A stretch of 64,000 bases of DNA, taken from contig NZ_PPSK01000002.1 in NCBI RefSeq assembly GCF_002903165.1, positions 310,001 to 374,000 of the forward strand, given 5' to 3'. The position numbers and the translations under genes are program-made. The notes beneath the pieces were generated by a model that searched no databases, was not told the origin of the DNA, and saw only the letters and a list, made by a program, of their open reading frames with translations. How positions within the stretch are numbered: position 1 is the first letter of the stretch; the number at the start of each line of letters is the position of its first letter. Below are positions 1-64,000 of this stretch, in pieces. The DNA comes from Halopseudomonas oceani. GTDB taxonomy: Bacteria > Pseudomonadota > Gammaproteobacteria > Pseudomonadales > Pseudomonadaceae.

Positions 1-152
1 AGCGTGTCGGTCACCTCCAGGGTGTTCATGTCGATCACCGAAATGGTGTTGTCCTTCTCGTTGGAGACATAGGCAGTCTCGGCCAGAGCAGCGGTGCTTG
101 CGGTGGTGATCAGCGCGGCCAGCAGGGCGTAGCGAAAGGGCAGGGTAGTCAT
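1..152 (-). CDS. PQQ-linked YVTN beta-propeller protein, N-terminal part
   Basis: Only the first 50 codons are in the window; the gene runs off the left edge. The translation starts MTTLPFRYALLAAL, a signal peptide ending near ALA-ET, and continues into AYVSNEKDNTISVIDM. That is the first blade of a YVTN-type beta-propeller, as in the family annotated as PQQ-dependent catabolism-associated beta-propeller protein. It is probably a periplasmic accessory of PQQ-alcohol oxidation. The ATG at 152 follows a GGAG ribosome site and lies 11 bases after the stop of the binding-protein gene, so the two form one leftward operon. Family assignment rests on this short stretch plus context. Confidence 0.75.
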   Translation of the reverse strand, partial: MTTLPFRYALLAALITTASTAALAETAYVSNEKDNTISVIDMNTLEVTDT

Positions 153-163
153 GGGCAGCTCCA

Positions 164-1360
164 TCAGCTCTTGTTCAGGTGTTCGGCGATGCGGCACTGG
201 CTCTCGGGCTCGTCGTAGCCGAGGGTGTCCAGGTCGGTGCCGGGGTGCAGGAAGCCGTCCTGCGGTGACGTGGTAACCAGTGCGCGCGGCTGCACCAGCG
301 CAATCGGCTGGCGTAGCTGACCGCTCCAGGTGCGGTAGCTCAGTTTGCGGCCCTTGAAGCCGTCCATCGGCAGGCGGTCACTGACGCTGAGTGCGGCAAT
401 GGCCTCGGCGTCGGTGCTGTTGAGGGTGGTGACCGCCGCGCCAATCGAGCGCACGGCCAGCCAGGAAGCGAAGTCCAGACTGTTCATCCAGCGCCCGGCG
501 TGTTCCTCAAAGCGCTTCTGCAACTGCGCCGCGCCGTAGGTTTCGATGGTCTTGTGCCAGCCGACCGGAGTCAGGCCCTGGGTACCGGCCACCGGACGCG
601 GATACCAGGTGTTGTAGGGGATGTATTCGCCAAAGTCGCCGCGCTCGTCGGCCACCAGCACCACGTCGTACTCATCGGTTTGGGTGAACAACGGCACCTC
701 GGCCTGGGCGGCGCGGCGCAGGTCGGTATCAAAGCTCCACTCTTTTTCCGCGACGATGCGCATGCCGTAGCGCTGGGCGGCACGCTTGAGGGCATTGGCG
801 TAGGCCTGATCCGCTTCGGTTGGGCCGCTGATCAGCAGCCAGCGCTTGAGTTTGCGGCTGAGCAGAAACTGGCCCAGCGCATCGGCCAGCATGGCGCGGC
901 TGGGCAAGGTGTGCAGCACGTTGGGCAGGCACTGGGTGGTGCGCAGGACGTCGTCGTAACTGCCGGCGTTGAATAGCAGGCTGTCGCCAAACTCGGCAGA
1001 CAGGGCGCTCAGCGCGCTGGCCGGCAGGTTGCTGATGAACAGTCGCACGCCGTCGGCATGCAGGGCGCGGGCGGCGTCGAGGGTGGCGTCCAGCTCGGGC
1101 TCGCTGGCGGTAACCAGTTGATAGTCGTGCTTGAGAAAGCGGCCGGTGGTGTTGTTGTCGACGATGGCGAGTTCCGCGCCGCGCAGCCCGGCATCGGTTG
1201 GCTCGGGGATCACGTTCGACAGCACCGGGCCGGGGTCGGGTGTCCAGGCTACGTAGCCGATGCGCACGTCCAGCGGCTCGGCGTATGCTTGTTCGGCCAC
1301 CAGCGTGGCCACGCACAGGGCGAGCATGAAGAATGCAGTTTGGGTGAGCAGCGGGCGCAT
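164..1360 (-). CDS. PQQ-associated ABC transporter substrate-binding protein
   Basis: A 398-residue periplasmic binding protein of the branched-chain amino acid (LivJ-like, type I) fold. The N terminus MRPLLTQTAFFMLALCVATL with cleavage after AYA is a signal peptide; mature residues DVRIGYVAWTPDPG begin the first lobe. I chose ATG 1360 because GGAGG lies just upstream and the longer reading frame adds an unconvincing leader. Proteins of this type accompany quinoprotein alcohol dehydrogenase clusters together with a beta-propeller protein, which is exactly the next gene here. The ligand is unknown; in related clusters an ABC exporter is encoded nearby, but none is visible in this window. Divergent from the cupredoxin-like gene at 1514. 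Confidence 0.85.
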   Translation of the reverse strand: MRPLLTQTAFFMLALCVATLVAEQAYAEPLDVRIGYVAWTPDPGPVLSNVIPEPTDAGLRGAELAIVDNNTTGRFLKHDYQLVTASEPELDATLDAARALHADGVRLFISNLPASALSALSAEFGDSLLFNAGSYDDVLRTTQCLPNVLHTLPSRAMLADALGQFLLSRKLKRWLLISGPTEADQAYANALKRAAQRYGMRIVAEKEWSFDTDLRRAAQAEVPLFTQTDEYDVVLVADERGDFGEYIPYNTWYPRPVAGTQGLTPVGWHKTIETYGAAQLQKRFEEHAGRWMNSLDFASWLAVRSIGAAVTTLNSTDAEAIAALSVSDRLPMDGFKGRKLSYRTWSGQLRQPIALVQPRALVTTSPQDGFLHPGTDLDTLGYDEPESQCRIAEHLNKS

Positions 1361-1428
1361 CGGGGCCTCCTTTTTGTTGTGGCCCCAGCATAGGAACCGC
1401 CCGCCGGCGGGGAAATATGAAGAAAGTA

Positions 1429-1456
1429 CCAATCGCCCGGTACCAAGGTACTATTT
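1429..1456 (+). promoter_or_regulatory. Candidate operator of the PQQ regulon (CCAA repeats)
   Basis: The 153-base divergent region holds CCAATCGCC at 1429 and CCAAGGTACTATTT at 1443, 14 bases apart. The second copy matches sequences before exaC (3940) and pqqA (9759) as CCAAnnTAnyAyT. A TTTAGC box about 31 bases downstream could be a -10. Inferred to bind the LuxR-type regulator encoded at 3233; not demonstrated. Confidence 0.4.
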
Positions 1457-1513
1457 CGGCCCGCGACAGGGTCTTTAGCATGGCAGCAGCACAATAAAAA
1501 AAGGACTGCCTCC

Positions 1514-1951
1514 ATGTCGCGTACCCGCACCCTGCTGCACGTCAGCCTCATGCTCGTCTGCCTGATTGGCACCGACCGCCTGTTTGCCGCTGGTGATCTG
1601 ACCCGTCGCACCACGCCCTTGCCTGATCTGGTGCTGGGCAACGACGAGAGCGACTTCGCCCTGAGCCAGACCGAATACGAGCTGGAAACCGGCAAGGCCT
1701 ACCAACTGATGGTCATCTCCTCCGGGATGAAGGAATACGCCTTCCAGGCGCCTGACTTCTTCAAGACCGTGCACCTGCGCAAAGTCGAGGCCGGTGAAGT
1801 GGAAATCAAACCTGCCGTGCTGCACGAGCTGGAATTCGAGGAAGCCGGTGAGGCCGAAATCTTCTTTACCCCGCTGATCCCTGGCCGTTACGCCTTCTAC
1901 CTCAAGGGCTACGAGAGCAAGGGGATGCAGGGCACCTTCGTCGTCCGCTGA
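1514..1951 (+). CDS. Periplasmic cupredoxin-like protein of the PQQ cluster
   Basis: A 145-residue protein with a signal peptide (hydrophobic residues 7-24, cleavage near FAA-GD). The mature part is beta-rich and resembles a one-domain cupredoxin: FALSQTEYELETGKAY, then AYQLMVISSG, and a C-terminal IPGRYAFYLKGYESKGMQGT strand pair. The usual His-Cys-His-Met copper set is incomplete: I see no cysteine in the mature part, so copper binding is doubtful. It lies 7 bases before the histidine kinase gene and is probably co-transcribed with it. As I recall, P. putida has a small exported protein in the same place before pedS2. A role in signal sensing or metal handling for the kinase is inference. 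Confidence 0.6.
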   Translation: MSRTRTLLHVSLMLVCLIGTDRLFAAGDLTRRTTPLPDLVLGNDESDFALSQTEYELETGKAYQLMVISSGMKEYAFQAPDFFKTVHLRKVEAGEVEIKPAVLHELEFEEAGEAEIFFTPLIPGRYAFYLKGYESKGMQGTFVVR

Positions 1952-1958
1952 GGCCCCG

Positions 1959-3236
1959 ATGAAAACCCTGCCGCTGGCGGCGCGCCTGTACGCGGGAGTG
2001 CTGCTGGCCTTCGCCGCGATGTTGCTCAGCCTGCTGCTGGTGTTGCTGCAGCAGGCCGAAAAGGATCTGGTGCGCGAACTGCACGCCAGCCGCGCGCTGG
2101 CCTTGCAACTGTTCGACGGCCTGTCGCGCAGCGCCAGTTCACCCGACCCGCAGCAATTCGATGGCCTGCGCCACCTGCGCATCAGCCGCGTAGGTGAAGT
2201 GCCGCCTGCGGCCACCGCCGAGGACGTGCCGCGCTGGCTGGTCAACTGGCTGCAACCGGCGGTGGAGGAACGCTTCCCGCCGCTGACCTTGTCGTTTAAC
2301 GATGGCTCCCAATGGCACATCACCCCTGACCCCCACGATGAACTCGGCGAAATCTGGGAATCGGTGCAGCTCCTGCTGCTGGTGTTTGCCGCCGCGCTGG
2401 CGGTGTCGCTGCTGGCGATTCACTGGGCGCTTGGCCGTGGCCAGCGCGCCTATCAGCAACTGCTCGGCGGCCTGCATGAGGTCGCGGCTGGGCGCTTCAA
2501 TACGCGGCTGGCCGCCAGCCAGCAACCGGAACTGAACCAGCTGGCCGAGCGCTTCAACAGCATGGCCGGTGCCCTGCAGCAAGCCGAGCAGCGCAACCAG
2601 AACCTGACCGAGCGGCTGCTCAGCGTGCAGGAAGACGAGCGCACGCAGCTGGCCCACGCGCTGCACGATGATCTGGGCCAGTACCTCACCGGCATCCGCG
2701 CCCAGACCTTCATGCTGCAGCACAGCCGCAGCGCCTCGCCCGAACAGATCGACCAACTCAGCCAGCAGTTGATCGGCAGCTGCGACGGCCTGCAGCAGGG
2801 CTTTCGTGCCCTGGTGCGCGACTTGCACCCGGTGGTGCTGCAGCGCCTTGGGCTGGAACAGGCGCTGGCCCAACTGAGCGAACAATGGCAGGTGCAGCAC
2901 GGCATCGACTGCCGCCTGCTGCTGACCACCGACCTACCCGAACTGGCACCCGAGGCCCGCGCGCATCTCTACCGGCTGGTGCAGGAAGCACTCAACAACG
3001 TCGCCCGCCACGCCCGCGCCACGCTGGTGCAGATATGGCTGGGCTGCGTGGGCGATCAACTGGTGGTGCGCATCGAAGACAACGGCCGCGGCCTGGCGCA
3101 GAACAGCAACTGGGGCATCGGCATGCACTCGATGCACGAACGGGCCCGCTGTCTCGGCGCCGCGCTGCAGCTGCGCGGTGCAGAGCAGGGCGGGCTGATA
3201 CTGGAGTTGAGCATTCCATGGAGGCAGGCAGCATGA
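1959..3236 (+). CDS. Membrane sensor histidine kinase, PedS2/ExaD-like
   Basis: A 425-residue NarX-type kinase. Transmembrane helix 1 spans about residues 11-31 and helix 2 about 135-156, enclosing a roughly 100-residue periplasmic sensor domain. A HAMP-like linker follows (160-210), then a HisKA_3 dimerisation helix with EDERTQLAHALHDDLGQ (phosphoacceptor His about 236), then a HATPase domain with N box EALNNVARHA and G boxes EDNGRGL and WGIGMHSMHERA. It overlaps the response regulator gene by four bases (ATGA), so the two are a translationally coupled pair. In this cluster such pairs control PQQ-alcohol dehydrogenase genes. The periplasmic domain makes it more like P. putida PedS2 (lanthanide-responsive) than the cytoplasmic P. 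aeruginosa EraS; the ligand cannot be read from the sequence. Confidence 0.85.
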   Translation: MKTLPLAARLYAGVLLAFAAMLLSLLLVLLQQAEKDLVRELHASRALALQLFDGLSRSASSPDPQQFDGLRHLRISRVGEVPPAATAEDVPRWLVNWLQPAVEERFPPLTLSFNDGSQWHITPDPHDELGEIWESVQLLLLVFAAALAVSLLAIHWALGRGQRAYQQLLGGLHEVAAGRFNTRLAASQQPELNQLAERFNSMAGALQQAEQRNQNLTERLLSVQEDERTQLAHALHDDLGQYLTGIRAQTFMLQHSRSASPEQIDQLSQQLIGSCDGLQQGFRALVRDLHPVVLQRLGLEQALAQLSEQWQVQHGIDCRLLLTTDLPELAPEARAHLYRLVQEALNNVARHARATLVQIWLGCVGDQLVVRIEDNGRGLAQNSNWGIGMHSMHERARCLGAALQLRGAEQGGLILELSIPWRQAA

Positions 3237-3874
3237 ACATCTTGCTGGTGGACGATCACGCGGTAGTGCGCCAAGGCTACACCAGCCTGCTGGCAATGAT
3301 GCTTGGCCAGGCCGAGGTACGCGGCGTTGAGAGCGGTGAGGAGGCCATCGCCGCCGCCCAGCAGCGCGTGCCCGATCTGGTGGTGATGGACATTGGCCTG
3401 CCCGGCATCAGCGGCATCGAAACCGCCCGGCGGCTGATCCAGCGTTGGCCGCTGCTGCGCATCCTGTTCTTCAGCATGCACGATGAACTGCCGCTGGTGC
3501 GTCAGGCGCTGGCCACCGGCGCGCTCGGCTATATCACCAAAAACGCCTCGCCCGAGGTGCTGCTCGATGCGGTTGGCCGCTGCCTCAAGGGGCATCGCTA
3601 CATCGAACAGGAGCTGGCCACCCAGCTGGCCTGCGCCGGCAGCGATGAACGCCTTGACCCGCGCCTGCGCGACGTCACCCAGCGCGAGTTCGAGATCTTC
3701 GTCATGCTCGCCCGCGGCGTGCCGCCCCGGCAGATCGCCGAGAACCTGTGCATCAGCAGCAAGACCGTCTCCAACAACCTCACCGTGCTCAAGCAAAAGC
3801 TCAATGTCAGCTCGCTGACCGAACTGGTGCATCTGGCGATTGATACCGGCGTGCTGCGGGTGCAGAGCGCCTGA
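3233..3874 (+). CDS. LuxR/NarL-family response regulator of PQQ-alcohol oxidation
   Basis: A 213-residue regulator. The receiver domain (residues 1-120) has acidic pair D7-D8, phosphoacceptor D53 in VVMDIGLPG and the conserved Lys in YITKNASPE. The C-terminal helix-turn-helix (about 145-205) contains TQREFEIFVMLARG, IAENLCISSKTVSNN and LNVSSLTELV, the classic GerE/LuxR pattern. ATG 3233 overlaps the kinase stop. It belongs to the AgmR/ExaE/PedR group controlling exa and pqq genes, and probably acts at the CCAA motifs before 1514, exaC and pqqA. A perfect 7-bp hairpin (3870-3886, CCTGACC-GCC-GGTCAGG) straddles its stop codon and may partly terminate transcription. Confidence 0.88.
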   Translation: MNILLVDDHAVVRQGYTSLLAMMLGQAEVRGVESGEEAIAAAQQRVPDLVVMDIGLPGISGIETARRLIQRWPLLRILFFSMHDELPLVRQALATGALGYITKNASPEVLLDAVGRCLKGHRYIEQELATQLACAGSDERLDPRLRDVTQREFEIFVMLARGVPPRQIAENLCISSKTVSNNLTVLKQKLNVSSLTELVHLAIDTGVLRVQSA

Positions 3875-3939
3875 CCGCCGGTCAGGTTCCGCACCGCCGC
3901 GTCGTCTGGCGGCTAGCCTGAGAGAACGTCGTTGGTCGG

Positions 3940-3953
3940 CCAATCTACTACTA
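3940..3953 (+). promoter_or_regulatory. Candidate operator upstream of exaC
   Basis: CCAATCTACTACTA in the 192-base gap between the regulator gene and exaC matches the CCAAnnTAnyAyT element seen at 1443 and 9759. A GCATACC sequence about 40 bases downstream could serve as the -10. Assignment is by shared sequence and gene function only. Confidence 0.35.
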
Positions 3954-4066
3954 AATAACGACGTCAACCCTGCCAACGGCGCATACCAGACACCCCAGAC
4001 CCGTTACTAAGATCGAACTATGACTTGACCCGTGCGGGGTCAGGCTTCGCTCAGAGGAAAACAACA

Positions 4067-5587
<1,521 letters not shown>

Positions 5588-5719
5588 GCCCACCCAGGCA
5601 AACCCCGCGCAGGTTGCTCCACCTGCCGGGGCGCTAGGGGCTGGTGGTGAGTTGTCGGCCCTGAGTACTACCCCTGAGGGAACATGCCCCTCGTTCTGCA
5701 AGTCTGTTCGTGAAACTTT

Positions 5720-5746
5720 GGCGTGACTTCGGTCACGCCTTTTTTT
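5720..5746 (+). terminator. Rho-independent terminator after exaC
   Basis: Perfect 8-bp stem GGCGTGAC / GTCACGCC closed by a TTCG tetraloop and followed by seven T. It ends the exaC transcript, so pqq genes must use their own promoter. Confidence 0.93.
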
Positions 5747-5804
5747 GTCTGGGATTTGGTGGGGGCGTTCTCTATAGCTCCGCTGCTGACCCGATCTCCG
5801 GTAG

Positions 5805-5824
5805 GGGCACGGCATGCCGTGCCC
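5805..5824. repeat. 20-bp perfect palindrome GGGCACGGCATGCCGTGCCC
   Basis: Ten-base arms meet at 5814/5815 with no spacer. It lies 65 bases past the exaC terminator in sequence without a gene. It could be a protein-binding site or the relic of a dispersed palindromic element; nothing else in the window matches it. Confidence 0.7.
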
Positions 5825-5961
5825 GTGGTGACGCCTGCACGAGCGTGACCGGTTTTGGTTCAACGACGTGTGTGATGCTCACCTCTGCCTTTCGCCTCCA
5901 CAGCCTCCCGACTAATTGTCATCCCCCTAAACCACTACGTCACCCCCGCAAACCACCACCA

Positions 5962-5989
5962 CGTCATCCCCGCGAAGGCGGGGATCCAG
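5962..5989 (+). repeat. Dispersed 28-bp palindromic repeat (CGTCATCCCCGCGAAGGCGG type)
   Basis: Single half-unit CGTCATCCCCGCGAAGG-CGGGGATCCAG. The inner CCCCGC / GCGGGG arms form a hairpin. Same family as the array at 14953-15445 and the copies at 19295 and 19419. Confidence 0.85.
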
Positions 5990-6044
5990 TTTCTCTCGCA
6001 CCGCACGTGGAGGATTCACGTCACCTTTTCGCCCTGACGGCGAG

Positions 6045-6074
6045 CAGGGGGAAATGCATGGCCATTTCCCCCTG
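6045..6074. repeat. 12-bp perfect inverted repeat
   Basis: CAGGGGGAAATG and CATTTCCCCCTG separated by CATGGC. It could form a strong hairpin. It is not followed by a T-run on either strand, so a terminator role is unlikely. Confidence 0.7.
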
Positions 6075-6479
6075 CACCCCCTAGGCCACCCCGGCTACGC
6101 GGCCCTTCGGGTTCGCTGCGTTGCTCGGTCTGACGGGGGCCGGCAGAACTCGGCTCTGCGAGCCTCAAACATGCTGCCGTCCTAATTCCCGCCAGCCCTG
6201 CGCTACTCGCCCGCGTAAACGGGGACCCGGAGTCCGTGCACGCAATACGGTTTGCGCCTTAACCAAAAAATCAGCTTGCCGTGTGTTCTCCTTTCGCTAA
6301 AGTAGGAAGTACTTCACAAAATTTCGCCGCAGCGCGAATACGTCACAAACACCAGGGAGGGTGGAAACTGCATGATTTCAGTTAACTCGAATTCGGTTTT
6401 ATGGCGAGCGAATGGTTATGTATTAGTGTGCGCGCCTCCTGATCTCTGTTTTATGCAATATCTTGCCGCGGAGTAATAA

Positions 6480-7064
6480 ATGGATATATGGGAAATTGAT
6501 ACGCTGGCTCTGTTTATTGCTTTCGTGATTCCTGGGTTTATCAGCATAAAAGCGTATCAATTGGCTTTTCCAGGTACTGAGAGAGCAACCTCGGATCAGC
6601 TTGTTGATGCGGTGGCTTACAGCTCAATAAATTATGCTCTACTAATTTTTCCAATAATTTCGGTGGAGTCTGGAACGCTTAGCGAGGAATGTCGCTCTAT
6701 ATATTACCTGTTCTATATTTTTGTTCTTTTTGTAGCTCCAATTATTTGGGTTCTATTGTGGAAATATTTGAGGACTAGAAATTTTTTTCAGCGTAATGCG
6801 CCGCATCCTACTGCTAAACCATGGGATTATGTGTTTGCACAGCGTAAGCCATACTGGATTAAGGTTACTTTGAAGGATGGAGCTGTTATAGCTGGTCGTT
6901 ACGCAGATAAGTCATTTGCCTCCAGTGCTCCTGCGCCAGAACAAATCTATCTTGAAGAAACTTGGGTGTTAAACCAAAATGGTGGGTTTGAAAGGCCAAA
7001 AAATAACACCGCAGGTGTGCTGATTTTATCCAGCGAAATTTCTCATGTTGAATTAAGAAGCTAA
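6480..7064 (+). CDS. DUF6338-like membrane protein
   Basis: A 194-residue protein with hydrophobic segments at about 9-25 (LFIAFVIPGFISIKAY), 48-62 and 75-95 (YYLFYIFVLFVAPIIWVLLW). A cytosolic C-terminal domain follows, containing KPYWIKVTLKDGAVIAGRYADKSFAS and a final beta-strand region. The FVIPGF start and the small-domain ending resemble the DUF6338 family, whose function is unknown. Base composition is clearly more AT-rich than the flanking exa/pqq genes, indicating acquisition. It is the first gene of a rightward run and is followed nine bases later by a small GYxP-repeat protein, a pairing I have seen with this family but cannot verify here. Confidence 0.7.
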   Translation: MDIWEIDTLALFIAFVIPGFISIKAYQLAFPGTERATSDQLVDAVAYSSINYALLIFPIISVESGTLSEECRSIYYLFYIFVLFVAPIIWVLLWKYLRTRNFFQRNAPHPTAKPWDYVFAQRKPYWIKVTLKDGAVIAGRYADKSFASSAPAPEQIYLEETWVLNQNGGFERPKNNTAGVLILSSEISHVELRS

Positions 7065-7073
7065 GGAGAATTT

Positions 7074-7247
7074 ATGGTTGACGAGAAAAGAACAATAAAT
7101 GAAGGCTACGTCCCCGAGAAAGTTGAGAGGGGGTATCAGCCAGCTACTCAAACCACTGGAGACTCAAAGCCAAAAAGTGGATATGTCCCCGCAACAAGTG
7201 GTGGAGATAATCCTACAAATGACTCATCGCCTCCAGGTGATGAATAA
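7074..7247 (+). CDS. 57-residue GYxP-repeat small protein
   Basis: ATG 7074 follows an ideal AAGGAG with five-base spacing, directly after the DUF6338 stop. The product is hydrophilic, lacks Cys, His and hydrophobic stretches, and carries three tyrosine repeats: GYVPEKVER, GYQPATQTT and GYVPATSGG, ending in SSPPGDE. The low-complexity K/P/G/T composition suggests an intrinsically disordered peptide. I prefer this frame to the overlapping 70-codon frame at 7099-7311, which lacks a ribosome site and runs past the repeat-coding region. Function is unknown; tight linkage suggests it partners the membrane protein. Confidence 0.72.
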   Translation: MVDEKRTINEGYVPEKVERGYQPATQTTGDSKPKSGYVPATSGGDNPTNDSSPPGDE

Positions 7248-7368
7248 TCATATGGAGAGCTGCTATGGGAATCCGAGAAATTGCTACGGATTCCATAGAA
7301 ATTGGCGCTAGATTAGAGAATAGAGGGACTTATGGATCAAGAAAAATGCAGGTTTATGGGGGGGGACG

Positions 7369-7737
7369 TTGGATACCAAGCTTGAAGAATGGAAGGTTAA
7401 GCTGGAGATTTTGGAAAAAGCGTTAGTTTGTTTGACGCTTGTACTGGCGATCGGAGGCTCTGGCTACAAGACAGTTGAGTTCTTGGGTGCTAAACGCATT
7501 GAGTCAGAGACCAGAACAGAGTCAATCGAGACTTTGACCAAAGTGTATGTAGAGTCACTCAATGGCGTAGAGGCCGATATTAGGGCTCTCGACGCGAAAT
7601 TGGCAGAGACTGTGTGGAAAGGAAGCTCTGACTGGGACAAGCTCTCGGCCATACGCGATGCACGCGCTAAAGATCGAGCTGATCTACTAGAAAAGCTTGG
7701 TGCGCAAATTGTCCAGCTGAAGCAGGCTGAAAACTGA
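7369..7737 (+). CDS. Small coiled-coil membrane protein, start obscured by a G8 tract
   Basis: A 122-residue product with one transmembrane segment (about 18-37, KALVCLTLVLAIGGSGYKTVEF) and a charged, heptad-like C-terminal half. The frame as given can start only at TTG 7369, without a good ribosome site. ATG 7332 follows AGAGGG at good spacing but leads into eight consecutive G (7358-7365) and stops at a TGA 17 codons later. Removing a single G would join ATG 7332 in frame to this protein as MDQEKCRFMGG-TLDTKLEEW. So either the tract is a phase-variable switch, a frameshift has occurred, or it is a sequencing error. Function unknown; part of the AT-rich island. Confidence 0.6.
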   Translation: MDTKLEEWKVKLEILEKALVCLTLVLAIGGSGYKTVEFLGAKRIESETRTESIETLTKVYVESLNGVEADIRALDAKLAETVWKGSSDWDKLSAIRDARAKDRADLLEKLGAQIVQLKQAEN

Positions 7738-7775
7738 CGTCTTGTTATAGAAGCTAAGTGACTAAGGCAGCCATC

Positions 7776-8639
7776 ATGCCCCAACGTTCAAATGCCTTTC
7801 AAAGGGTCGTTTTCATTGTTCACCAGTCGCTGGAGCCTGAATGGGCTGTCACAGAGTCCAACATGCTTCCTGATATATACTCGGGTACGCTCCGAGAAGT
7901 AGATATCACGGCAGAGAGGCTAATCGCTGGTCACCAACTCATTTTGTCCATAGAGTGCCGCGATCATCAACGTGCAGCGGACGTCACTTGGGTGGAGCAG
8001 ATGTATTCCAAACATCAGCTTTTGCCTACTTCAAAGCTTGTGCTCTGGTCTCGAAGCGGTTTCACTCGCGAGGCGATTGCGAAGGCAAAGCTCCTCAAGA
8101 TCGACGCTGTGTCGCAGGCAAAAAATACACGGCCGGACTGGGCTAGCTTTGCAGACCAGGTGATTGGTAGCTATCTGCGGAAAGTAACTCCAGAGTTAAG
8201 TCCGTTTGTCGATGTCCGGCTTCCGAACGGTACTCTTCAGCGCTGTGAGGATGTCGCCGCTTCGCTGTTCTATGACGCAGAAGGAAACGTCGTCGGATCT
8301 ACCGCTGCGTTGGTCGAGCTGATCCTTAACAATGAACAGTCACGAACCACATTCCTTGATCATGCACCGATCGGTGAAGGTAACTTCTATGTAGAGTTTG
8401 TTCCACCGACGGAGTGGTTTGCTGACGTTCCTAGCGTCGGTCGATGTGCCATCAAGCGTATAGGTGTCGGCGTTCGCACCCTGGGAGAGATGTGCAAAGT
8501 CTCCACGGCGACCGTTCATCAAGATAAGCGTGTAGTGACTCTTGCGACAGCTACCGTTCAAAACGGCACTTTTGAGTTGTTGGTTGAAGAGCTCGAGAAT
8601 CAGAAGCCAAAGTTTCAGGCGAAATTGCGGGGAAAATGA
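7776..8639 (+). CDS. PD-(D/E)XK (Mrr-like) restriction endonuclease-like protein
   Basis: A 287-residue soluble protein. The N-terminal 110 residues show the restriction-endonuclease fold pattern: WAVTESNML (Glu), SGTLREVDI (Asp) and LILSIECRDHQ (E-C-R in place of E-x-K), followed by DVTWVEQMYSKHQLL and LVLWSRSGFTREAIAKA, as in Mrr-type nucleases. Arg instead of Lys in the last motif element occurs in some members. The C-terminal 170 residues have no family I recognise. ATG 7776 is used; an in-frame GTG at 7758 is possible. It is followed, with a 21-codon linker frame, by a HEPN-like gene, so the two may form a nucleic-acid-targeting defence pair. Activity is inference. Confidence 0.6.
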   Translation: MPQRSNAFQRVVFIVHQSLEPEWAVTESNMLPDIYSGTLREVDITAERLIAGHQLILSIECRDHQRAADVTWVEQMYSKHQLLPTSKLVLWSRSGFTREAIAKAKLLKIDAVSQAKNTRPDWASFADQVIGSYLRKVTPELSPFVDVRLPNGTLQRCEDVAASLFYDAEGNVVGSTAALVELILNNEQSRTTFLDHAPIGEGNFYVEFVPPTEWFADVPSVGRCAIKRIGVGVRTLGEMCKVSTATVHQDKRVVTLATATVQNGTFELLVEELENQKPKFQAKLRGK

Positions 8640-8701
8640 TTAACCATTTGCTCATTCGGATACCTGACGGCAAAATTGAACTCAAACCTTGGATGATATG
8701 A
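8636..8701 (+). other. 21-codon bridging reading frame (possible leader or frameshift remnant)
   Basis: ATG 8636 overlaps the stop of the nuclease gene as ATGA, and its own TGA (8699-8701) overlaps ATG 8698 of the next gene as ATGA. It encodes MINHLLIRIPDGKIELKPWMI. The double overlap would translationally couple the three frames. Alternatively it is the true N terminus of the HEPN-like protein, separated by a one-base shift. No homology is claimed. Confidence 0.35.
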
Positions 8702-9549
8702 ATTTTAAATACGCCTGTGGTGTATACGGTTACAACATTACCCGGGAGATCGACATCCCTGGGCTTCGCATTGTCCCAATCGACGACAACTACCGTCGTG
8801 TGAACGATGCAGCACGAGACCTTAGCGAGTTTCGATTGACGGGTATCGCATACCTTGACCAGCCAAACGACGACTTGGTGTTTGAGTTGGAGGCGGTGCT
8901 CTCCTTCATTGAGCGGCTCGAGGTTTTGGTAACTGCCCCTATTTTGTGCGCAGGGCAGAACGTTCTAGAGCAATTTCCGGAGCGTATTGCTTCTCACAAG
9001 CGTCACAATGGTGGTGGGGCGATGCTGAGGGCAGACGTATTTTCCTTGGAGTCACGAAAAGACTTTATTGAGAAAACTCTTGATCGACTACGTGATCAAA
9101 ATTTTTGCGAATCCACGCAGTTTCGAATTCTATTCTTCAAATGTGTGGAGACGTTTCGGCAAAGAAAGAACTTCCTAGATACATCTTATTTCTTTCTGTT
9201 TTCGGGGTTGGAATCTTATTGCAGGGCTGTAACAAAGGATCGGACGTCAAAGAATGCATCTATTCCGATATGCGCTGCGTTAACCAAGTTGAGTTTTAAC
9301 GTGTACCAAGATCGTCCTGATGAGCTTGTTCGTGCGGTATCGACGTACGTTCATCTGAGAAATGCATTATTTCATAATAGTGATCTGGAAGTAGACGTGG
9401 ATTTTAATGGCAACTTGGTTCGCTTAAAAGTTATAGATTATATATTTCACCTCGGTCAGCTTGTCGCTCTGAGTGTCCTTAAAATTGTGGGGTTTGATGA
9501 TGGGCACATCAACTGGAACAGTTGGGTAGACCGGCAAGCCTTCAAGTAG
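8698..9549 (+). CDS. HEPN-domain-like protein
   Basis: A 283-residue protein of no named family. The C-terminal third (about residues 150-270) is helical and contains FFLFSGLESYCRAVT, a conserved opening of ApeA-like HEPN domains, and YVHLRNALFHNSD, which fits the HEPN R-x4-6-H RNase motif as R-NALF-H. HEPN proteins are often RNases in toxin-antitoxin or abortive-infection systems. The N-terminal half is mixed alpha/beta and unassigned. ATG 8698 is preferred over TTG 8689. AT-rich like its upstream neighbours. Whether it is toxic and whether the Mrr-like protein is its partner are inference. Confidence 0.55.
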   Translation: MNFKYACGVYGYNITREIDIPGLRIVPIDDNYRRVNDAARDLSEFRLTGIAYLDQPNDDLVFELEAVLSFIERLEVLVTAPILCAGQNVLEQFPERIASHKRHNGGGAMLRADVFSLESRKDFIEKTLDRLRDQNFCESTQFRILFFKCVETFRQRKNFLDTSYFFLFSGLESYCRAVTKDRTSKNASIPICAALTKLSFNVYQDRPDELVRAVSTYVHLRNALFHNSDLEVDVDFNGNLVRLKVIDYIFHLGQLVALSVLKIVGFDDGHINWNSWVDRQAFK

Positions 9550-9856
9550 CGCGCACACTCAAAAATTCCAGCAGCATCGCGTCTATAAAGCGGATGGATT
9601 TTGTGCAATGCGCGTTGACCATGGTTGTGTACGATTGTTGCGCACCTGCAGATGACGGATGAAGGGTTGCCTGAGTGGAGCATTTCTTTTTAGATGTCTG
9701 CGCTGAAGTCAAGCATTAAACCACCCCCACACCAACCAAATCACGACCAAATCTACTCCCAAAGTATCATTCGTACCCCCCCGATCCCGGTGTTTAACTG
9801 AGTCCGTCGGTTCCTGCCGACGCTGTAAACCCACGCAATAACAAGAGGATCGACCC
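9550..9856 (+). promoter_or_regulatory. pqqA upstream region with leader hairpin
   Basis: This 307-base gap marks the right edge of the island, where GC returns to normal. It contains tandem CCAA elements (9747-9774), a TTTAAC sequence at 9793 that may be the -10, and a leader hairpin CGTCGG-TTCCTG-CCGACG (9805-9822) before the pqqA ribosome site. No gene is supported here. Confidence 0.5.
9747..9774 (+). promoter_or_regulatory. Candidate operator upstream of pqqA
   Basis: CCAAATCTACTC at 9747 and CCAAAGTATCATTCG at 9759. The second aligns with CCAAGGTACTATTTCG at 1443, and the first resembles CCAATCTACTACT at 3940. The distance to a TTTA-type -10 (about 34 bases) is similar to that at 1443. 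Probable binding site of the LuxR-type regulator; inferred. Confidence 0.42.
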
Positions 9857-9928
9857 ATGTGGACTAAACCCAGCTACACCGACCTGCGCATTGGCTTTGA
9901 AGTCACCATGTACTTTGCCAACCGCTGA
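9857..9928 (+). CDS. pqqA: PQQ precursor peptide PqqA
   Basis: The 23-residue peptide MWTKPSYTDLRIGFEVTMYF-ANR. Glu15 and Tyr19 in the E-V-T-M-Y motif are the residues crosslinked by PqqE and converted to pyrroloquinoline quinone. The length and motif are those of the family (23-24 residues in Pseudomonas). It is a ribosomally made peptide bound by PqqD and presented to PqqE. A hairpin directly after its stop probably gives pqqA excess transcript over the enzyme genes. Confidence 0.97.
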   Translation: MWTKPSYTDLRIGFEVTMYFANR

Positions 9929-9936
9929 GTACCGGG

Positions 9937-9958
9937 CGCCCCGGTTTCCGGGGCGTTT
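9937..9958 (+). terminator. Attenuating hairpin between pqqA and pqqB
   Basis: Perfect 8-bp stem CGCCCCGG / CCGGGGCG with a TTT loop, followed by TTT only. This fits partial termination or mRNA 3'-end protection in the 56-base pqqA-pqqB gap, explaining higher expression of the substrate peptide. Confidence 0.65.
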
Positions 9959-9984
9959 AGGCACGCTGGCCGAGGACAGATCCC

Positions 9985-10896
9985 ATGCATGTACAGATAC
10001 TTGGTTCGGCTGCTGGCGGTGGTTTTCCGCAGTGGAACTGTAACTGCCGCAACTGCGACGGCCTGCGCCGTGGCACGCTGAACGCGAAAGCGCGTACCCA
10101 ATCTTCCATTGCCTTGTCGGATGACGGGGTGAACTGGATTCTCTGCAATGCTTCCCCCGACATTCGCACCCAGCTGGAGCAGACGCCTGTGCTGCAACCG
10201 GTGCGGGCGGTGCGTGATACGGCGATTCGGGCGATTGTGTTGATGGACAGCCAGATAGATCACGTGACCGGGCTGCTGACCCTGCGTGAGGGTTGCCCTC
10301 ACGAGGTATGGTGTACCGATATGGTCCATGAGGATCTGCAGACCGGCTTTCCGCTGTTCCCGATGCTGAGCCATTGGAACGGTGGTTTGCAGCGCCGTCG
10401 GATCGGTCTGGGTGAGCCATTCCGTATTCCGGCCTGCCCGGCGCTGGAGTTTTTGCCGATTCCGCTGCGCAGTGCGGCGCCGCCGTATTCGCCGCACCGC
10501 AACGACCCGCACCCCGGCGACAACATCGGCCTGCTGGTGCGCGACACCAATACCGGGGGGGTACTGTTTTATGCACCGGGCCTCGGCCAGCCGGATGACG
10601 GCCTGCTGGCGACCATGCGTGATGCCGATTGCCTGCTGGTGGACGGCACCCTGTGGCGCGATGACGAGATGGCCTTTGCTGGCGTGGGCGACAAGCTCGG
10701 CAGCGAGATGGGCCACCTGCAGCAGAGTGGGCCGGGCGGGATGATCGAGCTGCTGGATGCGCAGCCGGCCAGCCGCAAGGTGCTCATTCATATCAACAAC
10801 ACCAATCCGATCCTGGACGAGGACTCTGCCGAGCGCGCCGAACTGGTGGCGCATGGCATCGAGGTCGCCCATGACGGTATGCAGATCGTTCTGTAA
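9985..10896 (+). CDS. pqqB: PQQ biosynthesis protein PqqB
   Basis: A 303-residue metallo-beta-lactamase-fold protein of normal family length. It has the family start [24 protein letters not shown] and the [19 protein letters not shown] segment, in which Pseudomonas PqqB carries a modified metal motif, plus the C-terminal [15 protein letters not shown] signature. It acts in the cytoplasm on the processed PqqA-derived diamino acid, probably as an iron-dependent hydroxylase step before PqqC. First enzyme gene of the pqqB-E run, eleven bases before pqqC. Confidence 0.96.
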
Positions 10897-10906
10897 GGAG
10901 GCCGCC

Positions 10907-11659
10907 ATGCAGCGCGAGCCGATGAGTATTGCCGAATTCGAGCAGGCCCTGCGCGGCAAGGGCCGCTACTACCACATTCATCACCCGTTCCACGTTGCCA
11001 TGTACGACGGCAGCGCCACCCGCGAGCAGATTCAGGGTTGGGTGGCGAACCGCTTTTACTATCAGGTCTGCATTCCGGTGAAGGACGCGGCGATTCTGGC
11101 CAACTGCCCGGACCGCGACACCCGCCGCGAGTGGATTCAGCGCATCATCGACCACGATGGCGAGCCGGGCAGCGAGGGCGGTATCGAGGCCTGGCTGCGC
11201 CTCGGCGAGGCCGTGGGGCTGGACCGCGAGGTGTTGCTGTCGCAGGAGCTGGTGCTGCCGGGCGTGCGCTTTGCGGTGGATGCCTATGTCAACTTCGCCC
11301 GCCGGGCCAGCTGGCAGGAGGCGGCCAGTTCGTCCCTGACCGAGCTGTTTGCCCCGCACATTCACCAGTCGCGGCTGGACAGCTGGCCGCAGCATTACCC
11401 GTGGATTGATCCGACCGGGTACGACTACTTCCGCAAGCGCCTGAAAGAGGCCCGCCGCGACGTCGAGCACGGCCTGCGCATTACCCTGCATCACTACACC
11501 ACCTGGGAGGCGCAGCAGCGCATGCTGGAGATTCTGCAGTTCAAGCTGGACGTGCTCTGGAGCATGCTCGACGCCATGACCATGGCCTATGAGCTGGAGC
11601 GCCCGCCGTATCACACGGTCACGGCCGACAAGGTCTGGCACCGGGGGATTGCGCTATGA
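10907..11659 (+). CDS. pqqC: Pyrroloquinoline-quinone synthase PqqC
   Basis: A 250-residue, cofactor-free oxidase that carries out the last ring closure and eight-electron oxidation giving PQQ. Family signatures include [18 protein letters not shown] near the start, [29 protein letters not shown] and the C-terminal [17 protein letters not shown] 10907 follows GTAAGGAGG. The stop overlaps the pqqD start (ATGA at 11656). Confidence 0.97.
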
Positions 11660-11934
11660 ATCCGGTGGTGCGTGATAACACGCCGGTGCTGCGCCCCGGC
11701 TTTCGTCTGCAATGGGAACCGGTGCAGAACAGCCACGTGCTGCTCTACCCGGAGGGCATGGTCAAGCTGAACGAGAGCGCTGCCGAAGTGCTGTTGCTGG
11801 TCGACGGCCAGCGGCCGGTGGCTGACATCATCGACACGCTGACAGACAAGTTTCCCAATGTGCCGGGACTGGACGAAGACGTTCTGGCCTTTATCGAGGT
11901 GGCCCATGCTCAACACTGGCTCCACATCCGCTGA
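11656..11934 (+). CDS. pqqD: PqqA-binding chaperone PqqD
   Basis: A 92-residue RiPP recognition element. It binds PqqA and delivers it to PqqE. The sequence shows the winged-helix pattern with [35 protein letters not shown] and [14 protein letters not shown]. It overlaps pqqC by four bases and pqqE by 29 bases, consistent with coupled translation of three proteins that work together. Confidence 0.95.
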
Positions 11935-13048
11935 ACAGGGGCCACCGCTGTGGCTGCTGGCCGAGCTGACCTACCGCTGCCCGCTGCAGTGCCCGTACTG
12001 CTCGAACCCGCTGGAGTTTGCCAACCACAAGGGTGAGTTGAGCACCGCCCAGTGGATCGACGTGTTCACCCAGGCGCGGGCGCTGGGTGCGGCGCAGCTG
12101 GGTTTTTCCGGTGGTGAGCCGCTGGTGCGCGAAGACCTCGCCGAGTTGATCGGCGCGGCGCGCGAACTGGGTTTTTACACCAACCTGATCACCTCCGGCA
12201 TGGGGCTGACCGAGGCCAAGATCGAGGCCTTCCGCGAGGCGGGGCTGGATCATATCCAGATCAGCTTTCAGGCTTCCGATGCCGAGATCAACAACATGCT
12301 GGCCGGCTCGCGCAAGGCGTTCGAGCAGAAGCTGGCGATGGCGCGTGCGGTCAAGGCGGCGGGTTACCCGATGGTGCTCAACTTCGTGACCCATCGGCAT
12401 AACATCGACCGGATCGACCGCATCATCGAGCTGTGCGTGGCGCTGGAGGCGGATTTTGTCGAGCTGGCGACCTGTCAGTACTACGGCTGGGCGCACCTGA
12501 ACCGCGCCGGGTTGTTGCCGACCAAGGCGCAGCTGGATCACGCCGAGCAGGTCACCAACCAGTGGCGCGAGAAGCTGGCAGAGCAGGGCAACCCGTGCAA
12601 GCTGATTCTGGTCACCCCCGATTACTACGAGGAGCGCCCCAAGGGCTGCATGAACGGTTGGGGCAATATCTTCCTGACCATCACCCCGGACGGCACCGCG
12701 CTGCCGTGCCACAGCGCGCGGCAGCTGCCGGTCAGCTTCCCCAGCGTGACCGAGCACAGCCTGTCACACATCTGGTATGACTCCTTCGGTTTCAACCGCT
12801 TTCGCGGCTATGATTGGATGAGCGAGCCGTGCCGGTCCTGCGACGAAAAGGAGAAGGACTTTGGCGGCTGCCGCTGTCAGGCGTACCTGCTGACCGGTGA
12901 TGCCACCCAGGCGGACCCGGTGTGCAGCAAGTCGCCCCACCATCACAAGATTCTGCAGGCCAGAGCCGAAGCAGAGCAGCCCCAGCTGGGGATAGAGGAG
13001 TTGACCTTCCGTAATGAACGTACCTCGAGGATCATCTGCAAGGTCTGA
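11906..13048 (+). CDS. pqqE: Radical SAM enzyme PqqE
   Basis: A 380-residue radical SAM/SPASM enzyme forming the Glu-Tyr carbon-carbon crosslink in PqqA. The radical SAM cluster motif CPLQCPYC gives Cys25, Cys29 and Cys32. The C-terminal SPASM region has [39 protein letters not shown] and further cysteines for two auxiliary clusters. ATG 11906 (MLNTGS) gives the usual family length; the frame is open further upstream inside pqqD, but that extension is not family-like. Confidence 0.96.
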
Positions 13049-14912
13049 TGTAACCGTGCCCGGCCGCTGGCCGAGCGACTTCAGCGCAGCGCAGGCGGTC
13101 GCCGCCAGCGCTGATTACAGCGATCTGTGCTGCGTCGACGGCGCGCTCTGGTGGCTGACCTTCCGCCCGCAGCAGGGTGACAGCGTGCTGCAGTGTTGGC
13201 AGGACGGCGTCCCCCGCACCATTACCCCCCAAGGCCATTCCGTACGCAGCCGCGTGTATGAGTACGGCGGCGGCAGCTTTTGCGTGCTGCCCGGCGAGCA
13301 CGAACCCGACTGCCTGCTGGTGTTCGTCAACGAAGCCGATCAGCAGCTGTATCTGCAATGCCCGGAAGGGCAGCGCCTTGAACCACTGACCAGTCACCCC
13401 GAATGCCGCTACGGCGGACTCTGCGCCGACCTTGCGCGCCGCCGCGTGCTGGCGGTGGAAGAGGCGCATCTGCCGGGTCGGGTAGAGCACCGGTTGGTCG
13501 CCATCGGGCTGGACGGTTCGCGTCAGTTGCTTGCCAGCAGCGCCGACTTCTACCACAGCCCGCAAGTCAGTGATGACGGCACGCAGCTGGCGTGGATCGA
13601 ATGGGATCGCCCCGATCTGAGCTGGACGCGCACCCGGCTGATGCGGGCATCGCTGGCTGCCGACGGCAGCGTGGCGCAGGTGCAGTCGGTCGATGGTGCG
13701 GATGACGCATGGCAGCAGCCGCGCTTTGATGCCAGCGGCCAGCTGTGCTGCCTGTCTGACCGCAGTGGCTATTGGGTGCCCTGGCAGGTTGCAGCTGACG
13801 GCCCGCGCAAGTTGCCGGCGATTGCCGCCGATCACGCGCCCGCACCGTGGCAGCAGGGCAGCAACACCTGGCTGCCGCTGGAGGACGGCTGGATGGCGCT
13901 GAGCTGGAGCGAGGCCGGATACGGCCATCTGGCGCTGCGCCATTCGGTCAGCGCCGAAGAGCGGCGGCTGGCGCACGCCTACAGCCGCTTTCGTCACCTG
14001 TGCAGCGACGGCAAGGCGCTGTATTGCATCGGCGCGTCGCCCAGCTGCACCGCCGCCATTCTGCGCATTGAACTGGCCACCGGTGAACTGACCCGCCTGC
14101 TGGGCGAAGACAGTGCGCTGGACGACGCCGATCTGTCGCGCCCCGAGCGGCTGCTGTATCTGAGCGCGGGTGGCGAGAGTGCCCACGGCTTCTTCTACCC
14201 GCCGCGCAATCACGCCCAGCAGCTGGATCAGCCGCCACCGCTGCTGATCTTCACCCACGGCGGGCCGACGTCGGCCTGCTATCCGGTGCTGGATAACCGC
14301 ATCCAGTTCTGGACCCAGCGCGGCTTTGCCGTCGCCGATCTGAACTACCGCGGCAGCACTGGGTTCGGTCGCGCCTACCGCCAGCGCCTGCAGGGCAATT
14401 GGGGCGTGACCGACGTGGAGGACGTGCTCGCGGCGGTCGACTATCTGAGTCAGCAGGACAAGATCAACCCGGCGCAGGTATTTATTCGCGGCTCCAGCGC
14501 CGGCGGCTACACCACCTTGTGCTCGCTGGTGGCCGGGGCAGGGCGCTTCCGCGCGGCGGCCAGCCTGTACGGCGTCAGCGACCCGCTGCAGCTGCGCGCG
14601 GTGACCCACAAGTTTGAAGCCGACTATATTGACTGGCTGATCGGCGACCCCGACACCCAGCCCGAACGCTACGTGGAACGCTCCCCACTCGCCCAGGCCG
14701 ACCGCATCCGCACCCCGGTGATCTTCTTCCAGGGCCTGCGCGACGCTGTGGTGCTGCCCAGCCAGACCGAACAGATGGTCGCCGCGCTGGACGACAACGG
14801 CGTGCCGGTGCACTGCGTCACCTTCGCCGACGAACGCCACGGCTTCCGGCAGGCCGCGCATCTGGCGCAGGTGCTGGAAGAGGAGCTGGCGTTTTATCAG
14901 GCGTGGTTGTAA
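13014..14912 (+). CDS. S9-family peptidase of the pqq operon (PqqH-like)
   Basis: A 632-residue prolyl-oligopeptidase-family enzyme: an N-terminal beta-propeller (about 1-370) and a C-terminal alpha/beta hydrolase. The catalytic Ser lies in RGSSAGGYT, the Asp in [11 protein letters not shown] and the His in DERHGFRQ. It overlaps the end of pqqE by 35 bases and matches the position of the peptidase gene after pqqE in P. aeruginosa (PA1990). It may help release or degrade the crosslinked PqqA peptide, although M16 peptidases (PqqF/G) are the known PqqA proteases and none is visible here. An alternative start is GTG 13056. Confidence 0.85.
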
Positions 14913-14952
14913 TGCGGAGAGCCCCTGACGCGAACGGCACGCCTCATTACCT

Positions 14953-15445
14953 CGTCATCCTCGCGCAGGCGAGGATCCATGGTGGGCGCGGGCGTATGAC
15001 TGGATTCCCGCCTGCGCGGGAATGACGGTGTAGTGGGGAGGTTATTGGTGTGGCTAATCGTGCCTAGCCGCCTGCTGCCAGCCCTTCAATTTCGTCATAC
15101 CCGCGCAGGCGAGGATCCATTGCGGGTACTGGCTTATCACTGGATTCCCGTCTTCGCGGGAATGACGGTGTAGTGGGAGGGTTTGGATGCGGTTAATCGT
15201 GCCTAGCCGCCTGCTGCCACTCCTTCAACCTCGTCATCCTCGCGAAGGCGAGGATCCATTGCGGGTGTTGGCTCATCCCTGGATTCCCGCCTGCGCGGGA
15301 ATGACGGTGTAGTGGGAGGGTTTGGATGCGGTTAATCGTGCCTAGCCGCCTGCTGCCTCTCCTTCAACCTCGTCATCCTCGCGAAGGCGAGGATCCATTG
15401 CGGGTTCTGTTGCATGGCTGGATTCCCGCCTTCGCGGGAATGACG
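14953..15445. repeat. Tandem array of four ~139-bp units built on the CGTCAT...GATCCA palindrome
   Basis: Units begin at 14953, 15093, 15232 and 15371 (periods 140, 139, 139). Each has a left hairpin CGTCATCCTCGCGAAGG-CGAGGATCCA, about 20 variable bases, then the mirrored right hairpin TGGATTCCCGCC-TTCGCGGGAATGACG, together able to fold into one long stem. Units 1-3 also share a linker with GGTGTAGTGGGAGG and AATCGTGCCTAGCCGCCTGC; the last unit ends at the right hairpin. The 640-base gap between the peptidase gene and 15557 contains no gene. The period and long dyad rule out CRISPR. Confidence 0.92.
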
Positions 15446-15556
15446 TCTGAATGGATAGGTTTGGGTCTGGGGCGGCCTGGCGAGGGGCTTCTGGGCGCCA
15501 GAAGGTGGTGCGTCATGCTAGTCTCGCTGCGTTGCCAATAAAGCGAACAAGAGGAG

Positions 15557-16489
15557 ATGTCTGTGAGCGCGTTTTCCCCTGTGCCGTGGTGTCTGAAGGC
15601 GCCGGTCGAGGCACCTTCGATGGAAACGGCTGATGACTGGCTGGCTAACTGGCGGCAGCTGCCGCTGAATGAGCTGTCGCCATTCGCACTGGCGGTGATG
15701 GGCGGCTTTCAGGCCGACCGCGCAGCCTGGGCCTTCAGCGCCGGATACGAGGCGGCGTTGCGGGCGATGTTCCCGCAGATCAGCGGCGGCGGGTTGCATG
15801 GCTTCAGTCTCAGCGAGGAGGGCGTTCGCAGCCCGCGTGATTTGCAGACCCTTTGGCAAGCCGACGACGCAGGTGGTATTCGCCTGAGTGGCAACAAGGG
15901 CTGGGTGCCGCTGCCCTCGCATTGCGAGGCCTACTTTGTGGTCTGCCGGGCCAGTGGACCGCAGGGCGCGCTGAGCGTGGTGTGCGTGCCGGCGACGGCC
16001 GATGGTGTCTCAATGAGCCCACGCAATCCGGCGGCCTTTATGCCGGAGCTGCCGGCCGCGCGCATGCAGTTGCAGGACGTGGTGCTGGACGCTTCAGCGA
16101 TGCTGCCAGGTGATGGCTGGGCCGATTACGCCCGGCCTTTTGGCGCACTGGAGGAGCTGTATGTCAGTGCGGCACTCATGGGTTATCTGCTGCGCGAAGG
16201 GCGTGCCCGTGACTGGCCGCAGGCGATGCTGCGGCAGATGCTGGCGGCGATCACCTTACTGGAGCGGGTTGCTACTGAGGCCGGGTCCGATCAAAGCCTG
16301 GTATTGCTCGCCGGTGCCACGGAGTGGGTGCGCAGCCTGATGAACCAAGCGACGGCACAGTGGGCCGAGCAACCGGGCGATGAGGCTGGGCAGCGCTGGA
16401 CCCGTGATCAGAGCGTGCAGCGTATGTGGGCTGCGTTCGGTGCCAAGCGTGGCGACCGCGCCTGGCAGGCACTGACAGCCAAGAGCTGA
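15557..16489 (+). CDS. Acyl-CoA dehydrogenase-like protein
   Basis: A 310-residue protein resembling a shortened acyl-CoA dehydrogenase (usual length about 380). SGNKGWVPLPSHCEAYFVV matches the central beta-domain motif G-x-K-x-W/Y-V, followed by a helical C-terminal half. The N-terminal helical domain is reduced and the catalytic base region is not obvious, so enzymatic activity is uncertain. GAGGAG touches ATG 15557 directly; GTG 15563, two codons later, has ideal spacing and may be the real start. It follows the repeat array. Its stop TGA and the stop of the convergent gene meet as TGATCA. Confidence 0.65.
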   Translation: MSVSAFSPVPWCLKAPVEAPSMETADDWLANWRQLPLNELSPFALAVMGGFQADRAAWAFSAGYEAALRAMFPQISGGGLHGFSLSEEGVRSPRDLQTLWQADDAGGIRLSGNKGWVPLPSHCEAYFVVCRASGPQGALSVVCVPATADGVSMSPRNPAAFMPELPAARMQLQDVVLDASAMLPGDGWADYARPFGALEELYVSAALMGYLLREGRARDWPQAMLRQMLAAITLLERVATEAGSDQSLVLLAGATEWVRSLMNQATAQWAEQPGDEAGQRWTRDQSVQRMWAAFGAKRGDRAWQALTAKS

Positions 16490-17026
16490 TCAGTTGCCGG
16501 GTTCGCCAGCCAATGGTGCGGGTGCTGCCATCGCGTTGTGCTTGAACATCGGGAACAGCACTGCCAGTGGACAGGTCAGCGCTGCGATCAGGCCGGCCCA
16601 CAGGGTCTTGAAGATCAGGTAGTGGCTGACGCTCAGTTGCTCGATACCGACTAGCCCCAACAGCGCGATGGTGGGTGCGGCGAACACCAGGGTTGCCATC
16701 AGACCGATGCACAGGGCCGCACCGAAGGGGCGGTCCGGCAGGTAACGAATGATCTGGCGCAGCACGCTGAAGCGCTCTGCGGGAACCGCTGGAAACTGGC
16801 CGCTGCTGACCTTGCGGCGCTGTAGCGCGATGGTGATCCAGCTTAGCAACAGGCAAAGCAAAAAGGCGGTGATCACCAGATCAACCGCGATGCCTTCCTC
16901 GCCGCGCAGGTTCAGCACGGTCTTGCCGTGCAGCAGTGCCCAGGCGATGGCACCGTTGAGCAGGGCGTTGATGACAAAGGTGGCGATAACTTCGGTTTTC
17001 AGGTGCGTCTGTATCGAGTTGCTCAT
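16490..17026 (-). CDS. Four-helix inner-membrane protein, unknown function
   Basis: A 178-residue protein with transmembrane segments near residues 15-33, 49-67, 102-125 and 138-160. The start MSNSIQTHLKTEVIATFVINALLNGAIAW is chosen at ATG 17026 because the extra codons upstream look non-coding. I recognise no family. It is convergent with the acyl-CoA dehydrogenase-like gene, with no gap between stop codons, so the two transcripts must overlap. Confidence 0.65.
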   Translation of the reverse strand: MSNSIQTHLKTEVIATFVINALLNGAIAWALLHGKTVLNLRGEEGIAVDLVITAFLLCLLLSWITIALQRRKVSSGQFPAVPAERFSVLRQIIRYLPDRPFGAALCIGLMATLVFAAPTIALLGLVGIEQLSVSHYLIFKTLWAGLIAALTCPLAVLFPMFKHNAMAAPAPLAGEPGN

Positions 17027-17140
17027 GAGGGTCTCGTTGTTATCATTGTCGAACGTTAGCGCTGCCAGCCAGCCTACTGCGCAGGGCACCCCGCCACAAG
17101 CAGGCAGGGCTATGGCTGATCATCAGAGATATCCATTTTC

Positions 17141-17491
17141 ATGTCCGTTCATTCAACTACTGCCGCTGTTGCGGCCCGTGAGATTTACCAGCTGTTTCGT
17201 GATGTCGCCCTGCAGCAGAGAACACTGACGATGGATCGCGGCCCGCGCTGGGTGGAGGTGGACACTGGCGTGGTGCGGGTGTGTATCGATGCCCACCGTG
17301 TGACGTTGTTCAAGGACGCGGGCGAGCTACATCACTGTTTGGGCTGCGAGCTGGACGATGGCCGCTTCGTGGGGCAGGAGGCCTGGGACAGCCCCGGCAC
17401 CGATCCGCTCGAGTTGCTCAGTGTCTGGGAGCGAGCGCAGTTGCTGGCTGCGCTGGAGCAACTGCCGTCGCCGGATGACAGCAGAGGGTGA
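17141..17491 (+). CDS. Small DUF7693-like cytosolic protein
   Basis: A 116-residue soluble protein. AAREIYQLFRDVAL near the start, the LFKDAGELHHCLGCELDDGR middle and GTDPLELLSVWERAQL end match the pattern of short Pseudomonas proteins grouped as DUF7693, as I recall. Function unknown. It lies 42 bases before dosC on the same strand and may share its promoter. Confidence 0.6.
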   Translation: MSVHSTTAAVAAREIYQLFRDVALQQRTLTMDRGPRWVEVDTGVVRVCIDAHRVTLFKDAGELHHCLGCELDDGRFVGQEAWDSPGTDPLELLSVWERAQLLAALEQLPSPDDSRG

Positions 17492-17533
17492 GCGTGAAAC
17501 AATCGCTGACCCGTTGTTTTGAGGTTTCGAATC

Positions 17534-18901
17534 ATGCCGCGTTTGTCCGTTGAGCAGCTGTCACAAGAATGGAGTCTGTTGAATCAGCGCTTCAGCGAGC
17601 AGAGCCGCCGTTTTGTCCTGAGTTTCTGCATACGGCACGCGGTCGACCTGACCGAGACCTTCTATACCGAGATGCTGGCTGATCCGGGGGCGACACTGTT
17701 CCTGTCCCATGATCAGGTTCAGGGCCGCCTGAGTCAGTCCATGCGCCGTTGGCTGGAAGGTCTGTTTGACAGCGAGAGTGAGGGCGCGCTAACGCGGATC
17801 ATCGCTGAGCAGAAGAAGGTTGGAGAGGTGCACGCCCGCATCGACATCCCGGTCCATCTGGTGCTGCGTGGTGCACGTTGCCTGAAGGACCGCTTCATCG
17901 CACTGTTGCAGGAGGATTGCGAATTGTCTGATCGCGAGCACCTGGATGCGGCGCGATTGATGTCCGATACAGTGGATCTGGCCATGGAAATCATGAGCCA
18001 CGCTTATTCCACCTCGCATGATCGCAATTCGCGCAACGAAGAAGCCTATCGGCTGTTCTCGGTCACCCAGAACATCGCCAGCGAGAAGGAAAGCCAACGG
18101 GCTGCGCTGTTCGACTGGGAGAATCAGTTGATGTTCGATCAGGCGGTCGGTCAGCCTGGCGAGCATCTGCCGCGTATCCTCGCTTCCGAGTTTGGTCTGT
18201 GGTTCAGACACAAGGGCGCCCATGCATTTGAAGGCGCGCCTGAAGCCCGGCAGATCATTCATGCGATGGAGCAGATTGACGACGTCATCCTGCCGTTGTT
18301 CGACAGCGACTCGGCAGAGCGAATCGCACGCCTGCGTGAGCTGCGGGAAACGGTGAAGTCAATTCACTTTAATCTGGATCACCTGTTTGAGCAGAATAAC
18401 GCGCTGGAGGCCGGACGCGATGTGCTGACCCGTCTGCTCAACCGCAAGTTTCTGCCGGTGGTACTGAACCGGCAAGTCAGCCATGCCCGCAGCCACGGTA
18501 CGCCGTTCTCCGTGCTGGCGCTGGATATCGATCACTTCAAGCAGATCAATGACGGCTATGGTCACGAGGCCGGGGATCGGGTTCTGCAGCAGTTGGCCTC
18601 GCTTCTGGTCAACAGTAGCCGGGCCGGGGACTATCTGTTCCGTCTGGGCGGTGAGGAGTTTCTCATGCTACTGGTCGATACCGGACTGGACGGCGCGCGT
18701 CGCGTGGCCGAGAAATTGCGTCGGGGTGTGGAGCAGGAAGTGTTTCGCTTGCCTCAGGACCGTACTATCAGTGTCACGCTCAGCGTTGGTGTGGCGTGTT
18801 TCAATGGTCACCCGGACTACCAGCAGTTGATGCGTCGTGCCGATGATGCGCTGTATCAGGCCAAGCACAGTGGCCGCAATCGGGTGGTGGTGGTCGAATA
18901 A
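17534..18901 (+). CDS. dosC: Globin-coupled heme diguanylate cyclase DosC
   Basis: A 455-residue oxygen sensor that makes cyclic di-GMP. The N-terminal 155 residues are a sensor globin with proximal His100 in GEVHARIDIPV and distal Tyr44 in ETFYTEML, aligning with His98 and Tyr43 of E. coli DosC (YddV). A middle helical domain contains FGLWFRHKGAHAF. The C-terminal GGDEF domain has LGGEEF as its active-site loop and an upstream RAGD product-inhibition site. Length and colinearity with E. coli DosC (460) are nearly complete. No dosP phosphodiesterase gene lies beside it, unlike E. coli. ATG 17534 is used rather than the in-frame TTG 17519. Confidence 0.93.
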   Translation: MPRLSVEQLSQEWSLLNQRFSEQSRRFVLSFCIRHAVDLTETFYTEMLADPGATLFLSHDQVQGRLSQSMRRWLEGLFDSESEGALTRIIAEQKKVGEVHARIDIPVHLVLRGARCLKDRFIALLQEDCELSDREHLDAARLMSDTVDLAMEIMSHAYSTSHDRNSRNEEAYRLFSVTQNIASEKESQRAALFDWENQLMFDQAVGQPGEHLPRILASEFGLWFRHKGAHAFEGAPEARQIIHAMEQIDDVILPLFDSDSAERIARLRELRETVKSIHFNLDHLFEQNNALEAGRDVLTRLLNRKFLPVVLNRQVSHARSHGTPFSVLALDIDHFKQINDGYGHEAGDRVLQQLASLLVNSSRAGDYLFRLGGEEFLMLLVDTGLDGARRVAEKLRRGVEQEVFRLPQDRTISVTLSVGVACFNGHPDYQQLMRRADDALYQAKHSGRNRVVVVE

Positions 18902-18922
18902 GACTGGACTGCAGTTTTCCGG

Positions 18923-19234
18923 TCAGAGTAACGCCTGCTTGGGGGCCGTGAGCGTGGTGTAGAGGTCATCCCCACCGGGGTTGGTCTGCTCGATCAGGTT
19001 GATTTTCCACTGTCGTTTCCAGTGTTTCAGCTGCTTTTCGCGGGCGATGGCGCTGAGCGTGTCGGCGGCTTGTTCGAGGTACACCAGGTGATGGATTTGG
19101 TAACGCTGGGTGAAGCCGCTGACCATGCCGTTCCTGTGTTCCCAAATACGCTTTAGCAGGTTGCTGGTGACGCCGACGTACAGGGTGCCGTTGCGTTTGC
19201 TGGCGAGGATATAGACGCAGGGTTGTTTGGTCAT
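18923..19234 (-). CDS. GIY-YIG domain protein
   Basis: A 103-residue single-domain protein of the UPF0213/YhbQ type. It shows CVYILASKRNGTLYVGVTS (the G-I-Y...Y-I-G region as VYI...YVG), LLKRIWEHRNG with the catalytic Arg, and EKQLKHWKR with the Glu. Such proteins are often annotated as endonucleases but their substrates are unknown. Its start lies about 60 bases from a copy of the dispersed palindromic repeat (19295), and another lies at 19419. Proteins of this type commonly sit beside this repeat family, as far as I recall. Confidence 0.88.
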   Translation of the reverse strand: MTKQPCVYILASKRNGTLYVGVTSNLLKRIWEHRNGMVSGFTQRYQIHHLVYLEQAADTLSAIAREKQLKHWKRQWKINLIEQTNPGGDDLYTTLTAPKQALL

Positions 19235-19294
19235 TGAGGTGTCTTTCTTTTGGTGGGGTAGCAGGTCGCGGTGGTGGCTGATGGTGTCGCGTGA

Positions 19295-19322
19295 CTGGAT
19301 CCCCGCCTGCGCGGGGATGACG
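19295..19322 (-). repeat. Dispersed palindromic repeat, reverse copy
   Basis: CTGGATCCCCGCCTGCGCGG-GGATGACG, the reverse orientation of the CGTCAT...GATCCAG unit. It pairs with the forward copy 96 bases downstream, upstream of the GIY-YIG gene. Confidence 0.88.
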
Positions 19323-19418
19323 GGGAGGTTTGGATTACCGTGGTAGGCTCCACTCTGAATGCCGCTTACGTCTGGCCAACTCCGGAGCGTGGTCTTGGAA
19401 ATGCTGATATATAAACCT

Positions 19419-19446
19419 CGTCATCCCCGCGCAGGCGGGGATCCAG
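19419..19446 (+). repeat. Dispersed palindromic repeat, forward copy
   Basis: CGTCATCCCCGCGCAGGCGG-GGATCCAG. Together with 19295-19322 it forms a large inverted repeat in the 361-base gap between the GIY-YIG and DUF2804 genes; I see no gene in that gap. Confidence 0.88.
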
Positions 19447-19595
19447 ATACGTGTTCGCGTTGGTGCAGTGTCTATTTTTCCCGCAGTGATTACGCTGGCA
19501 CTTTTCCGTCAATGCGATAGGGTTGGCACGCAGCATCTGCTTTACTGAACGCAGCTCGTCGAGCTCGGTTCTGCCAATAACAAGAGAGCACGCTA

Positions 19596-20618
19596 ATGCC
19601 CGCGTTACCCCGCCTGATCGATGCATCCGGCCAGCCCCGTTATGGCCTCTTCCCCGACGGGGTGGAGGAGATCAACTACCTCGATTTTGACCTGCGCACG
19701 GTGATGGACAAGCCGCGTTCGCAGCTGGCGCGGCGGTTTGGCGCGAACCAGTTTCAGTTCATCAGCCTGCTTAGCCCTGAGCTGATTGTCGGGGTGGCGA
19801 TTGTCGATCTGAAGCTGGTCAGCAGTGCCTTCGTCTACCTGTTTGATCCACATACCCGGCGTTTTGACGAGTTCAGCTTTCTGCAGCCGCTGGCTCGTGG
19901 CACGACGTTCGAATCGCGGCCTGGCAGTGGTCGGGCGGTATTCGAGAAAGGGCGCAGCCGAATCACTGTGGATGCTGCCGGCGAAGCCGGCGTGCGTCAG
20001 TTGCTGGTCGAGCTGGCTGACGGCACCCGCATCGAAGCGCGGATTGACGAGGGTGCTAGCCAGCAGCCTTTGTCGATTTGTACCCGGGCCGGATATACGG
20101 GCTGGGTGTTTACCCGCAAGACCGCCGCGCGCGGCTGCTCTGGCAGCGTCAGTTGGCGCGGGCAGCAGTTTGATCTGCGCCAGCTCGGCGCGCTGGCGGC
20201 AGTCGACTGGACCACGGGCTTTATGCGCCGGGAAACATTCTGGAACTGGGGCAATTTGTCCTGCCGTTTGCCAGATGGTCGGCGGCTGGGCTTTAACTTG
20301 GCGGCCGGGGTCAACGAAACCGGGTTTACCGAGAACGGCATCTGGCTGGACGATCAACTGATTAAGGTCGATATGGTCGACTTTCAATTTGACCGCGTTA
20401 AGCCGCTTGAGCCCTGGCGGCTGTGTTCGGCTGACGGGCAGGTTGATCTGCAGTTCGAGCCGGCTGGTACCCGTCAGGAAAAGCTCAATGCACTGTTGCT
20501 GGCGTCCAATTTTAAGCAGCACTTCGGCCAGTTCAGCGGCGAGTTGCGGATTTCCGGGGAGACGCTGACGCTGGATGGCGCCTGGGGATTGGTGGAAGAC
20601 CATTACGCGCGCTGGTGA
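19596..20618 (+). CDS. DUF2804 domain protein
   Basis: A 340-residue soluble, beta-rich protein covering the whole DUF2804 family length. Typical segments are RYGLFPDGVEEINYLDFDLR near the start, TTGFMRRETFWNWG and NLAAGVNETGFTENGIWLDD in the middle, and GAWGLVEDHYARW at the end. The fold resembles lipocalin-like or carotenoid-isomerase-like tandem barrels, but no reaction is established. It stands alone between the repeat pair and the selenocysteine operon promoter. Confidence 0.8.
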   Translation: MPALPRLIDASGQPRYGLFPDGVEEINYLDFDLRTVMDKPRSQLARRFGANQFQFISLLSPELIVGVAIVDLKLVSSAFVYLFDPHTRRFDEFSFLQPLARGTTFESRPGSGRAVFEKGRSRITVDAAGEAGVRQLLVELADGTRIEARIDEGASQQPLSICTRAGYTGWVFTRKTAARGCSGSVSWRGQQFDLRQLGALAAVDWTTGFMRRETFWNWGNLSCRLPDGRRLGFNLAAGVNETGFTENGIWLDDQLIKVDMVDFQFDRVKPLEPWRLCSADGQVDLQFEPAGTRQEKLNALLLASNFKQHFGQFSGELRISGETLTLDGAWGLVEDHYARW

Positions 20619-20676
20619 CTGGCTTCGCCTGCGCTGATAGCGCCCCAATCAGCAGATCCATGACGCCGCGATGCGG

Positions 20677-20705
20677 TTGGAATTGGGCGGCAGCCTGCCT
20701 ATTCT
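20677..20705 (+). promoter_or_regulatory. Candidate sigma-70 promoter of the selenocysteine operon
   Basis: TTGGAA at 20677-20682, a 17-base spacer and TATTCT at 20700-20705, 40 bases before ATG 20745. No other promoter-like sequence is visible before selA, as the genes downstream are overlapping or tightly spaced. Confidence 0.5.
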
Positions 20706-20744
20706 GTCTGCTAAACGAGACACAAGACCCTCAAAGGGCTGCCC

Positions 20745-22181
20745 ATGAAACCTGCACTTCCCGACGGCCTGATCGTCGTCGCCAAGGCTGACTGCCCGAC
20801 CTGTCGACTGGTCGAGCCGCTGCTGGCCGAGATTGCCCAGGCCGGGCCGCTGACTGTCTACGCGCAGGATTCGGCCGATTACGCCGCCGACCTGCCGTCC
20901 TCCCTGTACGACAAGACGCTCGAACACTCCTTCCACCTTGGCATCGAGTTTGTGCCGACCCTGATTCGGGTCGAGAATGGCGAAGAGGTCGAGCGGACTT
21001 ATGGCTGGCACAAGGAAGACTGGCGACAGCTGACCGGCCTGGCTGAGCTGGGCGAGGCGCTGCCGGTGATGCGCCCGGGTTGCGGCTCGAAGACGCTGGA
21101 GCCGGGGATTGCCGAGGAACTGGAACTGGCCTTTGGCGATATTCGCCTGCAGTCGCGCGAAATCGACATGGGCAGCGCCGAAGACCCGATGGAAGCCTGC
21201 TTCGAGCGCGGCTGGAGCGATGGCTTGCCGGTGGTGCCGCCGACCCCGGTGCGGGTGCTGCGGATGCTCAAGGGCACCAGCCGCCAGCCCGACGAGGTGG
21301 TGGGGTTGATGCCGCCGGACCTGGTGCCGGTGACGGTCGAAAAAGTCGCCATCAATGCAGTGCTGGCCGGCTGCAAACCGGAGTACATGCCGGTGCTGCT
21401 GGCCGCGCTGGAAGCGGCTCTGACCGATGAGTTCGGCCTGCACGGGCTGATCTGCACGACGATGTTCGGCAGCCCGATGATTGTGGTCAACGGCCCGGTC
21501 GCCCGCGCCATCGGCATGAATTCCGGCGTCAACGCGTTGGGGCAGGGCAACCGCGCCAACGCCACCATTGGCCGCGCGCTGCAACTGATCATCCGCAACG
21601 TCGGCGGTGGTCGCCCCGGCGAGATCGATCGTGCGACGCTGGGCAACCCCGGCAAGTACAGTTTCTGTTTTGCCGAGGCCGAAGACGCCGACTGGCTGCC
21701 GCTGGCGCAGGAGCGCGGTGTCGAAGCCGGGCGCTCGGCGGTGACGCTGTTCCCGGGTGAAGGGGTGCAGGGGATTGTCGATCAGAAGTCGCGCGACCCG
21801 GAATCCCTGGCGCGCTCTTTTGCGCTGTCGCTGCGCACCGTGGACCACGCCAAGCTGGCGATGGCCGGTGACGCGGTGCTGGTGGTGTCGCCCGAGCATG
21901 CGCGGGTATTTATCGAGGCTGGCTGGTCGAAGCAGCGGCTGCGCGAAGAGCTCGAACGGCTGTTGCTTGCGCCGGGTGCCGAGCTGGTGGCCGGTGCCGG
22001 GGGCATCGCCGAAGGTATCCCCGAACGTTTCAAGGATCAGCAGGTGCCCAAGTTCCGTCCGGGCGGGCTGCTGATCGTCCGGGCTGGCGGCACCGCCGGC
22101 CTGTTCTCAGCCATTATTGCCGGCTGGGCCGCTTCAGGCCCGGTCGGTTCGTCTCCGGTAACACGTGAGGTAACGTCATGA
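20745..22181 (+). CDS. Thioredoxin-fold fusion protein, partner of the UGSC selenoprotein
   Basis: A 478-residue two-part protein. Residues 1-105 look like a thioredoxin fold: VVAKADCPTCRLVEPLLAE with a CPTC redox pair, and a cis-Pro-like EFVPTLIRV. Residues 130-470 form a second alpha/beta domain with GWSDGLPVVPPTPVRV, MFGSPMIVVNGPVA, GMNSGVNALGQGNRANATIGRA and AGGTAGLFSAIIAGW, found next to UGSC proteins in other genomes as I recall, without known activity. The stop overlaps the UGSC gene start (ATGA). A redox or reductase role for the selenoprotein is inferred from CxxC and coupling. Confidence 0.7.
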   Translation: MKPALPDGLIVVAKADCPTCRLVEPLLAEIAQAGPLTVYAQDSADYAADLPSSLYDKTLEHSFHLGIEFVPTLIRVENGEEVERTYGWHKEDWRQLTGLAELGEALPVMRPGCGSKTLEPGIAEELELAFGDIRLQSREIDMGSAEDPMEACFERGWSDGLPVVPPTPVRVLRMLKGTSRQPDEVVGLMPPDLVPVTVEKVAINAVLAGCKPEYMPVLLAALEAALTDEFGLHGLICTTMFGSPMIVVNGPVARAIGMNSGVNALGQGNRANATIGRALQLIIRNVGGGRPGEIDRATLGNPGKYSFCFAEAEDADWLPLAQERGVEAGRSAVTLFPGEGVQGIVDQKSRDPESLARSFALSLRTVDHAKLAMAGDAVLVVSPEHARVFIEAGWSKQRLREELERLLLAPGAELVAGAGGIAEGIPERFKDQQVPKFRPGGLLIVRAGGTAGLFSAIIAGWAASGPVGSSPVTREVTS

Positions 22182-22708
22182 ACCACAGCATTGTGCTCGA
22201 TCCGACCGCGGAACAGGCGCCGGCGCAGCGCGCACGTCTGGCCCGTCCTGCCAGCCTTGAAGGCAAGGTGGTCGGTCTGCTCGACATTTCCAAACCACGC
22301 GGCAATGTCTTTCTCGATCGTATCGAGGAGCAGCTGGCAGCCATGGGTATTGCGGTGAAGCGCTATAACAAGCCGACCTTCACCCGCATTGCCCCGACCG
22401 AACTCAAGCAGCAGATGGCCACCGAGGTGGATCTGCTGGTGGAAGGTCTGGCCGACTGAGGGTCTTGCACGTCGTGCTGTATGCATGACATCGCAGACCT
22501 GGAGTCACGTCAGATCCCGGGAGTAGGGGTTGCCTCCAGTGAATTTGTACAGGCCGCGGCGTTGCAGTCGAAGGCCCTTGGCTTTGATCCGGCCATGGTC
22601 TTTGTTCCGCATCCGATTCAGGACCGCACCGACGATGAAATGCGCGCGCTTGCCGATGGCGCGCTGGCAGAGATTCTGCGCCTGCTGCAAAGCGGCGACG
22701 CAGACTGA
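22178..22708 (+). CDS. UGSC-motif selenoprotein (in-frame UGA = Sec94)
   Basis: The frame from ATG 22178 meets UGA at 22457-22459 and stays open to a real stop at 22708, giving 176 residues if UGA is read as selenocysteine. The junction reads VEGLAD-U-GSCTSCCMHD, exactly the UGSC motif of this family, with Cys97, Cys100 and Cys101 close by. A well-formed SECIS hairpin begins one base after the UGA, and selA, selB and tRNA-Sec follow in the same run. Codon usage and homology continue across the UGA (IADLESRQIPGVGVASSEF, FVPHPIQD). Conventional annotation would give two fragments (22178-22459 and 22481-22708). The reaction is unknown; a thiol or selenol redox enzyme is likely. ATG overlaps the upstream stop. 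Confidence 0.93.
22460..22499 (+). promoter_or_regulatory. Bacterial SECIS element
   Basis: Immediately 3' of the UGA. The lower stem is GGTCT(T)GC (22461-22468) with GCAGACC (22493-22499), carrying one bulged T. A small AC/ATC internal loop follows, then a 7-bp upper stem GTCGTGC / GCATGAC with one G-U pair. The UGUAU apical loop (22478-22482) starts 19 bases after the UGA with a G in the second loop position. Distance and loop shape fit SelB-binding bacterial SECIS hairpins. Confidence 0.85.
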
Positions 22709-22723
22709 GCCAAGGGTGGTCGC

Positions 22724-24103
22724 ATGACGGCCACCTTTAACCGACCACCCGCGGTCGACCGGGTACTGACCTGGCCGCTGGTGCAGCAACTGATTGCCGA
22801 TCACGGCCGCGCACTGGTGCTTGATGGTGTGCGTGCCGCGCTGCAGCTTTGGCGCGAAGGTGAGATCAGCGACGACGAGGCGCTGGTGCACTGGCTGCGT
22901 CAGCATCTGCTGGCGACGCTGGCGCCGTCCATGCGCCCGGTGTTGAACCTGACCGGCACGGTGCTGCATACCAATCTGGGCCGCGCGCCCTTGCCGCCGG
23001 AAGCGGTGGCGGCGATGAATGCGGTCGCCCTCGGGGCGAGCAATCTGGAGTTCGACCTCGCCAGTGGCCAGCGTGGCGACCGTGACGATCACGTCGAGCA
23101 GTGGATCTGCCGCCTGACCGGTGCGGAGGCCGCGACCGTGGTCAACAACAACGCCGCTGCCGTGCTGCTGGTGCTCAATGCACTGGCGAACCGCCGTGAG
23201 GTGGTGGTGTCGCGCGGTGAACTGATCGAAATCGGCGGCTCCTTCCGCCTGCCCGACATCATGGCCCGCGCCGGCTGCAAGCTGCGCGAGGTTGGCGCCA
23301 CCAACCGTACCCACCCGCGCGACTACAGCGAAGCGGTGGGGCCGCGCACCGCGCTGCTGCTCAAGGCGCACACCAGCAACTACCGCATCGAAGGCTTCAG
23401 CACCGCGCTCAACGAGGCGCAGCTGGCGGCGATTGCCCGTGAGCATCAGGTGCCGCTCGCGGTCGATCTGGGCAGCGGTTCGCTGATCGACCTGCAGGCG
23501 CTGGGGCTGCCGGCCGAACCGGTGGTCGCGCAGGTGCTGGCCGAAGGCGTCGACGTGGTCACCTTCAGTGGTGACAAACTGCTCGGCGGGCCGCAGGCCG
23601 GCATCATCGCTGGCCGCGCGGACCTGATCGCGCGTATCCGCAAAAGCCCGCTCAAGCGCGCATTGCGCTGCGACAAGCTGACCCTGGCGGCGCTGGAAGC
23701 GGTGCTGCGCTTGTATGCCGACCCGGACACCCTGGTGCAGCGGGTACCGACCCTGCGCCTGCTGACCCGCAGCGCCGAGTCGATACGCCAGACCTGCGAC
23801 GCGCTGTTGCCTGACCTGCAGCACTGGGCGGGTGATGGCTTTGCGGTGGATGTCTGCGCGGTCAGCAGTCAGATTGGCTCCGGTTCGCTGCCGCTCGACG
23901 TGCTGCCCAGCGCCGCGCTGCGGTTGCGCAGCACCAGCGCCAACCGCCGTGAGCGCAGCCGTGCGCTGCGTCAATTGGCCGAGCGCCTGCGTCAGCTGCC
24001 GCAGCCGGTGATTGGCCGCATTGCCGATGACAGTCTGCTGCTCGATTGTCGTTGCCTAGAAGACCCAGCGACCCTGCGCGCGGTGCTCGGAGCGGCTGAG
24101 TGA
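22724..24103 (+). CDS. selA: L-seryl-tRNA(Sec) selenium transferase SelA
   Basis: A 459-residue PLP enzyme that converts Ser-tRNA(Sec) to Sec-tRNA(Sec) using selenophosphate. Family motifs include NLTGTVLHTNLGRAPLP, NNNAAAVLLVLNAL, KAHTSNYRIEGFS, and the PLP lysine in DVVTFSGDKLLGGPQAG. Length is normal (E. coli 463). It begins 15 bases after the UGSC gene with an AGGG ribosome site. selD, which supplies selenophosphate, is not in the window. Confidence 0.97.
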   Translation: MTATFNRPPAVDRVLTWPLVQQLIADHGRALVLDGVRAALQLWREGEISDDEALVHWLRQHLLATLAPSMRPVLNLTGTVLHTNLGRAPLPPEAVAAMNAVALGASNLEFDLASGQRGDRDDHVEQWICRLTGAEAATVVNNNAAAVLLVLNALANRREVVVSRGELIEIGGSFRLPDIMARAGCKLREVGATNRTHPRDYSEAVGPRTALLLKAHTSNYRIEGFSTALNEAQLAAIAREHQVPLAVDLGSGSLIDLQALGLPAEPVVAQVLAEGVDVVTFSGDKLLGGPQAGIIAGRADLIARIRKSPLKRALRCDKLTLAALEAVLRLYADPDTLVQRVPTLRLLTRSAESIRQTCDALLPDLQHWAGDGFAVDVCAVSSQIGSGSLPLDVLPSAALRLRSTSANRRERSRALRQLAERLRQLPQPVIGRIADDSLLLDCRCLEDPATLRAVLGAAE

Positions 24104-25959
24104 TCATCGCTACCGCTGGCCATGTCGATCACGGCAAGACAACGCTGATTCGTGCCCTGACTGGCGTGGACACCGACCGGCTGGCCGAAGAAAAGCGCCG
24201 TGGGCTGACCATCGAGCTGGGGTTTGCCTGGCTGCCGAGCGAGACCGGTGAGCCGCTGGGGTTTATCGATGTGCCCGGCCACGAGCGGTTCATCGGCACC
24301 ATGCTGGCGGGCGTCTCCGGGGTGGATATGGCGCTGCTGGTGGTGGCCGCTGATGATGGGGTGATGCCGCAGACCCGCGAGCATTTGGCGATTCTGCAAT
24401 TGCTGGGGGTACGCGAGCTGGCGCTGGTGATCAGCCGCTGCGATCTGGTCGCTGAGGATCAATGCGAAAGCATTGCCGAACAGGTTCAGGCGCTGGCGGC
24501 CGAGGCGGGTTGGTTCAATGCGGATGTATGGCGGGTATCCAGCACCAGCGGACAGGGTATCGACGCCTTGCGTCAGTCCCTGCTGGCGCGGGCCGAACGG
24601 CGGCAGGTACGGCCAAGCGACAGCCCGGCGCGCTTTATGATCGATCGGCGCTTCAGTGTCGCCGGGGCGGGCTGTGTGGTGACCGGCACGCTGGTCAGTG
24701 GTCGCCTGCAGGTGGGTCAGAACCTCTGGCTGCATGGGCAGGAGGTGCGGGTGCGCAGCCTGCAGCGGGCGTCCAGTGAGGTCGCTGAGGTTAAAGCCGG
24801 GCAACGCTGCGCGCTCAATCTGGGTGGCGCGGTGTCGGCGGAACAGCCCCAGCGTGGCGACTGGCTGAGCGAGCAGGTACTGCCGCTGAGTGACCGGCTG
24901 GACGTTTCTCTTACACAATTGCCCGACAGCCGTTGGCACCGGGGCGTGCTGCAACTGCATCTGGGTACGGCGATCCATTCGGTGCGGGTGGTGCTGTTGG
25001 ATGAGGCGGCGGGTCTGGCGCAGCTGATGCTGGAGCAGCCGGCGGCGGCGGTCTGGAGAGATCGTTTTATCATTCGCGATCCGGCGGCCAACACCACGCT
25101 GGGTGGCGGCCGGGTGCTGGACCCGCAAGGCCTGCGCCGTGGCCGCAGTCATCCGCAGCGGCTGGCATGGCTGTCAGCCTGGGCGGCCGCCAGCACGCCA
25201 GGTGAGGTCATGGCCGCAGCGCTGCAACAGGGTGCGGTGGCGTTGCCCGAACTGGCGCTGAAACTGAATCTGTCCGCCGACCAGCTTGAGCAGTTGCTGC
25301 CGGCTGAGGGCCTGATCGTGCTGGCGGCAGCCGGTCATCGGGTCGCGCTGACCGTCGAGGCCAGCGAAGCACGCTGGCAGCGGCTGGCCGAGCGTCTGGC
25401 CGACTGGCATCAGCAGCATCCCGAATTGCTCGGGCCGGGGGAGGGGCAGCTTGGGCTGGTCGGTTGTCTGCAACTGCCGTTGCCGGTGGCGCGTCAGTTG
25501 CTGCAACGCTGGCAGGCCGAGGGGCGGCTGCAACGCGCAGCCTGGGCGCTGCATTTGCCAGATCACAGGCCGCAGTTGCAGGCGGGGGATGCCGAGCTGC
25601 TGGCGCGGGTGGCTGCCGAGCTGGCACCGGGCGGGCTGCGACCGCCGATTGTCGGCGAGCTGGCCACCGCGCTGGGTATCGAGCTTGATGTGCTTAAAGC
25701 GTTCTTGCAGCGCATGCAGCGAGCGGGTGAACTGGTGGCCGTAGCACCCAACCGTTATTACCTGCCATCACAGGTGGAAGGCTTGGTAGCGGTCGCACGG
25801 CAGTTGGTGGCAGACTCGCCGTCCGGCAGTTTTAACGCCGCCGAGTACCGCGATGCCTCGGGCATCGGCCGCAACCTGACCATTCAGGTGCTGGAGTATC
25901 TGGATCGCGCCGGCGTGACCCGCTTCGTGCGTGAGCAACGTTTTCTGGTGGCAGGCTGA
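24100..25959 (+). CDS. selB: Selenocysteine-specific elongation factor SelB
   Basis: A 619-residue GTPase (E. coli 614). The N-terminal EF-Tu-like part has P-loop GHVDHGKTTL, switch DTDRLAEEKRRGLTIELGFA and DVPGHERFIGTML. The C-terminal about 250 residues form the winged helices that bind SECIS RNA. GTG 24100 overlaps the selA stop (GTGA). The next feature is tRNA-Sec 15 bases downstream, so the whole decoding set is in one run. Confidence 0.96.
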   Translation: MIIATAGHVDHGKTTLIRALTGVDTDRLAEEKRRGLTIELGFAWLPSETGEPLGFIDVPGHERFIGTMLAGVSGVDMALLVVAADDGVMPQTREHLAILQLLGVRELALVISRCDLVAEDQCESIAEQVQALAAEAGWFNADVWRVSSTSGQGIDALRQSLLARAERRQVRPSDSPARFMIDRRFSVAGAGCVVTGTLVSGRLQVGQNLWLHGQEVRVRSLQRASSEVAEVKAGQRCALNLGGAVSAEQPQRGDWLSEQVLPLSDRLDVSLTQLPDSRWHRGVLQLHLGTAIHSVRVVLLDEAAGLAQLMLEQPAAAVWRDRFIIRDPAANTTLGGGRVLDPQGLRRGRSHPQRLAWLSAWAAASTPGEVMAAALQQGAVALPELALKLNLSADQLEQLLPAEGLIVLAAAGHRVALTVEASEARWQRLAERLADWHQQHPELLGPGEGQLGLVGCLQLPLPVARQLLQRWQAEGRLQRAAWALHLPDHRPQLQAGDAELLARVAAELAPGGLRPPIVGELATALGIELDVLKAFLQRMQRAGELVAVAPNRYYLPSQVEGLVAVARQLVADSPSGSFNAAEYRDASGIGRNLTIQVLEYLDRAGVTRFVREQRFLVAG

Positions 25960-25974
25960 GCCTGCCGCCGCAAT

Positions 25975-26069
25975 GGATGGACATCGTCCCCGGTGGGGCG
26001 CCCGGACTTCAACTCCGGTGAGATGCGCAACGCGTGTCTGGTGGGTTCGACTCCCATGTCCTTCCGCCA
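25975..26069 (+). tRNA. selC: tRNA-Sec (anticodon TCA)
   Basis: A 95-base tRNA, the length of E. coli selC, with CCA encoded. The anticodon stem CCGGA / TCCGG encloses CTTCAAC with TCA at 26009-26011. It has a long D stem (GTCCCC-GGT-GGGGC), a large variable arm and TTCGACT in the T loop. The 8-bp acceptor stem GGATGGAC / GTCCTTCC contains one T-T mismatch at the fourth pair. It lies 15 bases after selB. Confidence 0.95.
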
Positions 26070-26084
26070 ACTTTCCGCTCTGAG

Positions 26085-26519
26085 CTATTCGCCCTGGGTG
26101 TCGTAGCGCATGCACAGCTCGGCATGGCCGGTGTGCTCGTCTACTTGCTCGGCGGTGACCCTGAAACCCTGTTTTTGGTAGAAGCCGACACTGGCGTGAT
26201 TGGCCTTGTAGACGGTCAACTGTAGTGACTTGCGCCGCCGCTTGGCTTCATCCAGCAGTCGAGAACCGATCCCCTGGCCCTGACGGTCAGGTGCGACAAA
26301 CAGCGCTGCCAGACAGTCGTCCACCAGACAGCAGAAACCGCTAGCCCGGCCTTGATGCTCCTCCAGAAAACACTCCGAGGCAGGAATGTAGAGCGTGCGC
26401 ATGTCCTCCAGCCGTGCCTGCCAGAAGGCCGGTTCGACAAAGTCATGCGCCTTGATTGAGGCGGCCAGCCAGATGTCGGCAAGCTGTTTCGTATCGTCCT
26501 GACTAGCGGCTCTGATCAC
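26085..26519 (-). CDS. GNAT-family N-acetyltransferase, YjaB-like
   Basis: A GNAT enzyme of about 144 residues using acetyl-CoA. The acetyl-CoA loop is LFVAPDRQGQGIGSRLL (Q/R-x-x-G-x-G) and the C-terminal core NHASVGFYQKQGFRV is typical. DIWLAASIKAHDFVEPAFW near the start resembles E. coli YjaB. GTG 26519 has GGGAG upstream at a reasonable distance; a TTG at 26537 is the alternative. It is convergent with selC, 15 bases away. Substrate unknown. Confidence 0.82.
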   Translation of the reverse strand: MIRAASQDDTKQLADIWLAASIKAHDFVEPAFWQARLEDMRTLYIPASECFLEEHQGRASGFCCLVDDCLAALFVAPDRQGQGIGSRLLDEAKRRRKSLQLTVYKANHASVGFYQKQGFRVTAEQVDEHTGHAELCMRYDTQGE

Positions 26520-26639
26520 CTTCCGTGCTCCCTGCAAAATGTTAAGGCGGCGATGCTACCTGAACAGCGCCAGGGCGCAAGGCGATGCAAGCACTGTCTG
26601 CCTCTGCGCCGGTCTTCTAGTCATAGGCCTGCTCTATGA

Positions 26640-28988
<2,349 letters not shown>

Positions 28989-29450
28989 TCCCGTCGAGGT
29001 TATCCTTCCTACCCACGGGCGCCGCGAGGCGCCCGTGGCGTGTCTGTTACCTGCACCGACCTATCACGCTGGTGAATACCGTCTCACAGGAAGAAGTGTG
29101 ACTGTTCCTGCGTCATTTTCTGTCTCGTTGCGCTCGGTTATCTGCCCCCTTTTCAGGGTGATTTATCTGTTTTGGCGCAGTAGCTGCGTTGCTCGCAGGT
29201 GATTGTTTTTATTTAAAGAATGAATGTTCAGTCATTTATTTGCTGCGTTGATGTCGCTATGTCTGTGCGCTAGCGATGGCTGAGACGGAGTTGCTTTATG
29301 TATCGAAGTGAGCTGTTGATACGGCCGGAATGATCGTTCATTTTTGCGTTGTGCGGTCTTGCCCGCTTGCCTATGCTCGTTGCGATCGGACCTGTGACTG
29401 CCAGGTCACGACTGGTCTGACGCCCTCACAAAAATAAAATGGAGCGTTGC
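28989..29450. other. katG-esterase intergenic region with strong hairpin
   Basis: This 460-base gap starts with a perfect 10-bp hairpin CACGGGCGCC-GCGA-GGCGCCCGTG (29014-29037), which probably stops katG transcription although a T-run is lacking. The rest is AT-richer (29150-29300) and likely holds the esterase promoter; I cannot assign boxes with confidence. No gene is seen. Confidence 0.5.
29014..29037 (+). terminator. Hairpin after katG
   Basis: Ten-base perfect arms with a GCGA tetraloop, 26 bases after the katG stop. There is no following T-tract, so it may act in mRNA 3'-end protection or weak termination. Confidence 0.5.
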
Positions 29451-31445
29451 ATGAAACCCGGTATGGCAAAATCCCCTTTGCGTCTCAGCTATCTGAGCGC
29501 CTCTCTTATGGTGCTGGCACTGCCGCTGGCCGGCTGTCTTGGCGGCGGCGGTGGCGGAAGTGACGACAATAGTCGCACCGGTACCTTCGTCGATAGCCCG
29601 GTAGCTGGTCTCGATTACAGTGCTGGCAACCGCACTGGCACTACCAGCGCCACCGGCGACTTCAGCTACCAGCCAGGAGAAACGGTCACCTTTTCAATTG
29701 GTGACCTGGTGCTGGGCGCCGCGGCAGGTGCTGAAATGATGACCCCACTGAGCATCATGCAGGGTGCAACCGATGCATCCGACCCGCGGGTCAACAACCT
29801 GCTTATTCTGCTGCAGTCGCTGGATGCCGACGGCAACCTGAACAACGGTATCCAGATTACCGAGCAGATTCGGGCCGAGGTCTCGCTCGCGGCGGCGGGT
29901 ATCAATTTTGATCAGCCGGTGGCCGACTTTCGCACGGCCATTGCTGGCCTGATCGGTGATCTTGAGACTGCCGGTGCGTTTTCCGATACCGATCCGCGTG
30001 CGCGCAAGGTGGTAGCCGCTGACGATGCCCGTGAGCACTTCAGCCGCTCGACCGGTGAGCGTATCGTCGTCACCACGAGTGCTGGCGAGCTGCGCGGTTT
30101 CGAGTCCAGCAACACGACCTGGCAGTTCCTTGGGGTGCCCTACGCCAAGCCGCCGCTGGGTGAGCTGCGCTGGCGTGCCCCGGAGCCGGCTGAGCCGTGG
30201 GAAGGCGTCCGCGATGCTGTCGCCTGGAGCGATCAGGCGGCTCAGAACGCGGCACTGGAGCGTTTCGGTGAAGGCGGTATGAGTGAAGATTCGCTCTACC
30301 TCAACGTCACCACTCCCAAGGACGCCGATAACCTGCCGGTCATGGTCTGGTTTCACGGCGGCGGTTTCACCGCGCTGACCAGCAATACCATCCCGTTCAA
30401 CAACCCGGAAGCGGTTGTCAGCAAGGGCGTTGTGCAGGTCTCGGTCAACCACCGACTGGGCGCCTTCGGCTACCTGGCACACCCGGAGCTGACCGCCGAG
30501 AGCAGCTACGGCGGCTCCGGTAACTATGGTCAGATGGACCTGATCATGGCCCTGCAATGGGTTCAGGACAACATCGAGGCGTTCGGCGGCAATCCGGATA
30601 ACCTGACCATTTTTGGCGAGTCCGGTGGTGGTCGCAAGGTGCTGTCGCTGATGGCGTCTCCGCAGGCCGCAGGACTGTTCCATCGCGCGATCAGCCAGAG
30701 CGGCACCCTGCGTCCGGATACCCGCACGCTGGCCGATGGTGAGGCCCTTGGCCTGACAATTCAGGAGCGCATGGGCGTCGATTCACTGGCCGAGATGCGA
30801 GAAGCGACCTGGCAGCAGGTGGCGGCAGCTGCGACGGGTAACGAGTACACCAACATCGACAACTACTACCTGCCGGTATCCGAGCGTGCGCTGTTCGAGA
30901 CCGGTCAGGATAACGACGTGCCGTTCATGTTCAGCGTCAACACCAACGACACTGTGGAGCCGACCTATACGGCTATCAACGTGTTCCCCTGGATGGCACC
31001 GCTGAAAGCCCAGCCGATGTACGCGACCTTGTTTGCCCACCAACCGGCAGGCTGGCGCGCCCGCGGCATGCAGGCCTATCACGCGGCAGAGCTGGCTTAT
31101 CTGTTCAACAAGCTCGATAGCGTGGTGACCCATTACCAGCTTGGTCTGGTACTGGATCCGGCGACCGGCAGCTCATTGGTGATTGGTGATCTGAACAACA
31201 ACGGCGTTACTGGCTCGCGCGGTGATCCTGCAGACATCATGGCTTCAGCTGGTTTCGATGCCACTGACGAGGAGGTGATCGACCGCATGATGACCATCTG
31301 GACCAACTTCGCCAAAACCGGTAACCCGAGCATTGACGGCGAGATCAGCTATCCGGCCTACAACGCTGCCTCCGAGCCTTATGTCGAGCTGAACGAGGGC
31401 GCCGAGGCCAAGGTGTATCTGGGGGGCGCGCTCAGCGATGACTGA
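29451..31445 (+). CDS. Lipoprotein carboxylesterase (type B family), copy 1
   Basis: A 664-residue protein. Lipobox LPLAGC near residue 29 is followed by a poly-Gly tether (GCLGGGGGGSDDN). Residues 40-200 form a conserved N-terminal domain (TFVDSPVAGLDYSAGN, NLLILLQSLDADGNLNNG). The type-B carboxylesterase domain follows from about 205: LGVPYAKPPLGELRW, SEDSLYLNVTTP, WFHGGGF oxyanion loop, nucleophile in FGESGGGRK, and catalytic His probably in AYHAAELAYLF. It hydrolyses carboxylic esters at the cell surface or periplasm; substrate unknown. ATG 29451 has GGAG seven bases upstream and is preferred over ATG 29439. Tandem paralogue follows 100 bases later. Confidence 0.85.
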   Translation: MKPGMAKSPLRLSYLSASLMVLALPLAGCLGGGGGGSDDNSRTGTFVDSPVAGLDYSAGNRTGTTSATGDFSYQPGETVTFSIGDLVLGAAAGAEMMTPLSIMQGATDASDPRVNNLLILLQSLDADGNLNNGIQITEQIRAEVSLAAAGINFDQPVADFRTAIAGLIGDLETAGAFSDTDPRARKVVAADDAREHFSRSTGERIVVTTSAGELRGFESSNTTWQFLGVPYAKPPLGELRWRAPEPAEPWEGVRDAVAWSDQAAQNAALERFGEGGMSEDSLYLNVTTPKDADNLPVMVWFHGGGFTALTSNTIPFNNPEAVVSKGVVQVSVNHRLGAFGYLAHPELTAESSYGGSGNYGQMDLIMALQWVQDNIEAFGGNPDNLTIFGESGGGRKVLSLMASPQAAGLFHRAISQSGTLRPDTRTLADGEALGLTIQERMGVDSLAEMREATWQQVAAAATGNEYTNIDNYYLPVSERALFETGQDNDVPFMFSVNTNDTVEPTYTAINVFPWMAPLKAQPMYATLFAHQPAGWRARGMQAYHAAELAYLFNKLDSVVTHYQLGLVLDPATGSSLVIGDLNNNGVTGSRGDPADIMASAGFDATDEEVIDRMMTIWTNFAKTGNPSIDGEISYPAYNAASEPYVELNEGAEAKVYLGGALSDD

Positions 31446-31545
31446 GTGCAGCGCAGATAACGCAAACAATCTTAGGTTGGTTCTCGACCCACCGGCTGCA
31501 ACGGCAGCCCGGTGTGGTCGCTGAAGATGCAACAGGGAGTATCAC

Positions 31546-33570
31546 ATGGCTATTTCAAGACTGCGTAAACCGGCGCGTGTAGCCGCGCTGGGAGTCGGTT
31601 TGACCCCGCTGTTTCTGGCCTTGACGGGATGTCTGGGCGGTGGTGGCGGTGGCTCTGATGGTGATGCCACGCGCACCGGGGTGTTTGTTGACAGTCCGGT
31701 CGCCGGACTGGATTACGAGGGCAGTAAAACGCCTGCCGGACAGACCGATGCCGAGGGAGGATTCCGCTACCAGGCGGATGAAACCATTCGCTTCTTCATC
31801 GGCGATCTGGCGTTGGGGGCGGCAGTCGGTGCCCCGGAATTGACGCCGCTGAGTGTTGTCTCCGGAGCGGAGTCTGCGACTGATCAGCGGGTCACCAATC
31901 TGCTGATTTTGCTGCAGAGCATCGATGCCGATGGCAACCTGAATAACGGTATTCAGATCACCCACGAGATCCGCCAGGAAGTCTCGTTCAATGCTGGCAA
32001 TATTGACTTTGACCAACCCAGTGCTGATTTCCGCGCCAGCCTGACGGCCATGCTGGAACGGCTGGATGACGTCGGTGCGTTCACCGATACCGATCCGCGT
32101 GCTCGTGCGGTTGTTGATGCCGCTGACGCTCTGGCGCATTTTCAGCGTTCGACCGGCGCGCGTGTTGAAGTCGAGACCACCGGTGGCACCTTGCGCGGAT
32201 TTGAAGCCAACGCCTCGACCTGGCAGTTCCTCGGGGTTCCCTATGCCAAGCCCCCGTTGGGTGAGTTGCGCTGGCGCCCGCCGCAGCCGGCCGAGCCGTG
32301 GGAAGGTGTGCGTGAAGCGACGTCCTGGGCGGACCAGTCAGCGCAGGACTACACCCTAGAGCGGGTCAATGAAGGGGGCATGAGCGAAGATTCGCTTTAC
32401 CTCAATATCACCGCACCCAAGGATGCTGACAACCTGCCGGTCATGGTTTGGTTCCACGGCGGTTCGTTCGCCATCCTGTCGGCCAACTCGCCGCAGTACA
32501 ACAACCCCAACGGACTGGTCACCAAGGGCGTGGTGCAGGTCAGCGTCAATCACCGACTGGGGCCATTCGGTTACATTGCCCATCCGTTGCTGAGTGCCGA
32601 GAGTGGCTATGGCGCCTCTGGCAACTACGGCCAGATGGACCTGGTCATGGCGCTGGAGTGGATTCGCGACAATATCGCCGCCTTTGGCGGTGACCCGGGC
32701 AATGTCACCATTTTCGGCCAGTCCGGCGGCGGCGGTAAGGTCTATTCGTTGATGAACTCGCCGCAGGCGGTTGGGCTGTTCCACAAGGCGATCGTGCAGA
32801 GTGGCGTCGCACCGTTGGAGACCGACAGCTCGCCTGCCGATTCGCTGGCGGTATCTGAAGCCATTGGTGAGGCACTGTTCGAGCGGGTTGGGGTATCCAC
32901 CCTGGAGCAAGCGAGGGCGTTACCCTGGACGGCGTTTGCCAAGGCGGATCTGGATAACGACATCCCGCGGCAGACCTATCGCCCCAACTCGGATAATTAC
33001 TATCTGCCCAACACCTATTACGACAATGTTCAGCAGGGCATGCCCAGCGATGTACCGTTGATGGCTGGGGTGACCAATGGTGACTACACCACGATACGCG
33101 GGGCATTGCCGATCTGGTTGCAGCAGCGTAGTGCCGACTATCAGTCCAATCAGTACATCTATCGCTTCAGCCGGGTGCCGCCGGGCTGGGATGATCTGGG
33201 GCTGAGCAGTTGCCATGGCTGTGAGCTGCCGTACCTGTTCAATTACCCGGCCGGTATGGTGCAGAACTACCTGCTGGGGCTGGTATTGACCGATGCCTAC
33301 ACCCGGCCGCAGATCGGTGACCTGAACAACAACGGTGTGACCGGGACCCAGGGCGACGCAGCGGATATCTACGCCTCCATGCGCTGGGGCGCGCAGGATA
33401 TGGCCATGGCCGATTTGCTGATGACCCAGTGGAGCAACTTCGCCCGTACTGGCGACCCGAGTACCGAAACGCTGGCCTGGACGCCCTACAGTCTGGCAAA
33501 CGATGCCCTGATGGAGCACGGCAATGACGGTGTCGCGGCGATGACCACCGGAGTCGCCGAGACTCCCTGA
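31546..33570 (+). CDS. Lipoprotein carboxylesterase (type B family), copy 2
   Basis: A 674-residue paralogue of the preceding protein with the same architecture: lipobox LALTGC, tether GCLGGGGGGSDGD, the SPVAGLDY domain, then the esterase domain with LGVPYAKPPLGELRWRPPQP, WFHGGSF, nucleophile FGQSGGGGK and His in CHGCELPYLF. In the nucleophile elbow Gln replaces the usual Glu before Ser. Ribosome site AGGGAG lies before ATG 31546. The pair arose by tandem duplication and has diverged, mostly in the C-terminal third. A strong terminator follows at 33627. Confidence 0.85.
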   Translation: MAISRLRKPARVAALGVGLTPLFLALTGCLGGGGGGSDGDATRTGVFVDSPVAGLDYEGSKTPAGQTDAEGGFRYQADETIRFFIGDLALGAAVGAPELTPLSVVSGAESATDQRVTNLLILLQSIDADGNLNNGIQITHEIRQEVSFNAGNIDFDQPSADFRASLTAMLERLDDVGAFTDTDPRARAVVDAADALAHFQRSTGARVEVETTGGTLRGFEANASTWQFLGVPYAKPPLGELRWRPPQPAEPWEGVREATSWADQSAQDYTLERVNEGGMSEDSLYLNITAPKDADNLPVMVWFHGGSFAILSANSPQYNNPNGLVTKGVVQVSVNHRLGPFGYIAHPLLSAESGYGASGNYGQMDLVMALEWIRDNIAAFGGDPGNVTIFGQSGGGGKVYSLMNSPQAVGLFHKAIVQSGVAPLETDSSPADSLAVSEAIGEALFERVGVSTLEQARALPWTAFAKADLDNDIPRQTYRPNSDNYYLPNTYYDNVQQGMPSDVPLMAGVTNGDYTTIRGALPIWLQQRSADYQSNQYIYRFSRVPPGWDDLGLSSCHGCELPYLFNYPAGMVQNYLLGLVLTDAYTRPQIGDLNNNGVTGTQGDAADIYASMRWGAQDMAMADLLMTQWSNFARTGDPSTETLAWTPYSLANDALMEHGNDGVAAMTTGVAETP

Positions 33571-33626
33571 GCCTTTTGTATCGTGCGTGGGCTGTGAGAG
33601 CAGCCCTTCTGGCCAGATGGCCTGAT

Positions 33627-33659
33627 CCGGTGCCCGCGTTGGTGGGCACCGGTTTTTTT
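33627..33659 (+). terminator. Rho-independent terminator after the esterase pair
   Basis: Stem CCGGTGCCC / GGGCACCGG (9 bp) with loop GCGTTGGT, followed by seven T. Confidence 0.93.
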
Positions 33660-33916
33660 GTTCTGTTCGGAAGATCGGCGGTGCTACAGAATATTCCGCC
33701 AATGTGGTTCGCCGAATACTCGGATGGTGGAGTGTGCACTGGGGGGACGTCCCGTTTACGCGGGCAAGCAGCCACCCTTGGCTCGCCGTGAAGGCGAAAG
33801 GCTGATGCAACATCAGCGCGATACAGGAAGTGGTTCTGCTACCTGTGCTTGGCCAAGTCGGCGTTGGAGCTCTGCCAGCCTGAGGGCAGCTCCCATGCTC
33901 ACCCGGGATGAACCGT

Positions 33917-34936
33917 TTACCCGGCGGCCTTCAGTCGGTGTTCCCACAACCGGCGCGCCAGGCGACGCATGTTCGGAATCTCGTCGGTTTCATCGAGGAT
34001 CGGACGACCGATAAGGGTCTCGATGATGTCTTCCATGGTTACCAGGCCGCACCAGCTGCCGAACTCGTCGTAGACCAGACACAAATGCTGCTGCTCCTTG
34101 AGCATCTGGGTCATCAGCGCCTCGATATTCTGGCTGTCCTGCACGACCTTGACGGGCTTCATCAGGGTCGATATCGCAGCGTTCCGGTCATCGGTTGCCA
34201 GCAGGTCTACGCGAAACAGCACACCCAGCGGGGTTTCCTGCTCATCCAGCACCGGATAACGCGAGAACTGACCGTGCTGGACGCGCTGGCGTGCCTGCGT
34301 AACTGTCAGATTCGGGCCCAGTACTTCGCTGACGGTACGCGGTGTCATGATGTCGCGTACTCGGATGGTGTGCAGGTCCAGCACGTTTTGAATCATTCGC
34401 TGCTCGTCTTCATCCAGCGATTTGAGCTCCTGACCGAGCGCGGCCAGCGCCTTGATTTCGGCGCGCAGGTCATGCTCCGGCGCCTTGCCACCGAGACAGC
34501 GGGTCACCAGATCAGATAGCAGAATGAATGGTTTGAGCAACAGAATCATGCTGTTCAGCACACCGGGCATCAGCGGTGCCAGTGCCGGCCAATAGCGAGC
34601 GCCCAACGTCTTGGGCAGGATTTCTGAGCCCAGCAGGATCAGCAGGGTCATGATCGCGGAAGCGACGCCCAGATAGCCGTCACCGAACACGATTGTCACC
34701 TGTGCACCAACGCCAGTGGCGCCAACGGTATGGGCGACGGTGTTAAGGGTCAGGATGGCCGCCAGCGGTTGGTCGACGTTCTCCTTCAGCTGCTTCAGGC
34801 GTGGGTACAGGTTCGGGCGCTCGGACTTTTGTCGGGCGATGAAACTAGGTGTCATCGACAGCAGTGCCGCTTCGAGGATGGAACAGATGAAGGAAACCAG
34901 AATGGAGAGGACAGCAAACGCTATCAGAAGGGACAT
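33917..34936 (-). CDS. CNNM-domain membrane protein with CBS pair (CorC/HlyC type)
   Basis: A 339-residue protein. The N-terminal CNNM (DUF21) transmembrane domain spans about residues 1-150, with helices at 3-25, 57-78 and 87-108, and motifs SILEAALLS and GSEILPKTLGARY. A linker and two CBS domains follow (about 195-320: VRDIMTPRTV, QFSRYPVLDEQETPLGVLF, VYDEFGSWCGLVTMEDI). Such proteins transport or sense magnesium or similar divalent metals. Length is shorter than CorC-plus-CNNM fusions because the C-terminal transporter-associated domain is missing. Confidence 0.85.
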   Translation of the reverse strand: MSLLIAFAVLSILVSFICSILEAALLSMTPSFIARQKSERPNLYPRLKQLKENVDQPLAAILTLNTVAHTVGATGVGAQVTIVFGDGYLGVASAIMTLLILLGSEILPKTLGARYWPALAPLMPGVLNSMILLLKPFILLSDLVTRCLGGKAPEHDLRAEIKALAALGQELKSLDEDEQRMIQNVLDLHTIRVRDIMTPRTVSEVLGPNLTVTQARQRVQHGQFSRYPVLDEQETPLGVLFRVDLLATDDRNAAISTLMKPVKVVQDSQNIEALMTQMLKEQQHLCLVYDEFGSWCGLVTMEDIIETLIGRPILDETDEIPNMRRLARRLWEHRLKAAG

Positions 34937-35102
34937 GGGGATCTTGAGTGGCCAATGATGCGCCTAGTATACGACCGGTCGATTCCGGCTCAATTGTCTG
35001 GCTGATTCAGGATGTTTCCAGTCTCTGAGTGCCGGTGCCGCCACCTGTGCCTGGTTCGGGATACCTACCAGGCCGGATGCTCTCGGCGATCCGGCACCGG
35101 CG

Positions 35103-35537
35103 CTATGCTGCGTCGCTGTTGGCTGCGAACAAGGCTTCAAAGGTGTCCATGTCGAGCGCGGCGATGATCTTCTGTTGGTCATCGAGAATTTCGTACATCA
35201 CACCTTCGGTACCGCGGATGCTGAACAGCACCAGGGTGCCGCCATCGCCGCCGCACTCGCGGTGGGGCGTGGTGTCTGGCTGGCTGATGGTGTAGCTGCC
35301 GGTTGGGCGGGTTTCTTTCAGCTCGCCGTTGGCGTGAAACAGCTGATGCTCACCGCGAATAACGAAGGTGTGGTTCACCGCGCAATGTCGGTGCAGCACG
35401 ATGGGATCGTGGGCGTGAAAGTGAAATAGTACGTCGACCAGCTGGTTGGGGCGGTCGACACTGAGAATGCAGTAGTCGAAGTTCTCGAAGCCCGGCAGTT
35501 GGTGCCAGCGGATGTGGTTCAGATCAAGAGTGTGCAT
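35103..35537 (-). CDS. Cupin-domain protein
   Basis: A 144-residue single-domain cupin. Metal-binding histidines are visible in FHFHAHDPIVLHRHCAVNHTFVIRGEH (first cupin motif). ATG 35537 follows AAAGGACG; codons before it are not needed. The fold resembles small ChrR/acetylacetone-dioxygenase-type cupins. It lies 35 bases downstream of the NosR-like gene on the same strand and is probably co-transcribed. Substrate or regulatory role unknown. Confidence 0.75.
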   Translation of the reverse strand: MHTLDLNHIRWHQLPGFENFDYCILSVDRPNQLVDVLFHFHAHDPIVLHRHCAVNHTFVIRGEHQLFHANGELKETRPTGSYTISQPDTTPHRECGGDGGTLVLFSIRGTEGVMYEILDDQQKIIAALDMDTFEALFAANSDAA

Positions 35538-35572
35538 GGTTACGTCCTTTTGTTGTTGTGGCACTGCGGTTA

Positions 35573-37705
35573 TCAGCGCTGTGGCATCCAGTCACTGACG
35601 ATGATGTTGTCAGCACGCTTGGCGCGTTCGGCCTTTTTGCGTGCACTGATCTGCGCGACGCACTGGTCTTCGTTATTGAGGATCACGATGCACTCCAGGC
35701 ACTGAATGCACTCGTCGTAGTCGATGGTGCCGCTGCGTTTGATCGCCCCGATCTCGCACTTGTTGTGGCAGTGTTGGCAGGGTTTGCCGCAGGCGTCGAT
35801 GCGCGTCAGCCAGGAGAACAGGCGCAACCGGCCGAGGATCGCCAGGCCAGCGCCGAGGGGGCAGACATAGCGGCAGTAAAACTTGTGTACGAACAGGCCG
35901 ATACCCAGCAGCAGCACCGCGTACAGCACAAACGGCCAACTGCGCACGAACACCAGGGTGATTGAGGTCTTGAAGGGCTCCACTTCGGCCAGCCGCTCGG
36001 CCAGCGTCAGTGAGTAGAAAGCGGTTGGGACCAGGCCGATCAGAATCAGGTATTTCAGCCACTGCAGTCTGTGGTGCCAGCGCTCGCTGATCTTCCACTG
36101 GCGCAGGTGCAGCTTCTTCGCCAGCCAGCTGACCATCTCCTGCAGTGCACCAAAGGGGCAAAGCCAGCCGCAGAACAGGCCGCGCCCCCAAAGGAACAGG
36201 CTGATGAAGGTAAAGGTCCAGAGGATGAATATCACCGGGTCCATCAGAAAAACGGTGATGTCGAAGTCATGCCATATGGCGAGCAGCAGGGTGAAAATAT
36301 TGACCACCGAGAGCTGGCCCTGGGCGTAGAACCCGATGAACAGCAGGGTGAACAGCAGGAAGCCGGCGCGCAGCAGGTGAAAGCCGCGGGCGTGCCGGCT
36401 GACCCGCTGCTGATAGATGAATAGCGCGGTGACCAGCGCGAGCGACAGCAGCAGAGCGCCAATTTGCCAGGCACGTTGCTGCCACATCTGCAGCCAGATT
36501 GGCGTGGGGGCGGCAACGGCGCTGGCTTCTTGCAACTCGAACAGTTCCGGCTCCAGTGTCAACGCTTGCTCGAAGTGGCTTTGCTGCTCGCTCAGCGGGT
36601 TACGGCGCAGGGTGACGTTGAGCTGCAGCGCGGCAGGCTCCACCGGATTGAAGGCCGCGTGGGTCTTGATGCGGAAGATGTTGGCCCGCCAGTCGCCGGG
36701 CGGTGCTGCCAGCAGCGGCAGCAGGATGCCGTTATTGAAGTTCATGTCGTGCAGCTCGATCGCCTTGCCGTGTTGCAGCAGGTTGATGCGACTGGGTGCG
36801 GTGGCGGGAATGAAATCCTCCGGCACATGCGGGTACTGGCCGCGTGAGAGCACCAGCAACGCCTGCTCGCCTGGCAGCAGTTCGTCTTGCAGCTGACTGA
36901 AGGTGTCGTCGCCGAGCAGGTTACGGCCAGTGATCGGCGTGTTCAGGTACGCGAAGTACAGCTCACTGAAAGGCCGCTCGGTCGTGTCGGAAAAGTCCGG
37001 ATACAGGTTCAGGCTGCTACCCAGTGCTGCTTCCACTGTGGGCGTATCCAGTTGCCAGTGCTGCAACAACCCTCGAGTCAGCAACTGCTGCCAGTCCAGT
37101 GGCTCGAACAGCTCGGGACGGGCAACGGCCTGTGGTCCCTGGGCAAAATCCGGCAGCAGCGCGCGGGCAACGGTCATCGCCGATTGCAGTACTGTTTCGT
37201 TGAGGATGACGACCGACACGGTGGCCTTGCTGACCCCGTCGATGTAACCCACCGCATCGCCATCGACGCTGCCGCCGTGGGTGCTGCCGACGACGATGGG
37301 TGTGGCGATATTGCGCCCGGCGTACTGGTCGGCGAAGTCGAACAGCGCCTGTTCACCCAGGCCATGCAGGAACACCGGTTCATGGTGCTCGAGCACGGTC
37401 ACACCGGTTAACTTGCCTTCCGGGGTCATGCCGATCAGCAGCCGAATCGGCTTGCCGGAAAAGCCCTGCAGGCTGGAATAGTCGGTCGACTCGAAGGCAT
37501 AGCCGAGCAGTTGATCCAGCTGAAACGCCTGATAGACGGGAGGCGTGCCCTGTTTTTCGATCAGCCGGGTGGCACTGGGGAACAGTTGCTGCACCGCCGG
37601 CTGCCAGTCGCGCGCACTTTGGGGTTCGGCGCGCAGGGCGGAGCCAAGCAGGCACAGCAGGCAGACCAGCAGTAGCTGCCGGAGCATTGGGCGACGGGCA
37701 GACAT
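35573..37705 (-). CDS. NosR/NirI-like membrane iron-sulfur flavoprotein
   Basis: A 710-residue protein with full NosR architecture. It has a signal peptide (1-27), a periplasmic FMN-binding domain (about 80-185; GSVDGDAVGYIDGVSKATVS with the flavinylation-type SxAT motif), a further periplasmic part, and about six transmembrane helices (415-640). Polyferredoxin motifs CGWLCPFGALQE and CRYVCPLGAGLA follow, then C-terminal 4Fe-4S sites CGKPCQHCHNKC and CIQCLEC. NosR and NirI pass electrons or regulate N2O and nitrite respiration, but no nos or nir gene is here. The neighbours are PQQ-regulon genes, so an electron-transfer role in alcohol oxidation or another respiratory path is possible. Confidence 0.82.
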   Translation of the reverse strand: MSARRPMLRQLLLVCLLCLLGSALRAEPQSARDWQPAVQQLFPSATRLIEKQGTPPVYQAFQLDQLLGYAFESTDYSSLQGFSGKPIRLLIGMTPEGKLTGVTVLEHHEPVFLHGLGEQALFDFADQYAGRNIATPIVVGSTHGGSVDGDAVGYIDGVSKATVSVVILNETVLQSAMTVARALLPDFAQGPQAVARPELFEPLDWQQLLTRGLLQHWQLDTPTVEAALGSSLNLYPDFSDTTERPFSELYFAYLNTPITGRNLLGDDTFSQLQDELLPGEQALLVLSRGQYPHVPEDFIPATAPSRINLLQHGKAIELHDMNFNNGILLPLLAAPPGDWRANIFRIKTHAAFNPVEPAALQLNVTLRRNPLSEQQSHFEQALTLEPELFELQEASAVAAPTPIWLQMWQQRAWQIGALLLSLALVTALFIYQQRVSRHARGFHLLRAGFLLFTLLFIGFYAQGQLSVVNIFTLLLAIWHDFDITVFLMDPVIFILWTFTFISLFLWGRGLFCGWLCPFGALQEMVSWLAKKLHLRQWKISERWHHRLQWLKYLILIGLVPTAFYSLTLAERLAEVEPFKTSITLVFVRSWPFVLYAVLLLGIGLFVHKFYCRYVCPLGAGLAILGRLRLFSWLTRIDACGKPCQHCHNKCEIGAIKRSGTIDYDECIQCLECIVILNNEDQCVAQISARKKAERAKRADNIIVSDWMPQR

Positions 37706-37922
37706 GGCGACTCATCCTTGTTGTTGTGCTCCCATGCTGGCGAGCACAGGGGCAGGGGAGCCATCCAACTTAGGGGCCGAGCCGTTGCTACTTCAGTCTT
37801 AGTTCGCTGCCTGGCGGCTTATAAACGGGACCGCTTTGGGGTAGTCTGCCGGAACCGCCTGCGTCGCTCTGCAGCGCCTTCTGGAGCACGCAGCATTACA
37901 ACAACAACGCGGATGCCAGAGC

Positions 37923-39086
37923 ATGTCCTACGATGTCAGCCAGTTGCGCAAGTTCGTCACGCCCGAGATCATCTTCGGTGCAGGGTCGCGCAAAACCGTC
38001 GCCAATTACGCCTCTACCTTCGGTGCCCGCAAGGTGCTGCTGGTGTCGGACCCGGGAGTCCAGGCTGCCGGGTGGGTGGTCGATGTCGAGCAAAGTCTGA
38101 TGGAGCAGGGTATCGACTATGTGTTGTTTACCCAGGTCTCTGCCAATCCGCGCACCGAAGAGGTCATGCATGGCGCCGAGGTGTACCGCGCAGCCGGTTG
38201 CAATGTGATCGTTGCCATTGGTGGCGGCAGCCCGATTGACTGCGCCAAGGCCATTGGCATTGCCGTGGCGCATGACCGGCATATCCTGGAGTTTGAAGGG
38301 GTCGATACCATTCGGGCCCCGATTCCGCCGCTGATCTGCATCCCGACCACCGCCGGCACCTCGGCCGATGTGTCGCAATTCGTGATCATTTCCGATCAGC
38401 AGGAGAAGGTGAAATTCTCCATCATCAGCAAGGCGGTGGTGCCGGACGTGTCGCTGATCGATCCGGAAACCACGTCAACCATGGACACCTTCCTGTCTGC
38501 CTGTACCGGAATCGACGCCATGGTGCACGCCATCGAGGCCTTCGTATCGACCGGCAGCGGGCCGATGACCGACGCCCACGCCCTAGAGGCGATGCGCCTG
38601 CTTAACAGCAATCTGGTGCAGATGATTCAGAACCCGCAGGACATTGCCGTGCGCGAGCAGATCATGCTCGGCAGCCTGCAGGCGGGGCTGGCGTTTTCCA
38701 ACGCCATTCTCGGCGCAGTACACGCCATGTCACACAGCCTCGGCGGCTTTCTCGACCTGCCGCATGGGCTGTGCAACGCGATCCTGGTCGAACACGTGGT
38801 GGCGTTCAATTTCGACGCCGCACCCGAGCGCTTCAAGGTGATTGCCAATACCCTGGGTATCGACACCCGTGGCCTGACTACGCCGCAGGTTCGGCAGCGG
38901 CTGGTGCAGCATGTGATCGATCTCAAGCAGGCGATGGGCTTCCATCAGAGTCTTCGCATGCACGGGGTCAGTAACAGCGATCTGCGCACCCTGTCGCTGC
39001 ACGCGATGGACGATCCCTGCATTCTTACCAATCCGCGCGAGTCCAGCCTGAAGGATGTCGAGGTGGTCTATGCAGAAGCCCTCTGA
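37923..39086 (+). CDS. ercA: Iron-containing alcohol dehydrogenase ErcA
   Basis: A 387-residue group III alcohol dehydrogenase. NAD-binding GGGSPIDCAKA and iron-binding region TGIDAMVHAIEAF, AVHAMSHSLGGFLDLPHGLCNA (His ligands) are intact. In P. aeruginosa the equivalent, ErcA, has a regulatory role in PQQ-ethanol oxidation and lies beside the sensor kinase gene, exactly as here. Its stop overlaps the kinase gene by 17 bases. It is separated from pqqE by about 25 kb of unrelated genes. Confidence 0.88.
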   Translation: MSYDVSQLRKFVTPEIIFGAGSRKTVANYASTFGARKVLLVSDPGVQAAGWVVDVEQSLMEQGIDYVLFTQVSANPRTEEVMHGAEVYRAAGCNVIVAIGGGSPIDCAKAIGIAVAHDRHILEFEGVDTIRAPIPPLICIPTTAGTSADVSQFVIISDQQEKVKFSIISKAVVPDVSLIDPETTSTMDTFLSACTGIDAMVHAIEAFVSTGSGPMTDAHALEAMRLLNSNLVQMIQNPQDIAVREQIMLGSLQAGLAFSNAILGAVHAMSHSLGGFLDLPHGLCNAILVEHVVAFNFDAAPERFKVIANTLGIDTRGLTTPQVRQRLVQHVIDLKQAMGFHQSLRMHGVSNSDLRTLSLHAMDDPCILTNPRESSLKDVEVVYAEAL

Positions 39087-40815
39087 TCCGCGCCGTGAGG
39101 TGCTGACAGGGCTGCTGGGACTGGGGTCGCAGTCCTCGCGCAAGAGCTACTACCCGGAGCTGCTGGCGCGATTGGAAGAGCTGGAGGACGAACGCAATCG
39201 CTACAAATGGCTGTTCGAAAATGCAGTGCACGGGATTTTTCAGGCCAGCCTGGGTGATGGCTTGCGGGCGGCCAACCAGTCGCTGGCGCGGATGCTTGGC
39301 TATGACTCGGTTAGCGCGCTGGTGGACGCCCGGCGTTCGCTGGCAGAGCAATTTTTTATCGGAGGTTCCGAGGAGTTCCAGCGCATTCGTCATCACCTGC
39401 TACGCAAGGGCGAACTGAGCGGCTACGAAACCCGGCTACGCCGTGCCGATGGGAGCCTGATGGACGTACGCATGAATATTTTGCTGCGCCCTGACGCCTC
39501 CGACCATGTGATCGAAGCCTTTGTTGCTGATGTGACCGAGCGCAAGCAGGCGCAGCAGGCAATGCAGCAACTGAATGATGAGCTGGAGCAGCGGGTTCAG
39601 CAGCGTACCCGGGAGCTGGAAACACTGAACGAAAGCCTGCGTTTCGAGATCATTGAGCACGAGCGCACTCAGGGGGAGTTGCGCAAGGCGCGGGATGCTG
39701 CCGAGCAGGCCAATCGCAGCAAGGGCCGTTATCTGGCCGCAGCCAGTCACGACCTGCTGCAACCGCTTAATGCTGCGCGGCTGCTGATCTCCACGCTGCG
39801 CGAAACTCCCTTGGAGGAGGGCGCGGGTCTGCTGGTCGAGCGCTCGCACACGGCATTGGAAAGTGCCGAGGATATGCTCAGCGATTTGCTGGACATCTCG
39901 CGGCTGGACCAGCCGAATCTGCAGCCCGATTGTGGCGACTGCGCGGTGGCCGACATTCTGGAGCCCCTGCTCAGTGAGTTCGGCAGCGTGGCCGAAGCCG
40001 CCGGGGTTGGCCTGCGAGGCCGCTTTGGTGATCAGGTGGTGCGTACCGACTACCGTCTGCTCAGTCGCATCCTGCGCAATTTCATCAGCAACGCGATTCG
40101 CTACACGGACCGTGGCGGCGTGCTGGTTGGCTGCCGGGTTCGCGGCAGTGAGCTGTGTATCCAGGTCTGGGATACAGGCCGCGGTATCGCCCGCGGCGAC
40201 TTCAAGCGCATTTTCCAGGAGTTCAATCAGCTGGACGTGGATCGTGCCGACCAGCGCCGCGGCGTTGGGCTCGGGTTAGCGATTGTTGATCGCATCGCCC
40301 GGCTGCTGAATGCCCGCATCGAGGTGCAGTCGCGCCTGGGGCGGGGCTCGATGTTTGCGGTCAGTATTCCGCTGGCCGTCGCAGGCCCGCATCGCAGCGA
40401 TGCCCCAGCCAGCCAACTCCTTAGTTCTATTGAGGTGCCGCTGCAAGGACGGCGGATGCTGGTGCTGGATAATGAGCAGATCATTCTGCAGAGCATGCGC
40501 GGGCTGTTGGAGCAGTGGGGCGCCGAGGTGCTCACTGCGGTCGACCTGGAGCAGGCTCAGGCGGTGCTTGGTGAACAGCCGCCGGACGCGCTGCTGGTGG
40601 ATTTTCACCTTGATGGCGGGCGCACCGGTGGTGAGGCGGTGACGGCGCTGCGTGCCCGCTTCGCCAGCGAACTGCCGGCGATCATGATCACGGCCGATCG
40701 CGGTGGGGCCTGTCGTCAGGTGGCGCGTGAGCTGGATATCATGGTGCTCAACAAGCCGCTGAAGGCAGGCAAGTTGCGGGCTGCTCTCGGCACACTGCTC
40801 AGTAGTAACGACTAG
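39070..40815 (+). CDS. ercS: Hybrid PAS sensor kinase, ErcS/NahK type
   Basis: A 581-residue cytoplasmic hybrid kinase. PAS domain about 45-160 (YKWLFENAVHGIFQAS, FVADVTERKQAQ), coiled coil 160-220, HisKA with LAAASHDLLQPLNAARL (phospho-His), HATPase with NFISNAIRYTDRGGVL, DTGRGIARGDF and GVGLGLAIVDRIARL, and C-terminal receiver with ALLVDFHLDGG (Asp) and NKPLKAGKLRAAL. ATG 39070 has GAGG at seven bases; ATG 39055 is the alternative. Overlap with ercA matches the erc arrangement. Likely partner regulator: an ErbR/ExaE-type protein such as that at 3233 (inference). Confidence 0.87.
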   Translation: MQKPSDPRREVLTGLLGLGSQSSRKSYYPELLARLEELEDERNRYKWLFENAVHGIFQASLGDGLRAANQSLARMLGYDSVSALVDARRSLAEQFFIGGSEEFQRIRHHLLRKGELSGYETRLRRADGSLMDVRMNILLRPDASDHVIEAFVADVTERKQAQQAMQQLNDELEQRVQQRTRELETLNESLRFEIIEHERTQGELRKARDAAEQANRSKGRYLAAASHDLLQPLNAARLLISTLRETPLEEGAGLLVERSHTALESAEDMLSDLLDISRLDQPNLQPDCGDCAVADILEPLLSEFGSVAEAAGVGLRGRFGDQVVRTDYRLLSRILRNFISNAIRYTDRGGVLVGCRVRGSELCIQVWDTGRGIARGDFKRIFQEFNQLDVDRADQRRGVGLGLAIVDRIARLLNARIEVQSRLGRGSMFAVSIPLAVAGPHRSDAPASQLLSSIEVPLQGRRMLVLDNEQIILQSMRGLLEQWGAEVLTAVDLEQAQAVLGEQPPDALLVDFHLDGGRTGGEAVTALRARFASELPAIMITADRGGACRQVARELDIMVLNKPLKAGKLRAALGTLLSSND

Positions 40816-41012
40816 ACTGAGCGCGCAGTTGCAGAGAACGGCCAGTAACCATGCTGTAACAATTGTTTCGGCAGCGTTGCATTGTCATCAAAGGGACTCG
40901 GCTGTGTCGTCGGAACGCCGCTGAAAGTTCATCGTTCATTGCCTGATCTGTCACGTTCGGTCGCCATCCTGTTTGGGTTTTCAATCAAACCAAACCTGAG
41001 AGGAAGGAACCG

Positions 41013-43049
41013 ATGTCCATCGAACAACGCGACCAGCTGGTTTATATCGACCACGGTGAGGGTGATGAGCCGCTCAGCACCCGCAAGATGAACCCGCTGT
41101 TTTCCAGCATCCTGGAAGCCCGTCTTGCCCGTCGTCAGGTACTCAAGGGTAGTGCCGGCGCCGCTGCGCTGGGCTTCTTTGGCCTGGGTCTGGCTGGTTG
41201 CAAGAGCAGTTCCAGCAGCGATGATAACGGCAGCCCGGCACCGGCTGATCTGCTGGGTTTCAGTGCTGTTGGCGTCAGCAGCGCAGATCAGATTGTCGTT
41301 CCGGAAGGCTACAGTTATCAGGTCATCATTCCTTGGGGCACGCCGATTCTGGGTAGCTTCCCGTCGTTCTCGGTCAACAGCACCGGTGCGGATCAGGCCG
41401 AGCAGATCGGTTCGCACCACGATGGCATGCACTTCTACCCAATTAACGGCAGCTCGGAAGATGGTCTGCTGGTACTGAACCACGAGTATGTTGAACCGCG
41501 TCTGATGCACGCGTCTGCCCAAGGCGTGGCCCTGTCTAGCGGAGCGACCGCGCCGCTGGTTGGCGGTCAGCGCCCGGCCGATGAAGTGCTGAAGGAAATG
41601 AACGCTCACGGTGTTTCCGTCGTGCGCATCGTCAAGGGCGTGAACAACGAGTGGAGTGTCCAGCCGGACAGCATGAACCGCCGTATCACCGCTCTGACAC
41701 CAATGGAAATCCAGGGCCCGGTTCGCGGCAGCGATTTCGTCAAAACGCTCTATAGTCCCAACGGCACCATGACCCGCGGTACCCTGAACAATTGTGGTAA
41801 CGGCTACACGCCCTGGGGTACCTATATGGCGGCCGAGGAAAACTGGGCCGGTTACTTCACCAACAAGGGTGACAACCCGCGCGAGCATTCGCGTTACGGC
41901 GTGTCCTCCGGCAGTGGTCGTTGGGCCTGGGAACTGGCTGACAACGGTGCCGATGAGTTCATCCGTTTTGATGCCAGCATCAAGGGCGCCGACGCCACCC
42001 AGGACTACCGCAATGAGCCGGTGTGCTTCGGCTGGATGGTCGAAATCGATCCGTTCGATCCGACCAGCAACCCGAAGAAGCGCACTGCCATGGGCCGTTT
42101 TGGTCATGAAGGGGTGGTCTTTGCTCCGGCTGAAGAGGGCAAGCCGGTCGTGTGTTACTCGGGCGACGATTCCCGCTTCGAGTACATCTACAAGTTCGTC
42201 ACTGCGGCAAACTACAACGCGGCGACCGCCAATGGCAGCATGTTGGATGAAGGCACTCTGTATGTCGCCAAGTTCAACGATGACGGCACCGGTGAGTGGT
42301 TGCCGCTGGTCTACGGCCAGAACGGGCTGGACGAAACCAACGGCTTTACCAGTCAGGCCGACGTGCTGGTCAACACGCGCCTGGCTGCCGATTTCATGGG
42401 CGCTACCCCGATGGACCGCCCGGAATGGGGCTCAGTGGATCCGGCCAACGGCGATGTCTACTTCACCCTGACCAACAACACCAACCGCAACGCTGGCAAC
42501 GTCAACGAAGCCAACCCGCGGGTCGCCAACCGCCACGGCCATATCATTCGCTGGAAGGAAGACGGTGGTGAGCAGGCTGCAACCACCTTCAGCTGGGACA
42601 TCTTCCTGTTTGGCGGTGACAGCGGCGATAGCGGCGTTGACACCAATATCGGCTATGACCCGAACGGCGACATGCTGACCGCCGACAATATCCTCAGCTC
42701 GCCGGATGGTCTGTGGATTGACCCGGACAGCCGTGTCTGGATTCAGATGGATAGCGGCTATCGCGACCCCTTTGGCAACTGCGCCATGCTGGTTGCCGAT
42801 CCGACGACGGGTGATCTCAAACGCTTCCTGGTTGGCCCAATCGATCAGGAAATCACCGGCATCACCATGACCCCGGACCAGAAGACGTTGTTTATCAACG
42901 TTCAGCACCCGGGTGAAGGCACCAGCCCCGCCGACTTTGCTACCAGAGACTACACCAGCAACTGGCCGGACTTCACGCCGACAACCCGTCCGCCGCGCTC
43001 GGCCACGGTCGTGGTGTGGAAAAACGATGGCGGCGTGGTTGGTAGCTAA
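41013..43049 (+). CDS. PhoX-family (DUF839) Tat-exported protein
   Basis: A 678-residue protein with a twin-arginine signal: ARRQVLKG around residue 40, a hydrophobic stretch, then GLGLAGCKSS, which could also be a lipobox. The mature part is the PhoX/DUF839 beta-propeller: HHDGMHFYPI, LVLNHEYVEP, NNCGNGYTPWGTYMAAEENW, GWMVEIDPFD, MGRFGHEGVVFAP and SPDGLWIDPDSRVWIQMD. PhoX proteins are calcium-dependent phosphatases with iron, but many DUF839 members are uncharacterised. It is followed by tatA and tatB, suggesting a dedicated export route. Confidence 0.87.
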   Translation: MSIEQRDQLVYIDHGEGDEPLSTRKMNPLFSSILEARLARRQVLKGSAGAAALGFFGLGLAGCKSSSSSDDNGSPAPADLLGFSAVGVSSADQIVVPEGYSYQVIIPWGTPILGSFPSFSVNSTGADQAEQIGSHHDGMHFYPINGSSEDGLLVLNHEYVEPRLMHASAQGVALSSGATAPLVGGQRPADEVLKEMNAHGVSVVRIVKGVNNEWSVQPDSMNRRITALTPMEIQGPVRGSDFVKTLYSPNGTMTRGTLNNCGNGYTPWGTYMAAEENWAGYFTNKGDNPREHSRYGVSSGSGRWAWELADNGADEFIRFDASIKGADATQDYRNEPVCFGWMVEIDPFDPTSNPKKRTAMGRFGHEGVVFAPAEEGKPVVCYSGDDSRFEYIYKFVTAANYNAATANGSMLDEGTLYVAKFNDDGTGEWLPLVYGQNGLDETNGFTSQADVLVNTRLAADFMGATPMDRPEWGSVDPANGDVYFTLTNNTNRNAGNVNEANPRVANRHGHIIRWKEDGGEQAATTFSWDIFLFGGDSGDSGVDTNIGYDPNGDMLTADNILSSPDGLWIDPDSRVWIQMDSGYRDPFGNCAMLVADPTTGDLKRFLVGPIDQEITGITMTPDQKTLFINVQHPGEGTSPADFATRDYTSNWPDFTPTTRPPRSATVVVWKNDGGVVGS

Positions 43050-43167
43050 ACGCTGTTGGTAGCCAAGAGGCTATCCAGGCGGGGCCGCTGGCGCTGCCTG
43101 GACAGAAAAACGGTACGTCATTTCGGGGTTGGCAGCAGCTGACCCCTGCTTTTACGGAGAAATCATC

Positions 43168-43389
43168 ATGGGTGTAGGTGGAATCAGTATCGGCTCACTG
43201 CTGATCGTGCTGGTTATTGTCATGCTGCTGTTCGGCACCAAACGTCTGCGCAACATTGGCAGCGATCTGGGTGGCGCGTTGAGCGGCTTTCGCAAGGCTG
43301 TGCGGGACACGGACGAGGCCCGTGATGCACTGACCATGGATTCCCAGGAGCAGGTTGCCGGGCGCAGCGAAACGCGCTCGCGCGCTTGA
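43168..43389 (+). CDS. tatA: Sec-independent translocase subunit TatA
   Basis: A 73-residue TatA: short N-terminal membrane helix ([17 protein letters not shown]), [23 protein letters not shown] hinge and amphipathic helix, charged tail. ATG 43168 follows ACGGAGAAATC. It forms the oligomeric pore-like component of the Tat pathway. Lies 118 bases after the PhoX-like gene and 13 bases before tatB. Confidence 0.92.
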
Positions 43390-43402
43390 GGGCGGGTGCC
43401 GC

Positions 43403-43678
43403 ATGTTCGGTAACGGCATGACGGAATGGCTGGTGGTCGGGGTGGTGGCGCTGATCGTGCTCGGCCCCGAACGCCTGCCTTCGCTGGTGCGCATGGCGGG
43501 TCGCGCAACCGGTAAGGTGCGTGGCCTTTGGAGTGATGTGCAGCGCGAGCTGGACGGCAGTCTGCCAGCCGATGAGGTCAAGGAGTTGGCTGAAAACGTA
43601 CGCGAACTGCGGGCTCAAACCAACGTCAAACAGTTTGTCCGGCGATTGGCGGTAGATGAAGAGCGCCGCCAGGGCTGA
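43403..43678 (+). CDS. tatB: Sec-independent translocase subunit TatB
   Basis: A 91-residue TatB with the family features: Glu8 in the membrane helix (MTEWLVVGVVALIVLGPERLP), GPERLP hinge and an amphipathic helix (LVRMAGRATGKVRGLW). It is shorter than housekeeping TatB (about 140-170). No tatC follows: the next gene is convergent and unrelated, so this pair would need TatC from elsewhere. Confidence 0.9.
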   Translation: MFGNGMTEWLVVGVVALIVLGPERLPSLVRMAGRATGKVRGLWSDVQRELDGSLPADEVKELAENVRELRAQTNVKQFVRRLAVDEERRQG

Positions 43679-43705
43679 GCCCCGGCGGCGGGTTGGTATC
43701 GTTGT

Positions 43706-45178
43706 TTAGGTTGGGTTGCAAGGCGGCAGATCGAAACGAATAAAGGGATCTGATCCGGACACTGGGCCGTCAATCGTATAGGTGCAGCCGAAAGCTGGAT
43801 CGGCGACTTTTTCTGGATCCAGAATGTCGTCGTTTTCCCCGGTGGGCACAATGTTTTGTTGTTCCCATTGGATCATGGCGTCGAAGGTGGCATCGATTTC
43901 GTCCAGCGTGAACTGGCAATGGCCGGGCGAGCGGATAGCCCTTTGCACGAGCCATTCGTCGTTACCGCTCGCGATTGTTCGTTCGCGGTAAACCTGCTCC
44001 ATCAAGAACGGCACAAACAGATCGCCGGTTGTGTGAGCACTGACGACCGGTATATCGAATTCTCCATTGATTCTGGGAACCCAGCGCAAACCGTCGTCTC
44101 TAGGACCGTTGGCCTCAGGGTCTGCTTCCGCTTGGGCAATTGCGCTGTTGAAGTTGATTTCGTCGTTGCTTAGCGGTTCGCCAAGCTCGGTCTCAAAACG
44201 ATAGGTTAGCCCTGTCGTATCGACGATATTGTCCAGCAGAATGCCATCTACCGTGCCGTCTGACCCGGCAAAGCTTTGCAGTAGCAGCTGGAATTCTTCA
44301 AACGCTTCGCGGTATATGGGACGTTCTCCACCGCTAAGGTTCTTCAGTGTCTGGAATAGCAACTGCCCCTGCGCAGTCAGCCCATCGGCGCTTTGATCGT
44401 TGGCGAAGTCCGTCCATAGGGTGCTGCGTGCTGCTGCAAGTCGCTCAGCCGCTTCAGTCTCTGACAGAGGGAACGTCTCTACCGGGATGCCTGCAAAGGC
44501 TGATAAAGCGATGGTATAGCCGGCGAAGTAGTTGAACAGCTCGGCATCTCCAACCACGCCGCAAAACGGAGCTGCGCCAACATAGTCGACCACGTTGTTG
44601 GCGGTGTCCTTGGTTTCCTGCTCAATGGCGGCGGCGGTTACGTGGCCGCCAAGGGAAAAGCCGGTGATGTAGTACTTGCTTGGCGCAGGCAATGTGCGGC
44701 CGTTCTCTTCGGCAATGGCGTTGAAGGCGAGTGCCAACGCGTTGGTATCTTCGACGCCGGCGCGTACATCGTAATAGTTGGTGCTGTAGCTGGAAGCCGC
44801 CCAGGCAAAACCATTGTCGAGCAGGTATTTGCGCATTGGTGGGTTATCTACAGTCAGTGTGCTTCCTGTGCCTCTGTAACCATGCGCATACATCACCAGA
44901 TGGCCGTTCCAGTTCTCTGGTACCTCAATACGATAGCCTGCTCCGTCTAGAACGCCGCTCCAGCGACTGGTGTTGTTGTAGAGGGGCACATCAGCCAAGG
45001 CACCGAATGGAAGTTGGCCCTCGTCTACAACGAAGAAATTGTTGTTGATCCGCACTTGCTGTTGGCGCAGCACTTCTTCTTTTTCATCGTTGCCCCCACC
45101 GCCGCCGCTCAGACAGCCGGTCAGGGCAAGGGTACCGACCACCGTTGCCGTTAGCGCCGATTTTCTAAACGCGTTCAT
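43706..45178 (-). CDS. Lipoprotein alpha/beta hydrolase
   Basis: A 490-residue exported lipoprotein: lipobox LALTGC at residue 22 and a GCLSGGGGGNDEKEE tether. The hydrolase core has MYAHGYRGTGS (oxyanion region), nucleophile Ser in YITGFSLGGHVTAA, and a probable catalytic His in SPGHCQFTLDEID. It resembles secreted esterases or peptidase-type hydrolases without a precise match. It is divergent from the gsp operon with 445 bases between, and its Gly-rich tether is like that of the two carboxylesterases at 29451 and 31546. It may be a type II secretion substrate (inference). Confidence 0.75.
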   Translation of the reverse strand: MNAFRKSALTATVVGTLALTGCLSGGGGGNDEKEEVLRQQQVRINNNFFVVDEGQLPFGALADVPLYNNTSRWSGVLDGAGYRIEVPENWNGHLVMYAHGYRGTGSTLTVDNPPMRKYLLDNGFAWAASSYSTNYYDVRAGVEDTNALALAFNAIAEENGRTLPAPSKYYITGFSLGGHVTAAAIEQETKDTANNVVDYVGAAPFCGVVGDAELFNYFAGYTIALSAFAGIPVETFPLSETEAAERLAAARSTLWTDFANDQSADGLTAQGQLLFQTLKNLSGGERPIYREAFEEFQLLLQSFAGSDGTVDGILLDNIVDTTGLTYRFETELGEPLSNDEINFNSAIAQAEADPEANGPRDDGLRWVPRINGEFDIPVVSAHTTGDLFVPFLMEQVYRERTIASGNDEWLVQRAIRSPGHCQFTLDEIDATFDAMIQWEQQNIVPTGENDDILDPEKVADPAFGCTYTIDGPVSGSDPFIRFDLPPCNPT

Positions 45179-45623
45179 TATTTTTATTCTCCATACGCAA
45201 GCTGTTGTTGTTGGTTGAGTCTTGCGGCTATCAGTTAAGAATCAGTGCTGGCAAAGGGCAAGTACTCACTGTCTTGTTTTGAGACGTTCTCGCGAGCATG
45301 GATAGGAAGGCATCAGTGGTCTGGATTGCTGTAACAGAGGCATCACCCATTCGGGTGAGTTCATTGGATTTGCTGGTGTTGGGTTAGCCCAAATGGGTGA
45401 TTTGGTGGCAGGGATGGAGCCGATAGCGTCGGTGATCTGGTCAGGCCTGTCTGGAATAACCAGTTCAGGGGGGTTGCCGAGCGATTACATAATCGTGACA
45501 ATCGGGACGGCCTCGCAGTCATATTGCAGGCTTATAACAATAATTTTGCAAAGAAAGGTCAGTACCTTATCCCCAACTGCCCTGCGCCCGATCACACTCG
45601 GGATTCTTTGCCATGGAGAGAGC
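45179..45623. promoter_or_regulatory. Divergent promoter region between lipoprotein hydrolase and gsp operon
   Basis: This 445-base gap contains no gene; the frame open upstream of gspC lacks a ribosome site. Possible boxes for gspC are GTGACA (45495-45500) and TCATAT (45519-45524), 18 bases apart. They are weak, and I give them only as candidates. Confidence 0.35.
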
Positions 45624-46490
45624 ATGCCACTGGTTGCCCGTTTATCGCTGGAGAACCTAGTCACACTGGTTTGCAGCCTGTTTGTTTTGCTTTCAGCCTG
45701 GATCACCGGGCATCTGGTATGGATACTGCTGGAGCCGCAGAGTGTGCTGCCGGCGCCCCCTGTGCTTACCTACTCATCAACTGCAACAGAGCACGGCGTT
45801 GCCCAGCCCGGTTTTCGCGAGCTGGCGCTGTTGTCCCCCTATGGTCGTGCCGATAAGGCGCCCGTTGCCGTTGACGCGCCCGATACCAAACTCAGTTGGA
45901 CGCTGAAGGGCGTGTTGTCTGACCCCGATCCCGCACGCAGTGCCGCCATTCTGGTTACCCAGGGCCAGCCAGAGAAGCTGTATCGCGTTGGTGCTACGCT
46001 GCCGGGGCAGGTGCGGCTGGAACAGGTACTCGCTGACCGGGTGATGCTGATGCGCGATGGCCAGCTCGAGACCCTGCGACTCAAACGCAACGAACTTACC
46101 AGCTCCGGGCACCCGGCCCGCAGCAGCCGTGCCGTTGCGCTGCCCGGCAGTGACTCCAGTCAGACGCTGGCGCCAGACGGTGGCCTGGCGCGTATCGATC
46201 GGGAGGCCTGGCTGAGTGATCCCCAGCGTTTTGCCGAAGTCATCAGTGCTAACCCGGTGATGGTGGACGGCGCTTTGTACGGGATTGAAGTGTCGCCCGC
46301 GCGCAACGCGCGTGAATTTGAAGCAGCTGGCCTGCAGGCCGGTGACGTGATTACCGACGTGGATGGAACCCCGGTTTCCCAGATAGAGGACTACCGCGAG
46401 ATCCTGCGCGAGTTGTCCGGCGCCAGTTCGGTGTCGGTGTCGCTCGAACGCGACGGACAACCCATGAACATTACGATAACGATGGATTGA
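45624..46490 (+). CDS. gspC: Type II secretion protein GspC
   Basis: A 288-residue inner-membrane protein linking the inner platform to the secretin. It has one transmembrane helix (about 10-34), a homology region (LSWTLKGVLSDPDPARSAAILV) and a C-terminal PDZ domain (GIEVSPARNAREFEAAGLQAGDVITDVDGT). ATG 45624 with GGAGAG upstream gives the usual length. First gene of a twelve-gene operon. Confidence 0.93.
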   Translation: MPLVARLSLENLVTLVCSLFVLLSAWITGHLVWILLEPQSVLPAPPVLTYSSTATEHGVAQPGFRELALLSPYGRADKAPVAVDAPDTKLSWTLKGVLSDPDPARSAAILVTQGQPEKLYRVGATLPGQVRLEQVLADRVMLMRDGQLETLRLKRNELTSSGHPARSSRAVALPGSDSSQTLAPDGGLARIDREAWLSDPQRFAEVISANPVMVDGALYGIEVSPARNAREFEAAGLQAGDVITDVDGTPVSQIEDYREILRELSGASSVSVSLERDGQPMNITITMD

Positions 46491-48541
46491 TGCTGATGTC
46501 GATGCAGTTTCGCAAACAACGGCTGGCGCTGGCGCTGGCGTTGAGTCTGGGGGTAGTGAGTGGCTCGGTGCAGGCGCAGACAACTGCGGGTGCAGCAGCT
46601 GAAGACGAAGATCTGGTGCTGAATTTGCGTGATGCAGATATCAACGGCCTGATTGAGATTGTTAGCCAGGAGACTGGAATCAACTTTATTGTTGACCCTC
46701 GCGTACGCGGGCAGGTTAACGTCGTCTCGGGGCAGCCGATCCGTCGTGATGAACTGTACGATCTGTTTTTGGGCGTGTTGAAGTCACAGGGCTTTGCGGC
46801 TGTGCGGGGCAGTGACGGCATGGTTCGCATCGTGCCGGAAGTGCAGGCCAAGGAAAACGAGGTTGCGGGTCTGAGTGGGGATACGCCCGGCGACGAGTAC
46901 ATTACTGAAGTCATCACCGTCAACAACATGGACGCGGCACAACTGGTGCGAATCCTGCGGCCGCTGGTACCCAAGGGGGGCCACCTTGCTGCCGCTGCCG
47001 CGTCCAACAGCCTGGTGATTGCCGATACGGCAGCTAACGTGCGACGTATCCAGGCGCTGATTGCGCGCATGGATCGCGAGTCGACCGAGGATTTTGAAGT
47101 GCTTCCCCTGCAGCATGCGTCGGCGTTGGATGTGGTACGCATTGTTCAGGGACTGGATAGCAACGCGCCCGCGGAAGAGTTTGCCCGGGGGCCGAAGCTG
47201 ATCGCCGATGAACGCACCAACTCGGTCATTCTGCGTGGTGATCCGGAGGCACGGGCCAGCCTGCGCTCCGTGGTGCGCAGGCTGGATGTCGAGGGCGATC
47301 AGGGCAACACGCAAGTGCATTACCTGCGTTATGCCAAGGCCGAGGAAGTGGCAGAAGTGTTGCGGGGAATCGCCGAGGGGCGTGAGCGCAACAGTACCGG
47401 CACGACGTCAACCAACTCGGGCGCTGCATCTACCAGCAACACTGCAGAACAGAATCGCGTTCGCATCGAGGCTCATGAGAGCACCAACTCCGTCGTCATA
47501 TACGGGCCTGCGGAGCTGTCTCGCGAACTGTCTTCCATCATCCGTCAGCTCGACATTCGCCGCGCGCAGGTGTTGGTGGAAGCGGTCATTGCTGAAGTGT
47601 CCTACGACCGCGCCAAGGAGCTGGGTGTCCAGTGGGGCTTTGGTAGTGAAGATTCTGGCGTCGGCATAATCAACTTCAACCGCAACGGTAACGGTATCGT
47701 TGACCTCGCTGCAGGGGTAAACGCGTTTCTTGACGGCGACGTCAGCACTCCTCCCTCGCTTGGCAGTGGTCTGAGTCTCGGTGGGATTGGCTCTATCGGC
47801 AGTGCCCAGATCGCTTTGCTGGTCAACGCGCTGCAGGGCGACACCGCCAGCAACATCCTGTCTACTCCGAGTCTGCTGACCCTCGACAACGAGGAAGCCG
47901 AGATCGTGGTCGGTCAGAACGTGCCCTTTATTGTCGGCCGCTCGGTGGAGGATTCGGGGCAGGCCTTTGACACCATCCAGCGTGAAGACGTGGGTATCAC
48001 CCTGAAAATTCGCCCGCAGATAAACGAGGGCAATGCGGTGCGTTTGGAGATTGCCCAGGAAGTCTCACAGATCGCGCCAGGCGTCAGCGGTGCGGCTGAT
48101 ATCATCACCAACAAGCGCAGCCTGACCACGCACGTCATGGTTGATGACAACCAGATGATTGTGCTGGGCGGGCTGATTGACGACCAGATGATAGAAACGT
48201 CGGACAAAGTACCGTTTCTTGGCGATGTGCCCGGTCTTGGCCGACTGTTCCGTTATGACACCGCCTCGTTGCAGAAGCGCAATCTGATGGTCTTCCTGCG
48301 CCCGGTGATCGTGCGTGATTCGGCGGTTGCCGAGAGCCTGACCCACGCCAAGTACAGCTATATTCGCGACCGCCAGGTTGCCGAGCAGAGCCGCCGTGGC
48401 CGGCTGGATGTCGGCGAAGGAGTCCCGGTTCTGCCCGATTGGAACTACCTGCTGGCGCTGCCGCCGCCGTTTGAAAACGCACTGCAGGGCACCGCCGTAC
48501 CGACGGCAATCAGTGCGCCACCCAGCGCAGCGCAGGAGTAG
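46490..48541 (+). CDS. gspD: Type II secretion secretin GspD
   Basis: A 683-residue outer-membrane secretin: signal peptide (about 1-30), N0 domain (VLNLRDADINGLIEIVSQETG), N1-N3 repeats with a Ser/Thr/Asn-rich insert (GTTSTNSGAASTSNTAEQNR), then the beta-barrel secretin domain with VPFIVG, VGITLKIRPQI and VLGGLIDDQMIETSDKVPFLGDVP. ATG 46490 overlaps the gspC stop (TGATG); ATGs at 46496 and 46502 are possible. No GspS-type pilotin is recognised, but a lipoprotein gene ends the operon. Confidence 0.96.
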   Translation: MLMSMQFRKQRLALALALSLGVVSGSVQAQTTAGAAAEDEDLVLNLRDADINGLIEIVSQETGINFIVDPRVRGQVNVVSGQPIRRDELYDLFLGVLKSQGFAAVRGSDGMVRIVPEVQAKENEVAGLSGDTPGDEYITEVITVNNMDAAQLVRILRPLVPKGGHLAAAAASNSLVIADTAANVRRIQALIARMDRESTEDFEVLPLQHASALDVVRIVQGLDSNAPAEEFARGPKLIADERTNSVILRGDPEARASLRSVVRRLDVEGDQGNTQVHYLRYAKAEEVAEVLRGIAEGRERNSTGTTSTNSGAASTSNTAEQNRVRIEAHESTNSVVIYGPAELSRELSSIIRQLDIRRAQVLVEAVIAEVSYDRAKELGVQWGFGSEDSGVGIINFNRNGNGIVDLAAGVNAFLDGDVSTPPSLGSGLSLGGIGSIGSAQIALLVNALQGDTASNILSTPSLLTLDNEEAEIVVGQNVPFIVGRSVEDSGQAFDTIQREDVGITLKIRPQINEGNAVRLEIAQEVSQIAPGVSGAADIITNKRSLTTHVMVDDNQMIVLGGLIDDQMIETSDKVPFLGDVPGLGRLFRYDTASLQKRNLMVFLRPVIVRDSAVAESLTHAKYSYIRDRQVAEQSRRGRLDVGEGVPVLPDWNYLLALPPPFENALQGTAVPTAISAPPSAAQE

Positions 48542-48544
48542 GCG

Positions 48545-50050
48545 ATGAGCGAGCAGGAAAGCAGCAGTGTCGCCGCGCCAGCCGCTGAAACCGGTTATCG
48601 CTATTCCCGCCGGGTGGGTGTGTTGACGGGGGCGATGCGTGATGACGGCCAACTGGAGGTGTTCGTGCGGGCCGACTGTGATCCGCAGGGGCTGCTGGAG
48701 CTGCGTCGGCGGCACGGTTGTCCGTTGTTGCCGATCGAGTTGGACGACGATGCCTTCGCCGCGCGGCTTCGTGATCGCTACGAACGCTCGGCCAATGATG
48801 CCATGCAGTTTGTCGAAGGACTGGGTGAGGACGCTGACCTGCTCTCGGTCGCCCAGTCGCTGGCTGAGCCAGAAGACTTGCTCGAATCGCAGGATGAAGC
48901 GCCGATCATCCGATTGATCAACGCGCTGCTGTCCGAGGCGGTGAAGGAAAACGCCTCGGACATTCATATCGAACCGTTTGAAAATCGCCTGTCCATCCGT
49001 TTGCGGGTCGACGGTGTATTGCGCGAAGTGCTTGAACCACCGCGCGCTCTGGCGCCGGTGATCGTGTCACGGATCAAGGTCATGGCCAAACTGGACATCG
49101 CCGAGAAGCGTCTGCCACAGGACGGTCGGATCGGCCTGCGGCTGGTGGGGCGGGCGGTGGATGTGCGGGTTTCGACCCTGCCTTCCGGTCATGGCGAACG
49201 GGTGGTGCTGCGTCTGCTCGACAAACAGGCCGGGCGCCTGGAGCTGCGTCAGCTCGGTATGTGCCCAGAACATTACGCGGCGATGGAACGGGTAATCAGC
49301 CGCCCGCACGGCATCGTGCTGGTAACCGGGCCGACTGGCTCGGGCAAGACCACCACGCTGTATTCGGCGCTGATGCGGCTGAACGACCGCAGCCGCAATA
49401 TCCTCACCGTCGAAGATCCTATCGAGTATTACCTCGACGGCATTGGTCAGACCCAGATCAACAACAAGGTCGACATGACCTTTGCCCGCGGTCTGCGTGC
49501 AATTCTGCGTCAGGACCCTGATGTGGTGATGGTCGGTGAGATTCGTGATATCGACACGGTGCAGATCGCCATTCAGGCCAGTCTGACCGGTCACCTGGTG
49601 TTTTCCACCCTGCACACCAACACCGCCATCGGTGCCATTACCCGTCTGCGCGACATGGGTATTGAGCCGTTTCTGCTGTCGTCGACCCTGAACGGCGTGT
49701 TGGCCCAGCGGCTGGTGCGCACCTTGTGTCCGGACTGCCGCGAGCCGCATCAGGCCAGCAGCAGTGAATGTCGTTTGCTGGGGCTGGACGAACAGACGCC
49801 ACCGACGCTGTATCGTGCGGCCGGTTGCGCCGCCTGCAATGGCAGTGGCTATCGCGGGCGTACCGGCATCTATGAGCTGATCGAGATCGACGACACCCTG
49901 CGCGGCATGATCCATGATGGCGCCAGTGAGCAGGCCATGGTACGGCACGCCCGACTGGCGCAGCCGGGGATTCGGCAGGATGGGGTGCGCCGGGTGCTGG
50001 CAGGTGACACTACGCTGGAAGAAGTCCTGCGCGTTACCCGGGAGGACTGA
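48545..50050 (+). CDS. gspE: Type II secretion ATPase GspE
   Basis: A 501-residue cytoplasmic ATPase driving pseudopilus assembly. Walker A is [15 protein letters not shown], followed by the Asp box and [15 protein letters not shown] (Walker B). The tetracysteine zinc site is LCPDCRE and [20 protein letters not shown]-terminal domain about 1-130 binds GspL. ATG 48545 lies three bases after the gspD stop. Confidence 0.96.
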
Positions 50051-50052
50051 GC

Positions 50053-51264
50053 GTGCCTGCCTTTGAATACACTGCGCTGGACGCCAGCGGCCGGACCCGC
50101 AAGGGCGTAGAGGAGGGCGACTCTCCCCGTCAGGTGCGTGGTCGGCTGCGTGAGCAGGGGTTGACGCCGATGACGGTCAGCCAGGTGGCTGAGCGCGCAG
50201 CGGTGCTGCGCATGCCCGTGCTGCAGCAGCGGATCAAGCCGCTGGAACTGTCCCTCGCGACCCGGCAGATGGCAACCCTGGCGCGTGCTGGCCTGCCGAT
50301 CGAAGAAGTACTGGCCACGGTGGCCCGCCAAAGCGAGTCGCCCAAAGTGCGCTCGGCGCTGACGGCAGTGCGCACGCGGGTCATGGAGGGCCTGCCGCTG
50401 GCGCACGCACTGGGCGAGTTCCCCTCGGTCTTTCCGGTCATCTACCGCACCACCATCGCCGCTGGCGAGCAGGCGGGGCGGTTGGATCTGGTGCTGGAAC
50501 GGCTGGCTGATAACGTTGAGGCGCAGAACGCCATGCGCCAGAAGATCCAGCTGGCGATGTTCTACCCGGCCATCCTCACCTGTGTAGCGTTGCTGGTGAC
50601 CGTCGCGCTGCTGACCTACGTGGTGCCTGAAGTGGTCAAGGTGTTTGACGGCATGAATCAGCAGTTGCCGCTGCTGACCCGTATGCTGATTGCGGTCAGC
50701 GATACCCTGCGCGACTGGGGGCTATTGATGCTGCTGGTACTGGGGGGGCTAGGTTATGGCCTGCGCACCCTGTTGCAGCGGCCTGCCTACCAGCGGCGCT
50801 GGCACGATCTGCTGCTGCGGCTGCCGCTGATCGGTCGCTTGACCCGCGGTCTCAACACTGCCCGTTTTGCGCGGACCCTGAATATCCTTGCCGCCAGTGG
50901 TGTACCGCTGCTGGATGCATTGAACATGAGTGCGAGTGTTATCACCAACCTGCCAATGCGCGAGGCGGTCAGCGAGGCCGCCCAGCGTGTGCGTGAGGGG
51001 GCCGGGGTAGGCCTGGCGCTGGAGCGTAGCGGCTATTTCCCGGCGATGACCCTCAGTCTGATCAAGAGCGGTGAAAGCAGCGGCACCCTCGATGACATGC
51101 TGGAGCGGGCGGCGGAAACCCAGGAACGCGAGCTAGAGGCGCGTATCGCCATGGTGATGGGTGTTTTCGAGCCGCTGCTGATTCTGACCATGGGCGCGGT
51201 AGTGCTGGTGATCGTACTGGCGATTCTGCTGCCAATCTTTGAACTCAACCAACTGGTGAATTGA
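50053..51264 (+). CDS. gspF: Type II secretion platform protein GspF
   Basis: A 403-residue polytopic protein with two GspF repeats, RQMATLARAGLPIEEVLATVA and RTLNILAASGVPLLDAL, and three membrane helices (about 170-190, 220-240 and 375-395). It starts at GTG 50053 with MPAFEYTALDASGRTRKG, the family N terminus, two bases after gspE. Confidence 0.95.
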   Translation: MPAFEYTALDASGRTRKGVEEGDSPRQVRGRLREQGLTPMTVSQVAERAAVLRMPVLQQRIKPLELSLATRQMATLARAGLPIEEVLATVARQSESPKVRSALTAVRTRVMEGLPLAHALGEFPSVFPVIYRTTIAAGEQAGRLDLVLERLADNVEAQNAMRQKIQLAMFYPAILTCVALLVTVALLTYVVPEVVKVFDGMNQQLPLLTRMLIAVSDTLRDWGLLMLLVLGGLGYGLRTLLQRPAYQRRWHDLLLRLPLIGRLTRGLNTARFARTLNILAASGVPLLDALNMSASVITNLPMREAVSEAAQRVREGAGVGLALERSGYFPAMTLSLIKSGESSGTLDDMLERAAETQERELEARIAMVMGVFEPLLILTMGAVVLVIVLAILLPIFELNQLVN

Positions 51265-51731
51265 TGATGAGCAATAACCACGTACGCCGTGCTGCGCAGC
51301 GCGGTTTTACCCTGATTGAAGTGATGGTTGTGGTAGTCATCCTCGGGATTCTGGCGGCGGTGGTGGTGCCGCGGGTCATGGACCGGCCGGACCAGGCACG
51401 GATCACCAAGGTGCAGAGCGACATTCGTGCTATCGAGAGCGCGTTGAATCTGTATCGACTGGACAACTTCAGCTACCCGACCACTGAACAGGGCCTGCGT
51501 GCACTGGTGCAGGAGCCTACTGGTCAGAATGCGCCACGTAACTGGCGCAAGGGTGGCTACCTGGACCGCCTGCAGCAAGACCCGTGGGGCAACGACTACC
51601 AGTATCAGACACCGGGGCGCGATGGTCGCCTGTTTGATCTCTACAGCTTTGGCTCCGACGGCCGCAGCGGTGGCACTGACAGCGCTACCGATATTGGCAA
51701 CTGGAATCTGGAACAGAACGGCGAGCGTTGA
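51264..51731 (+). CDS. gspG: Major pseudopilin GspG
   Basis: A 155-residue precursor. The prepilin peptidase site is RG-FTLIEVMVVVVILGILAAVVVP with Glu5. The C-terminal calcium-binding loop region LYSFGSDGRSGGTDSATDIGNW and the DPWGNDYQY motif are typical. ATG 51264 overlaps the gspF stop. Requires a GspO/PilD peptidase, which is not in this window. Confidence 0.96.
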   Translation: MMSNNHVRRAAQRGFTLIEVMVVVVILGILAAVVVPRVMDRPDQARITKVQSDIRAIESALNLYRLDNFSYPTTEQGLRALVQEPTGQNAPRNWRKGGYLDRLQQDPWGNDYQYQTPGRDGRLFDLYSFGSDGRSGGTDSATDIGNWNLEQNGER

Positions 51732-52273
51732 TGAGCATGCGTTCCGACCACCACTCTGCGCACAGGCTGCAGACCGGCTTTACCCTGTTTGAAGTGCTGA
51801 TCGTATTGGTGCTGATCGGGGTGATGGCGGGTCTGGCGACGCTGTCGCTGGGTGACGGGGCGGAGCGCGAGCTGCGTCGCGAGGCTGATCGGCTGGCTAC
51901 GGTGCTCAAGCTGGCCCGTGACGAGTTGCTGATCAGTGGCGGCAGCGAGCGGGCGCTGGGAATTCGGCGTGACAGCTACAGCATGCTGGATCTGGTCCTG
52001 CTTGATGACGCCACTCGTGAGTGGCAGCCGGTGAACGACGCGCAGCTGGGGCCGCATGTTGTGACCGAGGGCTTGATCGAGCTGGACTTCGAAGCTGCTG
52101 ATCAGCCGCGTAGCCTGTCCTCCAGCAGGGTATGGACACCCCAGCTGCGGCTGAGCAACACCGGCGAGATGACGCCGGGCCTGATTGTCCTGCGGGCACG
52201 CGAGCATAACCTGGAGCGCTTTATTCAGGTTGAGTTGACCGGCCATATCGAGGTGTTCAGTGAGCGTCCGTAG
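51731..52273 (+). CDS. gspH: Minor pseudopilin GspH
   Basis: A 180-residue precursor with prepilin site TG-FTLFEVLIVLVLIGVMAGLA and the GspH beta domain (READRLATVLKLARDELLISG). ATG 51731 overlaps the gspG stop (TGATG). Confidence 0.92.
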   Translation: MSMRSDHHSAHRLQTGFTLFEVLIVLVLIGVMAGLATLSLGDGAERELRREADRLATVLKLARDELLISGGSERALGIRRDSYSMLDLVLLDDATREWQPVNDAQLGPHVVTEGLIELDFEAADQPRSLSSSRVWTPQLRLSNTGEMTPGLIVLRAREHNLERFIQVELTGHIEVFSERP

Positions 52274-52649
52274 CAGCCGTGGTTTTACCCTGCTGGAAGT
52301 GCTGGTGGCGCTGACCGTGCTTGCAGTCGCCCTCGGGGCGCTAGTCAAGGCGGGCAGCGATCACGCCCGCAATACCGGCTATCTGCAGGAGCGCACCCTG
52401 GCGCACTGGGCTGGCAGCAATCTGCTGGCTGAGTACGAATCGGGCATGCGTCCGGCCACCGACGGCGAGCTGAAGGGCGAGACCAACATGGGGCCCTACC
52501 GCTTCGGCTATCGTACCCAGATCAGCGATTACAGCGCCAAGTCGCCGTTTCCGCTGCCCTCGGTCAAGCGGGTTGATATTCGCCTTTGGTTGCTGCCCGG
52601 TGATGAAAGTGACCAGCGCGCGATGGTTAGCGGGTTTGTGCTGCCATGA
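52260..52649 (+). CDS. gspI: Minor pseudopilin GspI
   Basis: A 129-residue precursor with RG-FTLLEVLVALTVLAVALGALVK and the short GspI domain (ERTLAHWAGSNLLAEYE). It uses GTG 52260, overlapping gspH by 14 bases. Forms the pseudopilus tip with GspJ and GspK. Confidence 0.92.
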   Translation: MSVRSSRGFTLLEVLVALTVLAVALGALVKAGSDHARNTGYLQERTLAHWAGSNLLAEYESGMRPATDGELKGETNMGPYRFGYRTQISDYSAKSPFPLPSVKRVDIRLWLLPGDESDQRAMVSGFVLP

Positions 52650-53272
52650 CGGTGCGCAACGGGCAGTGCGGTTTTACCCTGCTGGAGCTGCTGGTGGCCA
52701 TGCTGCTCTTTGCGGTGATGAGTGTGGTCGCCTATCAGGGCCTGCGGGCGGTGCTGGAGACCAACGAAGTCAGCCGGGAACACGCGAGCGAACTGGCGGA
52801 TCTGCAGGTTAGCCTGAGTGTGCTGGAACGTGATCTCGCGCAGTTGGTGGATATCCGCGTGCGCGACGAATTTGGTGACCGGTTGCCGCCGCTGCGGCTG
52901 CAGGCTAACAGTGATCAGCCGTTACTGGAAATTGTGCGGGCCGGGGCAGGCGGTGAGCAGCGTTTGCGCCGCACCGCCTGGCGGCTGACCGAGCGTGGTC
53001 TGGAGCGGGAGCTGTGGCCAGGCGTTGATGTGGCGGATGCCGACAGCTTGCGCCTGCAGCCGTTCGCTGAACTGGTGGGCGAGGACGAACGCCTCGGTGT
53101 GGACAGTGGATTTCACTTTATCGTGCGCGGGGCAAGCGGACTGGAGCGGGTCGACAGCTGGCCGCCGGCGGATCTTGACCCGGAATCCACCCAACTGCCG
53201 CTAGCGGTTGAAATACAGCTGGATCTGCCGCGCCTTGGCCTGATCCGTCGACTGATTGCGGTGGGGCAATGA
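52646..53272 (+). CDS. gspJ: Minor pseudopilin GspJ
   Basis: A 208-residue precursor with CG-FTLLELLVAMLLFAVMSVVAYQ and the GspJ domain (LSVLERDLAQLVDIRVRDEFG). Starts with an ATGA overlap on gspI and ends with one on gspK. Confidence 0.92.
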   Translation: MTVRNGQCGFTLLELLVAMLLFAVMSVVAYQGLRAVLETNEVSREHASELADLQVSLSVLERDLAQLVDIRVRDEFGDRLPPLRLQANSDQPLLEIVRAGAGGEQRLRRTAWRLTERGLERELWPGVDVADADSLRLQPFAELVGEDERLGVDSGFHFIVRGASGLERVDSWPPADLDPESTQLPLAVEIQLDLPRLGLIRRLIAVGQ

Positions 53273-54069
53273 AGCGTCGGCAGCAGGGGGTTGCGCTGAT
53301 TACCGCGCTGCTGATCGTTGCGCTGGCGGTCACGGCGGCGGTCGGCATGGCGATGCGCGGGCAGGCGGACATTCGCCGCAGCAGCGCGGTGTTTGAACGC
53401 GACCTGTCGCGTGAGATCGCACTTGGGGCCGAGAAGATGGTGTTGCAGGTGCTTGAACAAGTCGACAGCGCTGACGAGTTGCTGTGGGACACCTGCCTGT
53501 CTCCGGTATTGCCATTTGAGGTCGATCAGGTGCAGTTGCAGGCGACGCTGGACAACATGCGTTGCCGGTTCAACCTTAACGCGCTGGCCTCTGGAGACGA
53601 ACAACAGCAAGCGGAGTTCGCCCGTTTGGTCGACCGCGTGGCGCAAGACTCAGGTGTGGCCATGCCAGCTGGCAGTCAGCTGGCACTGGCGGTTACCGAC
53701 TGGATGAACCCGGAAACCGACGACCCGGTGTATCGCTTGCAGCAGCCGCCACGGCTATCGGCCAATCGCACCATGCTGGTTGCGTCCGAGCTGGCATCGG
53801 TCAGTGGCATGAGCGCAGAAGCCTGGCAGGCGCTGGCACCTTATGTCACGGCGTATCCGTCTGATCAGAGTCCGATTGACGTGGAACGCAGTAATGATCT
53901 GATCAAAGCCGTTTTCAGTGGCCGCACGGCGCCGGGCAATGATGCGCCTTGGTTCATGCGGCTACAGATCGTCGCGCATTTTGGTGAGCGCAATTTTTAT
54001 CAATGCACACTGCTTGATGCCCCTAATGGCAGGGTAGTGCTGCGGGAACAGACGGCGTGCGAGCCGTAA
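53269..54069 (+). CDS. gspK: Tip pseudopilin GspK
   Basis: A 266-residue precursor, somewhat shorter than most GspK (about 310-330). The prepilin site is QQ-G-VALITALLIVALAVTAA, without Glu5 as usual for GspK. The helical domain contains MRCRFNLNALA, VTDWMNPETDDPVY and the VSGMSAEAWQALAPYVTAYP segment. ATGA overlap with gspJ. Confidence 0.92.
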   Translation: MKRRQQGVALITALLIVALAVTAAVGMAMRGQADIRRSSAVFERDLSREIALGAEKMVLQVLEQVDSADELLWDTCLSPVLPFEVDQVQLQATLDNMRCRFNLNALASGDEQQQAEFARLVDRVAQDSGVAMPAGSQLALAVTDWMNPETDDPVYRLQQPPRLSANRTMLVASELASVSGMSAEAWQALAPYVTAYPSDQSPIDVERSNDLIKAVFSGRTAPGNDAPWFMRLQIVAHFGERNFYQCTLLDAPNGRVVLREQTACEP

Positions 54070-54088
54070 TGAAGACAGGAAGCAAGGC

Positions 54089-55285
54089 ATGCTGATAGTG
54101 CTGTTGAGCAACCCCGACCAGCCGCTGCACTGGTGGCGTTTGGAGCGGGATGGACAGGTTCAGGATCAGGGGTGTGATCCGCTCTCGGTGCTTCAGGGGC
54201 GCTACCCGGGTGCACGGGTCAAGGCGTTGCTCGCCGACGGAGTCAATCTGTTGCGTGCCTCCTTGCCCGGACAGCGGACCGCAGCGCTCAAGGCGGCGCT
54301 GCCGTTCGCCCTGGAAGAGCAGTTGAGTCAGGACGTTGATGAGCTGCACATTGTTATGGGGCCGCGTCGTAGCGACTCACGGATCAGTGCTGCGGTGGTC
54401 GAACGGCGCCTACTGGAGCAGTGGCTGGAGTATTTTTCCGCTGCCGGCTTGCGGCTGGAGGCGCTGCTGCCGGTCACTGCCGTTCCAGCCGACGCGGTGC
54501 CTGCTGCGGGCGTGCGAGTGCAGGCATCCCCCTGGCCGCAGGATGCTCGCTGGCTGGTTACCGACAGTGCGGCTGAAGCCGTATTGCTTGAGCAGAGCAT
54601 GCTTGCCATCTGGCTACGCAAGCGCCTGCTGGAGCGAGATGAGGCGGAACGCGCTGTCGAGCTGGCCGGAGAGGCCGCTGCGGGTCTTGAGGTGCTGCTG
54701 CCTGCGGGGGTATCGGTAACGCGCAGTCAGGCCACGTTAACCTTGCAGCAGCAGTTTGCCGTTACGGATTTCAATTTACTGTCAGGCCCCTACGCAGTCA
54801 GCATGGCACCACCGCCCTGGCGTGTCCTGCGACCGGCCCTGGTGGCGATGGCTGCCACGCTGGTGCTGGGAATTGGCTGGCTCGCAGCGGAGCGGTATGC
54901 CCTGCAGCAACAACGCGATGCGTTGCAGCTGCGCATCGAGCGCAGCTTCAGCGAGGCGCTTCCCGGAGAGCGCATGCTGGATCCGGCGATGCAGTTTCGT
55001 CAGCGTCTGAATTCCGCTTCTGGGGGGGGCGCTCAACCCAGCGCAGGCCAGTTGCTGTACGCGGTGTATAGCGCCGTAGGACAGCAGCAAGGCGTTGAGG
55101 TAAAACAGCTGCGCGGTAGCCGTGATGAGCTGGAGGTGGAACTCAAGGTTGCAACCTTTGCCAACCTGGAGCAACTGCGTAGCCAGTTGGCCGCTACCAG
55201 CGGCGTGAGCGAAAGCCTGCTCGGTGCCGACTCCGATAGCGGCTCTGTGACGGCACGGTTGCGGATTACAAGGAGCGACTCATGA
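54089..55285 (+). CDS. gspL: Type II secretion protein GspL
   Basis: A 398-residue inner-membrane protein: cytoplasmic actin-like domain (about 1-245) that binds GspE, one transmembrane helix (about 252-272, LVAMAATLVLGIGWLAAE), and a periplasmic ferredoxin-like domain. FALEEQLSQDVDELHIVMG is the characteristic early motif. Four-base overlap with gspM. Confidence 0.92.
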   Translation: MLIVLLSNPDQPLHWWRLERDGQVQDQGCDPLSVLQGRYPGARVKALLADGVNLLRASLPGQRTAALKAALPFALEEQLSQDVDELHIVMGPRRSDSRISAAVVERRLLEQWLEYFSAAGLRLEALLPVTAVPADAVPAAGVRVQASPWPQDARWLVTDSAAEAVLLEQSMLAIWLRKRLLERDEAERAVELAGEAAAGLEVLLPAGVSVTRSQATLTLQQQFAVTDFNLLSGPYAVSMAPPPWRVLRPALVAMAATLVLGIGWLAAERYALQQQRDALQLRIERSFSEALPGERMLDPAMQFRQRLNSASGGGAQPSAGQLLYAVYSAVGQQQGVEVKQLRGSRDELEVELKVATFANLEQLRSQLAATSGVSESLLGADSDSGSVTARLRITRSDS

Positions 55286-55767
55286 ACGCCTGGTGGTCAG
55301 GGCTCGCGCCCAGAGAACGACGTATCCTGCTGCTGGGAGGGCTAGCACTGGTGCTGATTCTGGCCTGGGTCGCCATCTGGGAGCCGCTGGTACAGGGCCG
55401 CAGCGCGTTGCGCAGCGAGGTTGCCCGAATGTCAGCCGAAGCGGTCTGGATGGAACAGGCCAGTGATGAAGTGCGCCGACGGGCAAGACTGGAGCAGCGC
55501 GCGCCCGCCCTCCCCGGGGGCGGCGGCTCGGTGCTGACGCTGATCGAAGTATCGGCCAACGCCGCGGGACTGCGTTCGGCGTTGACCCGGGTGCAACCGG
55601 AAGGAGAGGGCGCGCGGTTGATCCTGGATGATGTCAGTTTTGATGCACTGATGGGCTGGCTCGCTGAGTTGGAGCAGCGCCAGGGGCTGCTGGTGACCCA
55701 GTTGGCCCTGGAGGGCAGCGAGGCCGCAGGGCAGGTTTCTGCACGTATCTTGTTGGAGCAGCGTTGA
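55282..55767 (+). CDS. gspM: Type II secretion protein GspM
   Basis: A 161-residue protein with LAPRERRILLLGGLALVLILAWVAIWEPL (cytosolic start then membrane helix at about 14-32) and a periplasmic ferredoxin-like domain. Partner of GspL in the inner-membrane platform. ATGA overlap with gspL. Confidence 0.9.
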   Translation: MNAWWSGLAPRERRILLLGGLALVLILAWVAIWEPLVQGRSALRSEVARMSAEAVWMEQASDEVRRRARLEQRAPALPGGGGSVLTLIEVSANAAGLRSALTRVQPEGEGARLILDDVSFDALMGWLAELEQRQGLLVTQLALEGSEAAGQVSARILLEQR

Positions 55768-56519
55768 TGAGTTGGTTAAAAGGACGTCGGCTCTGGTTGT
55801 TGGCAACGCTGGTATTGCTGGCGACCTTGCTCTGCAATGTGCCGGCGCAACTGGTATGGCGTCAGGTTCAGCCCTATCTGCCGGCAAAGGTCGAACTGGA
55901 TGGTCTGACCGGTACCCTATGGCACGGCAGTGTTGCACGCATGCAGGTTGAGGGTATTGATCAGGGCGCGCTGGAATGGCGCTGGCAGCCGTCGGGGTTG
56001 CTGGCAGCGGAGCTGGTGTTGGACTTGGACTGGCGTCCGCGTGATGGTCAGGTTCAGGCGATCCTGCGGCTGGCTGGCAACACCGTTTCGCTGGAGCAGG
56101 TACGCGGCCGGCTCAGTGCGGCTAGCATGGCCCAGGTCAATAAGGCGCCCTTTGTTCTGCAGGGAGACTGGTTGCTCGATATTCCCCGGTTGACCTTGGC
56201 TGACTTGCGCGAGGTAACCGAGGCCAGTGGGCGGATCGCCTGGCAAGATGCTGGCGGCGGGCTGCCCAATCCGCTGGCGCTTGGCAATCTCGGCGCTGAC
56301 CTGACAGCGGATAATGGCTGGCTGGTCATGAACCTGGCCGATGCAGGCGGCCCCCTGGGGTTGGCCGGTACCGCGCGGTGGCAGCCAGCCAAGCCACTGA
56401 AACTGGACACCCGGCTGCTTGCCCGTGCCGATGCCGAGCGCGACCTTGCCGCGGGCCTGCAGCTGCTGGGCCGGCCAGACCCGCAAGGCTGGGTGCACTG
56501 GCGGGCTCAATTGCAATGA
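55767..56519 (+). CDS. gspN: Type II secretion protein GspN
   Basis: A 250-residue protein with an N-terminal anchor (LWLLATLVLLATLLCNVPAQLVW), then PYLPAKVELDGLTGTLWHGS and NLGADLTADNGWLVMNLAD, typical GspN. GspN is present only in some systems and its function is unclear. ATG 55767 overlaps the gspM stop (TGATG). Confidence 0.9.
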   Translation: MSWLKGRRLWLLATLVLLATLLCNVPAQLVWRQVQPYLPAKVELDGLTGTLWHGSVARMQVEGIDQGALEWRWQPSGLLAAELVLDLDWRPRDGQVQAILRLAGNTVSLEQVRGRLSAASMAQVNKAPFVLQGDWLLDIPRLTLADLREVTEASGRIAWQDAGGGLPNPLALGNLGADLTADNGWLVMNLADAGGPLGLAGTARWQPAKPLKLDTRLLARADAERDLAAGLQLLGRPDPQGWVHWRAQLQ

Positions 56520-56530
56520 CGGAGATAGTG

Positions 56531-57154
56531 ATGAGAACAGGTCGAATCGGCTGCTGTCTGCTGCTGGCACTCAGTCTGGGTGGCTGTGCAGGCAATCAGC
56601 TTAAGCAGCAGGAGCAGGACGCTGCGGTAGCGGATGTGCGCGCCCGATTGGGAATGGGGCAGTGTGATTCGGCGCTGGCGGAACAGGTACGGAGTCTGCA
56701 GGTGCCTGCAGTGTTGCTGGAAGCCGCGTATCAGTGCCTTACCCACGCCGAGCTGGATATTGCTCAGCGTCTAGTGGACAGCTACTTGGGTGAGCAGGAA
56801 AACGTCAACGAGCGTGACTACGCAGCGTATCTCGCGGCCCTTATCCCATATGCACGTTTTGAACTCGCTGCAGGCGACAGCCAGCTGCAGCTGGATCTGG
56901 GCCGTGAGGCCCACGCCGCGCTGACCGGTTTCGTTCGAACCTATCCCCAATCCGGCTATCGGGCAGAGATGGTGCCGCGTGTGCAAGCCGTGCTGGAAGG
57001 AATGGCCAGGGCAGAGTACGACCTAGCAGTACTGGATCAGGAGCGGGGGCAGGCAGAGCGCGCCCGGGCGCGGATGCGCTATGTGCAGACCAGTTACCCA
57101 CGTAGCTCGGCGGCAGCCGACGCAACCGCCTGGCTGCTCGACAATCAGAGTTGA
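56531..57154 (+). CDS. Helical outer-membrane lipoprotein at the end of the gsp operon
   Basis: A 207-residue lipoprotein: signal MRTGRIGCCLLLALSLGGC with lipobox LGGC at residue 19, then helical repeats resembling TPR/BamD-type proteins (VRTYPQSGYRAEMVPRVQAVLEG, AERARARMRYVQTSYPRSSAA). ATG 56531 has GGAG seven bases upstream and starts 11 bases after gspN, so it belongs to the operon. It could be a pilotin-like factor for GspD or an assembly lipoprotein; it is not homologous to GspS as far as I can see. Confidence 0.7.
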   Translation: MRTGRIGCCLLLALSLGGCAGNQLKQQEQDAAVADVRARLGMGQCDSALAEQVRSLQVPAVLLEAAYQCLTHAELDIAQRLVDSYLGEQENVNERDYAAYLAALIPYARFELAAGDSQLQLDLGREAHAALTGFVRTYPQSGYRAEMVPRVQAVLEGMARAEYDLAVLDQERGQAERARARMRYVQTSYPRSSAAADATAWLLDNQS

Positions 57155-57526
57155 TTCATTCCTCCATGCTCCTGGCCAGCTGCCGAGAGATATGTTGATG
57201 CGTTGAAATGGCGCACCTAATGGCCTTGACTTCTGGCGTTTTGCCCCGCGATTGTGCACAGCGGCGGGGCAACCTGTCATCAATTCGTCAAAAGCCGCTG
57301 TAAGTCACTGATATCTGACGTCATATCGTAACCTATTGATTTGTAAGGCAAAAAAATAGGTTAAAAAATGATCATTCTAAGAGGTGGCCCCGTTTTATAT
57401 ACCTTGAGGCGGGTTTTCTGCAGGCTGTCCACATAGTTATCCACAGGATTTGTGGATAGTTTTGCCGGAGCCCCGCAGGGAGCGGCTTGCCGCCCCGGAG
57501 CCGGAGCGGCAATGCCTGCAAGACAG
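57155..57526. other. Intergenic region between gsp operon and rdgC
   Basis: 372 bases without a gene. It contains a perfect 9-bp hairpin TTGCCCCGC / GCGGGGCAA (57241-57272, 14-base loop), an AT-rich patch around 57330-57400, and the inverted DnaA-box pair at 57437-57459. Both flanking genes converge here, so terminators are expected, but no canonical T-run hairpin is visible. Confidence 0.55.
57437..57459. promoter_or_regulatory. Inverted DnaA-box pair 1
   Basis: TTATCCACA (57437-57445, perfect consensus) and TGTGGATAG (57451-57459, one mismatch on the other strand) separated by GGATT. Same geometry as the pair at 59894. Confidence 0.55.
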
Positions 57527-58444
57527 TCAGATTCCTTGCGGAATGTCCTCACCACCCAATGCACTGGTGATGGCGGGCAGTAGCTCGCTCAGGGTGCTGG
57601 CCATGATGGTGAAGCTGGCGTCCAGCTGGCTCAGCATGTCGTCGCCGCCGTTCTCGTCTGCTTCTTCGCGCAGCAGGTCCTCGAACTTGACGCGCTTGAG
57701 CGTCAGCTTGTCATCGAGCACGAAACTCAGCTTCTCTTGCCACTGCAGAGCCAACTGGCTGACCTGCTTGCCCGTGCTCAAGTGCAGCTGAATCTCGTCG
57801 CTGGCCAGATCCTGGCGCTTGCAGCGCACCACGCCGCCGTCCTCGCTGGTGTCACGCAACTCGCATTCATCACCGATCTGTAGCTGCTCCGGCGCCTGAT
57901 TGTCCTTCACCCACTGGGTCATGCAGCTGGCAGGTGCGATCTTCACGTTGAGCGGCCGTACCGGCAGCGAACCTGTGCATTCGCGTAGGAGGCTAAGCAG
58001 GTCTTCGGCACGCTTGTGACTGGAGCTGTCAACTGCGATCCAGCCCTCGGTTGGGCAGATGCAGGCAAAGGTGGTCTGGGTGCGGGTAAAGGCGCGCGGC
58101 AGCAAAGACATGACGATCTCATCCTTGAGTGTGTCGCGCTCTTTCTTATAGACCTTGCGGGCGTCACGGTTTTCGATTTCCTCAACCTTTTCCGCGAGTG
58201 CTTCCTTGACCACGCTGCCGGGAAGAATGCGTTCTTCCTTGCGCATGGCGATCAGCCAATAGCCGTTGCTGACTTCGACGCGATTCTCCGAGTGACGTCC
58301 CCATGGTGTGGTCCAGCCAAGCGTATGTGTCTCCTGGCTGGCGCAGGGGCGGGACGGCTTCTGCTCAAGCGCCTCGATCAGCTGGGATTCGCTGAAGGGT
58401 ACGGATTGACTGAAGCGGTAGATAAGCAGATTGCGAAACCACAT
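57527..58444 (-). CDS. rdgC: Recombination-associated protein RdgC
   Basis: A 305-residue ring-forming DNA-binding protein that limits RecA loading. The start [17 protein letters not shown] and [39 protein letters not shown] and [24 protein letters not shown] are the family signatures; length matches E. coli (303). Gene complete, monocistronic, divergent from the tRNA promoter. Confidence 0.96.
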
Positions 58445-58582
58445 GTGTGTTGTCCTTCTATTGCCGTGGGCAGGGTGCCCGAGAAAACGGCCAATATTGC
58501 CCCAGCAGACCGCCAGCAGCCAGTGTTTCCGCGGCTTCCGAATAAGATATTGAAATAACCTGATTTTTTTTTGAAAAAGGTG

Positions 58583-58611
58583 TTGCCAGAACCGAAAAAG
58601 CTCCCTAGAAT
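58583..58611 (+). promoter_or_regulatory. Sigma-70 promoter of the tRNA pair
   Basis: TTGCCA (58583-58588), 17-base spacer, TAGAAT (58606-58611), followed by a GCGCACC discriminator typical of stringently controlled stable-RNA promoters. The tRNA-Val begins 22 bases after the -10. Confidence 0.75.
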
Positions 58612-58633
58612 GCGCACCACTTCGAGAGCAAAC

Positions 58634-58709
58634 GGGTGATTAGCTCAGCTGGGAGAGCATCTGCCTTACAAGCAGAGGGTCGGCGGTTCGATCCCGTCAT
58701 CACCCACCA
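58634..58709 (+). tRNA. tRNA-Val (anticodon TAC)
   Basis: 76 bases with CCA encoded. Acceptor GGGTGAT / ATCACCC, D arm GCTC...GAGC, anticodon loop CTTACAA with TAC, T loop TTCGATC. Confidence 0.96.
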
Positions 58710-58724
58710 CTCGAGAAGAATAGC

Positions 58725-58801
58725 GCAGCGGTAGTTCAGTTGGTTAGAATACCGGCCTGTCACGCCGGGGGTCGCGGGTTCGAGTCCCGTCCGCTGCGCC
58801 A
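58725..58801 (+). tRNA. tRNA-Asp (anticodon GTC)
   Basis: 77 bases with CCA encoded. Acceptor GCAGCGG / CCGCTGC, anticodon loop CTGTCAC with GTC, T arm CGGG-TTCGAGT-CCCG. It lies 15 bases after tRNA-Val and shares its promoter. Confidence 0.96.
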
Positions 58802-58954
58802 TTTCCCCCTCCTGCAGTAACTCCTGATTTACCTTTCTAAAGTACGCTTCAGTACTCGTTCACAATTGCGTTTCTGCCGGTAGCCGGGCGTTTAAACCCC
58901 TGCTAAGCTGGCTGCTTCTTTTCGCCCATAAAGGGCTTGTCTACTGAGGTAAGC

Positions 58955-59656
58955 ATGAAGCGTAATCTGCTGGCAGTCAGCATTGCAGTCGGGGCCCTGG
59001 CTCTGGCCGGTTGTAACAAGGACGAACCGGAACTCACTACTCCTATCCAACAAGCTTCTTACGGCATCGGCCTGAACATGGGTCAGAGTCTGCTGCAGGA
59101 TGGTCTGGGCGATATTGATCCGCAGGCACTGGCGCTAGGCCTGCAGGATGCGCTGGGCAGTCAGGAGCAGCGGGTCGGTGATGAAGAGCTGACCAGTGCC
59201 TTCAACGAGCTGCAAAAGCGGTCCCAGGAGCGTGCTGAGGCACTGGCTCAGGAAGCGCTGGATGCCAACAAGAAGTACCTGGAAGAGAACGCTGCCAAAG
59301 ATGGCGTAACGTCGACCTCGTCCGGTCTGCAATATGAAGTGATCAGCAGTGGTGATGCGGACGGTCCGCAGCCGCAGGCTGACGATGTGGTTGTGGTGCA
59401 TTACGAAGGGCGTTTGCTCGACGGCACCGTTTTCGACAGTTCCGTTCAGCGTGGCCAGCCGGCTGAGCTGCCGGTGGCCGGTGTCATTCCGGGTTGGGTC
59501 GAGGTGCTGCAACTGATGCACGTTGGTGACAAGTGGACCGTCACGGTTCCAGCTGAACTGGCCTATGGTCCGCGCAGCCCCAGTCCGGTCATTCCGCCGA
59601 ACTCCATTCTGGTGTTCGACATGGAGCTGGTGGGTATCAAGCCCCGCGAAGAGTAA
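58955..59656 (+). CDS. FKBP-type peptidyl-prolyl isomerase lipoprotein
   Basis: A 233-residue Mip/FkpA-like protein: lipobox LALAGC at residue 21, an N-terminal dimerisation and helical domain (IQQASYGIGLNMGQSLL, ELQKRSQERAEALAQEAL), and a C-terminal FKBP domain (VVVHYEGRLLDGTVFDSS, PGWVEVLQLMHVGDKWTVTVPAELAYG). It catalyses proline isomerisation during folding of envelope proteins. ATG 58955 with TGAGG upstream is chosen; an in-frame start six codons upstream is less likely. It follows the tRNAs but probably has its own promoter. Confidence 0.92.
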   Translation: MKRNLLAVSIAVGALALAGCNKDEPELTTPIQQASYGIGLNMGQSLLQDGLGDIDPQALALGLQDALGSQEQRVGDEELTSAFNELQKRSQERAEALAQEALDANKKYLEENAAKDGVTSTSSGLQYEVISSGDADGPQPQADDVVVVHYEGRLLDGTVFDSSVQRGQPAELPVAGVIPGWVEVLQLMHVGDKWTVTVPAELAYGPRSPSPVIPPNSILVFDMELVGIKPREE

Positions 59657-59672
59657 GCGCCAGGTAACACGT

Positions 59673-59706
59673 CGGAATGCCCGTGGCAAGGCCTTCGGGT
59701 ATTCCG
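59673..59706 (+). terminator. Probable terminator after the FKBP gene
   Basis: 11-bp stem CGGAATGCCCG / CGGGTATTCCG (one G-U) with a 12-base loop, 17 bases after the stop. The trailing TTGTTACCTTT is only moderately T-rich. Confidence 0.55.
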
Positions 59707-59893
59707 TTGTTACCTTTATGCACATTCTTCGGTAACGCTCGCTGTTTACTTTTGGTTTTTTTTCTGCTCTTCCTTTCTTTTGCTAACTCGCTGAAAAATT
59801 TGAATTTTTTGCTCTGGTTAAAATATGCGCGGTTTGTCTGCAGGCGCATGTAAACGGGCGTTTGAGCGAGTTTTCCTGATTTTCTTCACAGAC

Positions 59894-59916
59894 TTATCCA
59901 CAGAAGCTGTGGGTAA
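59894..59916. promoter_or_regulatory. Inverted DnaA-box pair 2
   Basis: TTATCCACA (59894-59902, perfect) and TGTGGGTAA (59908-59916, one mismatch on the other strand) separated by GAAGC. It lies just after the AT-rich tract at 59750-59880 and ten bases from the end of the binding-protein gene. Confidence 0.5.
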
Positions 59917-59925
59917 CCTTCTGGA

Positions 59926-60654
59926 CTACTGGTAGCGCTCAATCAGCTCGGCTATCTGCCCTTGATCGAGAAGTTGGTGAATCGCGTCGATCAGCGAGCG
60001 CGAGTCGTCCGGTTGCCGTTGGGTTGCACAGCGCAGATCGAAGCGTTCTATCTCCCAGTCGCTGATCTGGATGTTGGCCGGCTTTGTCAGTAGGTAGTGT
60101 TGGAGTGGGCGGCGCATTTCGACGGTGGCGTCGAGTCGACCGCGCTCCAGCATCTTTATACGGGTGTTCAGGTCGCGCACGTCGTGGCGGGTTAATTGGC
60201 CGCTTGCGAACGCCTCTGTGAGTGTCTCGCTGTAATGGTAGCCAAGGGTTGCTCCGACCATAGCCCCTTTCAGGTCGCTGAGGCTGGCTGGCGACCGGCT
60301 GAGGCTGCGTGTGGCGATGACGTCGGCGTCCTCGTACAACACATCGCTCCAGCTAAGCTGCTCGGGATGGGAGTGCCAGGATGGCTGGGTATTGCAGATG
60401 ATGTCGATGCGGCCCTGGGTAAAGGCTTCATCAATCCGGTTGTTGGGGACGGCAACGAAGACTACAGCTCGTGCAGTGGTGCTGGCCACAAGCTCGCCCA
60501 GGTCCCGGGTCAGGCTGGTCTGCAGGGCAGTACCGCTCATCGCCACGTAGGGTGGCGGGTCGGAAGGAGAAAAGCCCCAGTTGATCGGCCCAGCGTGGGC
60601 TCCGGTCGACCAGAGAAATGGCAGCGTACTGAGATAGCCTAGAATCGGCCTCAC
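59926..60654 (-). CDS. Periplasmic solute-binding protein, amino-acid type (SBP_bac_3-like)
   Basis: A 242-residue protein with a signal peptide (about 1-21, cleavage after AHA). The SBP family 3 pattern is INWGFSPSDPPPYVAM at the start, EAFTQGRIDIICNTQPSW, LSDLKGAMVGATLGYHYSE and IKMLERGRLDATVEMRRP. No permease or ATPase gene is adjacent, so it may serve as a stand-alone sensor-like binding protein. The gene downstream on the same strand side is unrelated; it lies 49 bases downstream of the EAL-CBS-GGDEF gene and may be co-transcribed with it. Confidence 0.8.
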   Translation of the reverse strand: MRPILGYLSTLPFLWSTGAHAGPINWGFSPSDPPPYVAMSGTALQTSLTRDLGELVASTTARAVVFVAVPNNRIDEAFTQGRIDIICNTQPSWHSHPEQLSWSDVLYEDADVIATRSLSRSPASLSDLKGAMVGATLGYHYSETLTEAFASGQLTRHDVRDLNTRIKMLERGRLDATVEMRRPLQHYLLTKPANIQISDWEIERFDLRCATQRQPDDSRSLIDAIHQLLDQGQIAELIERYQ

Positions 60655-60703
60655 GGTGTTACCTGTGTGTTGAGCTTACCTAAGCATAGATCAAAGTCGG
60701 TAT

Positions 60704-62494
60704 TCAGCTACAAAGGTTAAGGTACCGTTCCGGGTTGTCCTGGCTGTCCGGTGGCAGGGTCTGGATGACCAGGCTGAATCCGCGTTGTTTCTTCGCTTCG
60801 TGCTTTGCCCGTGAAGCCAGCTCGGCAAGGCGCGCGGGGTCAAACTGGCGTGCCTGGCTGCCAACCAGCGGTAGAATGCCGATCGACAGGTTCAACAGGT
60901 CGTGGCTGCGCCAGCGACCCTCACGATCCGGTGCGGTAAAGCACTGGCTTTGCAGGTGCTCGGCCCGGTAGAGGGTGCGGCATAGCTGCTGAAACCGGTC
61001 ATCCAGTCGCTGCAGGCGCTCTCGCCAGTCATCACTGCGCATGACCAGCATGAAGTCGTCGCCACCGATATGGCCGACGAAATCGCAACGGGGGTCGCAC
61101 AGCTCTCGCAGCAGCTGCGCCAGCCCCAGCAGGATCTCGTCCCCTTTGCCGTATCCGTACAGGTCGTTGAAAGGTTTGAAATTATCGAGATCAATGTAGC
61201 AAAGCTGGGCGTCGACCTCGCGCTCCAGTAACCGTTGCAGACATTGCTGAATCGGAATATTGCCTGGCAGCAGGGTCAGCGGGTTGGCATGCCGGGCCTG
61301 CTGCAGCTTCAGCTCGGTGATCTGCCGGAGTACGTCAATGCCACGCCCCAGGCCCTTGTAGAGCCCTTGGTCGACGATGATGAAGTCGTCCTCCAGGCGC
61401 TGGCGTGCGCGGCTGGTCAGCAGGCGGCTGACGCGCTGCAGGCTTTGCCTAATGTCGACGGTCAGGCAGTCGGGGTCCATCAGTTGCCGGATCGGCTTGC
61501 GGTTGTAGATTTCCTGGGCAAAAGGTTTGAGCATGGTCTGGCTGAGTGCGTGACGTTGCACCGCACCAATGGGGTGGCCCTGCTCGTCGATGATCGCCAG
61601 GGTGTTGAGCGTGGGTTGTTGCTGAAAGCAATCCAGTACAGCCTGCACTTTGGTGTTTTCCGGCACCGCCGGTATCGGCAGCAGCAGACTGTGGATGGGG
61701 GCGTCCTCACTTGCACCCGACTGGGTCCGGCTTAAACGCTCGCTCAGGTTGATGTCGTCGATGCGTGGGTCGGCGTCCGGGCGTCCGAGCAGATAGCCCT
61801 GGACCCAGTCGACGCCGATTTCCTCAAGGACAGCCAGCTCCTCGGGTTGCTCAATCCCTTCGGCAATGACACAGGCGCGCGAGGCTTTGGCCATCTGCAG
61901 GATGGACGCGACAAATTCGCGCTTTACCGGATCGCGGTGGATGCCATCGACAAAGTGGCGGTCGATCTTGACGAACTCGGGCTGCAGCTCAGACCACAGG
62001 CGCAGGCTGGAGTAGCCGGCACCAAGGTCGTCCAGCGCGATTGAGAAGCCCATGTCGCGGTAGTGGTGCAGTGCATTCTGCAGTAGGGACAGATCTTCGA
62101 TGGGCGCCTGCTCGGTCAGCTCGATGACCACCTGATCGGGGGAGAGGCCATTGCGTTGCAGTATTTCCAGCGTGCGCCCCGGGTAGTGCTGATGTTCCAG
62201 CAGGCTTTCCGGCGAGACGTTCAGGAAGAGCTTGCCCGGAAGGTTCAGGTTGCAGAATCGGCTCACGGCGCGATCGCGACACAGCATTTCCAGTTCGGTC
62301 AGGATGCCGTGGTGACGGGCTGCGGCGAACAGGGTCACGGGCGAGTGCAAGGGGCTGTCGGAGGGGCCTCGACTGAGGGCTTCAAAGCCGACAATACGCT
62401 CTTCCAGCATCGAAACGATGGGCTGAAACAGGCTGCTGACAGCGCCTCGATTGAGGATGGAGATGAGGGCCTGACGTTGTTCGGAGACGGTCAT
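60704..62494 (-). CDS. EAL-CBS-GGDEF cyclic di-GMP protein
   Basis: A 596-residue cytoplasmic protein. The N-terminal EAL domain (about 5-250) keeps all catalytic motifs: FEALSRG, NVSPESL, IELTE, ALDDLGAGYSSL, KIDRHFV and AEGIEQPEEL. A CBS pair lies at about 265-400 (LAIIDEQGHPIGAVQRHAL, RQLMDPDCLTVD). The C-terminal GGDEF domain has HIGGDDFMLVM in place of GGDEF and no RxxD site, so it may only bind GTP and stimulate the EAL phosphodiesterase. No membrane or signal segment. Probably a cyclic di-GMP phosphodiesterase responding to adenine nucleotides through the CBS pair (inference). Confidence 0.87.
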   Translation of the reverse strand: MTVSEQRQALISILNRGAVSSLFQPIVSMLEERIVGFEALSRGPSDSPLHSPVTLFAAARHHGILTELEMLCRDRAVSRFCNLNLPGKLFLNVSPESLLEHQHYPGRTLEILQRNGLSPDQVVIELTEQAPIEDLSLLQNALHHYRDMGFSIALDDLGAGYSSLRLWSELQPEFVKIDRHFVDGIHRDPVKREFVASILQMAKASRACVIAEGIEQPEELAVLEEIGVDWVQGYLLGRPDADPRIDDINLSERLSRTQSGASEDAPIHSLLLPIPAVPENTKVQAVLDCFQQQPTLNTLAIIDEQGHPIGAVQRHALSQTMLKPFAQEIYNRKPIRQLMDPDCLTVDIRQSLQRVSRLLTSRARQRLEDDFIIVDQGLYKGLGRGIDVLRQITELKLQQARHANPLTLLPGNIPIQQCLQRLLEREVDAQLCYIDLDNFKPFNDLYGYGKGDEILLGLAQLLRELCDPRCDFVGHIGGDDFMLVMRSDDWRERLQRLDDRFQQLCRTLYRAEHLQSQCFTAPDREGRWRSHDLLNLSIGILPLVGSQARQFDPARLAELASRAKHEAKKQRGFSLVIQTLPPDSQDNPERYLNLCS

Positions 62495-62661
62495 AGAGGT
62501 TCCCAGGCAAATGGAAGTGGCCGTACCTGGCCGCCCGGGTTTGCGTTAGACGCGTTCGCGGGCATTCGTCCTGACCGCGAAAGTGTGTCACTTGGCTATT
62601 ACAGAAGGGTTACAGTCATGGTACTGCCTGCCAGCAAGCGCCGGCAGGCAGCTGGCAGGGA

Positions 62662-64000
62662 TCAGTCGACGGTAGCTACCTGATGTTCCAGTTGCAGCAG
62701 GTCCAGCAGGATGTGACTGGTTTCAACCAGGAACGCATCGTCCTCAGAGGTATCTTTCTCGTCTTCAGCGTGATTGCTGTCAAGCAAGGGGTCCTGATTC
62801 TCCAGGCTGGTCAGCGGTTCTTCACCTCGCGCGGTAAGCCGCTGGTTTTCCAGAGTCAGCAGGCGCGACTCGTAGTCTTCCTGGCGCTGCTTGCGCTTGG
62901 CTTCATTCAGCGGCACGGTCTGCTGGGCGCGGATTTCTGCGTCCAGATTGATGCGTGCCAGGGTGTAAATGAAGTCCGGGTCTTTTGCGGCACGCGCTTC
63001 GTGCAGTTTCTGCAGTTGGGTGATGAATGGCTGCAGCTGGCTGCTAGCGCGGAAACGGGCCGGCGCAATGGTGTCCCAGGGCATGGCATGGGGGAGGGCG
63101 CTCTCGCCGATTTCCTTGCTGTCGAGCAGTGACGGATAGCTGATATCCGGCACGACGCCGCGGTGCTGGGTGCTCTGACCCGACACCCGGTAGAACTTGG
63201 CCAGCGTCAGCTTGAGTTCGCCATGGTTCAGCGGCTGGATGGACTGCACGGTTCCTTTGCCGAAGGTGGACTCGCCGATGACCAGCGCGCGGCCGTAATC
63301 CTGCATGGCACCAGCGAAAATCTCCGAAGCGGAGGCGGACAGACGGTTTACCAGTACGGCCAGTGGTCCGTTGTAGGTAATACCGGCTTCGGGATCATCC
63401 AGTTGCTGAACCTGGCCTTGACTGTCGCGCACCTGTACGGTCGGGCCCTGATCGATAAACAGGCCGGTCAGCTCGGTCGCCTCCTGCAATGACCCGCCGC
63501 CGTTGTTGCGCAGATCCAGCACTATGCCGTCAACGTTCTGTTTGCTCAGTTCGCCGAGCAGACGGCGCACGTCACGGGTGGTGCTGCGGTACTCCGGATC
63601 ACCCTGGCGATAGGCCTTGAAGTCGATATAAAAACCGGGCACCTCAATCACACCGATGTGGTAATCGTGACCCTGCTCGTTGATGTTGATGATGGAAGAC
63701 TTGGCAGCTTGATCTTCCAGTTTTACAGCTTCACGGGTCAGGTGCACGATCCGGCTGGTCAGGTCGCCCGGCGGGTTGCTGGCGGGGATGACCTCCAGGC
63801 GTACCGGAGAGCCTTTGGGGCCGCGAATCAGCTTGACCACCTCATCCAGGCGCCAGCCAACCACGTCTACCATGTCATCGTCGCCTTGGGCGACACCGAC
63901 GATCTTGTCGCTGGTGGCGAGCTGCTGGCTGCGTTGGGCCGGGCCGGCCGGTACCAGGCGAACGATCCGGGTGTACTCGTTATCGCTCTGCAGTACCGCG
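62662..64000 (-). CDS. prc: Carboxy-terminal processing protease Prc/Tsp, C-terminal part
   Basis: About 446 residues of a periplasmic tail-specific protease; the N-terminal third lies beyond the right edge. The visible part begins inside the PDZ domain (VRLVPAGPAQRSQQ, VVGWRLDEVVKLIRGPKG). The S41 catalytic core follows with LDLRNNGGGSLQEA, the nucleophile Ser in RLSASASEIFAGAM and the Lys in STFGKGTVQS, then the C-terminal DUF3340-type helical domain (LNEAKRKQRQEDYESRLL). It degrades periplasmic proteins with nonpolar C termini. An inverted repeat CTGCCTGCC / GGCAGGCAG (62624-62651) lies just after its stop. Confidence 0.94.
   Translation of the reverse strand, partial: AVLQSDNEYTRIVRLVPAGPAQRSQQLATSDKIVGVAQGDDDMVDVVGWRLDEVVKLIRGPKGSPVRLEVIPASNPPGDLTSRIVHLTREAVKLEDQAAKSSIININEQGHDYHIGVIEVPGFYIDFKAYRQGDPEYRSTTRDVRRLLGELSKQNVDGIVLDLRNNGGGSLQEATELTGLFIDQGPTVQVRDSQGQVQQLDDPEAGITYNGPLAVLVNRLSASASEIFAGAMQDYGRALVIGESTFGKGTVQSIQPLNHGELKLTLAKFYRVSGQSTQHRGVVPDISYPSLLDSKEIGESALPHAMPWDTIAPARFRASSQLQPFITQLQKLHEARAAKDPDFIYTLARINLDAEIRAQQTVPLNEAKRKQRQEDYESRLLTLENQRLTARGEEPLTSLENQDPLLDSNHAEDEKDTSEDDAFLVETSHILLDLLQLEHQVATVD

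Follow-up and report, generated by a model that had tools for sequence, protein, structure and literature searches.

A UGSC-family selenoprotein gene in Halopseudomonas oceani and its constant upstream partner, a candidate two-protein selenoenzyme

What does a selenoprotein of the UGSC family do, and with which other protein does it act? These questions are raised by a gene in Halopseudomonas oceani (assembly GCF_002903165.1, contig NZ_PPSK01000002.1, positions 310,001 to 374,000), studied here within a window, by which we mean the whole stretch of 64,000 nucleotides that was analysed. Published descriptions of the family date back to 2008 at the latest, when the Global Ocean Sampling selenoproteome presented it without a function (PMC2398784), and it is reported to be among the most abundant selenoprotein families of marine metagenomes (PMC2398784, PMC9402790). 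UGSC-motif selenoproteins are also described in genomes with a tRNA-Sec of anticodon CUA (PMC5330540). The first-pass annotation of this DNA, made from the letters alone, took the biochemical function to be not established, and passages on the family in the UGSC literature bear this out, naming it as an abundant family or among numerous others and assigning it no function.

The gene (22178..22708, forward strand) encodes 176 amino acids, and a UGA at 22457..22459, which comparison suggests is read as selenocysteine, forms codon 94. Re-reading the sequence confirmed that the frame crosses this UGA as VEGLAD-U-GSCTSCC, UGSC motif included, as first described, with one correction: 82 codons rather than 83 follow the UGA, up to the TGA stop at 22706-22708. 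As was also pointed out then, automatic calling splits the gene, and the mechanical ORF list gives 22178-22459 and 22481-22708. Its attribution to a family known in databases as UGSC (seleno)proteins proved correct, since the protein exceeds the curated cut-offs of both Pfam PF24696 (142.9 bits; cut-off 25) and NCBIfam NF041046 (145.7 bits; cut-off 125). Both profiles carry the family name, and the U/C-G-S-C motif with its Sec/Cys exchange is present. The match covers almost the full length of the protein, which is an ordinary member, and no departure from the family was seen in the gene itself. The closest fetched loci, labelled Halopseudomonas aestusnigri and Pseudomonas abyssi, are 98% identical over the protein. 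PF24696 passed its cut-off in 5 of 398 sampled genomes of the window's phylum (own genome included) and in 22 of 296 sampled genomes from the phylum to which an acidimicrobial relative belongs.

A scan of GTDB genomes yielded 384 confirmed relatives, the best 80 of which, together with the window's own genome (L001), make up a set of 81 loci. TGA occupies the residue-94 column in all 81, which are near relatives by selection, and none of these fetched loci ends at residue 93; homologues that consistently end there had been named in the first-pass annotation as fatal to its reading. Because the set consists of near relatives, the exchange of Sec for Cys at residue 94, proposed in that annotation as a test, was sought in more distant homologues, and Cys codons were found in nine of them (TGC in L086, L103, L117, L184, L185 and L187; TGT in L120, L121 and L186). 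On a tree of 79 proteins, a subset of the homologues with several long branches of unsure placement, the Sec/Cys label needs at least five changes, three of which are forced by well-supported branches. In the codons past the UGA, differences from 12 near relatives are mainly at third positions (75/82 codons).

Residues P9, K39, K65, D93, Sec/Cys94, G95, C97, D104, F123, H145 and P146 are invariant across the 75 proteins of alignment A6, whose rows were chosen from the available loci and which served as the basis for fold and tree; K39 and D93 lose their invariance in alignment A4, which includes L098. Near copies were left out of A6, as were L085 and L088 (broken), L098 (contains N), L099, L122, L123 and L130; L099 and L130 have one TGA each. 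At L085/L088, a Cys-type UGSC homologue carries an extra in-frame TGA about 30 codons past the motif and off the Sec column, which could stem from sequencing error, from breakage of the gene or from another cause. L124 and L125, with PF24696 matches below the family cut-off, were dropped since their ORFs look by eye like secreted flavoproteins; L123 (29.2 bits) was retained because its ORF contains both the UGSC domain and the C-domain described below.

The consensus bacterial SECIS element is a hairpin just 3′ of the UGA. A SECIS-like hairpin immediately follows the UGA here (22460..22500, forward strand), with an apical stem of 22471-22477 paired to 22483-22489 and a loop at 22478-22482 that holds GU at 22479-22480. 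A hairpin at 22460-22499 had been claimed initially, and folding agrees: the segment 22457-22500 reaches −20.3 kcal/mol with a z of −3.17, equalled by 0 of 200 shuffles. All seven apical pairs are kept in 67 of 82 distinct Sec sequences (drawn from 116 rows), against a mean of 5.9 and a maximum of 14 in 1000 runs of synonymous recoding of the 82; because these sequences are related, the comparison is not an independent-sample probability. The loop GU is present in 81 of the 82. The window sequence by itself speaks less strongly, as 9.8% of its synonymous recodings retain seven pairs and 55 of 2000 fold no less stably. By pair counts, 96.3% of cells are paired versus 93.7% in shuffles, and cells altered on both sides number 11 versus 1.2, a value reached by 0 of 500 shuffles. 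Pairs altered on both sides show no excess (2 versus 0.9 expected, reached by 107 of 500 shuffles), and RNAalifold recovers just the five inner pairs. Six Cys-codon homologues, L085 included, keep 1, 3, 4, 4, 4 and 5 of the seven apical pairs, and among these six L103 still carries the loop GU. No Rfam model matched the SECIS element at E up to 5. Taken together, these comparisons support well the reading of the window gene as encoding a UGSC selenoprotein through UGA recoding, with a SECIS element.

The genes needed for such recoding lie next to it. As the first-pass annotation stated, selA, selB and selC are adjacent, all three downstream and on the same strand: selA, for L-seryl-tRNA(Sec) selenium transferase, at 22724..24103 (TIGR00474, 572 bits), selB, for the Sec-specific elongation factor, at 24100..25959 (TIGR00475, 395 bits), and selC, for tRNA-Sec (UCA), at 25975..26069 (Rfam RF01852, 74.7 bits). 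A selD gene was found by profile elsewhere in the genome, in its Cys form and beside an apparent tRNA 2-selenouridine synthase gene (the Cys and this neighbour were read by eye), and the genome complement of selA, selB, selC and selD is thereby complete. Across the 81 loci, selA/selB lie at most 2.5 kb downstream of the UGSC gene in 56 and are absent there in 24, while one contig is too short; in two of the 24 (L077 and L081) the sel genes lie a few kb upstream instead.

Within the genus, PF24696 was found in 27 of 37 genomes and selA exceeded its cut-off in the identical 27, the 37 being related genomes and not 37 independent cases. Both counts are 25 of 33 among genomes at least 90% complete, and among the ten remaining genomes G728, which is 79% complete, carries a fragment of selA that scores below the cut-off. 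The match between UGSC and selA is not a matter of linkage alone, because the two are on separate contigs in G710, G714 and G718 and about 400 kb apart in G727. One other selenoprotein family was searched in the genus, the formate dehydrogenase alpha subunit TIGR01553, which passed its cut-off in 5 of 37 genomes. It has an in-frame TGA in G714, G718 and G727, all of which carry selA and UGSC; the other two have neither the TGA nor selA. Because the TGA form occurs in three genomes only, 24 of the 27 selA-bearing genomes have no Sec-containing member of this formate dehydrogenase family. With UGSC and selA either both present or both absent, the genus is well suited to a simple genetic test of the role of UGSC.

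Directly upstream of the UGSC gene lies a partner gene of 478 amino acids (20745..22181, forward strand), made up of a thioredoxin-like N-domain with C17-P-T-C20 and a C-domain (residues ~145-476). Its stop codon and the UGSC start share 4 nt, an arrangement seen in 59 of 80 loci with starts chosen by rule. The partner is directly upstream on the same strand in 80 of the 81 loci and has its thioredoxin part as well as its end in 78, and the contig of the remaining locus (L018) begins 242 bases before the UGA. It is retained in all 24 loci without selA/selB within 2.5 kb downstream, and the Cys-codon locus L086 also has a complete partner upstream. The first 100 residues resemble thioredoxins, CPTC included, with a best profile E of 0.0011 and with Foldseek in agreement, although the scores stay below the thioredoxin family cut-offs. 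What sets the protein apart from thioredoxins is the fusion of this domain to one of about 330 residues that is absent from the libraries searched; at the thresholds used, Pfam, NCBIfam and the PDB gave no convincing relative of the C-domain by sequence. A DUF2804 protein is encoded just upstream of the partner (19596-20615, forward strand) and, among the loci listed, occupies the same place only in L002, L003, L004 and L006.

The C-domain is the more widespread part of the partner. Of the 42 loci L089-L130, all but L124 and L125 with their below-cut-off PF24696 matches (40 loci) have a similar domain, as do all five plasmid-borne loci, four of which (L184-L187, three of them haloarchaeal) have a Cys codon and the fifth (L183) a TGA. 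The thioredoxin domain is dispensable, because the C-domain proteins of diverged paralogues are mostly without it. Of 63 aligned partners, 62 retain C210 and 58 retain C308. Across 39 distant loci, the remaining neighbours in common are repeated chiefly inside close groups, and in the window's branch the only steady neighbours are the partner and the sel genes, the latter in 56 of 81 loci.

UGSC and C-domain are fused in three loci. The fusion in L122 has a UGA and the motif U-D-G-C. That in L123 (1477-3198), which adjoins an ORF resembling aldehyde dehydrogenase by eye, has Met in the position of Sec94 and Ser in that of Cys97, so that the UGSC domain can exist without its redox residues. On the Acidovorax plasmid p2-T1 (L183, 8640-9158), the frame reads through the UGA and on into the C-domain, yet the annotation in the record covers no more than 97 codons, UGA included; it is cut at a probable Sec codon. 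Gene order and fusions together strongly support a pairing of UGSC with the partner C-domain. A UGSC/Unknown_1 fusion is described in PMC2398784, and Unknown_1 probably corresponds to the C-domain of the separate partner described here; L122, L123 and L183 would be such fusions, whereas the window has two separate, overlapping genes. Passages on the family in the UGSC papers mention no partner besides the fused Unknown_1 and no relation to PrdB/GrdB.

The AlphaFold2 model of the UGSC protein (pLDDT 94.5) alternates beta strands and alpha helices and places Sec94 just before helix 95-110. Foldseek returned an FMN reductase and flavodoxins as top matches; among the 50 matches listed, TM is at most 0.50 over the query and no thioredoxin appears. 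The fold is thus predicted to be flavodoxin-like and not thioredoxin-like, which disagrees with the thioredoxin-like fold supposed in PMC2398784. As pointers to specific kin the Foldseek matches were dismissed, being generic Rossmann/flavodoxin-type folds, and sequence comparison with solved structures in the PDB gave nothing convincing for UGSC or for the GrdB-like profile, and thioredoxins alone for the N-domain of the partner.

Profile comparison suggested a more specific relative. We take PF07355 to represent PrdB/GrdB, the selenoprotein subunits of D-proline and glycine reductases, and PF09338 the pyruvoyl subunit of the GrdE/PrdA type. For comparison, 30 PF07355 loci from one phylum were fetched, and profiles were built from 13 of the 30 (seven PrdB-like and six GrdB-like proteins). 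The open frame ends at a TGA in all 15 loci examined; GTGTR[CS]G follows in full-length GrdB-like proteins and PLC or LTC in most short PrdB-like ones, and in L154 and L156 a stop comes soon after the TGA. With 31 diverse UGSC proteins, hhalign placed Sec on Sec against both the PrdB-like profile (P 1.7e-5, probability 79%) and the GrdB-like profile (P 1.6e-3, probability 16%), and 51 UGSC proteins of lower diversity gave P 9.3e-4 and 0.021; as a yardstick, GrdB-like against PrdB-like gives P 3.1e-15. Either score was reached by 0 of 200 column shuffles, reversed profiles gave P 0.46 and 0.4, and three other profiles used as controls gave P 0.15-0.61. Masking Sec and the Cys at +3 still left P 4.4e-5 against PrdB-like.

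As in UGSC, Sec in PrdB/GrdB stands ahead of the aligned helix and is followed by a similar E-x-x-G-I-P stretch. The PrdB-like proteins share the U-x-x-C arrangement (UPLC, ULTC), whereas the GrdB-like UGTG-T-R-C is without a Cys at +3, and the alignment covers the C-terminal half only. PF07355 itself was not reported for the window protein or for 51 UGSC members scanned at E up to 10, and UGSC is therefore not filed as a PrdB/GrdB member. The C-terminal half of UGSC is probably a remote homologue of the Sec domain of PrdB/GrdB, a relationship that falls short of membership. The glycine/proline reductase system also has a pyruvoyl subunit, and none was recognised beside UGSC in the window: PF09338 is in neither the partner nor the other window proteins scanned. 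The partner itself has no sequence link to a GrdE-like profile (P 0.06 over 21 columns) or to GrdB (P 0.24), hence no pyruvoyl subunit was found in it.

The most likely mechanism, to which we assign about an even chance, is a two-protein Sec-dependent reductase recycled by the partner's thioredoxin domain. The UGA would be recoded by the neighbouring SelA, SelB and tRNA-Sec with SelD supplied from elsewhere in the genome, and UGSC and its upstream partner would make up one enzyme. UGSC would contribute a flavodoxin-like domain, distantly related to the PrdB/GrdB Sec domain, with Sec94-x-x-Cys97 at a helix start; Sec94 would act on a bond of the substrate by reduction or cleavage and be oxidised to a Sec94-Cys97 bridge, the CPTC thioredoxin domain would reset that bridge, and the large C-domain would bind the substrate. 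The reductive chemistry, the recycling by the thioredoxin domain and the site of the substrate are the inferred parts of this scheme.

Genomic neighbourhoods bring in a different reading, a doubtful one in our estimate, in which UGSC and the C-domain act together as a lyase or hydratase in catabolism and Sec serves as nucleophile or ligand with no net reduction. Neighbours of the haloarchaeal Cys-type homologues include CoA transferases, lyases, an amidohydrolase, tricarboxylate/TRAP transporters and LLM-class flavin oxidoreductases, not all at each locus, which suggests catabolism rather than stress defence in that branch and need not hold for the window's own. The lack of both redox residues in L123 points the same way, as does the best Foldseek match of the partner model, class I fumarase; this match is a weak one, with a TM of 0.25 over the query and an rmsd of 13.6, and has no sequence-profile link (P 0.34), and homology of the partner to class I fumarase was rejected. 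The invariance of Cys97 in the 75 A6 proteins, L123 lying outside A6, suits a Sec-Cys redox pair.

It is unlikely that UGSC is a general thiol-disulfide or peroxide-detoxifying selenoprotein, with the partner merely its thioredoxin-like reductant. Such a role would fit the UxxC motif next to a CPTC partner and the grouping of UGSC with redox families, along with the supposed thioredoxin-like fold, in PMC2398784. The predicted fold is flavodoxin-like, however, the constant companion is the large C-domain and not the thioredoxin domain, and the four plasmid-borne homologues with annotated neighbours have organic-acid/CoA-ester metabolism genes around them, among transposases, regulators and others. 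That the UGA is a true stop between two separate short proteins is highly improbable: mechanical ORF calling splits the frame and the plasmid record annotates a homologue only to the UGA, but the UGA is present in 81/81 loci and followed by a conserved frame that stays open, Cys exchanges are found, and the conservation of the SECIS exceeds what codon choice accounts for.

The two-protein Sec-dependent reductase can be extended to a broader and more tentative proposal, which we regard as possible and hold with low confidence. The host genus is aerobic. UGSC and its partner may form a separate two-component class of selenoenzyme in aerobic bacteria, whose Sec domain descends from the same ancestor as that of the D-proline and glycine reductases and in which a new, thioredoxin-fused catalytic subunit replaces the pyruvoyl subunit, and this class could be the main reason why most of the genus keeps its Sec machinery. 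The constant partner, the C-domain/UGSC fusion in the loci studied, the predicted flavodoxin-like fold, the probable PrdB/GrdB link and the co-occurrence with selA were computed here and are new. Through the constant partner, the natural fusions and the probable link to Sec reductases, an orphan family becomes a testable two-protein enzyme.

Several other genes of the window were recognised in passing. PQQ cofactor genes lie at 9985-13045, with pqqE recognised by profile and pqqB and pqqC named by eye from Pfam domains and gene order, and are followed by an S9-family peptidase (13014-14909). A globin-coupled diguanylate cyclase at 17519-18898 (forward strand) combines a protoglobin, a DosC middle domain and GGDEF, and its product is likely an oxygen-sensing c-di-GMP enzyme. 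Further along the same strand are tandem lipoprotein-like ORFs at 29439-31442 and 31546-33570, the first of the carboxylesterase family and the second alike by eye, and an apparent type II secretion cluster (45393-56519) whose genes run, by eye, in the order GspC to GspN.
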